From NCBI GenBank assembly GCA_963920575.1, contig OY986969.1, positions 14,462,615-14,526,614 of the forward strand: a DNA stretch of 64,000 nt. Reading direction: 5' to 3'. Positions 1 to 64,000 of this stretch are shown one piece after another. This DNA comes from Narthecium ossifragum. Its lineage: Eukaryota > Streptophyta > Magnoliopsida > Dioscoreales > Nartheciaceae. The notes beneath the pieces are model-generated. The model was given only the letters and a program-made list of their open reading frames with translations. It was not told the origin of the DNA and made no database searches. Position 1 is the stretch's first letter, and each line of letters begins with the position of its first letter. Position numbers and translations under genes: made by a program.

Positions 1-402
1 GGGGGTTGGGATGTGCATAACATAAGGGTGATTCTAAATACAATTTTAGTAAATTAATACACCCCAGTAAACTCTTTTTACTTAATACCTAACATATTTT
101 TCAACTATTTGACTCAAATACCCTCTTCACCGTCGTTTTCTACCTCTGGACCTCCACCATCGCGATCGACCCCTAAACTTCTCCGACACATTATCTCCCT
201 GCTCCTCCACCACCATTATGAGGTATATGATGAGGATCAAACGGTTGGTCTCTCTCAGTCGAAAGACGACGGTGAACAATATGATGCAAAGCACCGAACC
301 TACATACCTGGTTTGGTATGAATGCACCGAACATACATAGAATATTCGGTTGAAACCAACCGAACATACGCTATAGGAGCGGTTTCTACATACTATATAT
401 AT

Positions 403-467
403 CTTATTTGAACGGTTTCTATGTAACGTACATAACTTATTTGAACGGTTTCAATGTACCGTACATA
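403..467. repeat. Two-copy 33-bp tandem repeat
   Basis: A unit starting CTTATTTGAACGGTTTC and ending near GTACATA occurs at 403-435 and again at 436-467 with a few changes. A shorter GGTTTCTACATAC piece lies just upstream. No function is evident. Confidence 0.75.
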
Positions 468-534
468 CCTTATAAGGAAAGAACGAAGCAGATTTTGAAA
501 TGTGCATGACGTACGATCGATGCGACGGTCGATG

Positions 535-728
535 AATGGATTGACCGTGAATAATGAAGGTTGCATTTTGAGCTAGATGGTTGAAGCGACAATCAATGGA
601 TAGATCGGTCATGAGTGAATATAGGATAATGCATGGATCGACCGTGAACAATGAAGGCTACATTTTGAGCTAGACGGTTAAAATGACGATCGATGTATGG
701 ATCGACCGTGAACAATGAAGGTTGCATC
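535..728. repeat. Degenerate tandem repeat with GGATCGACCGTGAA motif
   Basis: Two longer units (535-600 and 632-696) and a partial third (697-728) share the motif ATGGATCGACCGTGAACAAT followed by GAAGGTTGCAT; the first two also share TTTTGAGCTAGA. The GATCGAT and CGACCGTGA words recur in unrelated parts of the window. Confidence 0.75.
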
Positions 729-770
729 TTTCATGACCGAAAAAATAAGTGAGCTAAACGTGTACACCCG

Positions 771-889
771 TTCGATCATGATCCACCGCTCAATATAACT
801 CGAATCGGCCAATAAGACTGAACAATTATCGTTCGGTCATAATCCACCGCTCAATATAAGTCGAATCAGCCAATCATAACCGAACAATT
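771..889. repeat. Two-copy ~60-bp tandem repeat
   Basis: Units at about 771-830 and 831-889 both contain ATCCACCGCTCAATATAA, then CGAATC and GCCAAT, and end near GAACAATTA. A short doubled GAGAGGGTTA follows. No coding potential is seen. Confidence 0.7.
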
Positions 890-1345
890 AGAGAGGGTTA
901 GAGAGGGTTAGGGCATCAGGGTTTGAATAGGTTGCCGTACGGAGAGCCGACATGGGCGCATGCCCTTAGGTTGTTGGTTGTCGATCAGGCCGGGAGGTAG
1001 AGGATGCTGAGGGTAAATTACGAATATTATTAAAAAAAAGATATGGTGTACACAGTCAAAACAAGGTATTTTAAAAATTGAGTGGGGTGTACTTAGAAAT
1101 AGGGTGTACTTATCAAAAACTCTGGTGTATTTATAATCGCCTATAACATAATGGTGAACCAGATGTAATGATCTTTGGGTTTGAACCACCCCAGCAATGA
1201 GCCTGTGGGATTGAATGCGACCCCGATGGTGTGTTTGATTGTGAGATGGCTAAGGAATTGCTTAAAAGAAGACGATTCACCTGTATGGTAGGTCATGCAG
1301 CTTTGACAATGGCATCCATAAGGCAATAGGCCCATAGCCGCACCA

Positions 1346-2016
1346 TGTGTACACCAGAAAAATTGTTTCTTTCGTATACAGGTAAATCGCAAGCATCGGT
1401 TACAAATGGCTTCAACGCACGAAAGTAAGTACTAGCGACGAATAAAGCCACGGAAAGGAAAGCCCAATATTCCTAACTAAGAGCAGAGTCAGTTAATGTA
1501 ACTGACTAGCAGTTCAACTATAAGGCACGATTGGACAACTGCTAGTGGAACCACTACCAACCATTGGAGGGGAGGGAGCAGTGTAAAAAGATCATGAGAT
1601 ACAATAATAGAGGGTCTCGCAATCCAGAAACTAGAGCAAGACTCTTGTGTCAGTAGGCTTAGCCACAATTACTTGTATCTTATATTTAGGTCTTTCGTAG
1701 GTCCGCCCTGCACCCTTGCATCGCAGGTCCGCCTTGCTTTTTTGTAAAACTTACTCGTACCTGTTTGCAAGTTTGTCGGAACCGTTAACGGTGCCATCTT
1801 AGCAATTAATAAAATAATTTATCTTTTCGACGGAGCCGATTTCGGTGCCGTCAGAGCAAATTGCTGGTGTTCATTTGCAATTAACTCATTTTTGTCTCAT
1901 TTCTTTTTGCAACCTTAGCACCCTCACTCGTTTTCGAGTAGGTTGGAGAACGCACGTCTCTGATCCATCAAGATTGTTATGTTTGCCGAAAGCCCATACC
2001 ATTTCGCGTGTGAATA
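1346..2016 (+). repeat. 5' LTR of element A
   Basis: The first ~75 bases, from TGTGTACACCAGAAAAATTG on, match 12365-12437, including ATTGTTTCTTTCGTATACA and CGGTTACAAATGGCTTCAAC. The right edge is set by the TTTTTGGCACG primer-site sequence that follows. Only the start can be checked against the 3' copy because that copy is truncated. Confidence 0.6.
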
Positions 2017-2040
2017 TTTTTGGCACGTCTGATGGGACCT
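2017..2040 (+). other. Primer-binding-site region of element A
   Basis: TTTTTGGCACGTCTGATGGG lies just after the inferred 5' LTR. It parallels TTTTTTGGCACGCCCGGTGG directly after the 5' LTR of element B, with three differences in the core. The priming tRNA was not identified. Confidence 0.6.
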
Positions 2041-2096
2041 AGTGTACTAAGGAAAAGGATTCGTATGCGATTGTGATCATGAAACAAGGTCGATGA

Positions 2097-4246
2097 CTAA
2101 TTCGGAGATGCGTCCATCATCGAGGACGCCAGTGATGAAGAGCCGCAGTTACCAAGAGTGCCAAACCCAGTGCCAGTACTTGGTGAGCCTTTGTGTGGAG
2201 AACCAAATCGCAGAGGCACATCCAGTGGAGCCCCCGCCAGCGAATGGCGAGTAGGTAATATCAAATAACCCTGATGTAACATCTGAAACTGTTTTAAGGG
2301 CAGCAATTAGGCCTTATTTTGAAGTCTTATTGCTTGAGCTATGGCAAGAAATTAGGGACTCACGTGGCATGCATGCATTTGGACCACAACAAAACCATGG
2401 TGCTAATATACCTAGATATAATCAGAGGCATCATAGAGTAGCTGGTCATAGGGATCAAATAGGTGGTCATCGGGATGAAAATCCTTGGGTTAATCGAGGT
2501 GGCCTTCATGTCAACACACGTAGGCCAGACCACAGAGGTAATCTAAATGGTCATCCTTTTGATGAGCCACGAGCGCCTCCTGGGTATCACGAAATCCCAG
2601 AGATTGACCCAGAACCACCACCCGAAATACATGCAGAGCCACCGACTGAATTGGACCTTAGGAACCAGATTGCTATTATCATGCAGGAACAAATGAGCCA
2701 CGTTCAAGGTAATCGTGCCCCAGTGTATAGAAAACGATATCCTGATTGGGTTGATTAGTTGTACCCATTCCCAAGAGCATATAGCATTCCTGACTTCCCA
2801 ACATTCAATGGAACCAATGAAATTTCGTCCCTCCATAGAACATATTGATCATTTTTCGTTATTATGTGCAAATGTAGGAGATTATTATAAGTTGAGGCTC
2901 TTCCCGAGTTCTTTATCTGGAATGGTTTTTCTGGGTTACATCAGCCTTCCTCCGAATTCAATACAAACTTCGCCACAAATGGAACAAGTGTTCTATATCC
3001 AGTTTTATAGGGCAATACCAGACATATCCATGGCAGATTTAGCACAAATACGACAACTACCAGATGAATGCGTCGAAGATTTTCTTTGACGATTTAAGAG
3101 GGCTAGAAGCAGATGCTTCACACCATTACCCGAGCATGAATGTGTAAATATTGCACAAGGGGGCCTTTCATTTTTGTTAAAGAAGAAATTCTAAAATAAA
3201 AAGTTTAATGATTTATTCCAACTAACTCATAGTGTTGTCAAGTATGAAGAATTGCTTAAAGAGGAAGCTAGAGCCAAAAGTTCTTCAAAAGAGACTTATT
3301 TCCACGATCCAAACTATGAAATTTATAGTGCGGATGCAAGTGGATACAAAGAAGTAGATGTCTGTCTGGCGGAGTTAATCAAAGGCGATCCGTATGTATG
3401 TAAAGCTCTGGTAAAACTGGCAGAAAATATGAAAGGAAAGGAAGTGAAGGACGAAAAACGTCCACCATGAAAATTCACTTTTGATATCACGAAGGCTGAT
3501 CAAATATTTGATCAGCTTTACAAAGACAAGCAAATAAGGCTTGTTGGGAACCATATCTTGCCAACGAAAGAACAAACTAGGGGCAAAAAGTATTGCAAAT
3601 GGCATAATACATGGATCCATAACACTGATGCATGTCTTATGTTTCACAATATTTTGTAGGACGCCATCAATGGTGAAAGGATTGGATTCCCCAAGATGGA
3701 GCCTACGACGGGAGTGGACAAGAACCCATTCCCATCGGTAGGAGTCAATGCATCGCAGGAAGATGTCACGAAACTTAAAGTGCCAAAGTTTAAGTCGGTT
3801 TTAGATGAAAACACATGAATGGATGAAAAGCATCCCACCAAGGATGAAAAATGTCCTAGTGTTTTATCAAGAATCGAGTCCAAAAATGAAAGTAGCCATA
3901 GCCATCAACACCAACACTTATGCCACAGATGCAATGAGGAGATTGAGATGCCAACGGCCCAGAAATTGGCATCCAAAAATGAACAAGGCAAGCCACCAAG
4001 GCCTCGTCTCCGAAGCGAGGTCGTGAGCATGCCGGAGCGAAGAGCTCCGTATCAGCCCTACTATCCCCCAAGAACTTACAAGCTAAAGCTGCATACGTCA
4101 AACACATGGCATAGGTATAACTTCCAAGAGAAGAAGATAGTCCCTGTCGAAAAAATGACGAGGACCCAATTGAGATGATACCAGTGGTAGTATGGCCAAG
4201 CCATGCAGCGAAGATAGTTATTCGCTGAAAAGGAGGCCAAGACGAA
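2097..4246 (+). pseudogene. Broken gag of Tat-type element A
   Basis: Translated pieces align along their length with the gag of element B. Shared words include YPDWVD, YPFPR, MADLAQ, RFKRARS, ADQIFDQL and a CKWH-x5-H-x4-C cluster (C-x2-H-x5-H-x4-C, a zinc-finger-like motif) near 3590-3640. Many stops interrupt it. Those at 2756-2758, 3192-3194 and 3657-3659 stand where B has a glutamine codon, so C-to-T changes explain them. The region ends abruptly at 4246, where the Cassandra-like LTR begins; the protease and pol that should follow are absent. It cannot encode a full protein. Confidence 0.85.
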
Positions 4247-4607
4247 TGTAACGGCCCGCACCATCCAGGGCCGCCCAGGGCCTAAGGGCTCCGTCCAGGA
4301 TCCACCCGAGGGCCCCACCCGACATAATATTGTCCGCTTTTGGCTCACCGCAAAAATCTGAAAAAACTTCCCAGAGGGTCACCCATCCTGGGACCGCTCC
4401 AAGGAAAGCAGGCTTAACCTTGGAGTTTTTTGGCAGATCATTGCCATCACGGCTTTAAAACGCATTGTGTCTTATAAGGGTTACTAATATACTTATTATC
4501 TACGTGGGGTTGCTTACCCGGTTACTTGGTTCGACAACATGCCCTCCATGTGAACACTGACATCCAGGTACATCGGGTCTCACAACCCAACTCCCTTAGA
4601 GGCCCAG
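4247..4607. mobile_element. Cassandra-like LTR (TRIM) carrying 5S rRNA sequence
   Basis: The segment starts TGTAACGGCCCGCACC immediately after gag of element A and runs to the start of another repeat at 4608. It contains a minus-strand 5S-rRNA-like stretch (4366-4433), followed by TTTAAAACGCATTGTGTC and CTTATAAGGGTTAC. Cassandra elements are short non-autonomous LTR retrotransposons defined by 5S rRNA sequence in the LTR. Only one LTR-like copy is seen, so this is probably a solo LTR. The right end and the target duplication were not found. Confidence 0.6.
4366..4433 (-). pseudogene. 5S rRNA-derived segment
   Basis: Read on the minus strand, the sequence contains GGATGGGTGACC followed by CTCTGGGAAG, the conserved 3' part of plant 5S rRNA around box C. 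It also has a GGTTAAGCCTGCTTT-like stretch at the box A position (plant 5S has AAGTTAAGCGTGCTTG). The 5' third of 5S rRNA is not recognisable. Its setting and divergence point to the 5S part of a Cassandra-type LTR rather than a working 5S gene. Confidence 0.75.
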
Positions 4608-5015
4608 TGTGAGGACCCGTTCCTCCAACCCGGTCCGACCTAGGTAGGTCGAGGGGCTAATTTTGTGGTTTGGTTGTTTTGGCTTGGTTGGCCTTGCTTT
4701 GCGATCAGTTGATCGCATTGCTGCTTTTGGGACACCAAGGGTAATTTGGTAAATTACGCCTTGGCGGTCGGTTTCACACCCGTGTAGCGCACACAGCCTT
4801 GATTGATGTACGTGATTGTTTAGATTCAGTTGGAGCGTTCGTGATCATCAGATCCGGACGAGATTGTGACGAGATCGCAATTTGAAGTCAAATCGGATTC
4901 AGTCCGATCAGTTGGCTCGTCTGAACCGGCTAAGCCACTTAAGTGACTTAACCCTCTTCTCTCTCTCTTTTGCGGTCTACAACGAGCCACAGGGGTAGAG
5001 GGACAGGTCCTCACA
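4608..5015. repeat. Two head-to-head ends of the TGTGAGGAC solo-LTR family
   Basis: The left part begins TGTGAGGACCCGTTCC and shares with the copies at 50-64 kb the block AATTTGGTAAATTACGCC, the phrase GGTCGGTTTCACACCCGTG and the following GCACACAG. The right end (about 4990-5015) reads GGGACAGGTCCTCACA, the reverse complement of another copy's start. So a truncated plus-strand LTR abuts the first few dozen bases of a minus-strand LTR. Confidence 0.7.
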
Positions 5016-5565
5016 CGATGGGTCCTTGGCTGGTGATAGAGCCTAGGCAAGAAAGAGGAAAAAAATTAAGGAGAAATCCTAAAAAAATACTGAGTTGCCT
5101 CCCAGGAAGTGCGGAGATTTAACGTCTTTCGCCAGACATCCCGTAATGGTCAGTTATAGCATAAATCCATCAGATTAACGGACTTGGCCATATCACCAAG
5201 AATAATTTTCTCCACATAATGATTTAAACCATACCCTGCCCCACAATATGTCAAGTACTTGATGATGTAGACCTATTAATTTCTTTCTACAACCAAGTGT
5301 GCTAGAAACCCCACCCACCCTCTATAAAAGACAAACCATCATCATATTTCATCTTACAACCAGGTCTACGGTATGTGTCCCCCAAAGTAATGGAATTATC
5401 ATTGAAATTAACCGGAAGTGAAGGGGTAGAAGGTTTTAATTTCAAAATAGATGTTGCAAGCATAGACGGTGGTGCAGATATAGGTAAATGAGGAGGTGGT
5501 GGTTCAACTTTAGAAGGTATTGACATCTCTGTGCATAAGTGTGTTCCAATATAATCAACACAAAA

Positions 5566-6408
5566 TTATCTAGTATCTAAGTCTATGTCAAACAATGATG
5601 AATCGAAAATATAGACACAAGCAAAGCAGTCATTATTTGCAAGAAAATATGCATCCTTAAATATATTCAAACATTTCTTCATGTTGCCAAAAGAGACATC
5701 CATAACACCTGTATGACAGTTAATACAAGCATTCCCAGTAGCTAGGAAAGGTCGACCTAAGATAATAGGGATAAATTTCTTACAAAGAACGTTGAGCACC
5801 ATATCCAAGACAATGAAGTCAACTAGAATGAAGAAGCTATCAACCTTAACCAGCACATCCTCCAAGATACCTCACAGTGTCTTGATGGATCTACCAGCTA
5901 ACTGAAGGGTTACTGTCATAGGTTTCAAATCATTCATGCCAAATTTCTGATATAGGGAATATAGCAATAAATTAACACTAGCACCAAGATGAAGAAGAGC
6001 ACCATCAATATGATAGTCTCCTATATAACAAGAAATAGTTGGGGTGACTGGATCCTTAAGTTTTGGTGGAATACCATACTTCAGGATCGAACTCACATGT
6101 TCAGTCATAAAGACTTTCTTAGAGACCTGAGATTTAGATTTGCGTTTTTGGGTACAAAGGTCTTTTAGAAATTTTGCATAGGAAGGGAATTATCAAATGG
6201 CCTCAAAATGTGGTATGTTGATGTTTACTTGCTTGAATATTTTAGTGATTTCCTCTACATATAATTTCTTATTGAGTATGGAAGAAGGATCCATAAGTGC
6301 ATGAGGAAAAAGTATTTTGGGTACATATCCAGCAGGATCATGCTCCCTAGAATCAGATGGATCATAATAAAGTGGTATATGGGAGTAATCACGGGTTGGA
6401 CGATCCAT
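5566..6408 (-). pseudogene. Aspartic protease remains of Athila-type element
   Basis: The reading pieces match the retroviral-type aspartic protease region of Athila elements. A block ending LLHLGASVNLL stands where the family has CDLGASINLMP, so the catalytic aspartate appears to be replaced or lost. A second block contains VDFIVLDM and PIILGRPFLATG, the conserved C-terminal part of the domain. A stop or frame change separates the blocks near 5870. The nucleotide stretch 6410-6480 just upstream (in element sense) is dense in GATCGATC and CCGATC words. Confidence 0.75.
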
Positions 6409-6708
6409 CGTCTCCTCGGCCGATAGATCGTAGGACGACCGATGGATCGTCGGATCGTCCGATCGATCGGTCGGACCGGCTGGCTCCTCTACTTTATTAT
6501 CTATAGTTTTTCTGCTTCTAAGGGGTTACTACAGCTTCACGGGTTGACTTGGCAAATGACCATTTTCTCTCTTAGACACCGTGTTAGCCACCTGCTCTAG
6601 TTGTGTCTCTATTTTGGATATGGATTGAGCATGTGAATTAACATCATTTCTTAGCAATAATTGGTCGTTCCTCAATAAAGTCATTTCATTCTTAAGCTCA
6701 GTTTTAAG

Positions 6709-8131
6709 CTAAGTCATGTTAGCATTAATGTTTGCATTCATGCTTGCAAGCGCACTCATGATTCTGCCCAAAGTCGAGTCAGAGGGTGCTTGTGGAGGTG
6801 CAGTTTGTTGGTATCGTGCAGAGTACCCTGGGTTTGGATTTATATGAGGTATAGATGGGTACCTATTCGTGGGGATACTAGAGAAACTACTCTGTCCTTG
6901 AAAAGTATCAGACTGTTGGGGTGGTCTCCAACTAGAGTTGAGATGATTTCTCCAACCAAGGTCATAGGCATTGGAATAAGGATTGTGTTGAGGTTTAGAG
7001 AATTTAGAGAACTCATATGTTGCATTGACGTGTTCCTGAACAAAGTCAGGGAAGTTGGGGGCCAAGTAACAGTCAGTAATATGATGTTAAGAACTAGAGC
7101 AGAGGGCACATGTCTCGGGTGGAGCCTGAAATAGTGTAGGAGCAAAAGATTGACCAATTTCAATTTGGCTTATCTTTTTAGTTAGGAATGCTACTTGTGC
7201 GGAGAGACTTTGAAGTTTAGCAATTTCATGAATTCCCCTAAAATTACGAACAGTGGTAGGTCGATTCCTATAAATGGAGGCATTATGTTGTGAGTTCTCA
7301 GCAAGATTATTATACATCTCCCAAATCTTAGTCCAAGTCTTATTAAGAACAATACCCTCGTAGCAAGCTTCGACCATAGTTCTATCTCGATCATTGAGAT
7401 CGTTATAGAATGAATGGGCTAGCTGCCATTCGAGTACCTCATGATGAGGACATCCTCTCAAGAGGTCCTTAAATCTTTCCCAGGTTTTACGAAAAAGCTC
7501 ATCCTCGTTTTGCTTAAAAGAGATAATCATGGTATGATAATTTTGAGTTTTGATGACGGAAAAGTATTTCTTAAGAAAGGCATCATGAAGTTGGTCGCAT
7601 GTCGAAATCGAATTTGGCACTAGGGTTTGAAGCCAATGTTTAGCTTTATCTTTCAATGAGATTGGAAAGCTTTAACCTAAAGGCATCATCATTAAAGTGC
7701 TCAAGTTTGAACATGGAAAGAATTTCAAGCAAGTTGGCTATATATCTATAAGGATCCTCATTCTCACACCCATAAAAAGATGGTAACGCTATAATCCAGC
7801 CGGGTTTAATCTCATAGTGTGTGGCAGTAATGACAGGTGGGTTAATACATGAGGCATAAGTGTAAAGTCCAGGAACAAAGTGATTCCTAATAGGGCCTTC
7901 TCTATTGTTATTGTTATAACCGCCCCTACCCATATTAGCATTAGAGTCAATGACATGTCCCTTATTTTCAACCATGGTGACAAAGGTCTTGTGACTAGAT
8001 TGCAAGTTACTCAAGGCTTCCTGATAGTTACTCAAAGATTTGTGATCTAAGAATCTAGCTTTTCGGAGTGTGGCCTCTATTTCTAGATCCAAAGGTTCCA
8101 GCAGGTTATTCAGGGATCGTCTGACTTGCAT
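6709..8131 (-). pseudogene. Broken gag of Athila-type element
   Basis: The N-terminal piece (8131-7646) contains KPGWIIALPSFYGCENEDPY, and the next piece (7656-7087) contains KAKHWLQTL, ETWERFKDLL-like and CPHH words. These are the usual landmarks of the Athila gag family (capsid, retrotrans_gag domain). A frame change separates them near 7650. A proline- and glutamine-rich tail follows (about 7065-6709). No CCHC zinc knuckle was seen. The start at 8131 lies shortly after the primer site in the sense of this element. Confidence 0.8.
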
Positions 8132-8501
8132 ACAAGATCACACACCAAAAAGAGAAAAAGAAAACAGAATATTCAGAGGAGAGGAGAAAACCACGGAACA
8201 CCACAACTGAATGAAAAGTTTTCAATTAGAAAACTTACCTGACACGTGGATGATTGATCGGTGGTATGGCCGATCGATCGGTCTCCAAACGATGGATCGA
8301 GTATGTGGGTGATCGATCATCCGCCCGGGCTGGGCAAGGTCTTCTATTCCGAGAAAGCTCCACTTCAAAACTACAATAATTCAGAGAATTTTCAGAAATG
8401 ATCTAAAAGTGTAAAATAAAGAAAGGGTAAAATAACAAAGATTAAAACCAAACTAGATAAATAAAAAATAAAGAGAAAACCAATCAATTAACCATTGAAG
8501 T

Positions 8502-8520
8502 CCCCCGGCAACGGTACCAA
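8502..8520 (-). other. Primer-binding site of Athila-type element
   Basis: On the minus strand this reads TTGGTACCGTTGCCGGGGG, immediately inside the LTR end at 8525. Athila elements typically have TGGCGCCGTTGCCGGGGA here, attributed to tRNA-Asp priming. Two central bases differ from that form. Confidence 0.75.
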
Positions 8521-8524
8521 AAAT

Positions 8525-9970
8525 TGATATGTTGTGAATGTGTCATTAAAACATTCCAAACTCAATCAAATATTAGATTTATAATCCTTATTCAATCACT
8601 AATCTATAGGATAGAATAACGGTGAAGTCAAGAGTTGAACCACAGGGAATTTATTAGGAAATATTGAAATCAACTCTCAAACTCTAAATCTAAGCAAAAG
8701 AAGCAATGGTAAGTTTGAGTCAACTAAAGGTATCGAAGAAAAGCAAGTAAAAGTTGTTAAACTAATGAGAGAGATACTTAGGGTTTACTCAATCCAGCTT
8801 ATTTTCAATTTATGTATTCTTCAGTTATCCTCTTGTCTTATTCTCTAAACATTATGGACTCGGCTTCTTAAGCTTGCATGAATCCCTAAAATAAGATTTA
8901 TGTTCCTACCGGCATAGCCTATCTTTCTTGGCATTGGTTGTCTTCGATCCTACAGTTACCTTACTTTATTGGACTCCTAATGATCTTGGCACAACCTATC
9001 CTAGCATAGCATAGCCTATCTCAATGGCCAACCATAAATCACATGAAAACCATCCTATGAATCTCTACAATCAATCACAAAAATCATGTAGGACTAAAAG
9101 TACGTCAAGGGAACTTTGTTCCTTCAACTCTATTAACAATAAAACCATATTCATAGGATCATGTCTTGAGAAGATTACAAAATTCAAACCAAAAAATATT
9201 AAAAGTTACACTAGGGTTTCATGAGATCCCTAAGTTTAGAAATTAGCTACTCATCTATTGGGAAAGATCCATAGGTGTCGGGAAAAAAGCCGTAAATTGC
9301 CACGGAAAGATTGCCATCTTCAAAACCCTAGCCTTCTCCTCCAAATGTAGCCCAAAATATGCTTATTTTCGGATGGAATAACCTATTTATAGGTGAACTC
9401 CTGAAATTAAAGTTTTGGCTAACTTGGACTTCTATTACAACTCAGATTTCCTGAATTAATTCTAGCAGCCCTATTCCCAGCGCAACTGGGTCCAATCCGT
9501 CAGAAATCTGGAAACATGTCCAACACAAAAGGTGTAGATTAGGAAGTCCTCTATCATACATCAATTATTTTATAATATTTTGAATTATCTGGAATAGTTT
9601 ACGAATATTATTTTGAACATCAACGGTGTAGATTAGGAAGTATATCTTTATATTCTTCACAACTTGTATCAATCTATCAGGAATCTAGAAAAGTGTCCAA
9701 CATTAAAGTTGTAACTCTTGAAGTCTTCTATTACGTCCTAAATTTTCAGAATATGTGGACGGATACATAATTTCTGGAGAACATTCTACTGAAATGCGAC
9801 GAAGCAGTCTTATTCATATAAATCCGTATTTTTAGTCGAAAATCTTGTATTTCTTCTCAAATCATGATTAAACCTGAAATCAATTAATAAACTATTATAT
9901 AAAACTACTCCATGCCTAACAAAGGTAATTTAAGAAGTTTAATTATGAATAATTCATGACTCATCAGACA
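8525..9970 (-). repeat. LTR of Athila-type element
   Basis: The element-sense start is near 9970 (TGTCTGATGAGTCATG) and the end is at 8525 (CATATCA). A TATA box, CCTATAAATAG, lies at 9382-9392 on the minus strand. The element-sense 3' part (8525-8810) is clearly related to 63697-64000, and more distantly to 54296-54480, sharing the phrases AAACTCAATCAAATATTA and TTTATAATCCTTATTCAATC. The stretch 8810-9960 holds no gene. Confidence 0.75.
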
Positions 9971-11782
9971 CATCCCGATCTTGTGGTGAAGAAGAAGGAG
10001 CATCCTTCGTGGCAACCCCCAATGTCGCTGCCTCAAGTTTCCTCCTCTTGAGAGACTTCGGCTTCGAAGGACCTAAGATTAATGGTTAATAATTAACCTT
10101 TAAAGAATGTATGTGCAATAAGAGGTTTGATTTATTTTGGAAACTACCTCTATATCTTATTTTTTGTAGAGGGGTATCTCCAGCTTCTTCCTCTTCCGCT
10201 ATGGCTGAAGAAGTGCCACCCTCTTCGAGTGTCTTCTTCTTCGTAGGTTTGAGCATCATGAAAGTAAGTTTACCCCTAAGATCACTCGAGTATTTGTCAG
10301 AAAAGGTGTCGCACTTTTCCCAAATTGTTTCAGGAAGAGAGAATGGACAGTGATCATTGAACTATATGGTGTCATACTAAATCGATCCAACAAGGTACCA
10401 GTACGAACATTGATGTGAATAAAATTAACGGAGGAGTTGATAATGTAGTGATCCTCCAAAAAATGGTTTAAACTAAAGAAGAGAGCAACATGCCATCCTC
10501 GGAGGAAACCAAACTGGTGAGAAGCAAACTGATGAGAATAGAGTTCCACACCACATTTATTACCAGGATTGAGGTATGGGAACTCGTAATGGAGATCGCG
10601 ATCAACTAGAAAATGGCCCCACAATGAACTAAATTCTTTACCCCTGACTTTCTCAAGATCGGAGACGTCAAGAAAAGGTTTTAGAAAGGCATGGGCAAGA
10701 TTCTTGTTGAAGGGAAGGAAATTTTCGTACTCAAACAAGCAGTCGAGATAGTCAAAAGCCTCATCAAAGGAAGAGTCTTTGAAGAGGCCAAAAGATAAAA
10801 GTGGCCCAAGGAAGGAACATAGATCCTAATAGAAGAATAGGAATAAAAGAAAGGAAAATTCACACGGAGCCAGAGCTGCACAATCCACATGGGACCGCAA
10901 CCCATGAATCCCTACGAAGAGTAGGCGGCGATCAAATGCTTAGTCACATCTTGGAGATCGTGATAGATGGAAGCAAGGATGAATTGGAACCATGCCATTG
11001 GCTGCTCACGAACGATCTCAGCAGCAAGATCGGCATAGCGGTGAAGAGGTTTCTGGGAAGATACGCAAAAAACGAATTTACAAAGCCAATAATGAACAAA
11101 TGCAACCTGCTCCTCGAAATAAACAACGCCTTGTTTTTTATGGGTGGCTAAGAATTGACTATAGGAACGGCAATTGCCGTCTTTGAAGGAGTCCATCACA
11201 GAATCTCGTCTTAACATATTGACAAAAATGGTCTCTCCGAAAGAAGAAAGACCGGTCAAAAAAGCAAAATCTATCAAGGTGATGGTCATACTTCCGATTG
11301 GAAAAACAAAAACATTATAATCGGAAGACCATAACTAAAGAGCAACAAAGAAGATAGAAGAATCGATGATGGGGCATTTGACGCTGAGGTCAAGGAAGTA
11401 AAGAAGACCAAGATCAGTAAAAATGGTCTTCAAAAATGAGTCCATCACTCGTTCACGGCATTCAACAAAATCATTATCATGAAGTGGCCATGAACGAATG
11501 GGATGGGGAATGGTCATACACACTAGGTAAAGGGGTGAATAAATAGCAGAGGCTGAAGGAAGGGGTAAGTACTTACTTCCTCATGCTTTTCGATAATGAC
11601 ATCTGATCCGCATAAGGGCCAATGACAATGGAAGTATTGGTGAAGGTGAGATACTTAGCTCTGATGTCATCCAACGTAAGGAGATCATCCCAAACTTTGA
11701 GGACTTCCCTTGATGCCTCCGAAGCGTCATGAAAACCTTTCCTGGCTTGCTTGGAAGTCTGCTTGGGAGCTTTAGAGGCCAT
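9971..11782 (-). pseudogene. Antisense plant mobile domain gene of element A, broken
   Basis: Minus-strand pieces match the antisense PMD gene of element B. Examples are WLCKFVFC (B: WLCKYVLC), GPMWIVQLWLR (B: GPLWLVQLWLR), NKCGVELY (B: NKCGVEVY), YFLDLSVKCPI and MTITLIDFAFLTGL. The N-terminal piece begins at ATG 11780-11782 (MASKAPKQTSK). PMD proteins are plant nuclear proteins related to MAIN and MAIL1 and also occur inside some transposons. Frame changes and stops break the frame in several places. Downstream, an exon-like stretch rich in Lys, Arg and Ser runs into the Athila LTR at 9970, which cut the gene. The sequence shows homology to B; any function is unknown. Confidence 0.75.
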
Positions 11783-11903
11783 TGATATGAAAGAGTAGAC
11801 AATACTGGACGGTGCAAGGAAGAAGAAGATGAAGCAAAGAAGCTGGCTACGCAAAAGAAGAAGAGTAAAAACAAATGAGTAAAAGCAACTTTAGGGTTTT
11901 AAG

Positions 11904-11913
11904 TTATTTAAAG
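11904..11913 (-). promoter_or_regulatory. Possible TATA box for antisense gene of A
   Basis: CTTTAAATAA on the minus strand lies ~120 bases upstream of the antisense ATG at 11782. Element B has a TATTTAAAT-type motif at nearly the same distance from its own antisense ATG. The shared placement is the main support. Confidence 0.4.
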
Positions 11914-12364
11914 ATTGACACGGGGATCAATACCTAATGATGGCCTTAAATATGGTAAATCGACATAAATGGTTATGATTGGCCAAAGAGATTAAGTGCG
12001 CCTACACAATGTATCGTCATGATTGCTAACTAATGGTTGTGATTGGCTAAGGAGGTGTTAGTGTGCCTGTAACGGTTCGATTATCGCATCATAGCCGTTG
12101 TAATTAATGATCCACGATTCACATGATCATTGACATAACCTAAAGCAACGCTAAGTAAGCAAATGACGTCAGATTTGGTCCTTTCAAGCAGACGAAAAGG
12201 TCATGATGGATGATGTCCAAAAGGCCAAATCACATCACCAAGTACAAAAAGAGGTCCAAGTGTCTAATAATTCACATCATGGATATGATTTTTGTCAACA
12301 TGTGAAAGATTCCATGTGATTTCCTCGAAAACAAATTATTTCGAGAAACTCACATTGGGGTGAA

Positions 12365-12437
12365 TGTATATCATAAAAATTGTTTCTTTCGTATACATGT
12401 AAATCGCATGCATCGGTTACAAATGGCTTCAACGCAC
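12365..12437 (+). repeat. 3' LTR stub of element A
   Basis: TGTATATCATAAAAATTG and the sequence after it match the start of the 5' LTR from 1346. A G-rich ATTGGGGTGAA tract, a plausible polypurine tract, lies just before it or overlaps its first bases. The match stops at about 12437, where the inverted-repeat arm begins. The ~580 bases before it (11783-12364) hold the presumed antisense promoter and no other gene. Confidence 0.6.
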
Positions 12438-12643
12438 AAAAGATTTGTGTTGCAATTTCTAAGACCATGGTTGACATATGAGAAAATTTTTGTTACTCCG
12501 TGATGGTTCTCATTAAGAACTTTATTCAGTCCTATTTATATTTGGTAAACTTTTGAATGGTGACATGAATGATTATATAATATCACTTTTTGTGGATCCA
12601 ATTGCTACCTGAAAATAAGTATGCAGCTTCTACTTATAAAGTT

Positions 12644-12790
12644 GGCCAAAATACATTTTAATACCCTGTAGTTTCAGGTATTATCATTCTACTACCCTAA
12701 TCTTTAAAAATCACAGTTTAATACCCTGTGGTTTCAAAACTTCTCAATTTAGTCCAAGCCAGCAAACGCCGTTAGCTGAGTTATGGCAAA
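12644..12790 (+). repeat. Left terminal inverted repeat of the Mutator-like element
   Basis: This pairs with the right end split across 13905-14000 and 28573-28619. Within the repeat the phrase TAATACCCTGTAGTTTCA occurs twice (about 12659 and 12719, the second with TGG in place of TAG), so the terminal repeat has an internal duplication. The pairing stays recognisable up to the CAAACGCCGTTAGC region near 12765 and then fades. Confidence 0.85.
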
Positions 12791-12859
12791 CCGGTCACTG
12801 TGCTCAATTTTAAAGGGTTTTCATCAATTTTGACTATTTTGACCGGTTTTGCTGACGTG

Positions 12860-13318
12860 GGGAGAGAGAGAGACGTGAGGGAGACAGAGAGCACCATCCT
12901 CTACATCCTCCTTCTCTCCCTCGCCGCCATCCTCCTCCACCACACCCCCTCCTCCTTCTCCTGCTCCACCGCCACCACCTCCTCTTCCTTCTCCTCTAGG
13001 ACCCACTTCTCCGGCGACCTCCGCGACGCCGAGTTCTCCTGGAACTCCCTCCCCTTCCCGGCCTCCCGCCCCCCACCCACCACCCTCAGGATCGTCGTCT
13101 TTTCCCGCAAGTGGCCGGTCGCGACCAACCCCGGTGGCATGGAGCGCCACGCCATCACCCTCTACTTTGCCCTCTCTTGCCGCAACCACGAGGTCCATGT
13201 CTTCACCTCCTCCCCTTCTTCCCCCAACACCGGCTCCGCCCACGCCGTGATGGAGCCGGAGCAACATTCCCCCATCCTCCACTTCCTCGAGGACGACCAC
13301 TGGCGCCCCGAGCATGCC
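12860..13318 (+). pseudogene. Captured N-terminal fragment of a GT4-type glycosyltransferase
   Basis: The frame reads a hydrophobic stretch (ILYILLLSLAAILL, a membrane anchor), a Ser-rich stem, then LRIVVFSRKWPV, NPGGMERHA and HEVHVFTSSP. This is the start of a GT-B fold glycosyltransferase of family GT4, with the GGMERH-type glycine motif that begins the N-terminal Rossmann domain. It continues to HFLEDDHWRPEHAW and stops there, so the nucleotide-sugar-binding C-terminal domain is absent. It joins the next fragment near 13318 in a different frame. The stretch has no good ATG at its expected start. GC content is far above the surrounding DNA, as usual for Pack-MULE captures in GC-rich plant genes. 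It is not a working enzyme. Confidence 0.85.
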
Positions 13319-13838
13319 TGGCCATAGATATGAGGCAGTGGGAGCAGAACCTGAGGGCGGTGGTGAAACAGCCGGAGTTCTCGTACATCGACGACCCCGC
13401 CAACCCCTCCTACGCCCTCATCGTCTAGCTCCGGGAGGTCCTCATCGACAAATCCCTCGCCGACGGCCCCGACACCCAGCCGGCCTCGCCATCTTCAAGC
13501 GTATCCCGCCCTTCCTAGACGACCTCAAGCTTCTCCTCGAGCACGATGTCGTGAAAGCCCGGGAGATGTTCGAGGGCAGCGACTTCATCGTCGGCAACCG
13601 CATCAAGAAGTGCCACACCTACCCGGTGTATAGATTCGTCAGGGAGGAGGTGGGGGCGGAGATGCTCACTGGCGAGAAGAAGGCGAGCCCAGGGGAGTAC
13701 ATCGAGAAGGCGCACGAGGACGTGGGGGAGGGGAGATTCAGGGAGGTGGTGTTGTCATGCCTGAAGGACTGGTGGGGCTCCGCCGGGCCGCCGCAGCCGG
13801 AGGTGTCGTCGCCGCTGGACCGAAACCCCGAGCACTAG
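13319..13838 (+). pseudogene. Captured C-terminal fragment of phenylalanine ammonia-lyase
   Basis: The translation contains FSYIDDPANPSYAL, LREVLIDKSL, NRIKKC, YPVYRFVREE and LTGEKKASPGE, then CLKDWWG. These align in order with the C-terminal end of PAL (family words [60 protein letters not shown]). PAL converts phenylalanine to cinnamate; the catalytic MIO triad is in the N-terminal half and is not present. A TAG at 13426-13428 and a frame shift near 13490 break it. It lies in the same orientation as the glycosyltransferase piece, so the element holds an artificial fusion of two unrelated enzyme genes. Confidence 0.85.
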
Positions 13839-13904
13839 GGCTGGTTCGAGAAGCCGCGGGAAACGGGTGAAACCGGTCACGTGCCACACACGTGATTGGT
13901 TTTC

Positions 13905-14000
13905 CGTGAGTAAGGCTAACGCCGTTTGAGGGTGAGGACTAGATTGCCAGGTTATGAAACCACAGGGTACTAAAATGTCATTTTTAAAGCTGAGGGCAGT
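13905..14000 (-). repeat. Right terminal inverted repeat of the Mutator-like element (inner part)
   Basis: Read in reverse complement, GCTAACGCCGTTTGAGG, TGAAACCACAGGGTACT and TTTTTAAAGCTGAGGGCAGT mirror the left repeat. The repeat is interrupted after GCAGT at 14000 by element B and resumes at 28573-28619. Confidence 0.85.
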
Positions 14001-14079
14001 TGTTAGCCAAAATAATGGCTAACTCATTAATGACGGACACGTAAGCAATAAGCAATTACTAAATGGACGATAACTATAT

Positions 14080-14227
14080 AATCTTATCGACCAGATGAAA
14101 CCTATCGATCAAATGAACGATAGAATCTATCGACCAAATGGACGATAAAATATCGACCAAATGAAATGATGGAATCTATCGACCAAATGGACGATAGAAT
14201 TTTAACCAAATGGACGATATCGTCCAT
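14080..14227. repeat. ATCGACCAAATGGACGATA tandem array in the LTR of B
   Basis: Five or six imperfect units built on TATCGACCAAATGGACGATA lie in the U3 part of the LTR and recur at 27427-27547 with one unit fewer. The array ends in a perfect 18-bp palindrome, ATGGACGATATCGTCCAT, at 14210-14227. Confidence 0.9.
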
Positions 14228-14542
14228 ATGGCACCATCATTTAAAGGACTATGGACGATAATCGCCCAAAAGTCACAATTGGACATGTTACTCAATTTTA
14301 TCGTCCAAAAGCAATTAACACGTGTGCCAAATATGGTTAAAAAACACATGCAGGTATGACGTGGACAAGAAACGATAAGTAAGCCAGCGTAATCATGACG
14401 CATGCAATGAACGAGAATCGACCACGTGTATTCTCCAAACCAGACACGGACGTGGGAGAAGTTGTTACGGAGCAGTTCGCACACGATCTCCTCCTTCCAC
14501 GCCATCAACCCTCAAGGCGGGAGCAGTTATTCAGTTCCTTAG

Positions 14543-14550
14543 TATAAATA
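14543..14550 (+). promoter_or_regulatory. TATA box of element B LTR
   Basis: TATAAATA is followed ~30 bases later by the pyrimidine-rich CTTCTCTTCTCCACTG, a likely start region. The same box is at 27864-27871 in the 3' LTR. Confidence 0.75.
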
Positions 14551-15246
14551 GCTTCTCTTCTCCACTGTAAACCCCCCCGACAATCTGTAACCTGCTTAAG
14601 CATGGCTTTCGTTTCTTTTGTACCTGTAAGTTGATTAATAAAGCTTCCAGTTTGATTAATGGCGTCTTTTACTGCTTTCTTAGTGTAATTTCGATAATGT
14701 AGTCTTTTAATCATTTTCTTCCTTTCATTTCTGTTCTAGTTTAATGGATTTCTTTTCGTTTTCGCTTTCTGTCCGTTTCTGTTTTATAGTTTAATTAAGT
14801 TAAATTAGTTTACTGTTTATTGTTTCTTTTCTTTATGATCGTAGGAGTATTTTAAAATTAATTTAGGTTTTATCAGTCTTCTTTTACGCTTTCTGTTATT
14901 TAAGCTTTCTTTACTGTTTTCCATTAGAATAAGTTACTGCTTTCTTAGATTAAGTTAATTGATAGGTTTAATTGCATTTTCTGAATTTAGTAATTTAGGT
15001 TGATCTTTATGCTTTATTTAATTCCGTAATCTTAGACAATTTAAAGCTTTTCTTAGGTTAATTCAAGTTAATCTTGATAATTAAATTATTGAATTAGGTC
15101 TAATCTAGATTTCCATATTACTTGACATCTCTGGTTCGTTAATTCGAAAGAGCAGAACTCAACTACAATCATCTGATATTTAAGTGTGGAATAGGATCTT
15201 GACTTTGACTATTTGACCGGTCAACGGTTAGATTTCCTCTCTAACA

Positions 15247-15272
15247 TTTTTTGGCACGCCCGGTGGGACCTG
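15247..15272 (+). other. Primer-binding-site region of element B
   Basis: TTTTTTGGCACGCCCGGTGG follows the LTR end directly. TGGCACGCCCGGTGGGA could pair with a tRNA 3' end, but I did not identify the tRNA. A diverged copy follows the LTR of element A. Confidence 0.7.
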
Positions 15273-15284
15273 TGTCAAGTCTTT

Positions 15285-18200
15285 ATGGAAGTCGGTCAAG
15301 TTGGACCAGACGAAATGGTCATCACTAGGACTTGTTTGGACACCAATAGTGGTAGTGGAAACGCCGATCACGGCGATGGTCAACAAAGTCCAATTGTGGT
15401 CGAGGAAGAGCCTGTTCTTTTTCCACCTCTCGACCAATCACATATTCCTCCACCTGTTCCCCCACCACACAAAGAATATCGACATAGGGTGCTTTATCGC
15501 TCTGTAGAGCGAGGGAACTCATCGGCCAGAGTTGGCCTAGACCCAGGAAACATAACGTCAAATACAGCCCAAAATATGGTCGATGAAGCTTTACATGCTA
15601 AGAATCAGCAGATGGCTAGCCATATTGCCACTGCTCTAAGGCCTTTTATCGATACTATGCAGACTTTTATAAACGCAACTTTGTCCCAAGCAAACCCTGG
15701 ATCAAATGTTGCTAGGCCTGCCATGTCAGCAATCCCTATCGGCCAAACCACCACCCAAAATAATCGACCATTTCCGTCCAACACAGTCATGGGATCTGGT
15801 GGTAATAACGGTTTTGCTATTTTACAAAATCCAATGCATAGCCAAAATCGTATCGGCCAAAATAGCCAAGTTGGCCAAACTAGTACAACCCATTATCGGC
15901 CATCGATGAACAATGATAATAATCCAAAACCAAACTTAGTCGGTCAAACGTCTGGGTTGTTTTCATCGCCAACGCAAATACATCATAATAATGAGGTGTT
16001 AACTCCCGGAGGAATACCAAATAATGGTGTCCCTCCTCTTCAAGGGATGCAAGGTGGTGTTGTGCCTCCGGCACAGGGAGCACCAAATAATGGAGTTCCT
16101 TTAGGTCAGGGTATACCAGTAGGTGGAATGCCTTTGGTTATGGGCGAAAACATTTTTCAAAACATTCCTCAGAACATTCCTCCTAATAGCCAGAACCTTG
16201 TTTACCCAAACAATGGCCAAAACCTTGTGTACCCAAATAATGGCCAAAATATTGTGTTCCCAAACAATGGCCAAAATGTTGCTTTCCAAAACAATGGCCA
16301 AAATATCGGCCAAAATAATAACTTGGATGTTTAAGGCCAAGAGTTTCCACGGAATAACTATGGGCAACTAGGTGGCCAAGCTAATCGGCCAGCAAGGAAT
16401 AACTATTATAACCAAAGAATGGCTGATGGTCAACGCATGGGCGATATCCCTTATCAGAATAATTATCGGCCATATGAGGCACCTATGTATTATGCTCGAC
16501 CACCAAACGAGCAGTATGACCAAGTGTACAACAACCCTCTTTACAATCAGGCCGATGCTTTACGTGAACAAGTTGCGGAGATTTTACAAGAGCAAATAGG
16601 TTTAGGACGACCAGCTACTCGTCCAACTTATAGGAAACCTTATCCTGATTGGGTTGACCAAATGTACCCGTTTCCTAGGAACTATAGAGTTCCGGAGTTT
16701 ACCATGTTCTCTGGGGTAGATGAGATATCAACCATTGAGCACATAGGGAAATTCTCCATGCAATGCGGAGACGTGAATGATTTTGTCAAACTTAGACTAT
16801 TCCCTAACTCTTTATCCGGGGTAGCTTATTCCTGGTTCATTAAACTATCGCCCAATTCTATTCAAAATTGACAGCAAATAGAACATGCATTCCATTCTCA
16901 ATTTTATAAGTCAGAACCGGAAATAACAATGGCCGATTTGGCTCAACTTAGACAACGGCCAGATGAGAAGGCTGACTCATTTTTACAAAGATTTAAAAGA
17001 GCGAGAAGTAAGTGCTTTATTCCCTTGCCTGAAAGGGAATTTGTAAAAATCGCTCAAAGTGGATTAGCCTTTGAACTTAAAAAGAAGTTCCAAGATAGGG
17101 ATTTTATCGACCTATTTCAACTGCAGACTAGCGCTATACGTTATGAACAGTTGTTAAGAGAAGAAGATCAGATGAAATCATCTTCCAAGGGAACTTACTA
17201 TAGAGATACTAACTATGAAATAAACCAAGTTAGTAACGTCGATGAAGAAAACTACAATATGAACGATGTTTGTTTGGCCGAGCTTCTTAAGGGAAAATTT
17301 TATATATGTAAAGCACTTGCCAAACTTGAGCGAGAACTTAAGGGTAAAGAAGTACTGAGAGACGGTAAATGTCCAATGCGAAAGTTTTCTTTTGATATTT
17401 CAAAGGCTGATCAAATCTTTGATCAATTACTGAAAGATAAACAAGTCAAATTGAAATATGGACATGCTATGCCAAGCCTTGATGAGATCAAGGACAAAAG
17501 ATATTGCAAGTGGCATAATGCTTGGTCACATCACACTAATCAATGTTTGACTTTCCGTAATGTTTTGCAGGATGCGATTGATTCCGGAAGGATTGGTTTC
17601 CCAGCCAAGCACATGGGAGTTGATGCAAATCCGTTCCCCAAGGCTGCTCCAGTGGGAATGGTGTTGACGGATGTGGCAAATTTCAAATTGCCAAAGTTCA
17701 AGATCGTCATCGACGAGACTGAGGACGACAGTCGTCCAGATGTCTTCGCAAGACTTGGTCAAGACAAAGGGAAGGAACCTGCCATTCCACATGTCTGCCC
17801 AAGATGTCATTGGGATCTCAGTCGCCCGATGACACCGTTCTCAGGAACCAAGTTTCCTCATTCACAGTCTAGGCAGTGGAACAGAGTTAAGCCTCATGTG
17901 TACCCAAAAAACTTTATGCCTCAGCCTTACAAGCCAGAGCGATGGTACAACTACAACTGTTATACTCGTCGATCCATTCCTGTGGAGGAGATGACGAGGA
18001 CTCAGTACCGCCACCACCAGAAGAAGTATGGCTAGATGATGAAGGCCAAGCAAGCCCAGGAAACTAACCCAAGTCAGAATGAGGAGGTTGAAGAGATTGA
18101 AGAAGATGTTGTTGTCTCTAATGCAACAGAGTCATCAAAGAGCAAGTTTCATCGTCCAAACAAGGATGATGATGATGAGACTGGAGCAAAACAAGTGATT

Positions 18201-19739
18201 AGATTCGGAACACTCCCGTCAGTCATCGTGAATAACTATATCTTGTCAAGCCGCCTTAGACAACAATGTCCAACTGAAAGCGACTCAGACATATCCGATA
18301 TGGCCGATGATGGATCATCAGCCACACTGGTCGAGGAAGATGAAGACACATCGGCTACCTTGGTCGATGAAATGGAAAATTCACCCTCAGTGAACTTAGT
18401 GCTCGACCAGGACGATGCATACGTCGAGATCGAGGAAAAAATCGACGTCACTGAAGAGGCTTGGAGGAGGAATATATCTACAGAATAACTGTTGAGACAG
18501 TTGTATAAAGAAGGAAATTCAGCAGTTGGACCAGGTGGCCAGCCAAGTGGCCGATATGATTACCTGCGGGTATATGGGGACGTGAAGGTGAAGCGTCTCG
18601 TTAAGAAGACAGAGGTTGTCGCTCAGATTGTTCCGTCGACATCGACCACAATTGTTCCAACTGGCTGGGGTCATGAAGAACAAGAACCCATGGTCGAGGA
18701 TGTTGAATGGGTAGAAATAGAAGTACCCATCAAAGTTAATGAGGAGGCAGCGAAAAGAAACATCTCCCAAAAGAAGCTGTTGATGGATCTCTACAAGGCA
18801 GGCAATCCAGCTATTAGTACTCAGGGCCAACCAAGTGGAAAGTTTGATTACTTGGTTTGCTATGGCGACCCCATTGTGAAGAAGTGGGTTCCCAAGTCCG
18901 ATGTTGCTAAGTACAGTCCACCAGCCAATGAAGTACCAATCATCCCAACTGGTTGGGACATGGAAGAAACAGAGGCACAGCAGAAACAACACCAAGAAGT
19001 CGTCCAGGTTGCAGCTAAGGCAAAGGGGAAAGCAGTCAGCCATCAACCTCAGTCATCGGCCAGTTCCCATAAAAAAGATCCCAAAGATCAGAACAATGCC
19101 GTGTTTGAACGACCCCCAGTAGCAATGACACGCCACTTACGGCCTTTACATATCAAGGCCGAGATCAATGGTGTTCCAGTAAGTAGAGTCTTGATCGATA
19201 CCGGAGCTGCAGTAAACGTCATCCCCGCAAAGATGATGAAGAAGTTACACAAGACCGATAGTGATCTTATCCCCACGGATATCACACTAACAAGATTCAG
19301 TGGAGTTCCAGCCCCAGCAAAGGGAATTCTTCCTTTGGACATCAAGGTTGGAAGCGTCACAAGAACGACAGCGTTCTTTGTCATGAACTCATCGACCAGT
19401 TATAATGTACTGCTTGGTCGAGACTGGATTCATGCCAGTCAATGCGTTCCTTCGTCTCTTCACCACTGTTTGTTCTTATGGAACGACAAGGGGAACGTAG
19501 AATCAGTTATGGCCGATAACATGCCATACAGTATGGACACGCATGCCTTGGAAGCATCGTTCTATGATTGCAATTATGGCCCTTTACAATTCCTCCAGTT
19601 TGAAGACACACTCAAGGTAGTCTCTGAGAATGGAGTCATGCTAAGGGAGCGTGTAGCGGAGCTGTTCGATCCGGCAAGACCAACCTCAATGGTCTTTGCA
19701 CCTAAAGCTGGCCGATCACCGGCCACAAGTCAGAAATGA
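15285..19739 (+). pseudogene. Gag-protease of element B, interrupted by stops
   Basis: One frame runs from ATG 15285 to TGA 19737-19739, with stops at 16332, 16869, 18033 and 18486. In order there is a Pro/Gln/Asn-rich N-terminal part, an ~11-residue repeat (NNGQN type, 16195-16320), a capsid-like region (YPDWVDQMYPFPR, then RQRPDEKADSFLQRFKRARS), a zinc-finger-like CKWHNAWSHHTNQC near 17504-17545, and an ~85-residue domain present twice in tandem (18423-18668 and 18711-18960). An aspartic protease follows, with LIDTGAAVNVIP at 19191-19226 and VLLGRDWIH. The stops at 16869 and 18033 match Trp and Gln positions in relatives. The start follows the primer site by few bases, as expected for a genomic RNA. 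The product would form the particle and cut the polyprotein; this copy cannot make it intact. Confidence 0.9.
18423..18960 (+). repeat. Tandem domain duplication within gag-pro of B
   Basis: Two units of ~80-85 residues lie between gag and protease. Both go from VEIE through NIS, LLxxLYKxGN, GQPSG, DYL and YGD to PTGW. The units clearly differ, so the duplication is older than this insertion. I do not recognise the domain. Confidence 0.85.
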
Positions 19740-22700
19740 TGAGTTCAGACTCTGAAAGAAATCAGGCCGCTGTAACGGCCTTAAAAGCCAAGCTAATGGC
19801 TTATCAAGTGAAAGCTTTCGCTGCACAAGAAGAGAATGACCTAGATTGTCTAAAAGAGATACCCCAAGAAGAAGAGGAAGAAGTCCCCTATGGCAAACGT
19901 GGAAATATGCAAGCTCAAGACCCGTTGGAAGAAATCAATCTTGGTGATGGCACAGTGCATCGTCCAACCTTCATCAGTAAACTTATCGACCAAGAGGTAA
20001 GGAACAAACTCATTGCTATATTACGTTCATATAAAGATTGCTTTGCATGAGATTATAAAGAGATGCCTGGTTTAGATAGGAATATTGTAGAGCATGAGCT
20101 TCCTACTCGGCCAAATTTTAAACCATATAAGCAAGCGCGTAGACGCTTTGCTCCAAACATAATCCCAGAAGTAAAAAAAGAAATTGAACGATTGTTAAAC
20201 GCTAACTTTATTAGAACGGCCAGATATGTAGAATGGCTTTCTAATATAGTGCCAGTTAAGAAGAAAAATGGCAAACTTAGAGTTTGTATAGACTTTAGAA
20301 ATTTAAACTTGGCTACACCCAAGGATGAGTATCCTATGCCATCGGTCGATAATTTAGTTGATTCCACCGCTGGACACGAGATATACTCATTTATGGATGG
20401 GTATTCTGGATATAACCAAATTTATATCGCCGATAATGATGTTCATAAAACGGCATTTAGATGTCCAGGATCACTTGGAAGTTATGAATGGGTTGTTATG
20501 CCTTTTGGTCTGAAAAACACTGGTGCTACTTATCAGCGAGCGATGAATTTTATTTTTCATGATATGATTGGGCATTTTGTTGAAGTTTACGTTGATGACA
20601 TAGTAGTGAAGTCACCAATTATGACCGATCACTTTTCACAATTGATCAAAGCTTTTGAGCGAATGAGAGAATATAATTTAAAGTTAAATCCCTTGAAATG
20701 TGCCTTCGGAGTACAGGCAGGGAATTTTCTTGGTTTTCTCGTCCATCAGCGAGGAATTGAACTTGACCAAAACAAAGCAAAGTCTATAATTGAGGCCAGT
20801 CCTCCAAAGACTAAGAAAGAACTGCAAAAGTTCCTTGGTCAAGTAAATTTTTTGAGACGATTTATCGCTAACTGTGCAGGTAAAACTCAAGAGTTTTCAT
20901 CGCTCTTGCGATTAAAGAGTGAAGACGATTTCGTCTGGGAAGAATGATATCAACAAGCCTTTGAACGTTTGAAGCAATGTTTGTCAACGCCACCAGTTAT
21001 GGCGCCACCAAGGTTGGATCAACCCATGAAGCTTTACATCGCTGCAGCAGACCGATCAATAGGCGGTCTCTTGGCGCAAGAACGGAAAGATGGAGCTGAG
21101 AGAGCAGTATATTATCTAAGTAGACAGTTGTTACCTTATGAGCAAAAGTACTCGGCCATAGAAAAGTTGTGCTTGGCCTTGTATTTTATGTGTACCAAGC
21201 TTAGAGCTTATTTAAAACCTGTAACAGTCTATTTGATATCTAAGTTCAATGTATTGAAATTAATGTTTTCTCGGCCAATTTTGCACCAACGTATTGGTTA
21301 TTGGGTTTTAACATTGGCTGAATTTGACATTCAATTTGTGTCTCAAAAAGCTGTTAAGGGCCAGGCATTGGCTGATTTTTTAGCTGACTATCCTTGTGTA
21401 GATATCCCAAAGGAGTTAGAGCGAGAGATTAACAACGTATCACTCATCCCCTGGACGATGTACTTTGATGGTTCTAAAACTATCAATGGAGCTGGCCTTG
21501 GGATCACAATCCTATCGCCCATTGGACGCAAATATAAATTTGCATATACTTTATGACAATTATGTACTAACAATCAGGCTGAGTATGAAGCTCTAATCAT
21601 CGACCTAGAAATTTTGTAAGACTTAGGAGTGTCCAATGTACAGATCAAAGGTGATTCACTATTAGTGATAAATCATTTACTTGGACATTACAAATGCCAG
21701 AGCGATATCTTAATTCCATTTCATCAAATCGCCCAAACATTGTTAAATCGTTTTAACGATTTTGAACTTTTATTCGTTCCAAGATTACAGAACGATGAGG
21801 CGAATGCCCTCGCCCAAATAGCATCAGGCTATAAAGTGTTAAAACACTTGGGTGGCATGCACGATTTCCGTTCTGGTGTAATACAATCTGCACTAGAGCG
21901 ATATAATCAACCAAACGAGGTAAGTCAAATCGATAGCCAACCGGATTGGCGAACCCCAATCGTCGATTTCTTGAAAGACCCATCGCTTAAAGTTGATAGA
22001 AAAATCCATCTTAAAGCGATACATTATTTTTTACAAAACGACGTTTTATATAAACGTCGACCAGATAGCGTCTTATTGCGCTGTTTACACCCTGATGAGG
22101 CTAAATTGACAATGGCCGAGATACATAATGGTGTTTGTGGAGCACATCAGTCTGGCATCAAAATGCGCTGGCTAATAATGCGCAGTGGCTTTTATTGGCC
22201 ACGCATGGGGGAGGAGTGTGCTATATATGCCAAAGGATGTGAAGCATGCCAAAGACATGGACCATTACAACGAGCTCCAGCAAGTGAATTATCGATCATT
22301 GTTAAACCTTGGCCATTCAGATGTTGGGCGATAGACATTATAGGAAAAATATATCCTCCATCGTCCATGTTGCACAAGTTTGTAATTGTGGCAACATATT
22401 ACTTTACTAAATGGGTAGAAGCGATTCCATTAAAGAATATTTCTGATGACCAAGTGATAAATTTCATTTGGGAAAATATTATATGTAGATTTGGCATTCC
22501 ACAAACAATTGTGTCCGATCAAGGGACAATGTTTATAAGTTCCAAGGTAAAGAATTTTTTGGCTGAATATAAAATTAATATGGCCAATTCTACACCTTAC
22601 TATGCCTAATCTAATGGGCAAGCCGAAGCGTCCAACAAAACCATCAAGTCAATCATAAGAAAGATGATGGACGATAACCCAAGGCAATGGCATGAAGGTT

Positions 22701-23194
22701 TACTAAGAGCATTATGGGCACATAGAACTACACCTAAGTCTAGTACTAAGGTTACGCCTTATCAATTAGTTTATGGTCAAGAGGCGGTGCTACCGGCTGA
22801 GATAAATGTTCTGTTGCCCAGAGTTATAGAACAAGATCGCTCAAATAGTGAAGAATATGAAGACGCATTAATGTATAATCTTTTAGAGCTCGATGAGTAA
22901 CGAGCTATTGCCTTAGAAAATATAGAGGCACAAAAGTTAAAAGTGGCCGATATCTACAATAAAAAGGTAGTATCAAGAGAGTTTCAAGAAGGAGATCTAG
23001 TTTGGAAAACGATTCTACCTATAGATCGTAATGATCCCAAATATGGAAAATGGTTGCCCAACTGGGAAGGACCATACTTGGTCGATCAAGTATTTCCAAA
23101 TGGATCATATCAACTGAGGAATATTGACGGTGGGTTACATCGATCAATGATCAATGGTCGATACATTAAAAAGTACTACCCATCAATGGAATAA
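19736..23194 (+). pseudogene. Pol of element B (RT, two RNase H, integrase), interrupted by stops
   Basis: The pol frame differs from gag-pro. Its first ATG (19736) overlaps the gag-pro stop as ATGA. Domains in order are: reverse transcriptase (VCIDFRNLN, MDGYSGYNQI, MPFGLKNTGATYQR, YVDD at 20588-20599); a Ty3-type RNase H (LYIAAADRSIGGLLAQ, KYSAIEKLCLAL); an archaeal-type RNase H (MYFDGSKTINGAGLGI, TNNQAEYEAL, IKGDSLLVI) at about 21450-21840; and integrase (HNGVCGAH with CEAC zinc site, then catalytic WAIDIIGK, VSDQGT, GQAEASNK). No chromodomain is present. Stops at 20048 (a conserved Trp in the FAWDYKxMPG motif), 20945, 21554, 21617, 22607 (conserved Gln in YYAQSNGQ) and 22898 disable it. 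The final TAA is at 23192-23194, 126 bases from the end of the convergent antisense gene. Confidence 0.93.
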
Positions 23195-23320
23195 AAGGCA
23201 TAGAAGAAATACGTCCTTGAGATTTGGACGATAGCAATTAACAAAATATTGTTCATTACAAAAAATATCGACCAAAATTTTTACATTACGAGTCTTATCG
23301 CCCATATCTGACGAGAAAAA

Positions 23321-26300
23321 TTATCTCTTCAAAGAGAGATTTTGAAATAAAAGAGCAATTTTTTCACGAACTGCCCTAAAGCATTGCTTGTTCTTTACAA
23401 GTTCTCCCTTCAACTCGACTTGGCGATCTTTTGAAGAATTCGCCTCCAAAGCAACGTACTCTTGCATCATTTGATTGCCCTCCTCAGCCAGTTGAGTAGT
23501 CTCTCGAAGGAGATAGTTCTTCTGAGTAGTGCACTGGGCGATTTTTTCCTCTAACTCTTTCATTTGGTTCTGGTAACCGAGGATCTCTGATTCTTTTTCG
23601 CCAATATCATCAGTATTTTTCTGGAGCTGTTTAACACGATTACTGATGACATCTCTAATATGGGTACGCCACTCTTGACGTTCCCCTATAAGAACTATCT
23701 CATTCATCAAGTTGTTTCTCTCAGCAGTCAGACTCTCAATCTTGATCTTGATGTTATGGATATCGTCCATATCACTGGACGAAAACCCTAAGACTGTAGG
23801 ATCCACAGAGAGAAAGGGCGTTATGGCTTTGTCCAGTGCTTCACTATCTAATCTGGTGAAGTCCTCTTCAGGAAGCTTGTCCAAAACTACAAGACATTGA
23901 TATAACGCTCGCCTGAATTCTTCATGTTGACTCCCTTGTGCAACTTCAGGGTCAACAGCCGTTTTCTTGGCAGTCACTATAGCATGCCAAGAATCCGAGA
24001 AGGTCTGGACAATATTCATTAAATGGGCGAGATAGTCCTGAAAAGAACAAGCTTTCAGTAAGAATTAACACTAAATGGTCGAGAGAATCGAATTGAGCAA
24101 TAAAATACCTGTGAAGAGGTAGAACTGGATGGATGAGTAGTGGGAGTAACAAAAGATGAAGTTGAAGTCTTCATCACAGAGGGAGCAGCTACAGGACTTT
24201 TAGTAGTCGCCCTTATTTGAACATCAGTAGTTGATGCCAAAACTTGAGAAGTTGGCGATATAGTATCGGCCATTACTTGTTTAAGGATACCGCGGCGAAG
24301 TGTTGGAGATGCATTTATTGCCTCTGTTGATGAGACAACTGGAGAAACAGCGATGCCCGGCTTAACGGTTTTGGCTGAGAGATCTTCAACTTGAGTTGAA
24401 GCAGCTGGGATGTTAGGAGAAGCTGATACAGAAGATAAACTCGCATTACCAAGGTCTCGTAAAAAACTATACGGACCATGAACGAGTTTTCTACCAGTTA
24501 ATGACAAACCTGGTTTAGATGGAGTTGTATTCAAGACGTCAAAGATGTTGTTATCGTCTTCATCATCATCTTCTCGACCAGAGTCTTGACCACCAGACTT
24601 TTGCTTCCTCGCTTCCTAAAAGATTTAAAAGTTAGAGAATGGTCGATAGATCGATCATCAATAGAATAATGTTATCTATACTTTTAAATTCTTTTTGGCG
24701 AGTCATTTGAATCTACCACCAGAACGTACATGCACCGTTGCCTTTGAAGAAGATTTGGCCAAGGAAGTTGGAGGCACACTCTCATCAGCATGACCAGGAG
24801 AAGTTAGAGGATGTTCCTCGACCATTTTACCAGGAGAAGTTGAAGGATGTTCCTCGACCAATTTTGATGGAGATGTATCATCTATAACTTCACGATTTTT
24901 GGTTGTGGGTTGAGAAGGAGACAAAGAATACAAGGAGCTCGAAGTACTGGAGCCCACTTCTACAGTAGTCCTGAAGATATAAAAGTCTAAGTATCAAACG
25001 AAGAATACAAGTGTAACAGGAAAGGAAAACGTTATGATACTTACTTATCATGAGCAGATAGACTGCTTCGATGACTGCTGCTAGGAGAATCAACCTTTTC
25101 TTCTGCAATTAGCCGAGAAGATGATTGATCTTTTGTAGAGGAAGATGGTTGAGGTTGGACGATAGTTTTCCCTTTACTACGTCTCTTTGTAAGTGGTTCA
25201 TCATCCTCATCATCAGAATTCATCGATCGAGGAGATGATTTAATTTTTGGAGAAGAAGATGGTTGAGGTTGGATGATAGTTTTTCCTTTGCCACGCTTCT
25301 TTTTGGGCGGCGCATCGTCCTCATCGTCTGAACCTATCAATCATATAGTTTTTACATGAAGAAAGGATATCAAAAAATCAAGGAGAACGATGAAGATATA
25401 CCTTTTGTCTTTCGTTTACTTGGTCGATGACTAGCAGCCACTTGCTTTTGTCTTTTCTTCTCCCTTGGAGGAATGAACTTTTCAAAAACTAGGTCTTTGT
25501 CAGCAAAGAAAAGACGTTCGTCGACCATTTCTCTCCAGCTGTCGGTGATACTAGCTTCAATCTCGCTAGTAGGCTCAAAAGATCTAAGCCTAAACCTCTT
25601 AATGAGGAGCAATTCTCTCTTATCTACATAAACTACTCGCTCAATATCTGAGAAGATACATCGCCCTCTAGCAACGATATTAAAGCTGAAATATGGTGGC
25701 ACAGGCCAAGATTGTTTAAGGCCAAATTGGCGAGCAGCAAAATTGGGAGCATAAACTTCTACTCCACATTTATTGTTCGCCTTGCCCCAAGCCGTATCAA
25801 AATGAAGATCACGGCCGATAAGAAAACGAGCCCAGGCCAATATCTTCTCGTCAGACTCTAAGTCTGAAGAAAGATCAAGTAGAGGCTTAATGGACGATGG
25901 GTGAGATTTAGGGTTGAATGGATGATAGGAAGAAAAATTAGACAGAGTATAGAAATAATTGAACGCCTGTCGGAAAGATTTGGGAATAGGAGATGAAGAA
26001 AGATACAAATGGCCTTGAGTTCTGGCCGATGACGATGAAGGCGGCATATGAAGGTCTGGGAAGTAAGCTCTAAGCCATAATTGGACGAGCCACAAAGGAC
26101 CAAATCCCGTCAAACTACCCCCTTCTCTCAACTACTCAAGGACGAGATACATTCCTCGATAAATGGCCGACAAAATAAAAGGAGCAAGAGAGAAAACTTG
26201 TTTGCCCGAAAAAAGGTCCCGAGCGAGTGGGATATACCCCTTAACAGGTTTTTTGGCAGGAAGGCAAAGGACATATTTACAAAGCCAATAGTAAATGAAC

Positions 26301-26986
26301 GCTAATCGTTCAAGAGAGTTTGGAGGGCCATCGCTCTCAGACAACTTGGCATAGTAATTAATGAAAAGGCTGTAGTTCTTATCGGCCTCAAAAACAATTT
26401 CTTTCTTGGGCACGTCCATATTGGCCGATACAGAAGTACCAAGGGGAGTTAAACCAGTTAAGAGCGATATGTCCATTATGGTTATGGTGAGCGAACCAAA
26501 AGGGAAGACAAAATTGTTATACTCTGTCGACCAAAAGAGAAGCGACGAGATAAGCAAATTAGAATCTTGAAGAGGAACCCTGGTGCTCAAGTCCAAGAAA
26601 TCTAAGATACCCGCCTCAGAAAAAATTGACCTAGTTTCAGAATGGCCGATCATCCTATTATACCATTTGACAAACTTGTCATCAACTAATGGCCAGGAGA
26701 TGATAGGGTTTTTTGAAGAAAGAGAAGAGAGATTTAGGGTTCCAGAAAAGGGCAAATCGCCAGAAGTAGGAAAAGAATGCACAAGAACAGCCTCCTCGGC
26801 ACCAAGGGAAGGAATACTTTCAGGAATGAAACAAGGACCCAAAATAAATAACTGAGAGTTAGGATCACCTTCCCGGACCAGATAACCACTCCTTATGTCA
26901 TCCGACTTCATGTTTTCATTGAAATCTCCCACGGCGGACGTCACCTCTTTCTGCACATCGTTGTCAGCTTTAATCTCACGCACCAT
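23321..26986 (-). pseudogene. Antisense five-exon plant mobile domain/coiled-coil gene of element B
   Basis: Exons on the minus strand are 26986-25402, 25333-25045, 24970-24682, 24615-24109 and 24037-23321. The introns are 68, 74, 66 and 71 nt, each GT-AG, and the frame is kept across all four, giving 1129 codons. Exon 1 holds a plant mobile domain (ILDFLDLSTRVPL, LTITIMDISLLTGL, FIYYWLCKYVLCLPAKKP, FGPLWLVQLWLRAYFP, NKCGVEVY) ending in a basic KKRQKQ/KRKTKG tail. Exon 2 has two SDDEDDxPxxKKR-type repeats, acidic plus basic and NLS-like. Exons 3-4 are Ser/Thr/Pro-rich with VEEHPxTSPG repeats. Exon 5 is a long coiled coil. Two in-frame stops, TAG 26132-26134 and TGA 24703-24705, look like C-to-T decay. 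PMD proteins related to MAIN act in the nucleus in silencing and development; what this one does for the element is unknown. Element A has the same gene. Confidence 0.88.
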
Positions 26987-27126
26987 GATGACGAACGGGT
27001 GTAGACGCCGGAGTTAAGAGAAAAAGAACAAAGAACCGCCGCGGAGGTAGGTAAAGAGCAGTAAAACCCTAGGAGACTTGAAGAAGAAGACAGGCGAAGA
27101 AAGTTCTCTCTTGGCTGAAGGAAGGG

Positions 27127-27137
27127 ATTTAAATAAA
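27127..27137 (-). promoter_or_regulatory. Possible TATA box for antisense gene of B
   Basis: TTTATTTAAAT on the minus strand lies ~140 bases upstream of the antisense ATG (26986), comparable to the motif in element A. The following ~200 bases (27140-27330) have no other recognisable signal. Confidence 0.4.
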
Positions 27138-27328
27138 GGGTTTTTTGTCGTTACTTGCCAAAAGGCTTAAATGCCGGATCCCAGAAGATTTGGATAGAGA
27201 AAAGAAACGGCGCAGCGGTTCTTTTCCCTAAACATCCGCCATGATTAAATTTGAAAACCTAGGCAAAACTGTCAAATCCCGTATGATGCGATCACCTCGT
27301 CATAAAAGTGTCTCCTCGATTACCGCAT

Positions 27329-27339
27329 GGGGGGCAAAA
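27329..27339 (+). other. Polypurine tract of element B
   Basis: GGGGGGCAAAA lies directly before the 3' LTR start (TGTTAGCC at 27340), where plus-strand priming of reverse transcription occurs. Confidence 0.75.
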
Positions 27340-28567
27340 TGTTAGCCAAAATAATGGTTAACTCATTAATGACGGACACGTAAGCAATAAGCAATTACTA
27401 AATGGACGATAACTATATAATCTTATCGACCAAATGAACGATAGAATCTATCGACCAAATGGACGATAAAATATCGACCAAATGAAACGATGGAATCTAT
27501 CGATCAAATGGACGATAGAATTTTAACCAAATGGACGATATCGTCCATATGGCACCATCATTTAAACGACTATGGACGATAATCGCCCAAAAGTCACAAT
27601 TGGACATGTTACTCAATTTTATCGTCCAAAAGCAATTAACACGTGTGCCAAATATGGTTAAAAAACACATGCAGGTATGACGTTGACAAGAAACGATAAG
27701 TAAGCCAGCGTAATCATGACGCATGCAATGAACGAGAATCGACCACGTGTATTCTCCAAACCAGACACGGACGTGGGAGAAGCTGTTACGGAGCAGTTCG
27801 CACACGATCTCCTCCTTCCACGCCATCAACCCTCAAGGCGGGAGCAGTTATTCAGTTCCTTAGTATAAATAGCTTCTCTTCTCCACTGTAAACCCCCCCG
27901 ACAATCTGTAACCTGCTTAAGCATGGCTTTCGTTTCTTTTGTAACTGTAAGTTGATTAATAAAGCTTTCAGTTTGATTAATGGCGTCTTTTACTGCTTTC
28001 TTAGTGTAATTTCGATAATGTAGTCTTTTAATCGTTTTCTTCCTTTCATTTCTGTTCTAGTTTAATGGATTTCTTTCCGTTTCCGCTTTCTGTCCGTTTC
28101 TGTTTTATAGTTTAATTAAGTTAAATTAGTTTACTGTTTATTGTTTCTTTTCTTTATGATCGTAGGAGTATTTTAAGATTAATTTAGGTTTTATCAGTCT
28201 TCTTTTACGCTTTCTGTTATTTAAGCTTTCTTTACTGTTTTCCATTAGAATAAGTTACTGCTTTCTTAGATTAAGTTAATTGATAGGTTTAATTGCATTT
28301 TCTGAATTTAGTAATTTAGGTTGATCTTTATGCTTTATTTAATTCCATAATCTTAGACAATTTAAAGCTTTTTATAGGTTAATTCAAGTTAATCTTGATA
28401 ATTAAATTATTGAATTAGGTCTAATCTAGATTTCCATATTACTTGACATCTCTGGTTCGTTAATTCGAAAGAGCAGAACTCAACTATAATCATCTGATAT
28501 TTAAGTGTGGAATAGGATCTTGACATTGACTATTTGACCGGTCAACGGTTAGATTTCTTCTCTAACA
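27340..28567 (+). repeat. 3' LTR of element B
   Basis: This is nearly the same as 14001-15246 but 18 bp shorter in the tandem array. It has TATA at 27864-27871 and AATAAA at 27958-27963. It ends TCTAACA and is followed by the target duplication GCAGT. Confidence 0.95.
27958..27963 (+). terminator. Polyadenylation signal in 3' LTR of B
   Basis: AATAAA lies ~90 bases downstream of the LTR TATA box. In the 3' LTR it would end the element transcript. The identical motif at 14637-14642 is in the 5' LTR. Confidence 0.6.
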
Positions 28568-28858
28568 GCAGTAGAATGATAATACATGAAACTACAGGGT
28601 ATTAAAATGTATTTTGGCCTATAAAGTTTCCTAGCATGATTCTATTGGGCTCTTAAGAATGAAGGATCTATGATGCAGCTGAATGAGGAGTTCTTGGTTT
28701 GGACCAAGTCGTTCATCATAACATTATGGCTTTGTTGTGGAGTTCAGCACTATGCTAAGAGTCCTTTGAACTTCACAGGAGTATGTGATTCTAGCTATGA
28801 AGCATGAGGTATATACCCTTGGTGCATGGCTTGCGGCAGTGAGGATAGTAGCTGCCGG

Positions 28859-29205
28859 TGATAGGAATCACATCGATTCCTAGAAAGTAGAAGCTAATTT
28901 GTTTGCTATTTCAAATTATTGTTAGTAGTTGTTGAATAAGTTTTACTTGCAGCTTGCAAGCTTAAAACTAGGAACTTTTGTTTGTTGAATTAGTTTCCAT
29001 AGATCTGCTAGTTAGTTAGCATTTCAATTTCAAACATTTGTAAAAACGTGGATAACTCTTTTTAAGAGACTGTACTCAGGAGGGGAAGGTGGTGAATGAA
29101 ATTTCTGAGTTATCTGCAATGGAGAGATTCCTTGTAATATGGAGAGATTCCATTGAGTCCACTTAACAGGTGAGACTCTTGTTAAGTGATCTCTCTTTTA
29201 CATCA
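28859..29205 (+). repeat. 5' LTR of Reina-type element
   Basis: It matches 34038-34378 except for a 6-bp difference near the GACTGTACTCAGGAGGGG stretch and a few substitutions. Confidence 0.95.
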
Positions 29206-29208
29206 TTT

Positions 29209-29221
29209 TGGCATCAGAGCC
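29209..29221 (+). other. Primer-binding site of Reina-type element
   Basis: TGGCATCAGAGCC lies three bases inside the 5' LTR. Plant elements primed by initiator tRNA-Met have TGGTATCAGAGC here; one base differs. Confidence 0.8.
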
Positions 29222-29247
29222 TTTCCTTTCCTCATCCCAACCAGTTC

Positions 29248-32200
29248 ATGCCCACCACTCGTAGTGGCCATTCTTATACTATGAGTACCAATCATGCCAA
29301 TCCCACCAACCCCAACCAAGAACAACACACTAATCCTCCCCACAACCCCACTGTACCACACAACCCCACCACAGACCCCAACACCATCCTCATTTTACAG
29401 CAACTTCAACTTATTAATCAACGCCTGGATGAAGTGTACCAGAAAGTTTTTTCAGATGACCATGAGAGCAACATAGGAGCCCTTGGCGACCTTAATTCAA
29501 TTGCTGATAGAGAGCTCAGGGAAGGAGAAGGCGAGGTGCATGCTGGTGGCCAAGTTTTTCTTGTCGACCAAGGAGGCGTTGCTCACAATGGCGGTAGAAT
29601 CAATTTCCCCAACCATCCAAGGCGTGGCGGTGTCCGCGGCGGCCGTGTCCCCTACCATCAGCGACAACCGTTTGCTGACCAAGTTCATCATCAACAATGT
29701 GACCGTCAACAAACGCTGGATGATCTAACCAAGACGTTGTGGATAGACATTCCCGACTTCTGTGGCAAATTGGACTCTCATATTTTTCAGGATTGGTTAA
29801 CATCCTTGGAAGATTATTTTGAGTGGTTTGGAGTCTCGGAGGGCCGCAAGGTTCGCTTTGTGAAGATGAAATTGAAGGGACCGGCGAGAGTGTGGTGGAC
29901 AAGTGTCGAAGAACAGCTTAGAAGAACTGGGCAACCAGCTGTGACTGATTGGCTAGAGATGAAGGCAAGATTGCAGGAAAAATTTTTACCTTTAGACTAT
30001 GAGCAGATGATGTTCGAGGAAATGCTTAAGCTACAACAAGGGAGGTTATCTGTTGATGAGTACACAGATAAATTTTATGAATTGACAGTGAGAAGCCAAG
30101 TGGTGGAAACTGAACCACAAACCATTGCAAGATACAAGGCTGGGCTAAATGATGAGATCCAACATGAATTAACAACAGTGCGACTTGTAAGCATTGAGGA
30201 AGCTTATCAACTATCGCTGAGGATTGAAGCAAGAATCAAACACTCAGCGTCAAGGCGAACCAATTTTCCTATCGAGACAAGGATGCGAGTTCTGCCAAGT
30301 AATCCGCCTCGTGGTGACCTTGCAAGTAAGCCAATGGGTGGGCGACCGACGGTGACCAACACTTTGGGTAACCAAGTACGAAGGCCTCGTCAAAACTCAG
30401 CTGGCAATGCTGGAATTCAGTGCTATAAATGCGGCGGCATGGGACATTTTGCTGTGGTGTGTCCTACAAAAGACCAGAAACTTGCAATAGTCTGCGAGGG
30501 AGAATATTTGCAGGAAACGAGTGGAGATGACATTTTGGAAGAACAGGAGGACGAGGTGGAGGAGCTTGCAGCCACAACACTCCCGAGTTGTGTTCTTCAG
30601 GGAGTGCTTGCTGGGATGACAGAAAAGATAGATGACAAAGAAGAATGGTTGAGAACTAACATATTTCATACCAGATTTGAGTTCGCAGGGAAAGCCTTGA
30701 ATGTGATTATTGATAGTGGGAGTGGTATGAACGTGATTGCAGAAGCTATAGTGGACAAACTGAAGCTATCAAAGGAAAAGCATCCACGGCCTTACAAAAT
30801 CAGCTGGGTTAATGATCACAGCATTCCAGTAAAGTACAGATGTTTGGTGTCATTCTCATTGGGTAGGACTTATAAAGACCAAGTTTGGTGTGATATCATT
30901 CCTATGAATGTTTGTCATCTCTTACTTGGTAGGCCTTGGCTATATGATCACAAAGTTTTATATGATGGTTATGCTAACACTTATTCGTTCTCGTTCAATG
31001 GGAAGAAAATTGTGTTACAACCATTAAGAATTGCAGACTTTGAAGAGGACAAGGCCACAAGTACAGGATCCATCGTAGCTTTGAATAGATTTCTTAAAGA
31101 CAGTCAGGATTCTCAAGTGATTTTCTTGCTGATGGGGCGTGAGGTGAAACAAGTTATGACCAAACCAGTACTACCAGCAGTCCAGCACATCCTCGATGAA
31201 TTTAAGGATATAATGCCAGAAGAATTGCCAAACCAATTGCCTCCAATGAGAGAAATTCAACATGCCATCGATCTTGTTCCTGGATCGTCTTTGCCTAACC
31301 TTCCTCACTACAGAATGAGCCCTAAAGAGAGTGAAGAGCTTCGTTGGCAGGTACAAGATTTGTTGGAAAAGGGGTTCATCAGGGAAAGCCTCAGTCCTTG
31401 TGCAGTGCCGACCTTATTGACACCAAAGAAAGATGGGTCATGGAGAATGTGTATTGACAGTCGAGCAATTAATAAAATCACTGTTAAATACAGATTTCCC
31501 ATTCCCAGGTTGGAAGATATGCTGGATCAGTTGAGTGGTTCCTCTATTTTCTCAAAGATTGACTTAAGGAGTGGATATCACCAAATTCGAATACGGCCAG
31601 GAGATGAATGGAAGACGGCATTTAAAACAAAGGATGGCTTGTATGAATGGCTTGTCATGCCATTTGGTTTGACGAATGCACCAAGCACATTTATGCGTGT
31701 TATGACTCAAACATTGAGGCAGTTCATTGGGAAATTTCTTGTGGTATACTTTGACGACATTCTTGTTTTCAGCAGATCCCTATCCGAGCATTTGGAGCAT
31801 TTGGGTGCAGTATTCCAGAAGCTACGTGAAGGGCAACTTTTTGCTAATCAGAAGAAATGCTCATTTGCACAAAATCGAGTTATTTTCCTTGGCTTCATTG
31901 TGTCGGACAGGGGCGTCGAAGCTGATCCGGAGAAAGTTCGGGCGATTGTGGAATGGCCAATCCCTCGAAGCCTGCAGGAAACGAGAAGCTTCCATGGTCT
32001 TGCCACGTTTTATCGCAGGTTTATCAGGGGATTTAGCTCCATAATGGCACCCATAACCGATTGCATGAAGAGTGATCGCTATCGCTGGAGTCCGGAAGCT
32101 GATTTGGCTTTTAAAGAAATCAAGCAAAAGATGATTGAGGCTCCAGTTTTGAAGTTACCTAACTTTGATAAGATCTTTGAGGTCGCCTGTGATGCATCTC

Positions 32201-34062
32201 AGTTGGGAATTGGAGTCCTAAGTCAGGAAGGCCACCCAATTGCTTTTTTTAGTGAGAAACTAAATGAAGCTAAACAACGATACTCTACATATGATCTGGA
32301 ATTCTACGCTTTGGTGCAAGCATTGAAGCATTGGCGGCCCTACCTTATCCATCGTGAGTTTATCTTATATACTGACCATGACTCATTGAAACATTTGCAT
32401 TCCCAAAAGAAGCTTAGTGCAAAACATGCTAGATGGATTGATTTATTACAACAATATACTTTTGTAATAAAACATAAATCTGGAATAGAAAATAAGGTTG
32501 CAGATGCTTTGAGCCGTAGAAAACATGCATTGCTAACCTTTGCAGCTTCAACAACCTGTTTTGATGAAATAAAGAATGAGTATGAGAGGGATGCTGATTT
32601 CGGACAGATTTGGAGAGATTTGAGTAATGGCAGCAGGTTGTCCTCTGACTATGCTTTGCAAGAGGGTTTCTTATTTCAGGGAACCAAACTTTGCTTGCCT
32701 AATACGTCCATCAGGGAATTTGTTATATGGGAGTTGCATGCAGGAGGGCTAGCTGGACATTTTGGGCAAGATAAGACCTTCACTTTGGTCTCAGATCGCT
32801 TCTATTGGCCACATATGAGACGGGATGTACACAAAATTATTGCTCGTTGCCGAGTTTGTCAGATCAATAAGGGAGGGAAGCAGAACACAGGCCTTTATAT
32901 ACCACTACCAGTACCCTCGCGGCAATGGATTGATGTGAGTATGGATTTTGTATTAGGTCTCCCCAAGACTGTTCGAGGTCATGACTCTGTGATGGTTGTA
33001 GTTGATCGATTTTCGAAAATGGCGCATTTTGTGCCGTGCAGCAGAACTTATGATGCTTCACAAGTTGCAGGTATTTTCTTTAAGGAGCTTGTTCGGCTCC
33101 ATGGGTTGCCAAGCTCTATCGTGTCAGACCGTGATGTCAAGTTTGTGAGCCACTTTTGGAGGACACTATGGGCAAAGATGGGTACGAAGTTGAAGTTCTC
33201 TAGTGCTTTTCATCCACAAACGGATGGACAGACAGAAGTTACTAATCGGAGCCTTGGCAATCTGTTAAGGTGTCTTATTCGTGATCATGCTACACGTTGG
33301 GACCTAGTGCTACCACAAGCTGAATTTGCATTCAACAATTCAGTCAACAGATCCATAGGAAGGTGTCCATTCGAAGTGGTGTGGGGATTCAAACCACTTA
33401 CACCAATTGACATTACTCCTCTATCAACTCCACTACGAGAAAGTGAGAGTGGCAAGGACTTTGCACAGCATGTTCAAGGAATCCATGAGGAAGTAAAGCG
33501 CCGGATTGCAGTAAGCAATGATGGGTATTTGTCAAAGGCTAATGCGCATAGGAGATTCAAGGAATTTAAAGAAGGTGACATGGTGCTAGTAAGGCTCAGA
33601 CCAGAAAGGTTTCCTCAAGGCTCATATCATAAATTACATGCTCGTCGCGCTGGTCCTTTCAAAATTCTGAAATGCATTAATCCTAATGCATATGTATTGG
33701 AGTTACCTGCTGACTTTTCTATTAGCCCTATTTTTAATGTGGAGGATTTATTTTCTTTTCCTGGCTGCCATGAAGAGGACACAGATGAACAGCATGTGAT
33801 AGTTCGTCTCCCAGATTATGTGAAACCACGGGATGAGATAGACTCAATTATGGATCATCAATTTGTGACTACTAGGAGAGGAGGTTATGAAAAGTTCTTA
33901 GTCAAGTGGAAGAACCGGCCATTATCAGATTGTGTCTGGCTTCAGGGTGATGAAGTACGAAGACTAAACCCAGATTTATTTGAGCACTACATTAGTGCTA
34001 ACTTGTCAGAGCCAAGTTTTAATAAGGGGGAGAGAATTGATAGGAATCACATCGATTCCTAG
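29248..34062 (+). CDS. Gag-Pol polyprotein of Reina-type chromovirus
   Basis: One frame of 1604 residues runs from ATG 29248 (MPTTRSG), chosen because it is the first ATG after the primer site; the open frame itself starts inside the LTR at 29170. Approximate order in residues: capsid-type gag ~150-330; CCHC zinc knuckle CYKCGGMGHFAVVC at 392-405; aspartic protease with DSGSGMNV at 489; RT with YFDD at 834-837 and LRSGYHQIRI; RNase H with CDASQLGIG and TDHDSLKHL; integrase with HHCC site (HAGGLAGHF, CRVCQI) and catalytic motifs MDFVLGLP, VSDRDVKF, GQTEVTNR; and a chromodomain ~1523-1583 (YEKFLVKWKNRP, CVWL). All catalytic motifs look complete. The stop codon lies 24 bases inside the 3' LTR, so the last residues are LTR-encoded. 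The chromodomain probably guides integration into heterochromatin. Confidence 0.97.
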   Translation: MPTTRSGHSYTMSTNHANPTNPNQEQHTNPPHNPTVPHNPTTDPNTILILQQLQLINQRLDEVYQKVFSDDHESNIGALGDLNSIADRELREGEGEVHAGGQVFLVDQGGVAHNGGRINFPNHPRRGGVRGGRVPYHQRQPFADQVHHQQCDRQQTLDDLTKTLWIDIPDFCGKLDSHIFQDWLTSLEDYFEWFGVSEGRKVRFVKMKLKGPARVWWTSVEEQLRRTGQPAVTDWLEMKARLQEKFLPLDYEQMMFEEMLKLQQGRLSVDEYTDKFYELTVRSQVVETEPQTIARYKAGLNDEIQHELTTVRLVSIEEAYQLSLRIEARIKHSASRRTNFPIETRMRVLPSNPPRGDLASKPMGGRPTVTNTLGNQVRRPRQNSAGNAGIQCYKCGGMGHFAVVCPTKDQKLAIVCEGEYLQETSGDDILEEQEDEVEELAATTLPSCVLQGVLAGMTEKIDDKEEWLRTNIFHTRFEFAGKALNVIIDSGSGMNVIAEAIVDKLKLSKEKHPRPYKISWVNDHSIPVKYRCLVSFSLGRTYKDQVWCDIIPMNVCHLLLGRPWLYDHKVLYDGYANTYSFSFNGKKIVLQPLRIADFEEDKATSTGSIVALNRFLKDSQDSQVIFLLMGREVKQVMTKPVLPAVQHILDEFKDIMPEELPNQLPPMREIQHAIDLVPGSSLPNLPHYRMSPKESEELRWQVQDLLEKGFIRESLSPCAVPTLLTPKKDGSWRMCIDSRAINKITVKYRFPIPRLEDMLDQLSGSSIFSKIDLRSGYHQIRIRPGDEWKTAFKTKDGLYEWLVMPFGLTNAPSTFMRVMTQTLRQFIGKFLVVYFDDILVFSRSLSEHLEHLGAVFQKLREGQLFANQKKCSFAQNRVIFLGFIVSDRGVEADPEKVRAIVEWPIPRSLQETRSFHGLATFYRRFIRGFSSIMAPITDCMKSDRYRWSPEADLAFKEIKQKMIEAPVLKLPNFDKIFEVACDASQLGIGVLSQEGHPIAFFSEKLNEAKQRYSTYDLEFYALVQALKHWRPYLIHREFILYTDHDSLKHLHSQKKLSAKHARWIDLLQQYTFVIKHKSGIENKVADALSRRKHALLTFAASTTCFDEIKNEYERDADFGQIWRDLSNGSRLSSDYALQEGFLFQGTKLCLPNTSIREFVIWELHAGGLAGHFGQDKTFTLVSDRFYWPHMRRDVHKIIARCRVCQINKGGKQNTGLYIPLPVPSRQWIDVSMDFVLGLPKTVRGHDSVMVVVDRFSKMAHFVPCSRTYDASQVAGIFFKELVRLHGLPSSIVSDRDVKFVSHFWRTLWAKMGTKLKFSSAFHPQTDGQTEVTNRSLGNLLRCLIRDHATRWDLVLPQAEFAFNNSVNRSIGRCPFEVVWGFKPLTPIDITPLSTPLRESESGKDFAQHVQGIHEEVKRRIAVSNDGYLSKANAHRRFKEFKEGDMVLVRLRPERFPQGSYHKLHARRAGPFKILKCINPNAYVLELPADFSISPIFNVEDLFSFPGCHEEDTDEQHVIVRLPDYVKPRDEIDSIMDHQFVTTRRGGYEKFLVKWKNRPLSDCVWLQGDEVRRLNPDLFEHYISANLSEPSFNKGERIDRNHIDS

Positions 34063-34378
34063 AAAGTAGAAGCTAATTTGTTTGCTATTTCAAATTATTG
34101 TTAGTAGTTGTTGAATAATTTTTACTTGCAGCTTGCAAGCTTAAAACTATGAACTTTTGTTTGTTGAATTAGTTTCCATAGATCTGCTAGTTAGTTAGCA
34201 TTTCAATTTCAAACATTTGTAAAAACGTGGATAACTCTTTTTAAGAGGCTGTGAGGGGAAGGTGGTGAATGAAATTTCTGAGTTATCTGCAATGGAGAGA
34301 TTCCTTGTAATATGGAGAGATTCCATTGAGTGCACTTAACAGGTGAGACTCTTGTTAAGTGATCTCTCTTTTACATCA
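34038..34378 (+). repeat. 3' LTR of Reina-type element
   Basis: It is preceded by the purine tract AAGGGGGAGAGAA and followed by the target duplication GCCGG. The Gag-Pol stop (34060-34062) lies within it. Confidence 0.95.
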
Positions 34379-35474
34379 GCCGGTGTGCTTGGCGGCGACA
34401 TTGATGTTGGCCAGGGTTGAGGTTGGGGAGGTGCGTTTGATAAAGAAGAATAGAGCCAGAGAAAGATAGTCGGCCGGGGTTGAGGTTGGGGAGGTGCGTT
34501 TGATGAAGAACAGAGCCAGAGAAACAGAGGTCGCGTTGGCGGTGCTCTGGCACTTGGTCGGCGATGGTGGAAAGAAGGGTGCGGCAACGCGACGATGGGG
34601 GCTTGTCGAGTGGTGGGCCGCCATTGAGAGCGGTGGTTGGAGGTCGTGATTTGGCTAGGACGGGGGAGAAAGATCGGTTGAAATAACAGAGGAGTCGTGG
34701 CCCACGTCGTGGGATTGCAGGGTGATAACCGTGCTCAATATTTTCAAATATCACTATGAACCTGGCTGCCACTGGTCCACATTCGTCTAAGATATATTTG
34801 TCATTGTTGGATTATAGAAATCTAATCGCATTATATTGGTGAATTAGAATTAGATCAACCTTACAAGGGAAGAATGCACAATCGCAACCTATAAGGATGA
34901 TATATTTGTTTGTGAATTTCTACTTTATTGTAGTCCCTTTTTCATGTTTTATGAATAGTTAAGGCAAACGGCTACAAACACAAACACCTTGTACCTACGC
35001 ATGGGCCTCAAAGCCACTTTAGTCAATCACGTTTGTCAGATCTACATCAAACAAAATATTCTTATTTCATTGAATTGTGGTCTATGAGCTTGGTGCTGGC
35101 GTCGGCCAAGGAGCTTGATCTCCATGAATGCATGGGGGAACAATTAAATAGGATGTATCTCTAAAGTCTCGAGCATAAATTACTTTTGTCGAACAATTAA
35201 TGGAGAATTAAAAAATGGCAAGTTATTATCACATCTTCTTGCGCAGGTCCTTCTTACTGTGTAAACGGAGATATAAATATGGTCTGTGAGATGACTCGCT
35301 TTGAAACCTTAAATGAGAAAAACTCCTCTGTTTTCTATCATAAAATAAAACTACAGATAAAAAAGAAGTAATTCTTACTGAGATCAGGCACAACAAAACA
35401 CCGGATTTTTTGCGATATTGGACCTTGAAGTTCACATTTGACAGAATGAGACCCCTCTCAAGTTTTTTTTGCAA

Positions 35475-36012
35475 CAGAGGACCCCTAACTATATAAATCC
35501 TGATTTTACCCCTCGCATTTAATGACAAAATGACAAAGTTTTGATTAAAAAATTACAAAAGCATCCCGGCACATTTAATGCGACGGGATGTGTCTTCTTC
35601 CCAAAAATTCTTCTTCCTGAATCCTCTTCCTCTCTCCCGCCGGGCATGGCTCCTCCACTGCCTCCTCTTTTCTTCTTCCTCTCCACTGCCTCCTCTTCTC
35701 TTCTCCCTAACCACTCTTCTCTTTTATTCTTTCATCTCTCATCCCTTTCCACTGTCTCCACTTCTCTACTTTCGCCAAAATAGTTCACCGGAGAGATGAA
35801 ATAATAACGGAGAAGAGTGGAGAGGGAGAAGAGAAGAGGAGGTAATGGAGAGGGAGAAGAGAAGATGGCGGGAGGAGCCATGTCTTGATATTGTTTGGGT
35901 GATATGCAACAAATCTCGTACACATTCATCAATATTATACACGTACGTATCCTAAAGATACTCGTAAAAAGATGTTGAAACACGCGTTTTTCAAAAAATA
36001 CATGTATCGTCA
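35475..36012. repeat. Spacer of the inverted duplication, itself partly palindromic
   Basis: A pyrimidine-rich block (about 35625-35770, with GCCGGGCATGGCTCCTCC) faces a purine-rich block (about 35790-35885, with GGCGGGAGGAGCCATGTC) in opposite orientation, so the duplication continues imperfectly towards a centre near 35780. No gene is evident. Confidence 0.65.
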
Positions 36013-36844
36013 TTGCAAAAAAAACTTAAGAGGGGGTCTCATTCTGCCAAATGTGAACTTCAAGGTCCAATATCGCAAAAAATCCGATGTTTTGTTGTGT
36101 CTGATCTCAGTAAGAATTACTTCTTCTTTTTTTATCTGTAGTTTTATTTTATGATAGAAAACAGAGGAGTTTTTCTCATTTAAGGTTTCAAAGCGAGTCA
36201 TCTCACAGACCATATTTATATCTCCGTTTACACAGTAAGAAGGACCTGCGCAAGAAGATGTGATAATAACATGCCATTTTTTAATTCTCCATTAATTGTT
36301 CGACAAAAGTAATTTATGCTCGAGACTTTAGAGTTACATCCTATTTAATTGTTCCCCATGCATTCATGGAGATCAAGCTCCTTGGCCGACGCCAACACCA
36401 AGCTCATAGACCACAATTCAATGAAATAAGAATATTTTGGTTGATGTAGATCTGACAAACGTGATTGACTAAAGTGGCTTTGAGGCCCATGCGTAGGTAC
36501 AAGGTGTTTGTGTTTGTAGCCGTTTGCCTTAACTAATCATAAAACAAGAAAAAGGGACTACAATAAAATAGAAATTCACAAACAAATATATCATTTTTAC
36601 GATTGTGCATTCATCCCTGATAAGATTGATTTAATTTTAATTATTCTTATATAAAAAAATGATTATAAGTTAATTTTTTTATATCAGAGGGTTGGGAGAT
36701 TCTCATCTGAATCAACAGCTCAAGAGCAGCAGTTTTACGAATGGTTGTACAACGGTTCTAGGAGTGAGACACCATTGCCCTGCCCATTTCCTCCACTCCC
36801 CTTCACCCCATCACCCCACTTCCCCCGAGACACCGTTGCCCTGC

Positions 36845-37084
36845 CATTTCCTCCACTCCCCCGACCCCATACGGCCGCCACCTTTCCCTCTCTCCTCTCT
36901 TGCTCGACATGGCGATCTCCGCTAGGGCCGATCCTGTGCCGGAATGAGATCTCTCCCGCCGCCTCATTTCCTCCACTCCCCCGACCGCATACGGCCGCCA
37001 CCTTTCCCTCTCTCCTCTCTTGCTCGACACGACGATCTCCGCTAGGGCCGATCCTGTGCTGGAGGGAGATCTCTCCCGCCGCCT
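36845..37084. repeat. 120-bp tandem duplication, GC-rich
   Basis: The units 36845-36964 and 36965-37084 are almost identical (CATTTCCTCCACTCCCCCGA, GGGAGATCTCTCCCGCCGCC region). A partial third with CCGATCCCGTGCCGGAGGGA lies near 37191. The surrounding open frames (36745-37530) are proline-rich in several frames and are probably not real genes. Confidence 0.85.
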
Positions 37085-38441
37085 CACTGCGACGACGGCG
37101 CGACCGATTGGGGACTCCGATCCTCAATCATCAAACGGATCCACTCCGCCTCTCTCTCTTCACCACCTCTCCTCCACCGATTCTAGGAGCGCCGATCCCG
37201 TGCCGGAGGGAGATCTGTCGCCGCCTCCAGCTATCCTCCCGATGGTTGCCAATGTCTCTCCCTCACATCCTCACGATGTCTGCCAATGGATCGACTCCGA
37301 GAGACGGTTCCCCGATCCACTTCTGCGACCCCCGCGCTCCTCCGTCCCCTCTCGCCAACCGCCTCTCTCTCTCTTCGCCGACGGTTGACGGGCTCGATGG
37401 AGACGACGCGGCTGCCATGGAGGATGAAAGTGTCATAGAAGTGGGCAGGGATGGATTCAAGGCTCTTAGATGGGAGGGTCTCCTCCACCGCCGCCTCCCT
37501 GCGCCTCTCAACTCTCTCCTATCCAGATGAACCAAGTTACGTGATCCTCTTCTCCCCACTTCCCCGATTCGCTTCTTCCACCCCCGCACAATTCAGAGGT
37601 ACTCTTCTCTTTTGCTTTGATGCTTGCTAGCCTAGGAACTTTGTGATGCTCTTCTCTTCTCTCTTGCTGCGGTGATGTAGTTCTTTGGGTTTTCGCGAAT
37701 GCTTCCTTTGTTCCTCCTCTGTTCTTGGATAGGTCGAGGTGTTTGTGATCGTTTGGAACGCTGGTTCCTTCTTCTCTGTTGTTCGTGGTTGTCCTGGTAA
37801 TCTTCTCCCACTCCTTGCTGCAGTGGATTAGGCTTGAGTTCCTCCTCCAGACCCCCCCTATTTTTCCGTAGGTGAGGATTTGTGAGGTTTTATGAGCTTT
37901 TCTTTGGTTATTTTTTTGCTCTTTTTTTCTGTGAGGGTTTGTGATGGTTAAGAGTACTAGCATTGCGATGAACTGGTGGATCTTGGCGTTCTCCAGTTCT
38001 GTTTGGGTGTATTCTTCAGCATTTTGCTGATTGATGTGTTGCATTCCCCTTTGGTAATAGGTGAATTTGCTGAAGGCATCTCATTACAGTATGTGTTAAT
38101 TTAAGTCTCCAGTGAAGTGAGATGGGTATTTTTGATTTTTTTCACCCTTCTGATCAGAACGCATTAGAAAATTTTCATTACTCGTAATTTTTTCCATTGG
38201 TTTCAGAACTTGCTGAGTTTTGGGGGAGGGGAGGGGGAGTTAGAGAAGACAACCATACCTGAATTTACAATAGCACTGATGTTATCAGCTCTTGCATATA
38301 TCACACTCATCAAGAAACCTATCTTTATCTTATCAGCTCTTTCAGTTTGTTTTACATTGTCAAGCAAATTTATTGTAGGCCTTTGCAATATTTTCCAAAA
38401 GTTTGCTACTTTATCTCCAAAGTTATCACTTTGTTTCACAG

Positions 38442-38628
38442 CATTCCTGTTCGCTATGAGTCGTTCTGGAAAGAGCTGGATGGCGTAAAGCATATATGGA
38501 GAAATAGAAAGGAATTGAAAGTTGAGGATGCTGGCATTGCAGCTCTTTTTGGAATCGAGTTGTATGCGTGGTACTGTGTTGGCGAGATTGTAGGAAGAGG
38601 GTTCACTCTGACTGGCTACCATGTCTGA
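38442..38628 (+). pseudogene. Last exon of mitochondrial ATP synthase subunit g
   Basis: After a TTTGTTTCACAG splice acceptor the frame reads IPVRYESFWKELDGVKHIW, then LKVEDAGIAALFG, GEIVGRGFT and LTGYHV stop. This matches the C-terminal half of plant ATP synthase subunit g, a small inner-membrane protein of the F0 part needed for complex dimerisation; family ends read GEIVGRGFTFTGYYV. The exon is 187 nt, completing a split Ser codon and giving 61 residues plus stop. The ~60-residue N-terminal part was not found in the preceding 1.8 kb. The exon lies in DNA absent from the other arm, so it is most likely a captured fragment. Residues are well kept, so capture may be recent. A diverged exon hidden upstream cannot be fully excluded. 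Confidence 0.8.
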
Positions 38629-41600
38629 AGCAACCAATTCATGATACAAATGCCTGTTCACTATATAACTGTTAAAAATTCCGTTGCTGAGGTGATTTGC
38701 TTCTTGGACCTCATTTACATGCGAAATTTTGTTTCTCTGTGAAACTTTCTATACTGGTGGTCCAGCAAGACAAGCACCATTGCCACAATAATTTGCTGAC
38801 TCCTTTTATGTGTTTTCTGAATGTTACCAATTGGCTTTTGCATAGCAAATCTTCAAAAAAAATTCTCTTTCTAAGCGGCACCAAGACTGTGAACAGATTG
38901 ATCTCATTTTTGCCCTTGGAATTTCTCGATTAACAGCAATCAGGATGTCTTCAAATTAATCAGCCCGCCCAAGCATGCCTCTCAATTCTCATGTGTATCG
39001 CAAATTGCAATGGTGTGCATTGGGGAGGGAGTTTCACCAACTAATTTGTGCTTGCAATAAATGGAGTTAATCTCCTCTTTTATTCAATCTCTGCTTCTAA
39101 AGTAAAGAAACTGATTTGCACATATACAAAGGTCTACCTAGCATGCCAAAGGTTACTACCAACAATGTAAAGAAGTTTTGTTTCTTCTATGCTTTTTGTA
39201 TTTTCATGATATATCTATTTTGCTTCTGTATCATTTTCATGAAAGACTTCACTGCATTCTCAAGTCTAATGTCATGATATATCATGATGTCATGAGTGGT
39301 GGCCTGATAACCATAAAGAAATTTTTTTCCTACACTCTATATCATAAATAAATTGAATTAACCTCATCTTTTCTCAATCCAATCAAGTGTTCTCAAGTCT
39401 ACGTTGCTGAATTTTGTTTGATTGTATTAGATTATATTTGATTGATTGATTGTATTAGATTAAGTGTTCTCAAGTACCATATAAAGTGTATATCATGTGT
39501 ATATCAAGTGTTCTCAAGTACTATATAAGGTTGATTGTTCTCAACACTTGATATACCATGATATACACTTGAATTTTGTTTGATTGCATTCTCAAGTCTA
39601 ATGTCATAATATACCATGATGTCATGAATTTTGTTTCTCTCCTCAATCTTCTTTTATTTGACTTATCTTTTGCATAAATTTCTATCTGTTTTCGGTGTTG
39701 CCCTGCAGGTTGGTAATGGAAGCAGACAGCATGCCCATTGTGAATCCCCTTTTCCACACCGATGCAAGATCTCATGCCTATAGGAGGAGCAAAATCCCCG
39801 AAGCCGGCAAAGGGATATGCATGCACATGCAGTTCTCTTGCCTCTATTTGCTGACTTGGATCCTCATCAATCACCTCAAATGCATGCTGAAATTATTTTA
39901 GTTGTTTGGATACTGCTGCTAGACAGTGATGAATAGCTTTTCACTTTCTAAGAATTTCACTTTGTTATTTGAAAGAGGTCCTGCGTTCCAATATGGTCTT
40001 AACGAATATTTGTATTTTATGGTAAACATATTTATTGTATTGCCAAGCTTTTCTGTAGATAGTGATTCATTTGAATGTTATCCAAGTATTAGTAATGATA
40101 TTATTTGAGACGGTGATTGGCAATTAGAGAATAAGACGATCAAATCATTGCACGCCATAGTGTTGTTTTAACTATGATTTGAGCATAGTGAGTTATGTCA
40201 ATCAGTTTTTAATTGAGACCATTCTTAGCACTCATGAACTCTTAGAATGCTTTATGCAAGGTACATCATAAGTTATTTTGTGACACATCATAGTTCCGTG
40301 TGATGGAATACTTCTGCTCGATCCTATGATGAATAATGAAAGCTCATAGGGAGTACTCACGTATTGGCGTTCACGGAGGGGAGAGAGCAGTATATCTATT
40401 TCTGCATTAGCAAATGAGACTTCTGTCCATCGTTGAAGCTGCGGAAGTGGATTGCGTGATGCTGAGAAAGAACTACCCAATGTGATGTCGAGAAAGAATA
40501 CTCTATGCGGTCTCATATTATCATATTCTTAATAGATTTTTTTGGTTTATTAGGAGCATGGATAAACACTAGTTCACCAATAGAATACGATTAGATTTCT
40601 ATAATCCAACAATGACTAATATATCTTAGACGAATGTGGACAAGTGGCAGCCATGTTCATAGTGATATTTGAAAATATTGAACACGGTTATCACCCTGCA
40701 ATCCCACGACGTGGGCCACGACTCCTCTGTTATTTCAACCGATCTTTCTCCCCCGTCCTAGCCAAATCACGACCACCAACCACCGCTCTCAATGGCGGCC
40801 CACCACTCGACAAGCCCCCATCGTCGCGTTGCCGCACCCTTCTTTTCACCATCGCCGACCAAGTGCCAGAGCACCGCCAACGCGACCTCTGTTTCTCTGG
40901 CTCTGTTCTTCATCAAACGCACCTCCCCAACCTCAACCCCGGCCGACTATCTTTCTCTGGCTCTATTCTTCTTTATCAAACGCACCTCCCCAACCTCAAC
41001 CCTGGCCAACATCAATGTCGCTGCCAAGCACACCGGCAGCTACTATCCTCACTGCCGCAAGCCATGCACCAAGGGTATATACCTCATACTTCATAGCTAG
41101 AATCACATACTCCTGTGAAGTTCAAAGGACTCTTAGCATAGTGCTGAACTCCACAACAAAGCCATAATGTTATGATGAACGACTTGGTCCAAACCAAGAA
41201 CTCCTCATTCAGCTGCATAATAGATCCTTCGTTCTTAAGAGCCCAATAGAATCACGCTAGGAAACTTTATAAGTAGAAGCTGCATACTTATTTTCAAGTA
41301 GCAATTGGATCCACAAAAACTGAAATGATATAATCATTCATGTCACCATTCAAAAGCTTACCAAATATAAATAGGACTGAATAAAGTTCTTAATGAGAAC
41401 CATCACGGAGCAACAAAAATTTTCTTCTGTCAACCATGGTCTTAGAAATTGCAACACAAATCTTTAAAAGCAAAAGCACACATCTCAACAAGAAGGAATA
41501 TCCTAATCATACAGTGAAGACGGCATAGCGGAGAGATCAACTCAAAATGCACAGCTCAGCTAACAGCTTCATGAGTTTCTTGCAAGCATAATTAATTCTG

Positions 41601-41642
41601 ATAAGTATGTTGCATGCAACCAAAATTACGCATCGGTTCCAG

Positions 41643-44600
41643 TTAGTACTCGGAAGGAGAGATCACATCATCAATCTTCAGGATCATTTTCACAACCTGC
41701 GTTGCTAAGAGGATCTGTTGCTGCTTCCCAATCAGAGTCTCAAAAACATTCTGCTCTTGCATGTTGGTTGTCCCAACATCATTGCAATCTATGCCACAGT
41801 ATGGATTGTTTTCCTGCAAGTACAGAAAAATCATTATAAGAAACATTCCAAAGATCATATGTCATATTTTAGATACCTGGCCATTGCTATGACTAATAAA
41901 CTTGAAACCTTGAGTTCATTTTATATAAGCAGTACTTTGGGACCACATAACAAAAGCCTTTCCGATGGTTAAAAAATTGTCAAATTATGGATGCATGAGA
42001 ATCCAAAATCTGATGCATCCTGAATCTGCTGCCTGACCTGAGGCATAAAGTGTATATTTCCACACCAAAGCTTCTATGAGATTACATTGTAATCCAGCAT
42101 TTTAAATAATGCAAGGATGTCAATGACAATTTGTATTACAACTCAACTTGCTATTTTTGTTTGAGGATATGCAGAAAAAAATAGTACCCATTAGACAACC
42201 TAGGCACCATATCTGCATTGAACAGCATACCGGATGCCCAATGCGATGTACCAAATGTCACCTAAATGCACATTACTTTGATGCAGCAAAGTTCAATAAA
42301 TAAAGATCAAACTTACCAGATGAATGTGTTATAAACTGATGCAGATGAGTTATGCTAGCTTTACTCATGTATATAATGTATTAAATAAAAATTGTGCTAG
42401 TCTTAGGTGATGTTATTAGGCTAGAACTAGTGTCAATTTTGATGAATTATTTGTCCAACTCTTGGCAAACAATCTGTTTCTGATGGCACCAAGCTGTTCA
42501 GTACCAATTGTTACAGATGACTAATCAACAAAAACCAGGAAGAATAGTAGCATACCTTAATTTGTTGAGACTTGACTGCACTGAGTGTTTCAATAGGTTG
42601 AAGGCCACTGTTCTCAGCCAGAGCCATTGGAATGGAATCTAGTGCTTCCGCAAAGGACCTGATTGCATACTGAAGACAAAAGGGAAAAAGAAAATATCAG
42701 TTTATACTATCATCATTTCACCAGAAGACTAAGAAAGAAAAAACAAGTGACCTGTTCAACTCCAGGACATGTATCTGCAGCAGCTTCAACAGCAATTGAG
42801 CAGGAAATCTCTGCAGAACCACCACCATAAACAATAGAATTGTTGCGGATCAAATTTCTAGCCACACAAAGGGCATCATGAAGGCTCCGCTTTGTTTCCT
42901 CTATCATCATCTTGTTTCCTACAACATCAAAATTGACAAACATAAATCAGCAACAATACTATGAGTTCCTTTCTCCAACAGACTAAATTATCAACAGCTT
43001 GTTGGAAAACAAGCACGAAACAAAACACATTACTATTGTTGAGAAAGAAATCAATGATCAAAACAGCGGTTGGAAGATCAGGAAAGCACTTCAACCAAAA
43101 AAAAAGAGATACGATTTGATGTTATTTTGCATCAGCTTCAAGATTTATTATCCCTTCTTGTTGTTTCCTAAAGAAACTTCGTTATGTGTTTCACAATGCA
43201 ATTACATAGTCGACTGGTAGGGACCATTAGTGCACTTGGATGGAATAGGAACATAAGTGAACTGCAAGGCCCCAATAAAAGGCATCGTTAGATTGTATGG
43301 GAACTGAGACTTCATAACGTGCGTGAAAAAGCCATTAGAATCGCGGACATTTGGCATGACCTCTGACCATGCAAGTCTATCCCATAACTAAACTAAAGCA
43401 CCTCATTACATACTAACAGACATTCATCCATTCCTATTTTGGCCTGTCTATACAATTACCATTGGCTAACAACACCTCCAATTTTGTTCATCCATTTTTC
43501 CTCCACTTGGCAAGCAGGAGTCTAAACAGCCAAGGTACCAATGCAGAAGGGCATCAGAGGACATCAGCACAGGTTCTGATTCCAACAGACCATGCCAACT
43601 CATATGTAAATAGTACAGTCTTGTCTCCCCATAGATAACCCTGTCCCCATGGATAACCTGATATCATAGCGAAAATATGAATATTGTTGACTCTATAAAT
43701 GCTTTTGTTCCCCGAAAGCAAAAACAAACCTCAAGTGCTAAATCTAAGATCACACCATTTCACAAATCAACCAACATGTCCAGACTTCAGAATACATAAG
43801 TGTAGAGTAAAGACTCCTCCAGGAAATTAGTTATTAACCATTACATAGCAAATGGCATATGGCACATCTTTTCCCTGAAAGGTGGTCTTTGACTCCTTTT
43901 TCATCCACTCAAGACAAGGGCAATGCAAGAGTCGGTCTCGATATGAAAACCAGATTGTCAACATGTCATGTTGACACTCAACCATAATCATAACCTGAAA
44001 GAGGATCACATCTGCGGCCAACTTTGTGACCATAAATACCGTGTTGTTTCTATCAGCAGTCTATTTAATCATGAGTAATCCAAGCAAAATATACAACAAT
44101 ACAAATGTCTTCAAACTAGATGAGATACTCAGATTAGCAGAACACGAAACATAACAAAATCATAATCCTGATAACTGGCTAAACTAATCAGAAATATTTC
44201 AGGTGGGACATAAATACAACTCAGACAATTCATACATCAACGGATCCAAAAAATGTGAAAATCTTCGGATCATCACAGTAAGCAATGCGTTTCAAAAGGT
44301 GGACGGGTAGCACGAGGCATTCATACCCCAAAAAACAAAAGGGACAAGCCTTAAGACACAAGGCTTAGGACTTCCAAATTTTTTCATGCAGTCAGAGAAA
44401 ATATTTGCTTTTTAATAGCTGAGTTGATGACCGACGCTTAAGGAGCCAACCACACTGACTTGACACCCACTACCTCGACCTTGAGTGGAAGCCTTAAGGT
44501 TTAGTGGAGCCATTATACCTTAAAATGCGCATTGAAGACCCTTTATTATGCCCTGTATAAACATTTCATTTATCTTCATAACATGTAATGGTAAAAAACA

Positions 44601-47600
44601 ATAAAAAATGGAACAGATTTTTAAGCTAAACCATTTACAAACATGATCACAGTTATATAAAGTGATATAAAAGTACGAACAATAACACAATAAAAATTGA
44701 CAAGAATTACCAATCTATAAGAAAACAAAGCAGGCAAAGAAACAAGATCCATACCACCACGAATGAATATTGTCACAGCTCTCGAGTTTGCACACTGCTC
44801 AATGTACAACATTCGGTCTTTTGTAGTTCCAAATGACTTTTCTCTAACTAAACCAGCCTGATTAGACAAATTAAGCATAGAAAAGTCATTCCCATATAAA
44901 TCATGTGGAACAAAGAGAAGGTAAACTGAGTTCACATATTGCTCAAAATACACAATATAAACATTTCTTAACTCAGCATGGTTTCTTCGATATAATCAGA
45001 ATGATTAGAGAATGTAAGCATAAGGAAGTTGCCTCCAAGATAAATTTAGCACAAAGAAGAAACAAAATTAAACCAAAAAAGAGAGAGAATGTAAGACAAG
45101 TAAACATCGGGGCTTTCATAACTATACAAACCAACCCAAAAGCATACTGATGCACCCAATCTGAAAAAAACCTGTCTAAGCCCACCGATGCCAGCTGCCA
45201 ACAACTAACAGGACTTGTAACACAAGTCTCCCACTACGGAGGCAACTTTTTACCACTCGAACAACCAAAAGGGGACTCACACTAAAATGGTACAACAAAA
45301 GCACTTCCTATTGGACCCCGATTTGGATTGCATGATTTAAGCTCCAAATAGCATCTTCATACAGAGCCTTGTTAAACTCATTTGATCAGTTGAACACAGA
45401 TATTAGCTTGACAATCATATCTAGAAAGGTGCTGATCTCAGGGATGAGTAACTTCCACACATTTGAGTCAAAAGCTACACTTTTCTTAATATCATAAAGA
45501 TGAAAACGACAAGTAAATCAAGAAATAAGACATCAATGGGTGGCAAGGATTAGTGAAACTTCAAGTTCAGGTACATCAACCATAAGACACATATAGGAAC
45601 AAACCTTTCCCAGCTTTTCAGGTGTCAGTTCTTGGAATCTTGGAACAATTCTTCCACCTGCAGGTAGCCACAAGATCACAAGATAATGAGTAATCTTGTT
45701 ATATGCAAAAAGTTGAAAGCATAACCAATCACTCGTAACCTGTAGCGATAGCAATCAGCTCCAATTCAACACCACCAACCCATCTAACAGCAGGCAAATT
45801 CCGATGCATCAGTAGATGATTCGCTTCATCATCAAAACCCCATTGGCAAATAACTAGAGTAGCACCAACATCCTAAAAGGCCCAGAATTTCAAGTAAGAA
45901 TAACAACATGAATCACGCAAACAGAAAACTGATATTTGTTCTCCACAATTGAATCTGCCAGAGAATGCACTTCAATTTTCTCACCCTCAAATCATTGCAC
46001 TGGTGATAACCTGAAGTCAAAAAAAACTTTTAAATTTTCACATTTTGGAAAACATAAACAATTTTTATACCTTGCATTTTTGGACCATGTCATCGAAATA
46101 CTTTTGCTCCTGTTGCCGAAGAGTCTCGAACTTCTCCACTGTGTCAATGTCAACCTTATGCTTTGTCTTCGGCTTGGGTGGCTCAAATGGGCAGGTCAAA
46201 ATTGCAATTTTAGCATCCTCTATTCTCTTTGGCATTTGTGGATGACTCATATCCTTGTCTATGACGATTCCATAGATGAGTTCAGTGTCCTCTAATTTAC
46301 CCCCTACTTTACCTTCTACCTTGATCAAATCCAAATGGACATCCTTCCTTTCCAGATCAGCAACCGCTAGGACCGCTTTAACTGCAATCTCAGCTAAAGA
46401 TCGCTTGCAACGATGAACACTGCAAGATATCCACAATCAATCTCTATCTCCAAAAGATTAAAGCAAAGTTGGCATGTAAGAGTGCTTACAGAGTGATATA
46501 ATGAATGAGAGGGACGAAGTGTCAGAGCTAACAAGAATGAAAAACTCCAAGATGTCAGCGGCTTCCCAAATAAAAAAGTTTAGGATATAACACAAAAGAC
46601 CCAAGAGACGGATATTGTTTCCAATGTTCCAGATGGTATACATCATCCACATCATTAGATTTCTCTTTGTTTCCTGGAGATAAGGGATGTAATCTTCTGT
46701 ATTAGGACTTTATTGGCAAGCATACCCTACAACATGCTTATGCAGGATTGAGATATGACCAATACTTCACGCTTAAACTTTAAGCTATAGCAAGAGTACA
46801 AGCATATTAGAGGTATCAAAGTCAACAACGCACTTTTTTCATACAGGTTAAAAACTTGAGAATATTACTCAGTGAAACCTTGAACTGTATGTTTCATACT
46901 TTATTTAATCGATGTCCACCAATTTCTGAGATATGCCAATCTAAACCCTTCAAAAAATCAGAGAGAACAGGCAACCTTTATTTATTGCTGTGTCTTTAAC
47001 CATTACTTACAAGCAGTCGCAACATACTCAAGTAAGAACCATGGAACAAAGAGACTAATATACACATAAGAGTTGACCTGTATAAAAATTTCAATTGCTC
47101 GTTATGAGTAAGAAGTAAGAACCACTTTACAAATATGATGAGGAAGACATGCATGTGCTACGTTCTAATATCACTGAAAGGTGAAAAAGTGTGAACATGT
47201 ATACATCATATGCTAGATGCAGAAAACAACACAAATATAAACATACAGCTAATTGCCCCCCAATTCCAATTCATTATGAGATAAATAAATTAAATGCGTC
47301 ACAAAAGTGCACAACACTGACATCTCATAACTGTACAAAAACAGCAATACCTTGCACCATCAAGCAATTAGGGTTTGATAAGCAATATCACATTTCTTTC
47401 TTGTTAAATGATATCAACCAACATCTTGTGAGGGATCTTTTCAATTAGAATATATTGAATTATGACTCCAAGGATTTGCCTAGAATTGTGCCCTTTCTTA
47501 CTTAGCCTTCCAAGTTATAACTTCCCCCATCATATCCTTTATCTTTGAGACTTAGTCCTTCTAATCGTCATCTACCAAATTCATTTTTATATATTAAAGT

Positions 47601-49494
47601 CAAGAGGAACACGTAAGGATTGTTCCTAGAGAGATAATTCTTCCTACAAAAGAGGGGAAAAAAACAAAAATTGTTCAGTATCATTAAAAGTTGCTTTATT
47701 GCCCGATATCAATAAATGAAGATAAACTGCTGCCAATAAACCGTCGCAAGAGGAACTCGGATAAGAATCAGGAAGGAAGGAAATGATAGGACATTAAAGT
47801 ACATGTTTGCAGACTTTTATGTCTGGGGAATCGGTTGCATACGAAAACACAGAAGGAGATGATCATACCAGTAACACACACACGACAGCCACGCCACCGT
47901 GAGACCAGTAAAACTATGGCTCAGATTTTTGTCATGCTCAAAACTTGCGAATGCCAAGCAACATCACAAACAAATAAATAAAAGAAATAACCCAAGTGGA
48001 GGACTGAGCTTTTACATCTTGGAAGACAACGTGGTCATGCAAGTCTGTACAAGAGATTCAATGTTTGTCACCGTGAAATCGAACTTCTGAGAAATCTTCT
48101 CAAGATGATCAAAAGCAATCCTGGAAGCCATCTCATATCCCTCAGCAATCCTAATTGGATGGATGCCATGTTCCAACAGCTTCTCAGCCTGCTCCAGAAG
48201 TGCACCAGCCATGACAACAACACCAGTGGTGCCATCACCTATTTCATAGTCCTGGCTCTGAGACAACTCAACCATCAGTTTGGCAATCTGGTTGTCAACG
48301 TCCATCTTTTCCAGGATGGTTGCCCCATCATTTGCTGTCATTGAAAGGAAATACGTTGAGCAAATTGCAAAAAGCAAAAATCTAAATAATTCATACATGG
48401 GAACATTATGACATTGTAACCTAAAGTTAACCTATGAAGAGAAAGTATAATATCACTAGAATGACCGAGTTTTTAAGCTAGTTTACCGAAAGAAGTGATG
48501 ATTTTTGTTCTTGGCCGTAACCAACCCTCAACAACTGCTTCTCATGAGCCCTTTCAAGGGCCTATACAAAGGACCACTGTAGTGATTGAACTGAATGGCG
48601 GCTTATTTATCATATCCACTTGTAGTAAACTTTTGCCCAAGACCCTAGAAAAGAAGTGAACATACATTGTTTTCTTAATGGCTAGGAGTACAAGCTTCAC
48701 ACTCTCGTTTCCTTCATACCAACCTTGGCAGAAAGATTCACACTGGCAAGTAGAAGCTTAAGAAAAAAACCTTATTCCCGCTCATCATACTAAATTCCTT
48801 GGTCCTCTAAATCTACAGCAAAACTCGAGGCTATCATATCATCTCAGAAAAAAAAAAATCACTGGACAAAAACCCCACTTTAGTTATAAAACCCTACCTT
48901 AGTTCCACTTTAGTTATAAAATCCTACCTTAGCAATCCCCATTGCGCTCAAACCATCTTTTAAATTTCCAACTAAGAAATGGCTGGGACCTAACAGGCTC
49001 CAAAAGAACTCCACCAACCACGATTCGAACTCCCGCGCCCGTCGCCCATAAGAATATCCTAACCCTAGCAAATAAACTATAGCCAGTAACAACAAATGAC
49101 CTGCATCTCGGCCCACAGCAAGCTCCATCTCTTCATTATAAAAAAAACTGAAAACCTAGTCGTAGTAAGGCATGACCAATCCAGATCAATAAGCTCGAGA
49201 AGCATCTAAAAAAGGAGATTTTATCCCCAAAACCAGAACATTTACAGAGAGCAAGAGAAAGAGGAAGAGGGGAAGAGGGAGGAAGTGGAGGTAACTGATG
49301 GTGACGTCCCCATCGGGGCTCTGCAGCATCTTGTCCATGCCCTTAGGACCCAGCGAGGTGCGAAGGATCCGAGCCACGGCCCTCCCCGCGGAGATGTTGG
49401 CCTTCTGAGCATCCAAACCCCGCAGCCGCGTCTTCTGCTCCTGCTCCCTTAGAATGATGAACGGACGACCATACTCGTCAAACGCCAGCGCCAT
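41643..49494 (-). CDS. CCT5: T-complex protein 1 subunit epsilon
   Basis: Nine exons on the minus strand: 49494-49296, 48334-48016, 46419-46071, 45872-45740, 45657-45605, 44857-44755, 42918-42752, 42669-42556 and 41813-41643. All introns are GT-AG and the frame is kept, giving 535 residues, the usual length. The protein starts [18 protein letters not shown] and ends DDVISPSEY. The group II chaperonin signatures are present: [12 protein letters not shown] (47-58), NDGATIL (68-74), and the nucleotide-binding GDGTT (99-103). The conserved central words [11 protein letters not shown] and the late YGGGSAEI and [17 protein letters not shown] are also present. CCT5 is one of eight subunits of the cytosolic TRiC/CCT ring that folds actin, tubulin and other proteins with ATP. 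It is the only intact single-copy host gene here. The first and second introns are long (961 and 1596 nt). No large element is evident inside the introns. The 3' UTR should lie between 41642 and the duplication arm at 41465. Confidence 0.98.
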
Positions 49495-49820
49495 CTCCTA
49501 CTCTCTTCTTCGATCGGTATGCCGATCGGAGGGGAGATGGGTCTCAAACCCTCGAACCAAGAGGAGGACGAGGACGGCGGCGGAGGCGAGGGAGTGAAAG
49601 GGTTTTGAGAGCACCAAAGTATAGAATAGCAGGTGGTGGTATGTTCCAGAAAAGGCCGCCCGAGTTCTTTTGTTTTGATTGCCACTACTTTTTAAGTCTC
49701 AATAATAAGCAAAGAGGGCCGGGATCATAGGCCGTAGAGAGGCCCATTAGTACAAGCCCATAACTGTTTAAAGGCCCCTAGACCAACTAGCCCCAAGCCT
49801 TTTATCTTCGACTTGGGCCA
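49495..49820 (-). promoter_or_regulatory. CCT5 5' UTR and promoter with site II motifs
   Basis: Three TGGGCY-type motifs lie upstream of the ATG: TGGGCC (minus) at 49741-49746, TGGGCT (minus) at 49755-49760 and TGGGCC (plus) at 49814-49819. Site II elements bind TCP factors and are typical of plant housekeeping genes. The nearer 200 bases are a GC-rich leader. No clear TATA box was found. Confidence 0.55.
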
Positions 49821-49829
49821 GCTCTATGA

Positions 49830-50500
49830 GAGCTTAAAGGTTTCGGATCTAGTTCAAAGTGAGCCGTTAGTCCGTTAGCTTGAGTTGGTTTATATCAAGC
49901 TTTATGACGTTATTCAATTCTATTTCTGATGGTTTTAGGCTTTTAGATACTGCAGAGGAAATGCCATCATAATTCGATTATAATTAAATGGTAGTCTGTC
50001 TCATTTCATCCTCGGTTGGATCATGATATCGGATGCACATGATTCAACTCACATTCTTTAAATCTAATTGTTGCTGGATCATTGTTGAAAGGGTCATAAT
50101 ATCAGATTTTTTATGTCTCAAATTTCGAAAGTGATTTATGCAAGTATCAAAGGATGGTTTATTATCTACTTTACCTCTTGTCAATCCTGCAAAGAATAAC
50201 GTAGATATATCATTTTCAAGGTGCGCTCGGTAAGGGTGTAAAGCGAATGAAAAATTACCCTTATAAATTTTCACCCCATTTACTTACGTTTGGATAGAAA
50301 TATAACATTTTGCCTAAGGCAAAATTTACCCTAATATGATGATAGATGGTGTAAATATTACCACCCATGGGAGGTGGGTAATGGGATATAAAAGACTTAC
50401 TTATATTTATAACTTTACCATTTTTCTCTTTTTTTAGCTCTTTGAAAAAACCGTTATTTTATTTTAATAATATAACTAATTTTTGTTTCTTCTAATATCT
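49830..50500. other. Intergenic, no gene seen
   Basis: This is AT-rich DNA without a convincing frame. It contains a near-palindrome, ATTTTGCCTAAGGCAAAAT, at about 50308-50326. Confidence 0.6.
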
Positions 50501-50504
50501 TTGC

Positions 50505-50871
50505 TTCCTCTCTTTTGATTTTCTCTCTCCTATTTTCTCTCTTTACCATCTCTCTCCTATATTATGTCTCTACTTCCTCTCTCCTATTTTCTCTCTCTCT
50601 ATATTCTTTCTCTACTTTCTCTCTCTACTTCCTCTCTCTTTCATCCCTCATATTTACTCTCTCTACATCCTTCCCTCCTACTTTCTCTCTACAAATCCTC
50701 TCTCCTATTTTCTCTCTTTTATTCTCTCTCCACTTTTGATCTCTACTTCCTCTCTCTTATTTTCCCTCTCTACTTCCTCTCTCTCCTATTTTCTCTCTAT
50801 TTCCACGCTCATATTTTTTCTCTCTGCTTTCTCTCTATTTTCTCTCTACTTTTCTCTCTCTCTTATTCCTC
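50505..50871. repeat. Pyrimidine-rich low-complexity tract
   Basis: About 370 bases are nearly all C and T on the plus strand (TCTCTCTACTTCC-type units). Both plus-strand frames across it are Ser/Leu/Phe-rich artefacts. It ends exactly at the start of the LTR at 50872. Confidence 0.9.
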
Positions 50872-52202
50872 TGTGAAGACTCGTACCTCTATATCTGGTT
50901 CGACCGTTGGACTCGTGGGCTCGTTTGGCTTTGTTTCGCATCGAGTGCGATTGTGGAATCGCTTTGCTCTTTGTGACTCTAAGGGGCATTTTGGTAATTT
51001 GCCCTTGCATAGTTGGGTTTCCCACGCGTTAGTGCACACACGGTATTATGGATGATGTATGTGGTTGTTAGACCCTAATCTAACCCTTAATGGCATCTTC
51101 ATGCCATCTACCATCCTTATAACCCCTAATATTTTATATGGGTGTCATGTGGCACCATCTAATATAAATAAAATGAGCTTTTAGAAACCCCCATTCCTCT
51201 CATTAGGGTTCCTATTATTAGGTTAGAGAGCAATGAGGCTTGGAGAGGGACTAAACATGAATCTTGGAGGGCCAAAGGTTGGAGGGAGCTAGATTTAGGC
51301 TATCCTAGATTTAGATAACAAGGCTTGGAAAGGATTAGTTGTTAGATGTAGGGTTTCTAACCCTAATGTCCATGTTTAAGGTCCAATAATTTGAATCTAG
51401 GTTATTTCTGTGATTTCTAGCTTCTAGTATATTTTCCTCTATCTATTCTACCTTAGTTTCAAGTTTCATATCGTTTAAAGTTCGATTGATGGAGATTTAA
51501 TCAGTTTTAGTTCATATTTTTTCGAATTCCGCTTAGACGGGATCAAACCCAAGATTTGGGATCAATCCCAATACAGTTGGGATCGATCCCAAAGTTGACA
51601 GAAAGGGTATATTTTATCGTGTTTGATGGTTTTCGTAACTTCTTTCAATCCGATTTTTGGGTATGATCCAAATATTAAAGAGTAGAGCATGCTAGTTTTT
51701 CATCAAATTTGGAACTTTTATGTGAGATTTACAGAATATTTAGTTGATTGCTATGTTTTATGCAAAGTTGGAAATCTATGTAGGATTAATGTCATACTCT
51801 ATATATAAGTACCTATATCTATTAGGCCCTATTGGCCAAGTCCTACGTGTGGCTCATGTGTTTAATCAAGGGATTCATGCCTCTCGGGAATGTTTAGTAT
51901 AAATATGAGGATGATAGTGCACCAATGATGAATGCTTAGTTATGTGCATGGTTTGGCTTGCTTTCATGTAGGTTGGAATGCTAGAGAGCCTTTGGAGGGC
52001 TTATATATTTATCATTCTTTACTTATATTTATGATGTTATGTCATCTTGTTGCATGCTTAGTTATGTTTATGTTTATGTGTATGCATTTGCTTGCATTAG
52101 AAGCATAAGGATAGGATGTGGGCAAATAGGTGTTCGCTGATCCTTGTGACTCAGGTACGACGGATCTAGTCCTAGGGCCGGGCTTGGGTAAAATATGGTT
52201 TA
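50872..52202 (+). mobile_element. TGTGAGGAC-family LTR, copy F1 (truncated)
   Basis: It begins TGTGAAGACTCGTACC and carries the family blocks GGTAATTTGCCC, CCCACGCGTTAGTGCACACA and ATTCATGCCTCTCGGGAATG. It runs to CCTAGGGCCGGGCTTGG near 52190 and is then broken by minus-strand copies of the same family. There is no coding sequence. Confidence 0.8.
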
Positions 52203-55200
52203 TGTCACGCCTCGACCCAGAAAACCCATCCGGTCCGGGGCGTGAGGGTTCCTACTACTATTCACATCATCTCTGACGCATTTATCAAACAATTTCGCAA
52301 CTAATTTGAACAATTATATCATAGAAAATTCTATCAGAGAGGCAGCATAGTAATTTCTAATAAACTACTATCTAAAATAGTTCCAAATTAACATCAGAGT
52401 AAACATGATTACATAATTTATACAAACCTCTGAATTATACAATTTACTCCTCGAATACATATTCATAAACATCTAATCCTCGAAGAGGGAGATTATGCAT
52501 TTAATACATCTATCAAAAGTAATCTATAATAAAAGGAACTGTTGAAGCTGCCAACACCTTAGGATCCTCGAGCACCTCCTGAAGTCACTGCGCCACCAAA
52601 GCCTGTCCAGCTGGTACTGCGAAAGAAGAGCTGACGCATGCACCTGCAAACGCAGCCCGGGTAGGAGTGAGCGATAAGCTCAGTAGGGTTATATTTTACG
52701 TCACACAGAATAAGTTGGGACACTACAACTGTGCCGACCAATGTCCAATGTCTAAGGCGTCAGGTCCAAGACTACCTTCGTCTAGGACAAAGAACAACCA
52801 AGACTAAGGGTGGACAAGGGGATCCAGCATACGCCAGGTGCGATCCTGCCTCCACAAGGTGATCCAGCAGACCCCTGGTGCGATACCTGCCTTTCCAACC
52901 TGAGCTGATGCTCTTAGCACAAAGGGCACGAAGTCCGACATGATCTCTACACCTCAATCAATATAATATAGCTGACTAAACAACAACCTCGAGAATACAG
53001 AGATTTGACAATACAATCGAATCCTGGACCTTGCTACCCAGCCTCGGTCCTAAAGTTAGATTTGAGCTGTCCGAACCCTCGGATCGACGAAACCCTATTC
53101 GCCGACGCCTAACCTCAAATGCATCTAATGCATACAATGCATGTCATATACAAGCATCTAGCTTAGGTGTCACTATATGGCAAACAACATTTACTAGTTC
53201 AACAGTTTATACAATAGCTCTCGGCACACACCGACAACGGGCTAAGGTTCCATAATTCAACGTAAGCTAGCACTCATGGCTAGCAAACGGCCAAGCAAGC
53301 AAGAAGCATTTAAGTTTACCATCTAACTAGGTATTTAAATGCATGACAAACTATAGATTCGCAAAAAGGGGTAAATCCATGATCAAATCCCAAAATCGAT
53401 CAAAATCCATCAAAAACCCTCTGATAATAGCATGCATGCTTCCTAACATGATTGGATATCTATCATGCACGAAAATCAATCAAAGGAAGCTAGAAAACAC
53501 TGTTCTAGGGCTCATGGTTGATACGATGGTCGACCGTGAAGCCTGGAGGGAAAAAGGGTAAGGAAGGTTCACGGCCGATCGAGATATCGACCCTGGGAAG
53601 CCAAAATGGAAACAGAGACTCACGGTCGACGTGACGATCGATCCGACGGTCGACCGTGAGATCCCTATTAAACGTGCCACTAACTGACGATCGATCTGAC
53701 GGTCGACTGCCAAGCCTGATGAACTCCTAAGAACAGTACAAGAAATCCAATTTCTTGGATTTGATCTATCAAAACTCATCAGAACTTGATGAAACTTTGC
53801 AGGCACGCGCGTAATAGATGGTGGGGATTCTATTGGTACGAAGAAAACAGGATTCTGAAGGTTAAAACCCAAACCTAGGTCTAAACGGGCAAAACCGACA
53901 AAAATCGACGATAATACCGAAATCGTCTGATAAAATACGAAATCATCTGGTAGGAACACTCTACACAAGCCATTACACTACCATTTTAAGTTACACAACA
54001 TTCTAACATGCATAACTATATCAAAAACACAATAAACCTATCCTACGTAAACCCGACCACGCGTTTAGGGTAAAAACACATACTTGTGCTAGCAGAGCAA
54101 CTTCTCCACGTAATCCCCAAGTCTGATCGCCAAGATCCGCTCCTCGAAATCCGTGGCCCGAAGCCCTAGCACAGCCGACAGGAGAGAGAGAGAGAGAAAA
54201 CGACATGAGAAGAAGAAAAGAAAAATGAAAGAGAAAGAAAGTCATGGTATTTATAGAGATCAGGATTTGATCTCTGTCTGACACGCCTTGAAAAGTGTCA
54301 TTACTTAACAAGAACGCCAAAATTATAAATTTATAATCAAACTACTAACTAACTACTTTATGAGTAGATAGCAATGAGTCCGAGTCGAATCCACAGGGAA
54401 AAGAAGTGTTAAGTATAACTACCTCGTATAGTTCTAAATCAAAAGATTGATAAAGAGAATGATTTTTGGGTTTTAACTACTCTTAACTCAGATTAAACTA
54501 AACTGAATAATAATAGGATAAACGGCCAAGAGATTTCTAATCCGTAATAAAGAACTAACTAGGTCTTCCTAGGATAAAAGCAATTCAAAAGGTGTTAATG
54601 GTTTTAACAAGTCGATAGGTGAATGGCTAGAACCCCTACCGCTCAACAAAGATTCGTAAGAAGTCTTCATCGGAATGAAGATCAAATCAGCGGATAATTG
54701 GTATGAGAATAATCAAAGTGGTTCTAGCACTTTGAGATCGCATAATGAATAAAGATAAAGAACGAATTGTAGGTTACAATCATAGGTCTTAATGGTTCTA
54801 GCATTAAGGTAGTGGTTCTAGCACTCCTACAATCATAATCTAGGGTTTAGAATCCAATCCTAAGATCTAACATGGTTCTAGCATGAAAGCATCTTGGACA
54901 AGTCCTAATCCTAGCCTCTAACATGCAATGCTCAAAACCAGCGATCGTAATCTCAGCATAACTTTCACATCCGAACTCGAAACAAGGTGATTCAAGATTC
55001 GGTGGAAAGCTAAGGAAGAGATCTATGACTTTTGTGTTTTGAGTTTTCACAGAATCTGGCTGGATAACCACGGAAAAATCGAGGAAAGACAGGCCAAATT
55101 TTAGGGCACAAAGAACAAACAATTCATTCACCATAATAAATATTACCAATAGATATATAAAATCTTAAATCTATCCATTAAACCATCATAAAGTGCATGC

Positions 55201-56180
55201 TCTAATCCCTAGGAAAAACCTAGATAAACTCTCTATTATATCATAGAAATCCCACGGCTAGAGATTAGTTACTCATCTTAGGAAGGAGATCCGTCGATGA
55301 AGGTTGTCGCCACGCTCCACCCATGGATCTTCCACCAAAGATCTAACCTAATTTGTGGAAAAGAAACTAAGAGAAACCCTAAGAGATGAACAAAATTCGG
55401 CCATGGAAGGCTGCCAAAACGCCCCCAAAGAAGGCTAGTTATCGCCTAAGACAAACCCTAACTCGGATTAGTCAGTTTCCTTTTATTTTTCCCGCAGCGC
55501 CAAAGGGATCGATCCCCTTTGAAAAGCGGATCGATCTCCTTCGTTTTCTGAAGCTTCTTCTGCACCTCTGTACTAAAAATAACATATCTTCTTTTAGGAT
55601 ACTCCAAATCACGAACTGTAAAAAGTTCTGGAATCTAGACTTCAAGAGCTTTTCAATCATGTATAGGACATCATCTGGTGCTTCCTGAGCAGGTACAGTT
55701 TTGATGTCAAAGATGATCCATCTTTGCTCCTTTGCTCTTTTGCTCCTAGCAGGTTCTTTATTTGTTCGTTTTAGCACCAAACTTGATCTAATCTTCGCTG
55801 AGGGTCCTAAAGCCTGAAATGGGGAAAAGACAATCAAAATATCATTGCTCGGAGGCTAACAAGACCTAGTTAAAAGGGGTAATTGTGCACTTTTCATGCG
55901 TTATCACACCCCCCGATTCGATCTTTCCCGATCGAGCTCCGATCTTCCGATCGGAGGCACCCTTAAGATTCTAATCATTCACATGCATCAATCTAAGACC
56001 GTGTGTGCACTACGCTGGTGTGAAGCCCACCGTCAAGGTGCAATTTACCAAATTGCCCTTGGGGTCCAGAAGCAGCGATGCGATCAACCGATCACAGACC
56101 AAGGCCAAACGAGGCAAACCAACCAAACCAAACCCTCGATCTAACGCGGTCGGACCAGGTTGGAGGAACGGGTACTCACA
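52203..56180 (-). mobile_element. TGTGAGGAC-family solo LTR, copy F2
   Basis: The minus strand starts at 56180 (TGTGAGTACCCGTTCC) and ends at 52203 (GGGTCGAGGCGTGACA), giving TG...CA ends with a 5-bp duplication GTTTA at 52198-52202 and 56181-56185. Without the nested Athila-type LTR it is ~2.36 kb, the size of copies F5 and F6. One TG-CA unit with a perfect duplication indicates a solo LTR. A TATA box, CTATAAATA, lies at 54248-54256 on the minus strand. The interior holds GATCGATC and GGTCGACCGTGA words (53520-53710) and no gene. Confidence 0.85.
54296..55908 (-). mobile_element. Athila-type solo LTR inside F2
   Basis: The minus-strand start is TGTGATAACGCATGAAAAGTG (first bases near 55908), a typical Athila LTR start, and the end is near 54296 (GTAATGACA). 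The phrase GAATCCACAGGGAAAA and the AATTTATAAT motifs relate it to the LTRs at 8525 and 63697. The F2 sequence is continuous on both sides. The target duplication was not found, so ends are approximate. No gene is present. Confidence 0.7.
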
Positions 56181-56185
56181 GTTTA

Positions 56186-56595
56186 TGTCACGCCTCGACC
56201 CAGAAAACTCATCCGAACCGGGATGTGAATTAACCAAACCTATTTCTAAAATCAAACGGCGAGAGCCTCCCTTATAAATTTCACTTTAAATCCTGTGCAC
56301 AGTTATAAATATTCATAATTAATTTAAACTAGTCTATCATCAAGTAATAATACAATATCTAGCAACTACAAAACTCAATTAGCATTCAGATGGTATAAGA
56401 ATGATTGTAGTCCTCTAAGTACAACAATCTCTATCAATCTTCATCAATTTGGAGTACAAATACATTTTCCCTTGAAGCTACAATGTATACATCGAATTGA
56501 AATACATATACGATTTAAAGCTATACATAAATTAAAGTGAGATAAGCTGATGACAATTCCTGGATCTGGCGCACCACCAGGGGAAGGACCACCTC
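56186..56595 (-). mobile_element. TGTGAGGAC-family LTR, copy F3 (3' part)
   Basis: It starts TGTCACGCCTCGACCCAGAA, almost as F2 does at 52203, and follows the family's element-sense 3' end on the minus strand. It is cut at ~56595 by copy F4 in opposite orientation. It begins directly after the GTTTA that follows F2. Confidence 0.8.
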
Positions 56596-59444
56596 TGACG
56601 TGAGGACCCGTCCCTCTATACCTTGTTCGACCACGTTAGGTCGAGGGCATGGCTCTGTTGGCCTTGTTTCACAATCAGGTTGATCGCGAAAACCCCAAGA
56701 GAAATTTGGTAAATTGCGTCTTGGTGGTCGGTTTCACACCCATGTAGTGCACAAACTGCCTTGGATTATTGTATGTGAATGATTAGATTCTTATAGGCGC
56801 TCTCGATCGAAAGATCGGAGCTCGATCGGGAAAGATCGAAATAGACGGTCGATTCGCAGTGCAGCAGGTCGGTGGGCAGTATAGCAAGGTGGTTCCCGAC
56901 CCGATAAGTAACCCCTAGCCACTCTTCTTCATTCTTCTTCTTTCTTTTCTCTTCTTCGCTCCCCTGTTCCCGCGATCCCTTACCCTCTTCCTTCCCAACG
57001 CGAGTGGGGCAGTGAGAGAGAGAGCTCTAGCGATCTTGAGGCGGCGGTAGTGAGGGTCCCTTCTCCTTCCTTCCCTTTCTCTCTCCCACGACAGCCCTTC
57101 TCTTCCTTCTCCGGCGATGGCTGCGGGCGTGAGAGGACTCCGACAGCGTCCCCCCGGTGAGGGCCCCCTCCCCCCTTCTTCTTCCTTCCCTTCCCTCCCC
57201 GCGGTGGCTCTTCTCCCCTTGATTTTCCTTCTTCTCCGACGACAGATGTGGGCAAGGGAGTGCCCGGCGGACTTTGGCAGCTTCCTCGACGGCTTGGAGG
57301 CATCCCATGGCACGGGAGGAGGTGGATTAGCAAGGTTGACGGCGGATTAACCAAGGATTAGCTTAGCAGAGGTAGAGTTCTTGAACTAGGGCTTTGTTTA
57401 ACTGTTAATATGTATTTGAACCTTTAATTCTTTGATTTATTATCGCTAATTGATGCTCCTAGGGTAATTTAATTACTGTCTTGAGTTTGGTATGAATTGA
57501 TTTGGATTTTAATATGATTTTAGCAACTTTTTCCCAAATTTCTACCGAAGCTCTGTTCTTCATCTAAACTGAGTTGTTCGAGTTCAGTTTATGACTCGTG
57601 CGTGTATGCTATCTTCTGATCATCAATAGGACAGTTGTAGATCCGTGGATCTAATTTCCAATCCAATTAGTTTCATAATTTTAAGAGTTTTCTACAATTG
57701 TTGGTGGTTTTTCTTCGGATTTGCGGCGAGACCATAATTAGTGAATTAATTAGTGGATTTCGAGAAGATTACCTATTAAATCAATCCTTTTCTTGGATGT
57801 GATGATCCTAGCATGTTAGTCTATATCTTCCCAAGTTTAATTTCAGATTGGATGTTGTTTGGACGTCGAATTGATGAATTTTCATTCTCTTTAATCATAG
57901 CCTAGTGTACTAAACTGAATTAAGGGCTTTAATGGGTTTTGTTTATTAATTATGTGTGGTTCCTCTTAAATGATGAAATTAGCATTCCTAGCAATAGTTA
58001 GAACTATAATGAGTAGTTGGTCGGTTTTCCACAGCTAATTGCATGTTTATCGGCTTATTTCATTAGTTGCTAACTTTTCCTTAATTAGCCTTTAAATTGG
58101 TGAATCATGTATAGTTATGTTCACAACTCTTGTATGCATATGTTGATACATCTATCTAGCCCGTCTGAGGCTTGTGGTTGGATCAAGGGAGTCATACCCC
58201 TTGAGATGTTTAGATAGATAAATGGGTCGAAGGTGTGCCCTAGATTTATGTAAACTGTATTTATTATTGTTGTTGTAATTGTGTGGCTGAGGGAGTGCCC
58301 CGTTTGTAGCAATTTCGGTTGACGGCTGTGTATGCCGTCGTAATGTCGAAATTTAGATTGATGTGTAGTTGCTTGTTAATGGCATGTGGGCGCTATTGTA
58401 CTATTGTAATATTTAGTTGTTGCTTAAACCTTTGCTACGTCTACCCTTTTGGTGAGTTGTATGCTATGCCGAGCCCTGTATATTGTTGTGCTATCTTGTT
58501 GCATGTTTGTAATGTTATTCTTGTGCGTATGAGCATTGCAAGCATTTGATTGCATTGGAAGCATTAGGTTAGGACATGGGTGAATGGAGTTTCGCCGATC
58601 CGAGGGCTCGGGCAGCTCGGATCTAACCTTAAGTGTGAGGACTTGTCCCTCTTGTGAGGACCTGCCCCTCTTTTCCCTTTTGGCTTGTTTTGACCCCAAG
58701 GGCAATTTGGGAAATTGCGCCTTGGCGGTCGTTTCACACCGGGTGTGCACACACAGACCTTGTTTGGTGTTTGTGTTTGTTAGAAAGGTTAGGTGGGACC
58801 TAGTTTGGGAGTTCTGGGCTTGGGCCCGTTTTCCAGCCCAAGTTTGCACTTCTGGGCAGGGAGGATCGATCCTTGGGTCGTGGAGGATTGATCCTGCCTG
58901 TGCCTGGAAGTCCTTGTCGGTGGCTTCCGAAGGATGGCCACCGCGGTGGCCGTCGCTTCCCCTGTCAGGGGAGGGAAGACTTTCCCTCCCCTCCCCCAGC
59001 TTTTCCCCGCCTTCGCCGGCTTTCCCCCGGCCTTACCCCCCTTCCCCTTCTCCTTCCTTTCTTCTTCTTCTTCCTCCTTCTTCTCCCGGCTCTGTTTCTT
59101 CCCCTGTTCAGACCGCCCCTTTCCCTCCTCCGTTCTCCCTCCTCCGGCCACCGTTCTTGGAGCTTGAAGGCTCGTTGGAACCGTGACGGCGTGAGGAAGA
59201 TCCTTGGCTAAGCTTTGTGGATTGAAGCTGCGTTGTAGAGGTAGGGTTCTCCTTCAAAGCTCGGCTGTTTTGAGGGTTTAAATCCGGTTTTGTTTTTCAT
59301 TATATCTCCTTGTGGAGTTGTTGGTTTCCGGTTTTGAAGCCTTGAGTAGCTTCGTGATGATCAGATCTACCAGTCCACCAAGTTTGGTGAGGTTTGGTTG
59401 TGTCTTCCGGCGGTTCTCCGGCCGGAAGTGCGCCGGAACCCATC

Positions 59445-59760
59445 AGGATCGATCCTCCTGGAAGGAAGGATCGGTCCTCTTGTGTTGGCTTGCTGCGCCT
59501 AGCACATGATCGATCTTCTTATGGGAGAAGATCGATCATGGGGCATGGGTTGGCATGGTTACCCCTTCGTCCCGAGAAAGATCGATCTTCCTGGGAGGAA
59601 TGATCGATCTTCCTTGGTGCGACTGGAAGGGCGCCCTCTGTCACGAAAAAGATCGATCTTCCTGGGAGGAAGGATCGATCTTCTTTGTCTCGACAGTGAG
59701 GGAAGCTCACTGTTGCTTAAGTGATCGATCCTTCCCTTGGTGATGATCGATCCTTCAGTA
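59445..59760. repeat. GATCGATC array in F5
   Basis: About ten GATCGATC (or near) words occur in ~315 bases, often paired around a GGGAGGA spacer, as in AGATCGATCTTCCTGGGAGG followed by AATGATCGATC. The pairs resemble small inverted repeats. Confidence 0.9.
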
Positions 59761-60160
59761 GCAGAGAGGGTTTTCAAGGGTTTTGCCCGCGGGGCTTCGC
59801 ATGTAAGTGGGTTTTGATGGTTTTGTCCTTGGGGCTTCTATGTTTTACATCATGCTTGAATGTTTACGGCTTTGTGGTTAACCGAGGGAGTAATGAACCC
59901 TCGGGAATGCTTAGTGTAACTGGGCCATGGGTTATGCCCTTTTATCGCTTTATGGTGAACCGAAGGAAGTCATGATCCTCGGGAGTGCTTAGAATAAATG
60001 GGCCGAAGGTGTGCCTTTGATGTGCTAAATGTTACTGCTTTCCTTATTCATATCCTGCCCTGTTTCCTGTGCATTAGACATGCTAGGTTAGACTGGGTGG
60101 GGTTGACCCGTGGACTCCGGTGATCTAGGACTAAGCGTGGGATGCCGTTACCCCGGTAAG

Positions 60161-60570
60161 GGTGTCCTACAAGTATCGTCTGGCCCACCCTGTGTCAAGG
60201 ACCGTCGGAGGTAGCCCAGTCCATGAGCAGTGGCTATCGGAGGGACGTAGGTTGGACAGGAACCCTGGGGGGGATGACATCCATGGGATCGATGGACTCT
60301 CTGGCTAGACTTAGTCCTTGGGTCAGGAGTTAGGGGTCTTGTTGGCTCTGTGGCTTGGAGTACTGGGAGGTGGTAGTCTTAACCTCGGTCGTTCCGTCAA
60401 GTGTGGAGATCCCGCTTGGGAAGGGGTGTCCTACCAGTAGCGTCATGTCCACCCTGTGTCAGGGATTGTCGGAGTTGTCCACCCCTGAGCAGTGGTTGTC
60501 GGAGGGGCGTACTGGGACAGGAGTCCTTCGGGTTATTGACGGGATTTATGGGATCCTTGGCAAGCCTCAG
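60161..60570. repeat. Diverged tandem duplication in F5, period ~264 bp
   Basis: GGTGTCCTAC (60161 and 60425), CACCCTGTGTCA and TGAGCAGTGG recur in order. The second unit is diverged and ends around GGGATTTATGGGATC. Confidence 0.75.
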
Positions 60571-63500
60571 TACTTGGCTTCAGGGTTGGTTCGTTTGGGT
60601 TTGCCTTCTTAGCGAGAGTGGTAGAGTAGGACCCTGCTGAGCTGTTGTTCATTCCTACCTGGACTGTGTGTTTGCAGGTGCGGGTCCCCGTTCTCCTCCG
60701 GTGCTTCCCCGTCGGCAGTCTCGTGGCAGCGTGCCGGATCCTGACCATGTCTGAGAGTCAGGATGGGTTCATTTGTGAGTTCGCAGAGACCCCGGTGGGT
60801 GTTGTAGCTTCTTTTTGGGGACTGTTGATCCCTTGTAGCTTGTTGTACTAAACTCTGTTTAACTCTATTATATATCAGTTTGTAATAGTTGTTAATAGAT
60901 GTTGTAGTAGCTTGCTTTCCCTTGTGCTTGCAGTCAGCTATTTCCGCCAGCTGTGCGTTAGTCTCAGCTGTTTCCGCCAGTTGAGGCTAGTAGATGTAGG
61001 TTTTCCCCCTCGTGTCCCGGCCCGGGTGCGCTCTGCGGGTCGGGGTGCGACACCTCTGCTCCTAGGTCGACCGGCTGGGTCGGACCCATGGCTTGTTTGA
61101 TTGTTTCGCGTCGGACCTGTCCCTCTATTGTTTCTTAGACCACAAGGGCAATTTGGTAAATTGTGCCTTGTCGGTTTGTTTCACACCCGCGTGTGCACAC
61201 ACAGTCTCTGGTTGATAATTGTGTTTGACTAGATCTGTTTATGAGGTTTTTGACCTGTGGATGGATCCAAGCTAGTGTTGGATCGATCCAGCCAGTCTTG
61301 GATCGATCAGATTTGGTGTTAGATCGATCCGGGACTGTAGCAGGTCGGTGTCTTCCTTTGCGAGGACGGCCGCCGTTGGCCGTCGCTCTCCCCTGTCAGA
61401 AGGGGAGGACTTTCCCTCCCCTCCTTCCCCTTTTCCCCTCCTTCCCTAGCTTTCCCCTTCCCTCTTCTTCTTCTTCTTCTTCCTCTTCTCCTTCTCTTCT
61501 TCTTCTTTCTTCTTCCTTCTTCTTCCGCGGCTCTGCTTCCTCTGTTCTTCCCGGCAGCCACCTTCTTCTTCTTCGTTCTCCCTCCTCCGGCCACCGTTTT
61601 GAGCATTTGAAGGCTCGTTGGAACCGTGGCGGCGTAAGGAAGATCCCTGGTGTGGTTTGAAGCCTTGTTGGTGACTGGTTTGCGGGGAATTAGCCGAGAA
61701 GTGCGTTTCCAGTAGGTGTTCTACCTACGTGAGTTGTTTAATGGGTTTCTCTTAATCTAGCCAGTAGATCTTGTATTTCTTTGTGTTTTTGGCTTCCTCT
61801 TGCTTCATATAATTTCTGGTTTAAGTTTCATAAGCTTTAGTTGAGATTTTAGTAGGATTTAAGCATCTTTAATTTCGGATTTTCCGGTTTCTGCTGTTCT
61901 TGAAGAACAACCGGTTTGTGGCGAGTTTTCTGATCAGTACGTGCATGTGCTTGGGTTGTGATGAACATAAGAGTTGTAGATCTTTGAATCTACTATCAAA
62001 CCTAACTGAGTTCATAATTTTCTGATTTTTCGACGATTTGTTATGATTTTCGCACTAGCGGGCTGCGTTGTAGCAAGCAATGGTAAGTTAGTTTTGATTA
62101 GCGGTTTTGATTAGTGTTTTTTCGTTAATCCAGCCGTTGGATGTTTCTATATTTTGGATATGTTGATCCCGACATATTGATCTACTGGATTCTAAGTTGG
62201 ATCTTGACCCTGACGTCGTTTGGATGTCGGATTGACGGGGTCAACTAGCTGCTATGTAGAGAAGTTTTGGTGTTTTATATAATATTATATGTTTGAACAT
62301 ATAATATTATATTTTTACTGTTCTTCTTGGTTTTCGGGGTTGCTTGCCGTTGCAGGAGTTCGTGGTTGACAGTCGTGGTACCGTCGTAATACCGGGACCC
62401 GCTGCAGATCGGCTGGCAGCGGTTGGTAGTACCGCTGCAGCGATACGGTCGGACTTGTATGCTGCTTTAACATACTGTTGCATGTTTATCTCCTATCTGT
62501 GTATGTTCGTAGCATGCATTCTCTGTTGTGCATTAGTTGCATTGGTTAGGACGTGGGTGATCTGTGGGTCGCCGTCCCGAGACTGGAAGCTCGGACTTAG
62601 CCCTAGGACCGGGTTGGGTAGTTTGGACCCGGTTCGAATTGTGGTGTCCAGTCAAACTTGATGATATGCTTAGATGTCTGGTACACCTGTTACTTGATGA
62701 TTATAGAGGTCGTGTCGGCCTTGAGTCGGATGCTGAGGTGTAGCCGGTGTTCCACTGTGACGACTCTTGAGTAGAGGAGTTACCTACTCAGCGGTGTCAT
62801 TTCCCGCCTGCAGTGTCGGATTCCTACTTGTGAGTATGCAGTGTTCATTCCTGCTTACTGCGTGTGATCCATCATGTGACCAGTCTTCTGGAAGATCATG
62901 ATCGTGGACCTCAGGGACACGCGGTGGGGTTATGGGACCCATATATACACCCAGGTATTACTTGAGGGTGACACTCTTGCGTTTCCCTCTTCCTTCTGTG
63001 TGTCGTAGTGTAGAACCATGCTGAGCTTAGTGCTCACTCCTACCCGGGTTGCGTTTGCAGGTGCAGGCGTTCACTTCTCTTTGGTGGCCCCTACCGGGCA
63101 GTTGGTCGGCGGTGCGGCGGCGCCAGGCGGAGTCTGAGAGGTGGTGATCTTTTACAGTTTTTAAACCTTGGTTAGTTAGTCTCCTACGGGAGTATAAATG
63201 TTGTATTTGAATCTTACCCTCTCCGAGGATATGTATATTAAATTCACTTGGGATTTGTAATCTGAGGTTCGATGTTTGTAATTTAAATATGTTCTTTTAA
63301 ATTGAGGGTGTTTTGATGAATTGCTAGGGAGACCAATAGGTTAGAGGGAACCCTCGCCAACATATTTCCGCGGTTTGTTAGGTTCCGGTTCGCGTCGTCC
63401 GGCCCGGTTGGGCTTTCGCGGGTCGGGACGCGACATTAAGACCGAGGCTAGGTAGCAAGGTTTAGGGCTTGATTTGTTATGATGATATGATGTTATCGAG

Positions 63501-63696
63501 GCTTTGTCTAGTTGACTACTATTATTCTGATTGAGCTGTAGAAGTCATCCTAGGTTCCAGTTTCAATCTCAATTTCTGCATGGGAAGTTACGTACACCCT
63601 GTGGCCTACGCCCTATTGTTTCAGTGTTGGAGCGCTTGGTTTGTGAGGGACGACCGTTGACAGTGGATGTCATCAGAGTGCGTGCCCTAGGGTAGG

Positions 63697-64000
63697 TGAT
63701 GTGTTACAAACGTGTTGTCAAAACGTTACAAACTCAATCAAATATTAAATTTATAATCCTTATTCAATCACTACACTATTAGGTAGAATAGCGGTGAAGT
63801 CAGGAGTCGATCCACAAGGAAAACGTTGGAAACTGAAATCAATTTTCAAAACCCTAACACTAAGGAAAAGAATTAAAGATAGAATAGAGTTGTGTAAACT
63901 AATAAAGAAAAGAAATAAAAGGTTGATCAATTTGAATCAATGGAGTAGTTTCTTAGGAATTACTCAATCCGCCCTAGTTTCGTTATTAGTCTTCTCTAGT
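63697..64000 (-). repeat. Athila-type LTR, partial at window edge
   Basis: It aligns with 8525-8810: AAACTCAATCAAATATTA, TTTATAATCCTTATTCAATC, AGCGGTGAAGTCAGGAG, and the end near TTACTCAATCC. It runs off the window. Confidence 0.8.

Follow-up and report, generated by a model that had tools for sequence, protein, structure and literature searches.

In our study, a Tat-type Ty3/gypsy retrotransposon of Narthecium ossifragum was found to carry, on the strand opposite to gag-pol, a five-exon gene with a plant mobile domain (PMD). The evidence supports an antisense gene that is made for splicing and that the family has kept functional. The gene is confirmed for the family, and the copy in the studied DNA is broken. 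The window, the whole stretch of DNA analysed, comprised 64,000 nt of the forward strand (GCA_963920575.1, contig OY986969.1, positions 14,462,615–14,526,614).

The element (element B, 14001–28567, 14.6 kb) is a complete LTR retrotransposon with both LTRs, a 5-bp duplication, protease, RT, RNase H and integrase (Table 1). The initial annotation had called it a Tat retrotransposon, and this was correct: the domain order protease, RT, RNase H, integrase is that of the Tat clade of Ty3/gypsy, and a second RNase H between RNase H and integrase (PF13456, 25.8 bits, cut-off 21.6), ahead of PF17921 and PF00665 in 21629–22609, is characteristic of the Tat clade on its Ogre/Retand side. The gag-pol of this copy was split into several frames, and the two scanned frames preceding the protease gave no match to a Pfam gag domain. 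The K2P distance between the LTRs was 0.0148 (1228 aligned sites), which dates the insertion to about 0.6–1.1 My at substitution rates of 1.3e-8 and 7e-9.

Table 1. Features of the retrotransposon and its antisense gene (positions in the window).
Feature	Position	Strand	Remarks
Target-site duplication, left	13996..14000	.	GCAGT; direct reading
TGGNCGA carpet	14001..28567	.	99 sites, both strands, LTR and coding DNA
5' LTR	14001..15246	+	TGTTAG...CTAACA; 97.1% identical to 3' LTR, gaps counted
LTR tandem array	14102..14219	+	unit about 24 nt, 4.8 copies, TGGNCGA partly as inverted pairs; Tandem Repeats Finder
Putative primer-binding site	15252..15269	+	TGGCACGCCCGGTGGGAC; position directly after 5' LTR
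gag-pol: aspartic protease frame	18492..19739	+	PF13975/PF13650
pol: RT, RNase H, second RNase H, integrase	19736..23156	+	Pfam; disrupted here; end estimated via open copy
Exon 5	23321..24037	-	C-terminal helical (coiled-coil-like) part, stop TAA
Exon 4	24109..24615	-	
Exon 3	24682..24970	-	289 nt here, 253 nt in 22/30 copies; in-frame TGA in this copy
Exon 2	25045..25333	-	duplicated acidic/basic, NLS-like block
Exon 1	25402..26986	-	ATG, PMD; in-frame TAG in this copy
Introns 1–4	25401-25334, 25044-24971, 24681-24616, 24108-24038	-	68, 74, 66, 71 nt; all GT-AG, frame kept
Antisense leader	26987..27339	-	353 nt, gene start to 3' LTR; TATA-like CTTTATTTAAAT near 27138; conserved
Polypurine tract	27329..27339	+	GGGGGGCAAAA; adjoins 3' LTR
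3' LTR	27340..28567	+	LTR comparison
Target-site duplication, right	28568..28572	.	GCAGT; direct reading

The antisense gene starts at 26986 and its stop codon lies at 23323–23321, the joined exons amounting to 3387 nt. The start, stop and four GT-AG junctions proposed in the initial annotation were borne out, and all of them join in frame. The exons had also been described as joining without loss of frame; this holds for the joins, but two in-frame stops of this copy had been overlooked, TAG at 26134–26132 (within the PMD) and TGA at 24705–24703 (exon 3). Because of these stops, the frame of this copy ends after 284 amino acids. Stops at the two places were present in 3/30 and 1/30 copies, respectively, this copy included. 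The introns contained 68–73% A+T and 42–47% T, and the exons 57–58% A+T. Two upstream GT donors for intron 3 also keep the frame, at 24735 (one of 30 copies) and 24729 (all 30), and both are compatible with the aligned copies.

The genome was found to contain at least 39 further copies of the antisense gene (at least 40 in all). All eight splice dinucleotides were intact in 22 of the 24 distinct copies, and five of the 24 were open. Among 30 aligned copies, the donor GT of introns 1–4 was present in 30, 29, 30 and 30 and the acceptor AG in 30, 30, 29 and 30, respectively. Intron length varied (66–74 nt) while exon length was almost fixed, and chance joining of exons was ruled out by this alignment. 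None of the 30 copies had lost an intron, which agrees with the proposal that the introns are kept through the antisense placement of the gene. The claim that they persist only for this reason went too far, as Ogre elements retain an intron in the sense orientation within gag-pol (PMC6317226).

Old variants were concentrated on third codon positions (116/80/307 for positions 1, 2 and 3, p=3e-39), whereas young variants were not. The dN/dS was 0.10 in the PMD, 0.106 in the C-terminal part (exon 5) and 0.118 in pol (last 445 codons). A non-functional passenger is ruled out by the old variants and the dN/dS values, and we show that purifying selection kept the antisense reading frame and the splice sites during copy multiplication, with neutral decay after insertion. 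Constraint on the PMD and the C-terminal part equals that on the end of pol, from which it follows that the protein is of importance to the element. A shadow of sense-strand coding was rejected as well. The opposite-strand frames gave dN/dS of 1.03, 0.258 and 1.45, of which we take the 0.258 frame to be a mirror of the third positions, and the coding strand is settled by the open frame, the splice signals and the PMD. The gene is convergent with pol across a gap of about 160 nt, so that its RNA rather than its protein might matter, forming dsRNA with the genomic RNA and limiting the element, an idea already in print (PMC7264820). The codon-level constraint and the conserved splice sites need a protein, however, and the dN/dS of the PMD mostly refutes this explanation, which we consider very improbable.

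The read-through product matched the PMD profile (PF10536), as had been claimed, over residues 126–430 with 96.9 bits (cut-off 34.9, E 1.8e-27), and the part preceding the stop scored 68.2 bits by itself. The acidic/basic, NLS-like repeats that had been noticed were located in exon 2, where they form a 105-nt duplication, and the NLS-like motif K[KR]x[KR] was found in 23 of 24 copies. The product is a probable nuclear protein. The suggested C-terminal coiled coil is in line with a single-sequence model of exon 5, which was predicted to be all-helical with one 114-residue helix (87–200, pLDDT 74.7). The PMD was the sole Pfam match of the joined product at E up to 0.1, DUF1985 being absent. No PDB relative was found by sequence (best E 0.19), AlphaFold on PMD relatives reached pLDDT 39, which gives no basis for a fold search, and exon 5 gave generic coiled-coil matches alone in NCBIfam, far under the cut-offs. 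No BLASTP similarity was found between exon 5 and the ends of the Abeliophyllum relative P0001 (E 0.68) and of P0002 (E 0.46); therefore layout alone is common to these C-terminal parts.

The leader was devoid of TGGNCGA in all 24 copies. Shared variants occupied 9.6% of its sites. This is close to the first and second codon positions (10.3% and 7.1%) and below the LTR (17.3%) and the third positions (27.2%). Within the leader, the value was 6.5% beside the polypurine tract, 13.7% in the TATA-like stretch and 12.3% in the part up to the ATG, and the adjoining LTR stretch gave 12.2%. As conservation is strongest beside the polypurine tract, a role in sense replication could account for part of it. 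From its conservation, we infer that the leader is the gene's own promoter.

The carpet of TGGNCGA is a new observation of this study. The 14.6-kb element contained 99 occurrences of the word, and the remaining 49.4 kb of the 64,000 nt contained 12. Of the sites in the element, 45 were forward and 54 reverse, in all codon phases, and the word ranked first among all 6-of-7 patterns in element B. The internal part contained 74 sites, whereas 300 shuffles gave 4.04 on average (sd 1.97) and 10 at most. The LTR was densest (13 in 1246 nt), and its tandem array is repeated in the 3' LTR at 27411–27540. The antisense gene contained 18 sites against 3.4 by synonymous codon choice, the protease frame 9 against 1.2 and the integrase frame 6 against 1.2, with none of 2000 shuffles as high in each case. 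The excess was weak in the gag region (3 against 1.1; 153/2000 shuffles as high) and in RT (2 against 0.3; 42/2000). Protein coding alone is ruled out as the source of the carpet by the codon phases and the synonymous shuffles, and an RNA signal by the presence on both strands. At third positions of the antisense gene, shared variants were found in 2/40 motif columns against 301/1073 matched controls (p=0.0005) and 89/337 CG-bearing controls (p=0.0015). The motif columns at third positions of the pol fragment were no more conserved than controls (4/16 against 116/429, p=1).

The protein might instead serve retrotransposition, by nuclear import of the pre-integration complex or by target choice, with the carpet unrelated or an aid to packaging. 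Such a role has been suggested for antisense extra ORFs (PMC7264820), and it would suit the NLS-like block and a constraint equal to that on the end of pol; a packaging signal is expected to be strand-specific, whereas the sites here are split between the strands, and we hold this explanation to be improbable.

Two divergent families of the same genome were 63–66% identical in exon 1 and contained introns 2–4 at matching places, imperfectly in one of them. In a comparison confined to PMDs of its own genome, the PMD of the element was separated from eight others (100/99), of which three lie next to MULE transposases. It is a candidate for PMD-A (Gypsy clade, Ikeda 2017) as distinct from genic/MULE PMD-C. 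The PMD is also a host domain, and a recently captured host gene could be riding along without function. This is refuted by the third-position variants, the dN/dS and the PMD grouping, and together with the copy number and the two related families it leaves the explanation with hardly any credibility. TGGNCGA was dense in both divergent families too (5.4-kb parts), whereas the carpet was absent from the three PMD-bearing MULE loci, so the PMD alone does not bring the word. A general property of PMD loci is ruled out by 0–0.74 sites per kb in 15 others. We infer a link between the carpet and the PMD protein from their co-occurrence in three gene-bearing families of one genome.

We tentatively propose, by analogy with VANC-VANDAL, that the element encodes a nuclear self-regulator which binds TGGNCGA and keeps the family transcribable; we consider this possible. 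The leader would act as its own promoter for a spliced antisense mRNA, the encoded nuclear protein would pair through its C-terminal helices, and its binding to TGGNCGA sites would keep its own family open to transcription in the face of host silencing, the model for the last step being the VANC proteins of VANDAL DNA transposons. It is more doubtful that this amounts to self-recognition by an LTR retrotransposon, in which the intron-bearing antisense PMD gene reads TGGNCGA and frees its own family alone from silencing; the carpet would then be a second, DNA-level code over the gag-pol protein code. A further explanation, rather unlikely in our judgement, is that selection maintains the antisense gene as an accessory and the carpet is read by a host transcription factor or chromatin protein, or by the integrase or capsid of the element. 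The sites are spread over LTR and coding sequence in either orientation, with the highest density in the LTR, and the tie to the PMD is one of co-occurrence, all of which would fit such a reader; but a nearby chromovirus contained only 2 sites in 5520 nt, and all three word-bearing families encode an additional PMD protein, which would be an obvious reader specific to the element.

The self-regulator proposal has precedents. The VANC proteins are encoded by the TE and bind a short motif that stands in tandem repeats of the family concerned (PMC5735166, PMC10398659). Common to both systems are an element-encoded protein and a short word that is enriched across the family and lies in part within tandem repeats. 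The VANC system belongs to DNA transposons (VANDAL MULEs) and DUF1985, whereas ours is an LTR element with a PMD; the VANC21 sites lie in noncoding DNA and the TGGNCGA sites mostly in coding DNA; and binding was shown for VANC, whereas the enrichment here is known from sequence. Counter-silencing by PMD-bearing transposons has already been suggested (PMC8616336). The host proteins MAIN/MAIL1 (PMC5418596, PMC7156037) also contain a PMD and act on TE silencing, but they are PMD-C and their loss releases silencing. If the protein binds the word, counter-silencing of the sequence-specific kind, known from a DNA-transposon group, would also operate in LTR retrotransposons, which would help to explain PMDs in both transposons and the host silencing machinery. 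The carpet offers a concrete and cheap test of the protein's role.

The combination of PMD and Tat is not new, as the PMD is present in 57% of Ogre elements (PMC6317226) and the Gypsy-only PMD clades are PMD-A1/A2 (PMC5418596). Our element shares with these PMD-bearing Tat elements the PMD extra gene and the additional RNase H before the integrase; unlike in their descriptions, the gene is antisense, downstream of pol and in five exons. The consulted text of both papers contained no intron structure or selection test for Tat PMD genes, and a search of open-access literature, as far as its text was available, found no report of a multi-intron antisense PMD gene in a retrotransposon. Antisense extra genes in such elements are already known. 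The present frame, opposite gag-pol and between pol and the 3' LTR, is an antisense 3' additional ORF (aORF-3R), the prevalence of which refers to gene-bearing copies, as copies were retrieved via the antisense gene. Grande gene23, RIRE2 and Retand ORF4 have the same placement (PMC7264820, PMC11963269). The domain of Retand ORF4 is Transposase_28 in place of a PMD, and no word beginning 'intron' was found in the available text of the Retand survey (PMC11963269). For plant retrotransposons, the role of antisense extra genes is described as unknown (PMC7264820) and any function of such ORFs has been questioned (PMC6317226); a four-intron antisense PMD gene under pol-like constraint bears on this doubt. 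Grande gene23 possesses a promoter of its own, and its product is nuclear (PMC7264820, PMC11963269). HBZ of HTLV-1 (PMC3185765) likewise comes from a spliced gene that lies antisense at the 3' end of its LTR element; the protein is nuclear and has a C-terminal dimerising helix, properties which are predicted here. It is an unrelated protein, and its transcription starts in the LTR.

The antisense gene of element B, a Tat-type Ty3/gypsy LTR retrotransposon, was translated and spliced from the minus strand, and the exon and intron coordinates of the initial annotation were found to be exact. The four introns claimed there (68, 74, 66, and 71 nt) had GT-AG ends, and the frame joined intact through all four junctions, giving 3387 nt. 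The predicted plant mobile domain (PMD) was recovered as a PF10536 match of 96.9 bits at residues 126-430. The joined frame was not open in the window copy, where translation revealed two in-frame stops that had been overlooked.

Positions of the element, the antisense gene, and neighbouring features in the window
Feature	Position	Strand	Remark
Element B	14001-28567		GCAGT duplication flanks both sides
5' LTR	14001-15246		
3' LTR	27340-28567		
LTR tandem arrays	14102-14219; 27411-27540		units about 24 nt
Frames scanned for gag	15213-16334; 16929-18035		before protease
Antisense gene	26986-23321	-	five exons
In-frame stops	26134-26132; 24705-24703	-	TAG; TGA
Intron 1	25401-25334	-	
TATA-like stretch	near 27138		CTTTATTTAAAT
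Chromovirus	28859-34378		just right of element B
Inverted repeats, first arms (around the chromovirus)	28620-28860; 34379-35474		
Inverted repeats, opposing arms	36013-36642; 40569-41425		
GATCGAT cluster	58001-62000		

A DNA search of the plant's own genome, in which scoring was limited to the top 40 of 598 candidates, gave at least 41 matches to the gene. The whole gene region was covered by 38 of the matches listed, the window included; the three others represented two incomplete copies, one of them in two pieces. Thirty loci were aligned, the window being one of them. The donor GT of introns 1-4 was present in 30/30, 29/30, 30/30, and 30/30 copies and the acceptor AG in 30/30, 30/30, 29/30, and 30/30, respectively, while intron lengths differed by a few bases. 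Exon 1 was 1585 nt long in 29 of the 30 copies; exon 3 contained 289 nt in 8 copies and 253 nt in 22. Seven copies (L010-L016), 99.9-100% identical, were located on six small contigs and close to an end of contig C12, and are probably one insertion, array-amplified or assembly-duplicated. L010-L015, 99.9% or more identical to L016, were left out, leaving 24 copies. All eight splice dinucleotides were kept in 22 of these, the frame was open from ATG to stop in five, and reading through the introns led to a stop or frameshift in all 24. Gap events common to at least two copies and not divisible by three numbered 7 in 279 intron nt against 2 in 3387 exon nt (Fisher p=4e-7); among single-copy gap events of this kind there was 1 in introns and 6 in exons.

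Shared variants, where a second base was present in at least 2 of the 24 copies, fell on codon positions 1/2/3 in the numbers 116/80/307 (p=3e-39), and singleton variants in the numbers 169/166/193 (p=0.29). The signal was strong in exon 1 (p=9e-28) and exon 5 (p=2e-17), weak in exon 2 (p=0.03) and exon 4 (p=0.05), and absent in exon 3 (p=0.51). The dN/dS ratio (NG86), calculated for the 192 of 276 copy pairs more than 6% apart, was 0.21 for the whole gene. By part, residues 1-125 had a ratio of 0.22, the PMD 0.098, residues 431-528 0.20, exons 2-4 0.49, and exon 5 0.106. The wrong frames of the same strand gave 1.10 and 1.65, and the opposite-strand frames 1.03, 0.26, and 1.45, of which 0.26 is taken as mirrored third positions. 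The last 445 codons of pol gave 0.118 for the same pairs; thus the constraint on the PMD and the C-terminal part is close to that on the end of pol. In 26 pairs less than 2% apart the ratio was 0.51, as expected if new copies drift. From the codon-position bias and the ratios of old and young pairs and of pol, the gene was therefore selected during the multiplication of the family and decays once inserted. We are highly confident of the joint claim that it is real, antisense, built for splicing, and selected.

The LTRs of element B differed by K2P 0.0148 (1228 aligned sites, after removal of 18 gap columns). With substitution rates of 1.3e-8 and 7e-9 changes per site and year, the insertion is about 0.57 or 1.06 My old, respectively. 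The domain order was protease, RT, RNase H, second RNase H, and integrase, and PMC6317226 gives this order for Ogre and Retand. Pfam detected no gag domain in either of the two frames scanned before the protease, and this region is named gag by position. The gag-pol of the window copy was split into several frames; pol and the antisense gene converge with a gap of about 160 nt, the pol end being taken from one open copy.

During a look for a possible target, 6-of-7 patterns were ranked by their excess in the element over the remainder of the window, and TGGNCGA was the most over-represented, with 99 sites in 14,567 nt against 12 in the other 49.4 kb. The internal part contained 74 sites against a mean of 4.04 (sd 1.97, maximum 10) in 300 dinucleotide shuffles. 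This carpet of sites occupied both strands (45 forward, 54 reverse) and all codon phases, and was found in the LTR, gag region, protease, pol, and antisense gene. Of the three bases that follow the word, the first was T at 70 of the 99 sites, the second A at 56, and the third A at 49. The LTR sites were partly in tandem array, and three inverted pairs two bases apart were present in the LTRs only. In codon shuffles preserving the protein (2000 per frame), the antisense gene had 18 sites against 3.4 (0/2000 as high), the protease 9 against 1.15 (0/2000), the integrase frame 6 against 1.2 (0/2000), RT 2 against 0.29 (42/2000), and a gag-region frame 3 against 1.08 (153/2000).

Family copies contained 37-52 sites per 6.6 kb. 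Two divergent related families, L046 and L047, contained 26 and 25 in 5.4 kb; the pattern topped the ranking in L047, and in L046 only low-complexity patterns stood above it. The chromovirus next to the element had 2 in 5.5 kb, and the density around other PMDs was 0.12-0.62 per kb at seven loci and 0-0.74 at eight further ones. With matched ascertainment, shared variants at third codon positions of the antisense gene occurred in 2/40 motif columns against 301/1073 controls (p=0.0005), and over all columns in 20/246 against 933/6314 (p=0.003). In the pol fragment, motif columns were no different from controls (4/16 against 116/429, p=1), which counts against motif conservation. Exon 1 contained 9 sites in the window, 9 in L046, and 8 in L047, of which 5 in L046 and 3 in L047 were placed as in the window (68% nucleotide identity). 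Some sites were retained and others turned over, at about constant density.

The leader, 353 nt between the gene ATG and the 3' LTR, was devoid of TGGNCGA in the window copy and in 24/24 copies. Its shared-variant sites made up 9.6%, compared with 17.3% in the LTR, 11.8-27.0% in introns, 12.0% at the pol end, and 27.2% at third codon positions. By section, the value was 6.5% in the 199 nt beside the polypurine tract, 13.7% in the TATA-like stretch, and 12.3% in the remainder to the ATG; the adjoining LTR stretch had 12.2%. We infer that the leader is the gene's own promoter. An own promoter is reported for Grande gene23 (PMC7264820).

The nearest working system is VANC, the anti-silencing proteins of VANDAL Mutator-like (MULE) DNA transposons. 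VANC is encoded by the transposon, binds a short word gathered in its own family's tandem repeats, and removes methylation there (PMC5735166, PMC10398659). Identity of the antisense PMD protein with VANC was rejected, as the VANC domain DUF1985 was not found in it. The protein contained an NLS-like block, and its helical end is predicted to suit pairing; such a pairing-capable protein would meet the paired sites of the carpet and would bind the carpet of its own family in a VANC-like manner. This whole chain, drawn by analogy, is a tentative proposal to which we give somewhat less than even credence. The PMD in Tat elements and the idea of its counter-silencing role are already published, as are antisense extra ORFs, one with its own promoter and nuclear product. 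In the portions of the open-access literature searched, no report was found of a multi-intron antisense gene of this kind or of a selection test on one. In those open-access portions, no carpet of motifs was found described for any LTR retrotransposon either.

L046 and L047 were fetched among further PMD families found in the own genome with an Abeliophyllum PMD protein (P0001) as query. Identity to the window was 66% and 63% in exon 1 and 44% and 47% in exon 5, respectively. L046 contained an integrase downstream on the opposite strand, and the 5.4 kb of L047 gave no integrase match. Introns 2, 3, and 4 were at places matching the window, in phases 2, 0, and 0 (by eye, from translations); in L047, intron 3 was without a clear acceptor and the frame was broken. 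Intron 1 was found in neither; it was therefore gained or lost, possibly while the gene was part of a retrotransposon. In a tree of 22 PMDs (rows P0005 and P0009 excluded beforehand), the window clustered with L046 and L047 (98/97), followed by eight Abeliophyllum and Fraxinus proteins (98/96), and was set apart from eight other own-genome PMDs (100/99). Another own-genome PMD, an 837-aa open frame, was on the window's side of the 100/99 branch, with a long branch. By eye, P0001 and a second relative (P0002) shared the PMD, a charged linker, and a helical-looking end; their ends gave no alignment with exon 5.

Frame scanning revealed a Mutator-like transposase at three (L039, L040, and L045) of the seven loci fetched around other high-scoring PMDs; it covered the remaining four partly or not at all. 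At a further PMD locus (L041:3580-4455, minus strand), the PMD frame weakly matched DUF1985 over the same stretch (23.6 bits, below the cut-off). This likeness may reflect a distant relationship between the two domains.

Elsewhere in the window, the GATCGAT cluster held 27 of the 57 strand-wise counts of this word in the whole window. The chromovirus is young; its gag-pol forms one unbroken frame of 1630 aa, its LTRs (about 345 nt) are 97-99% identical, and its chromodomain scores just below the cut-off. The long inverted repeats around it have 90-99% complementarity, which suggests an inverted duplication interrupted by the chromovirus insertion.
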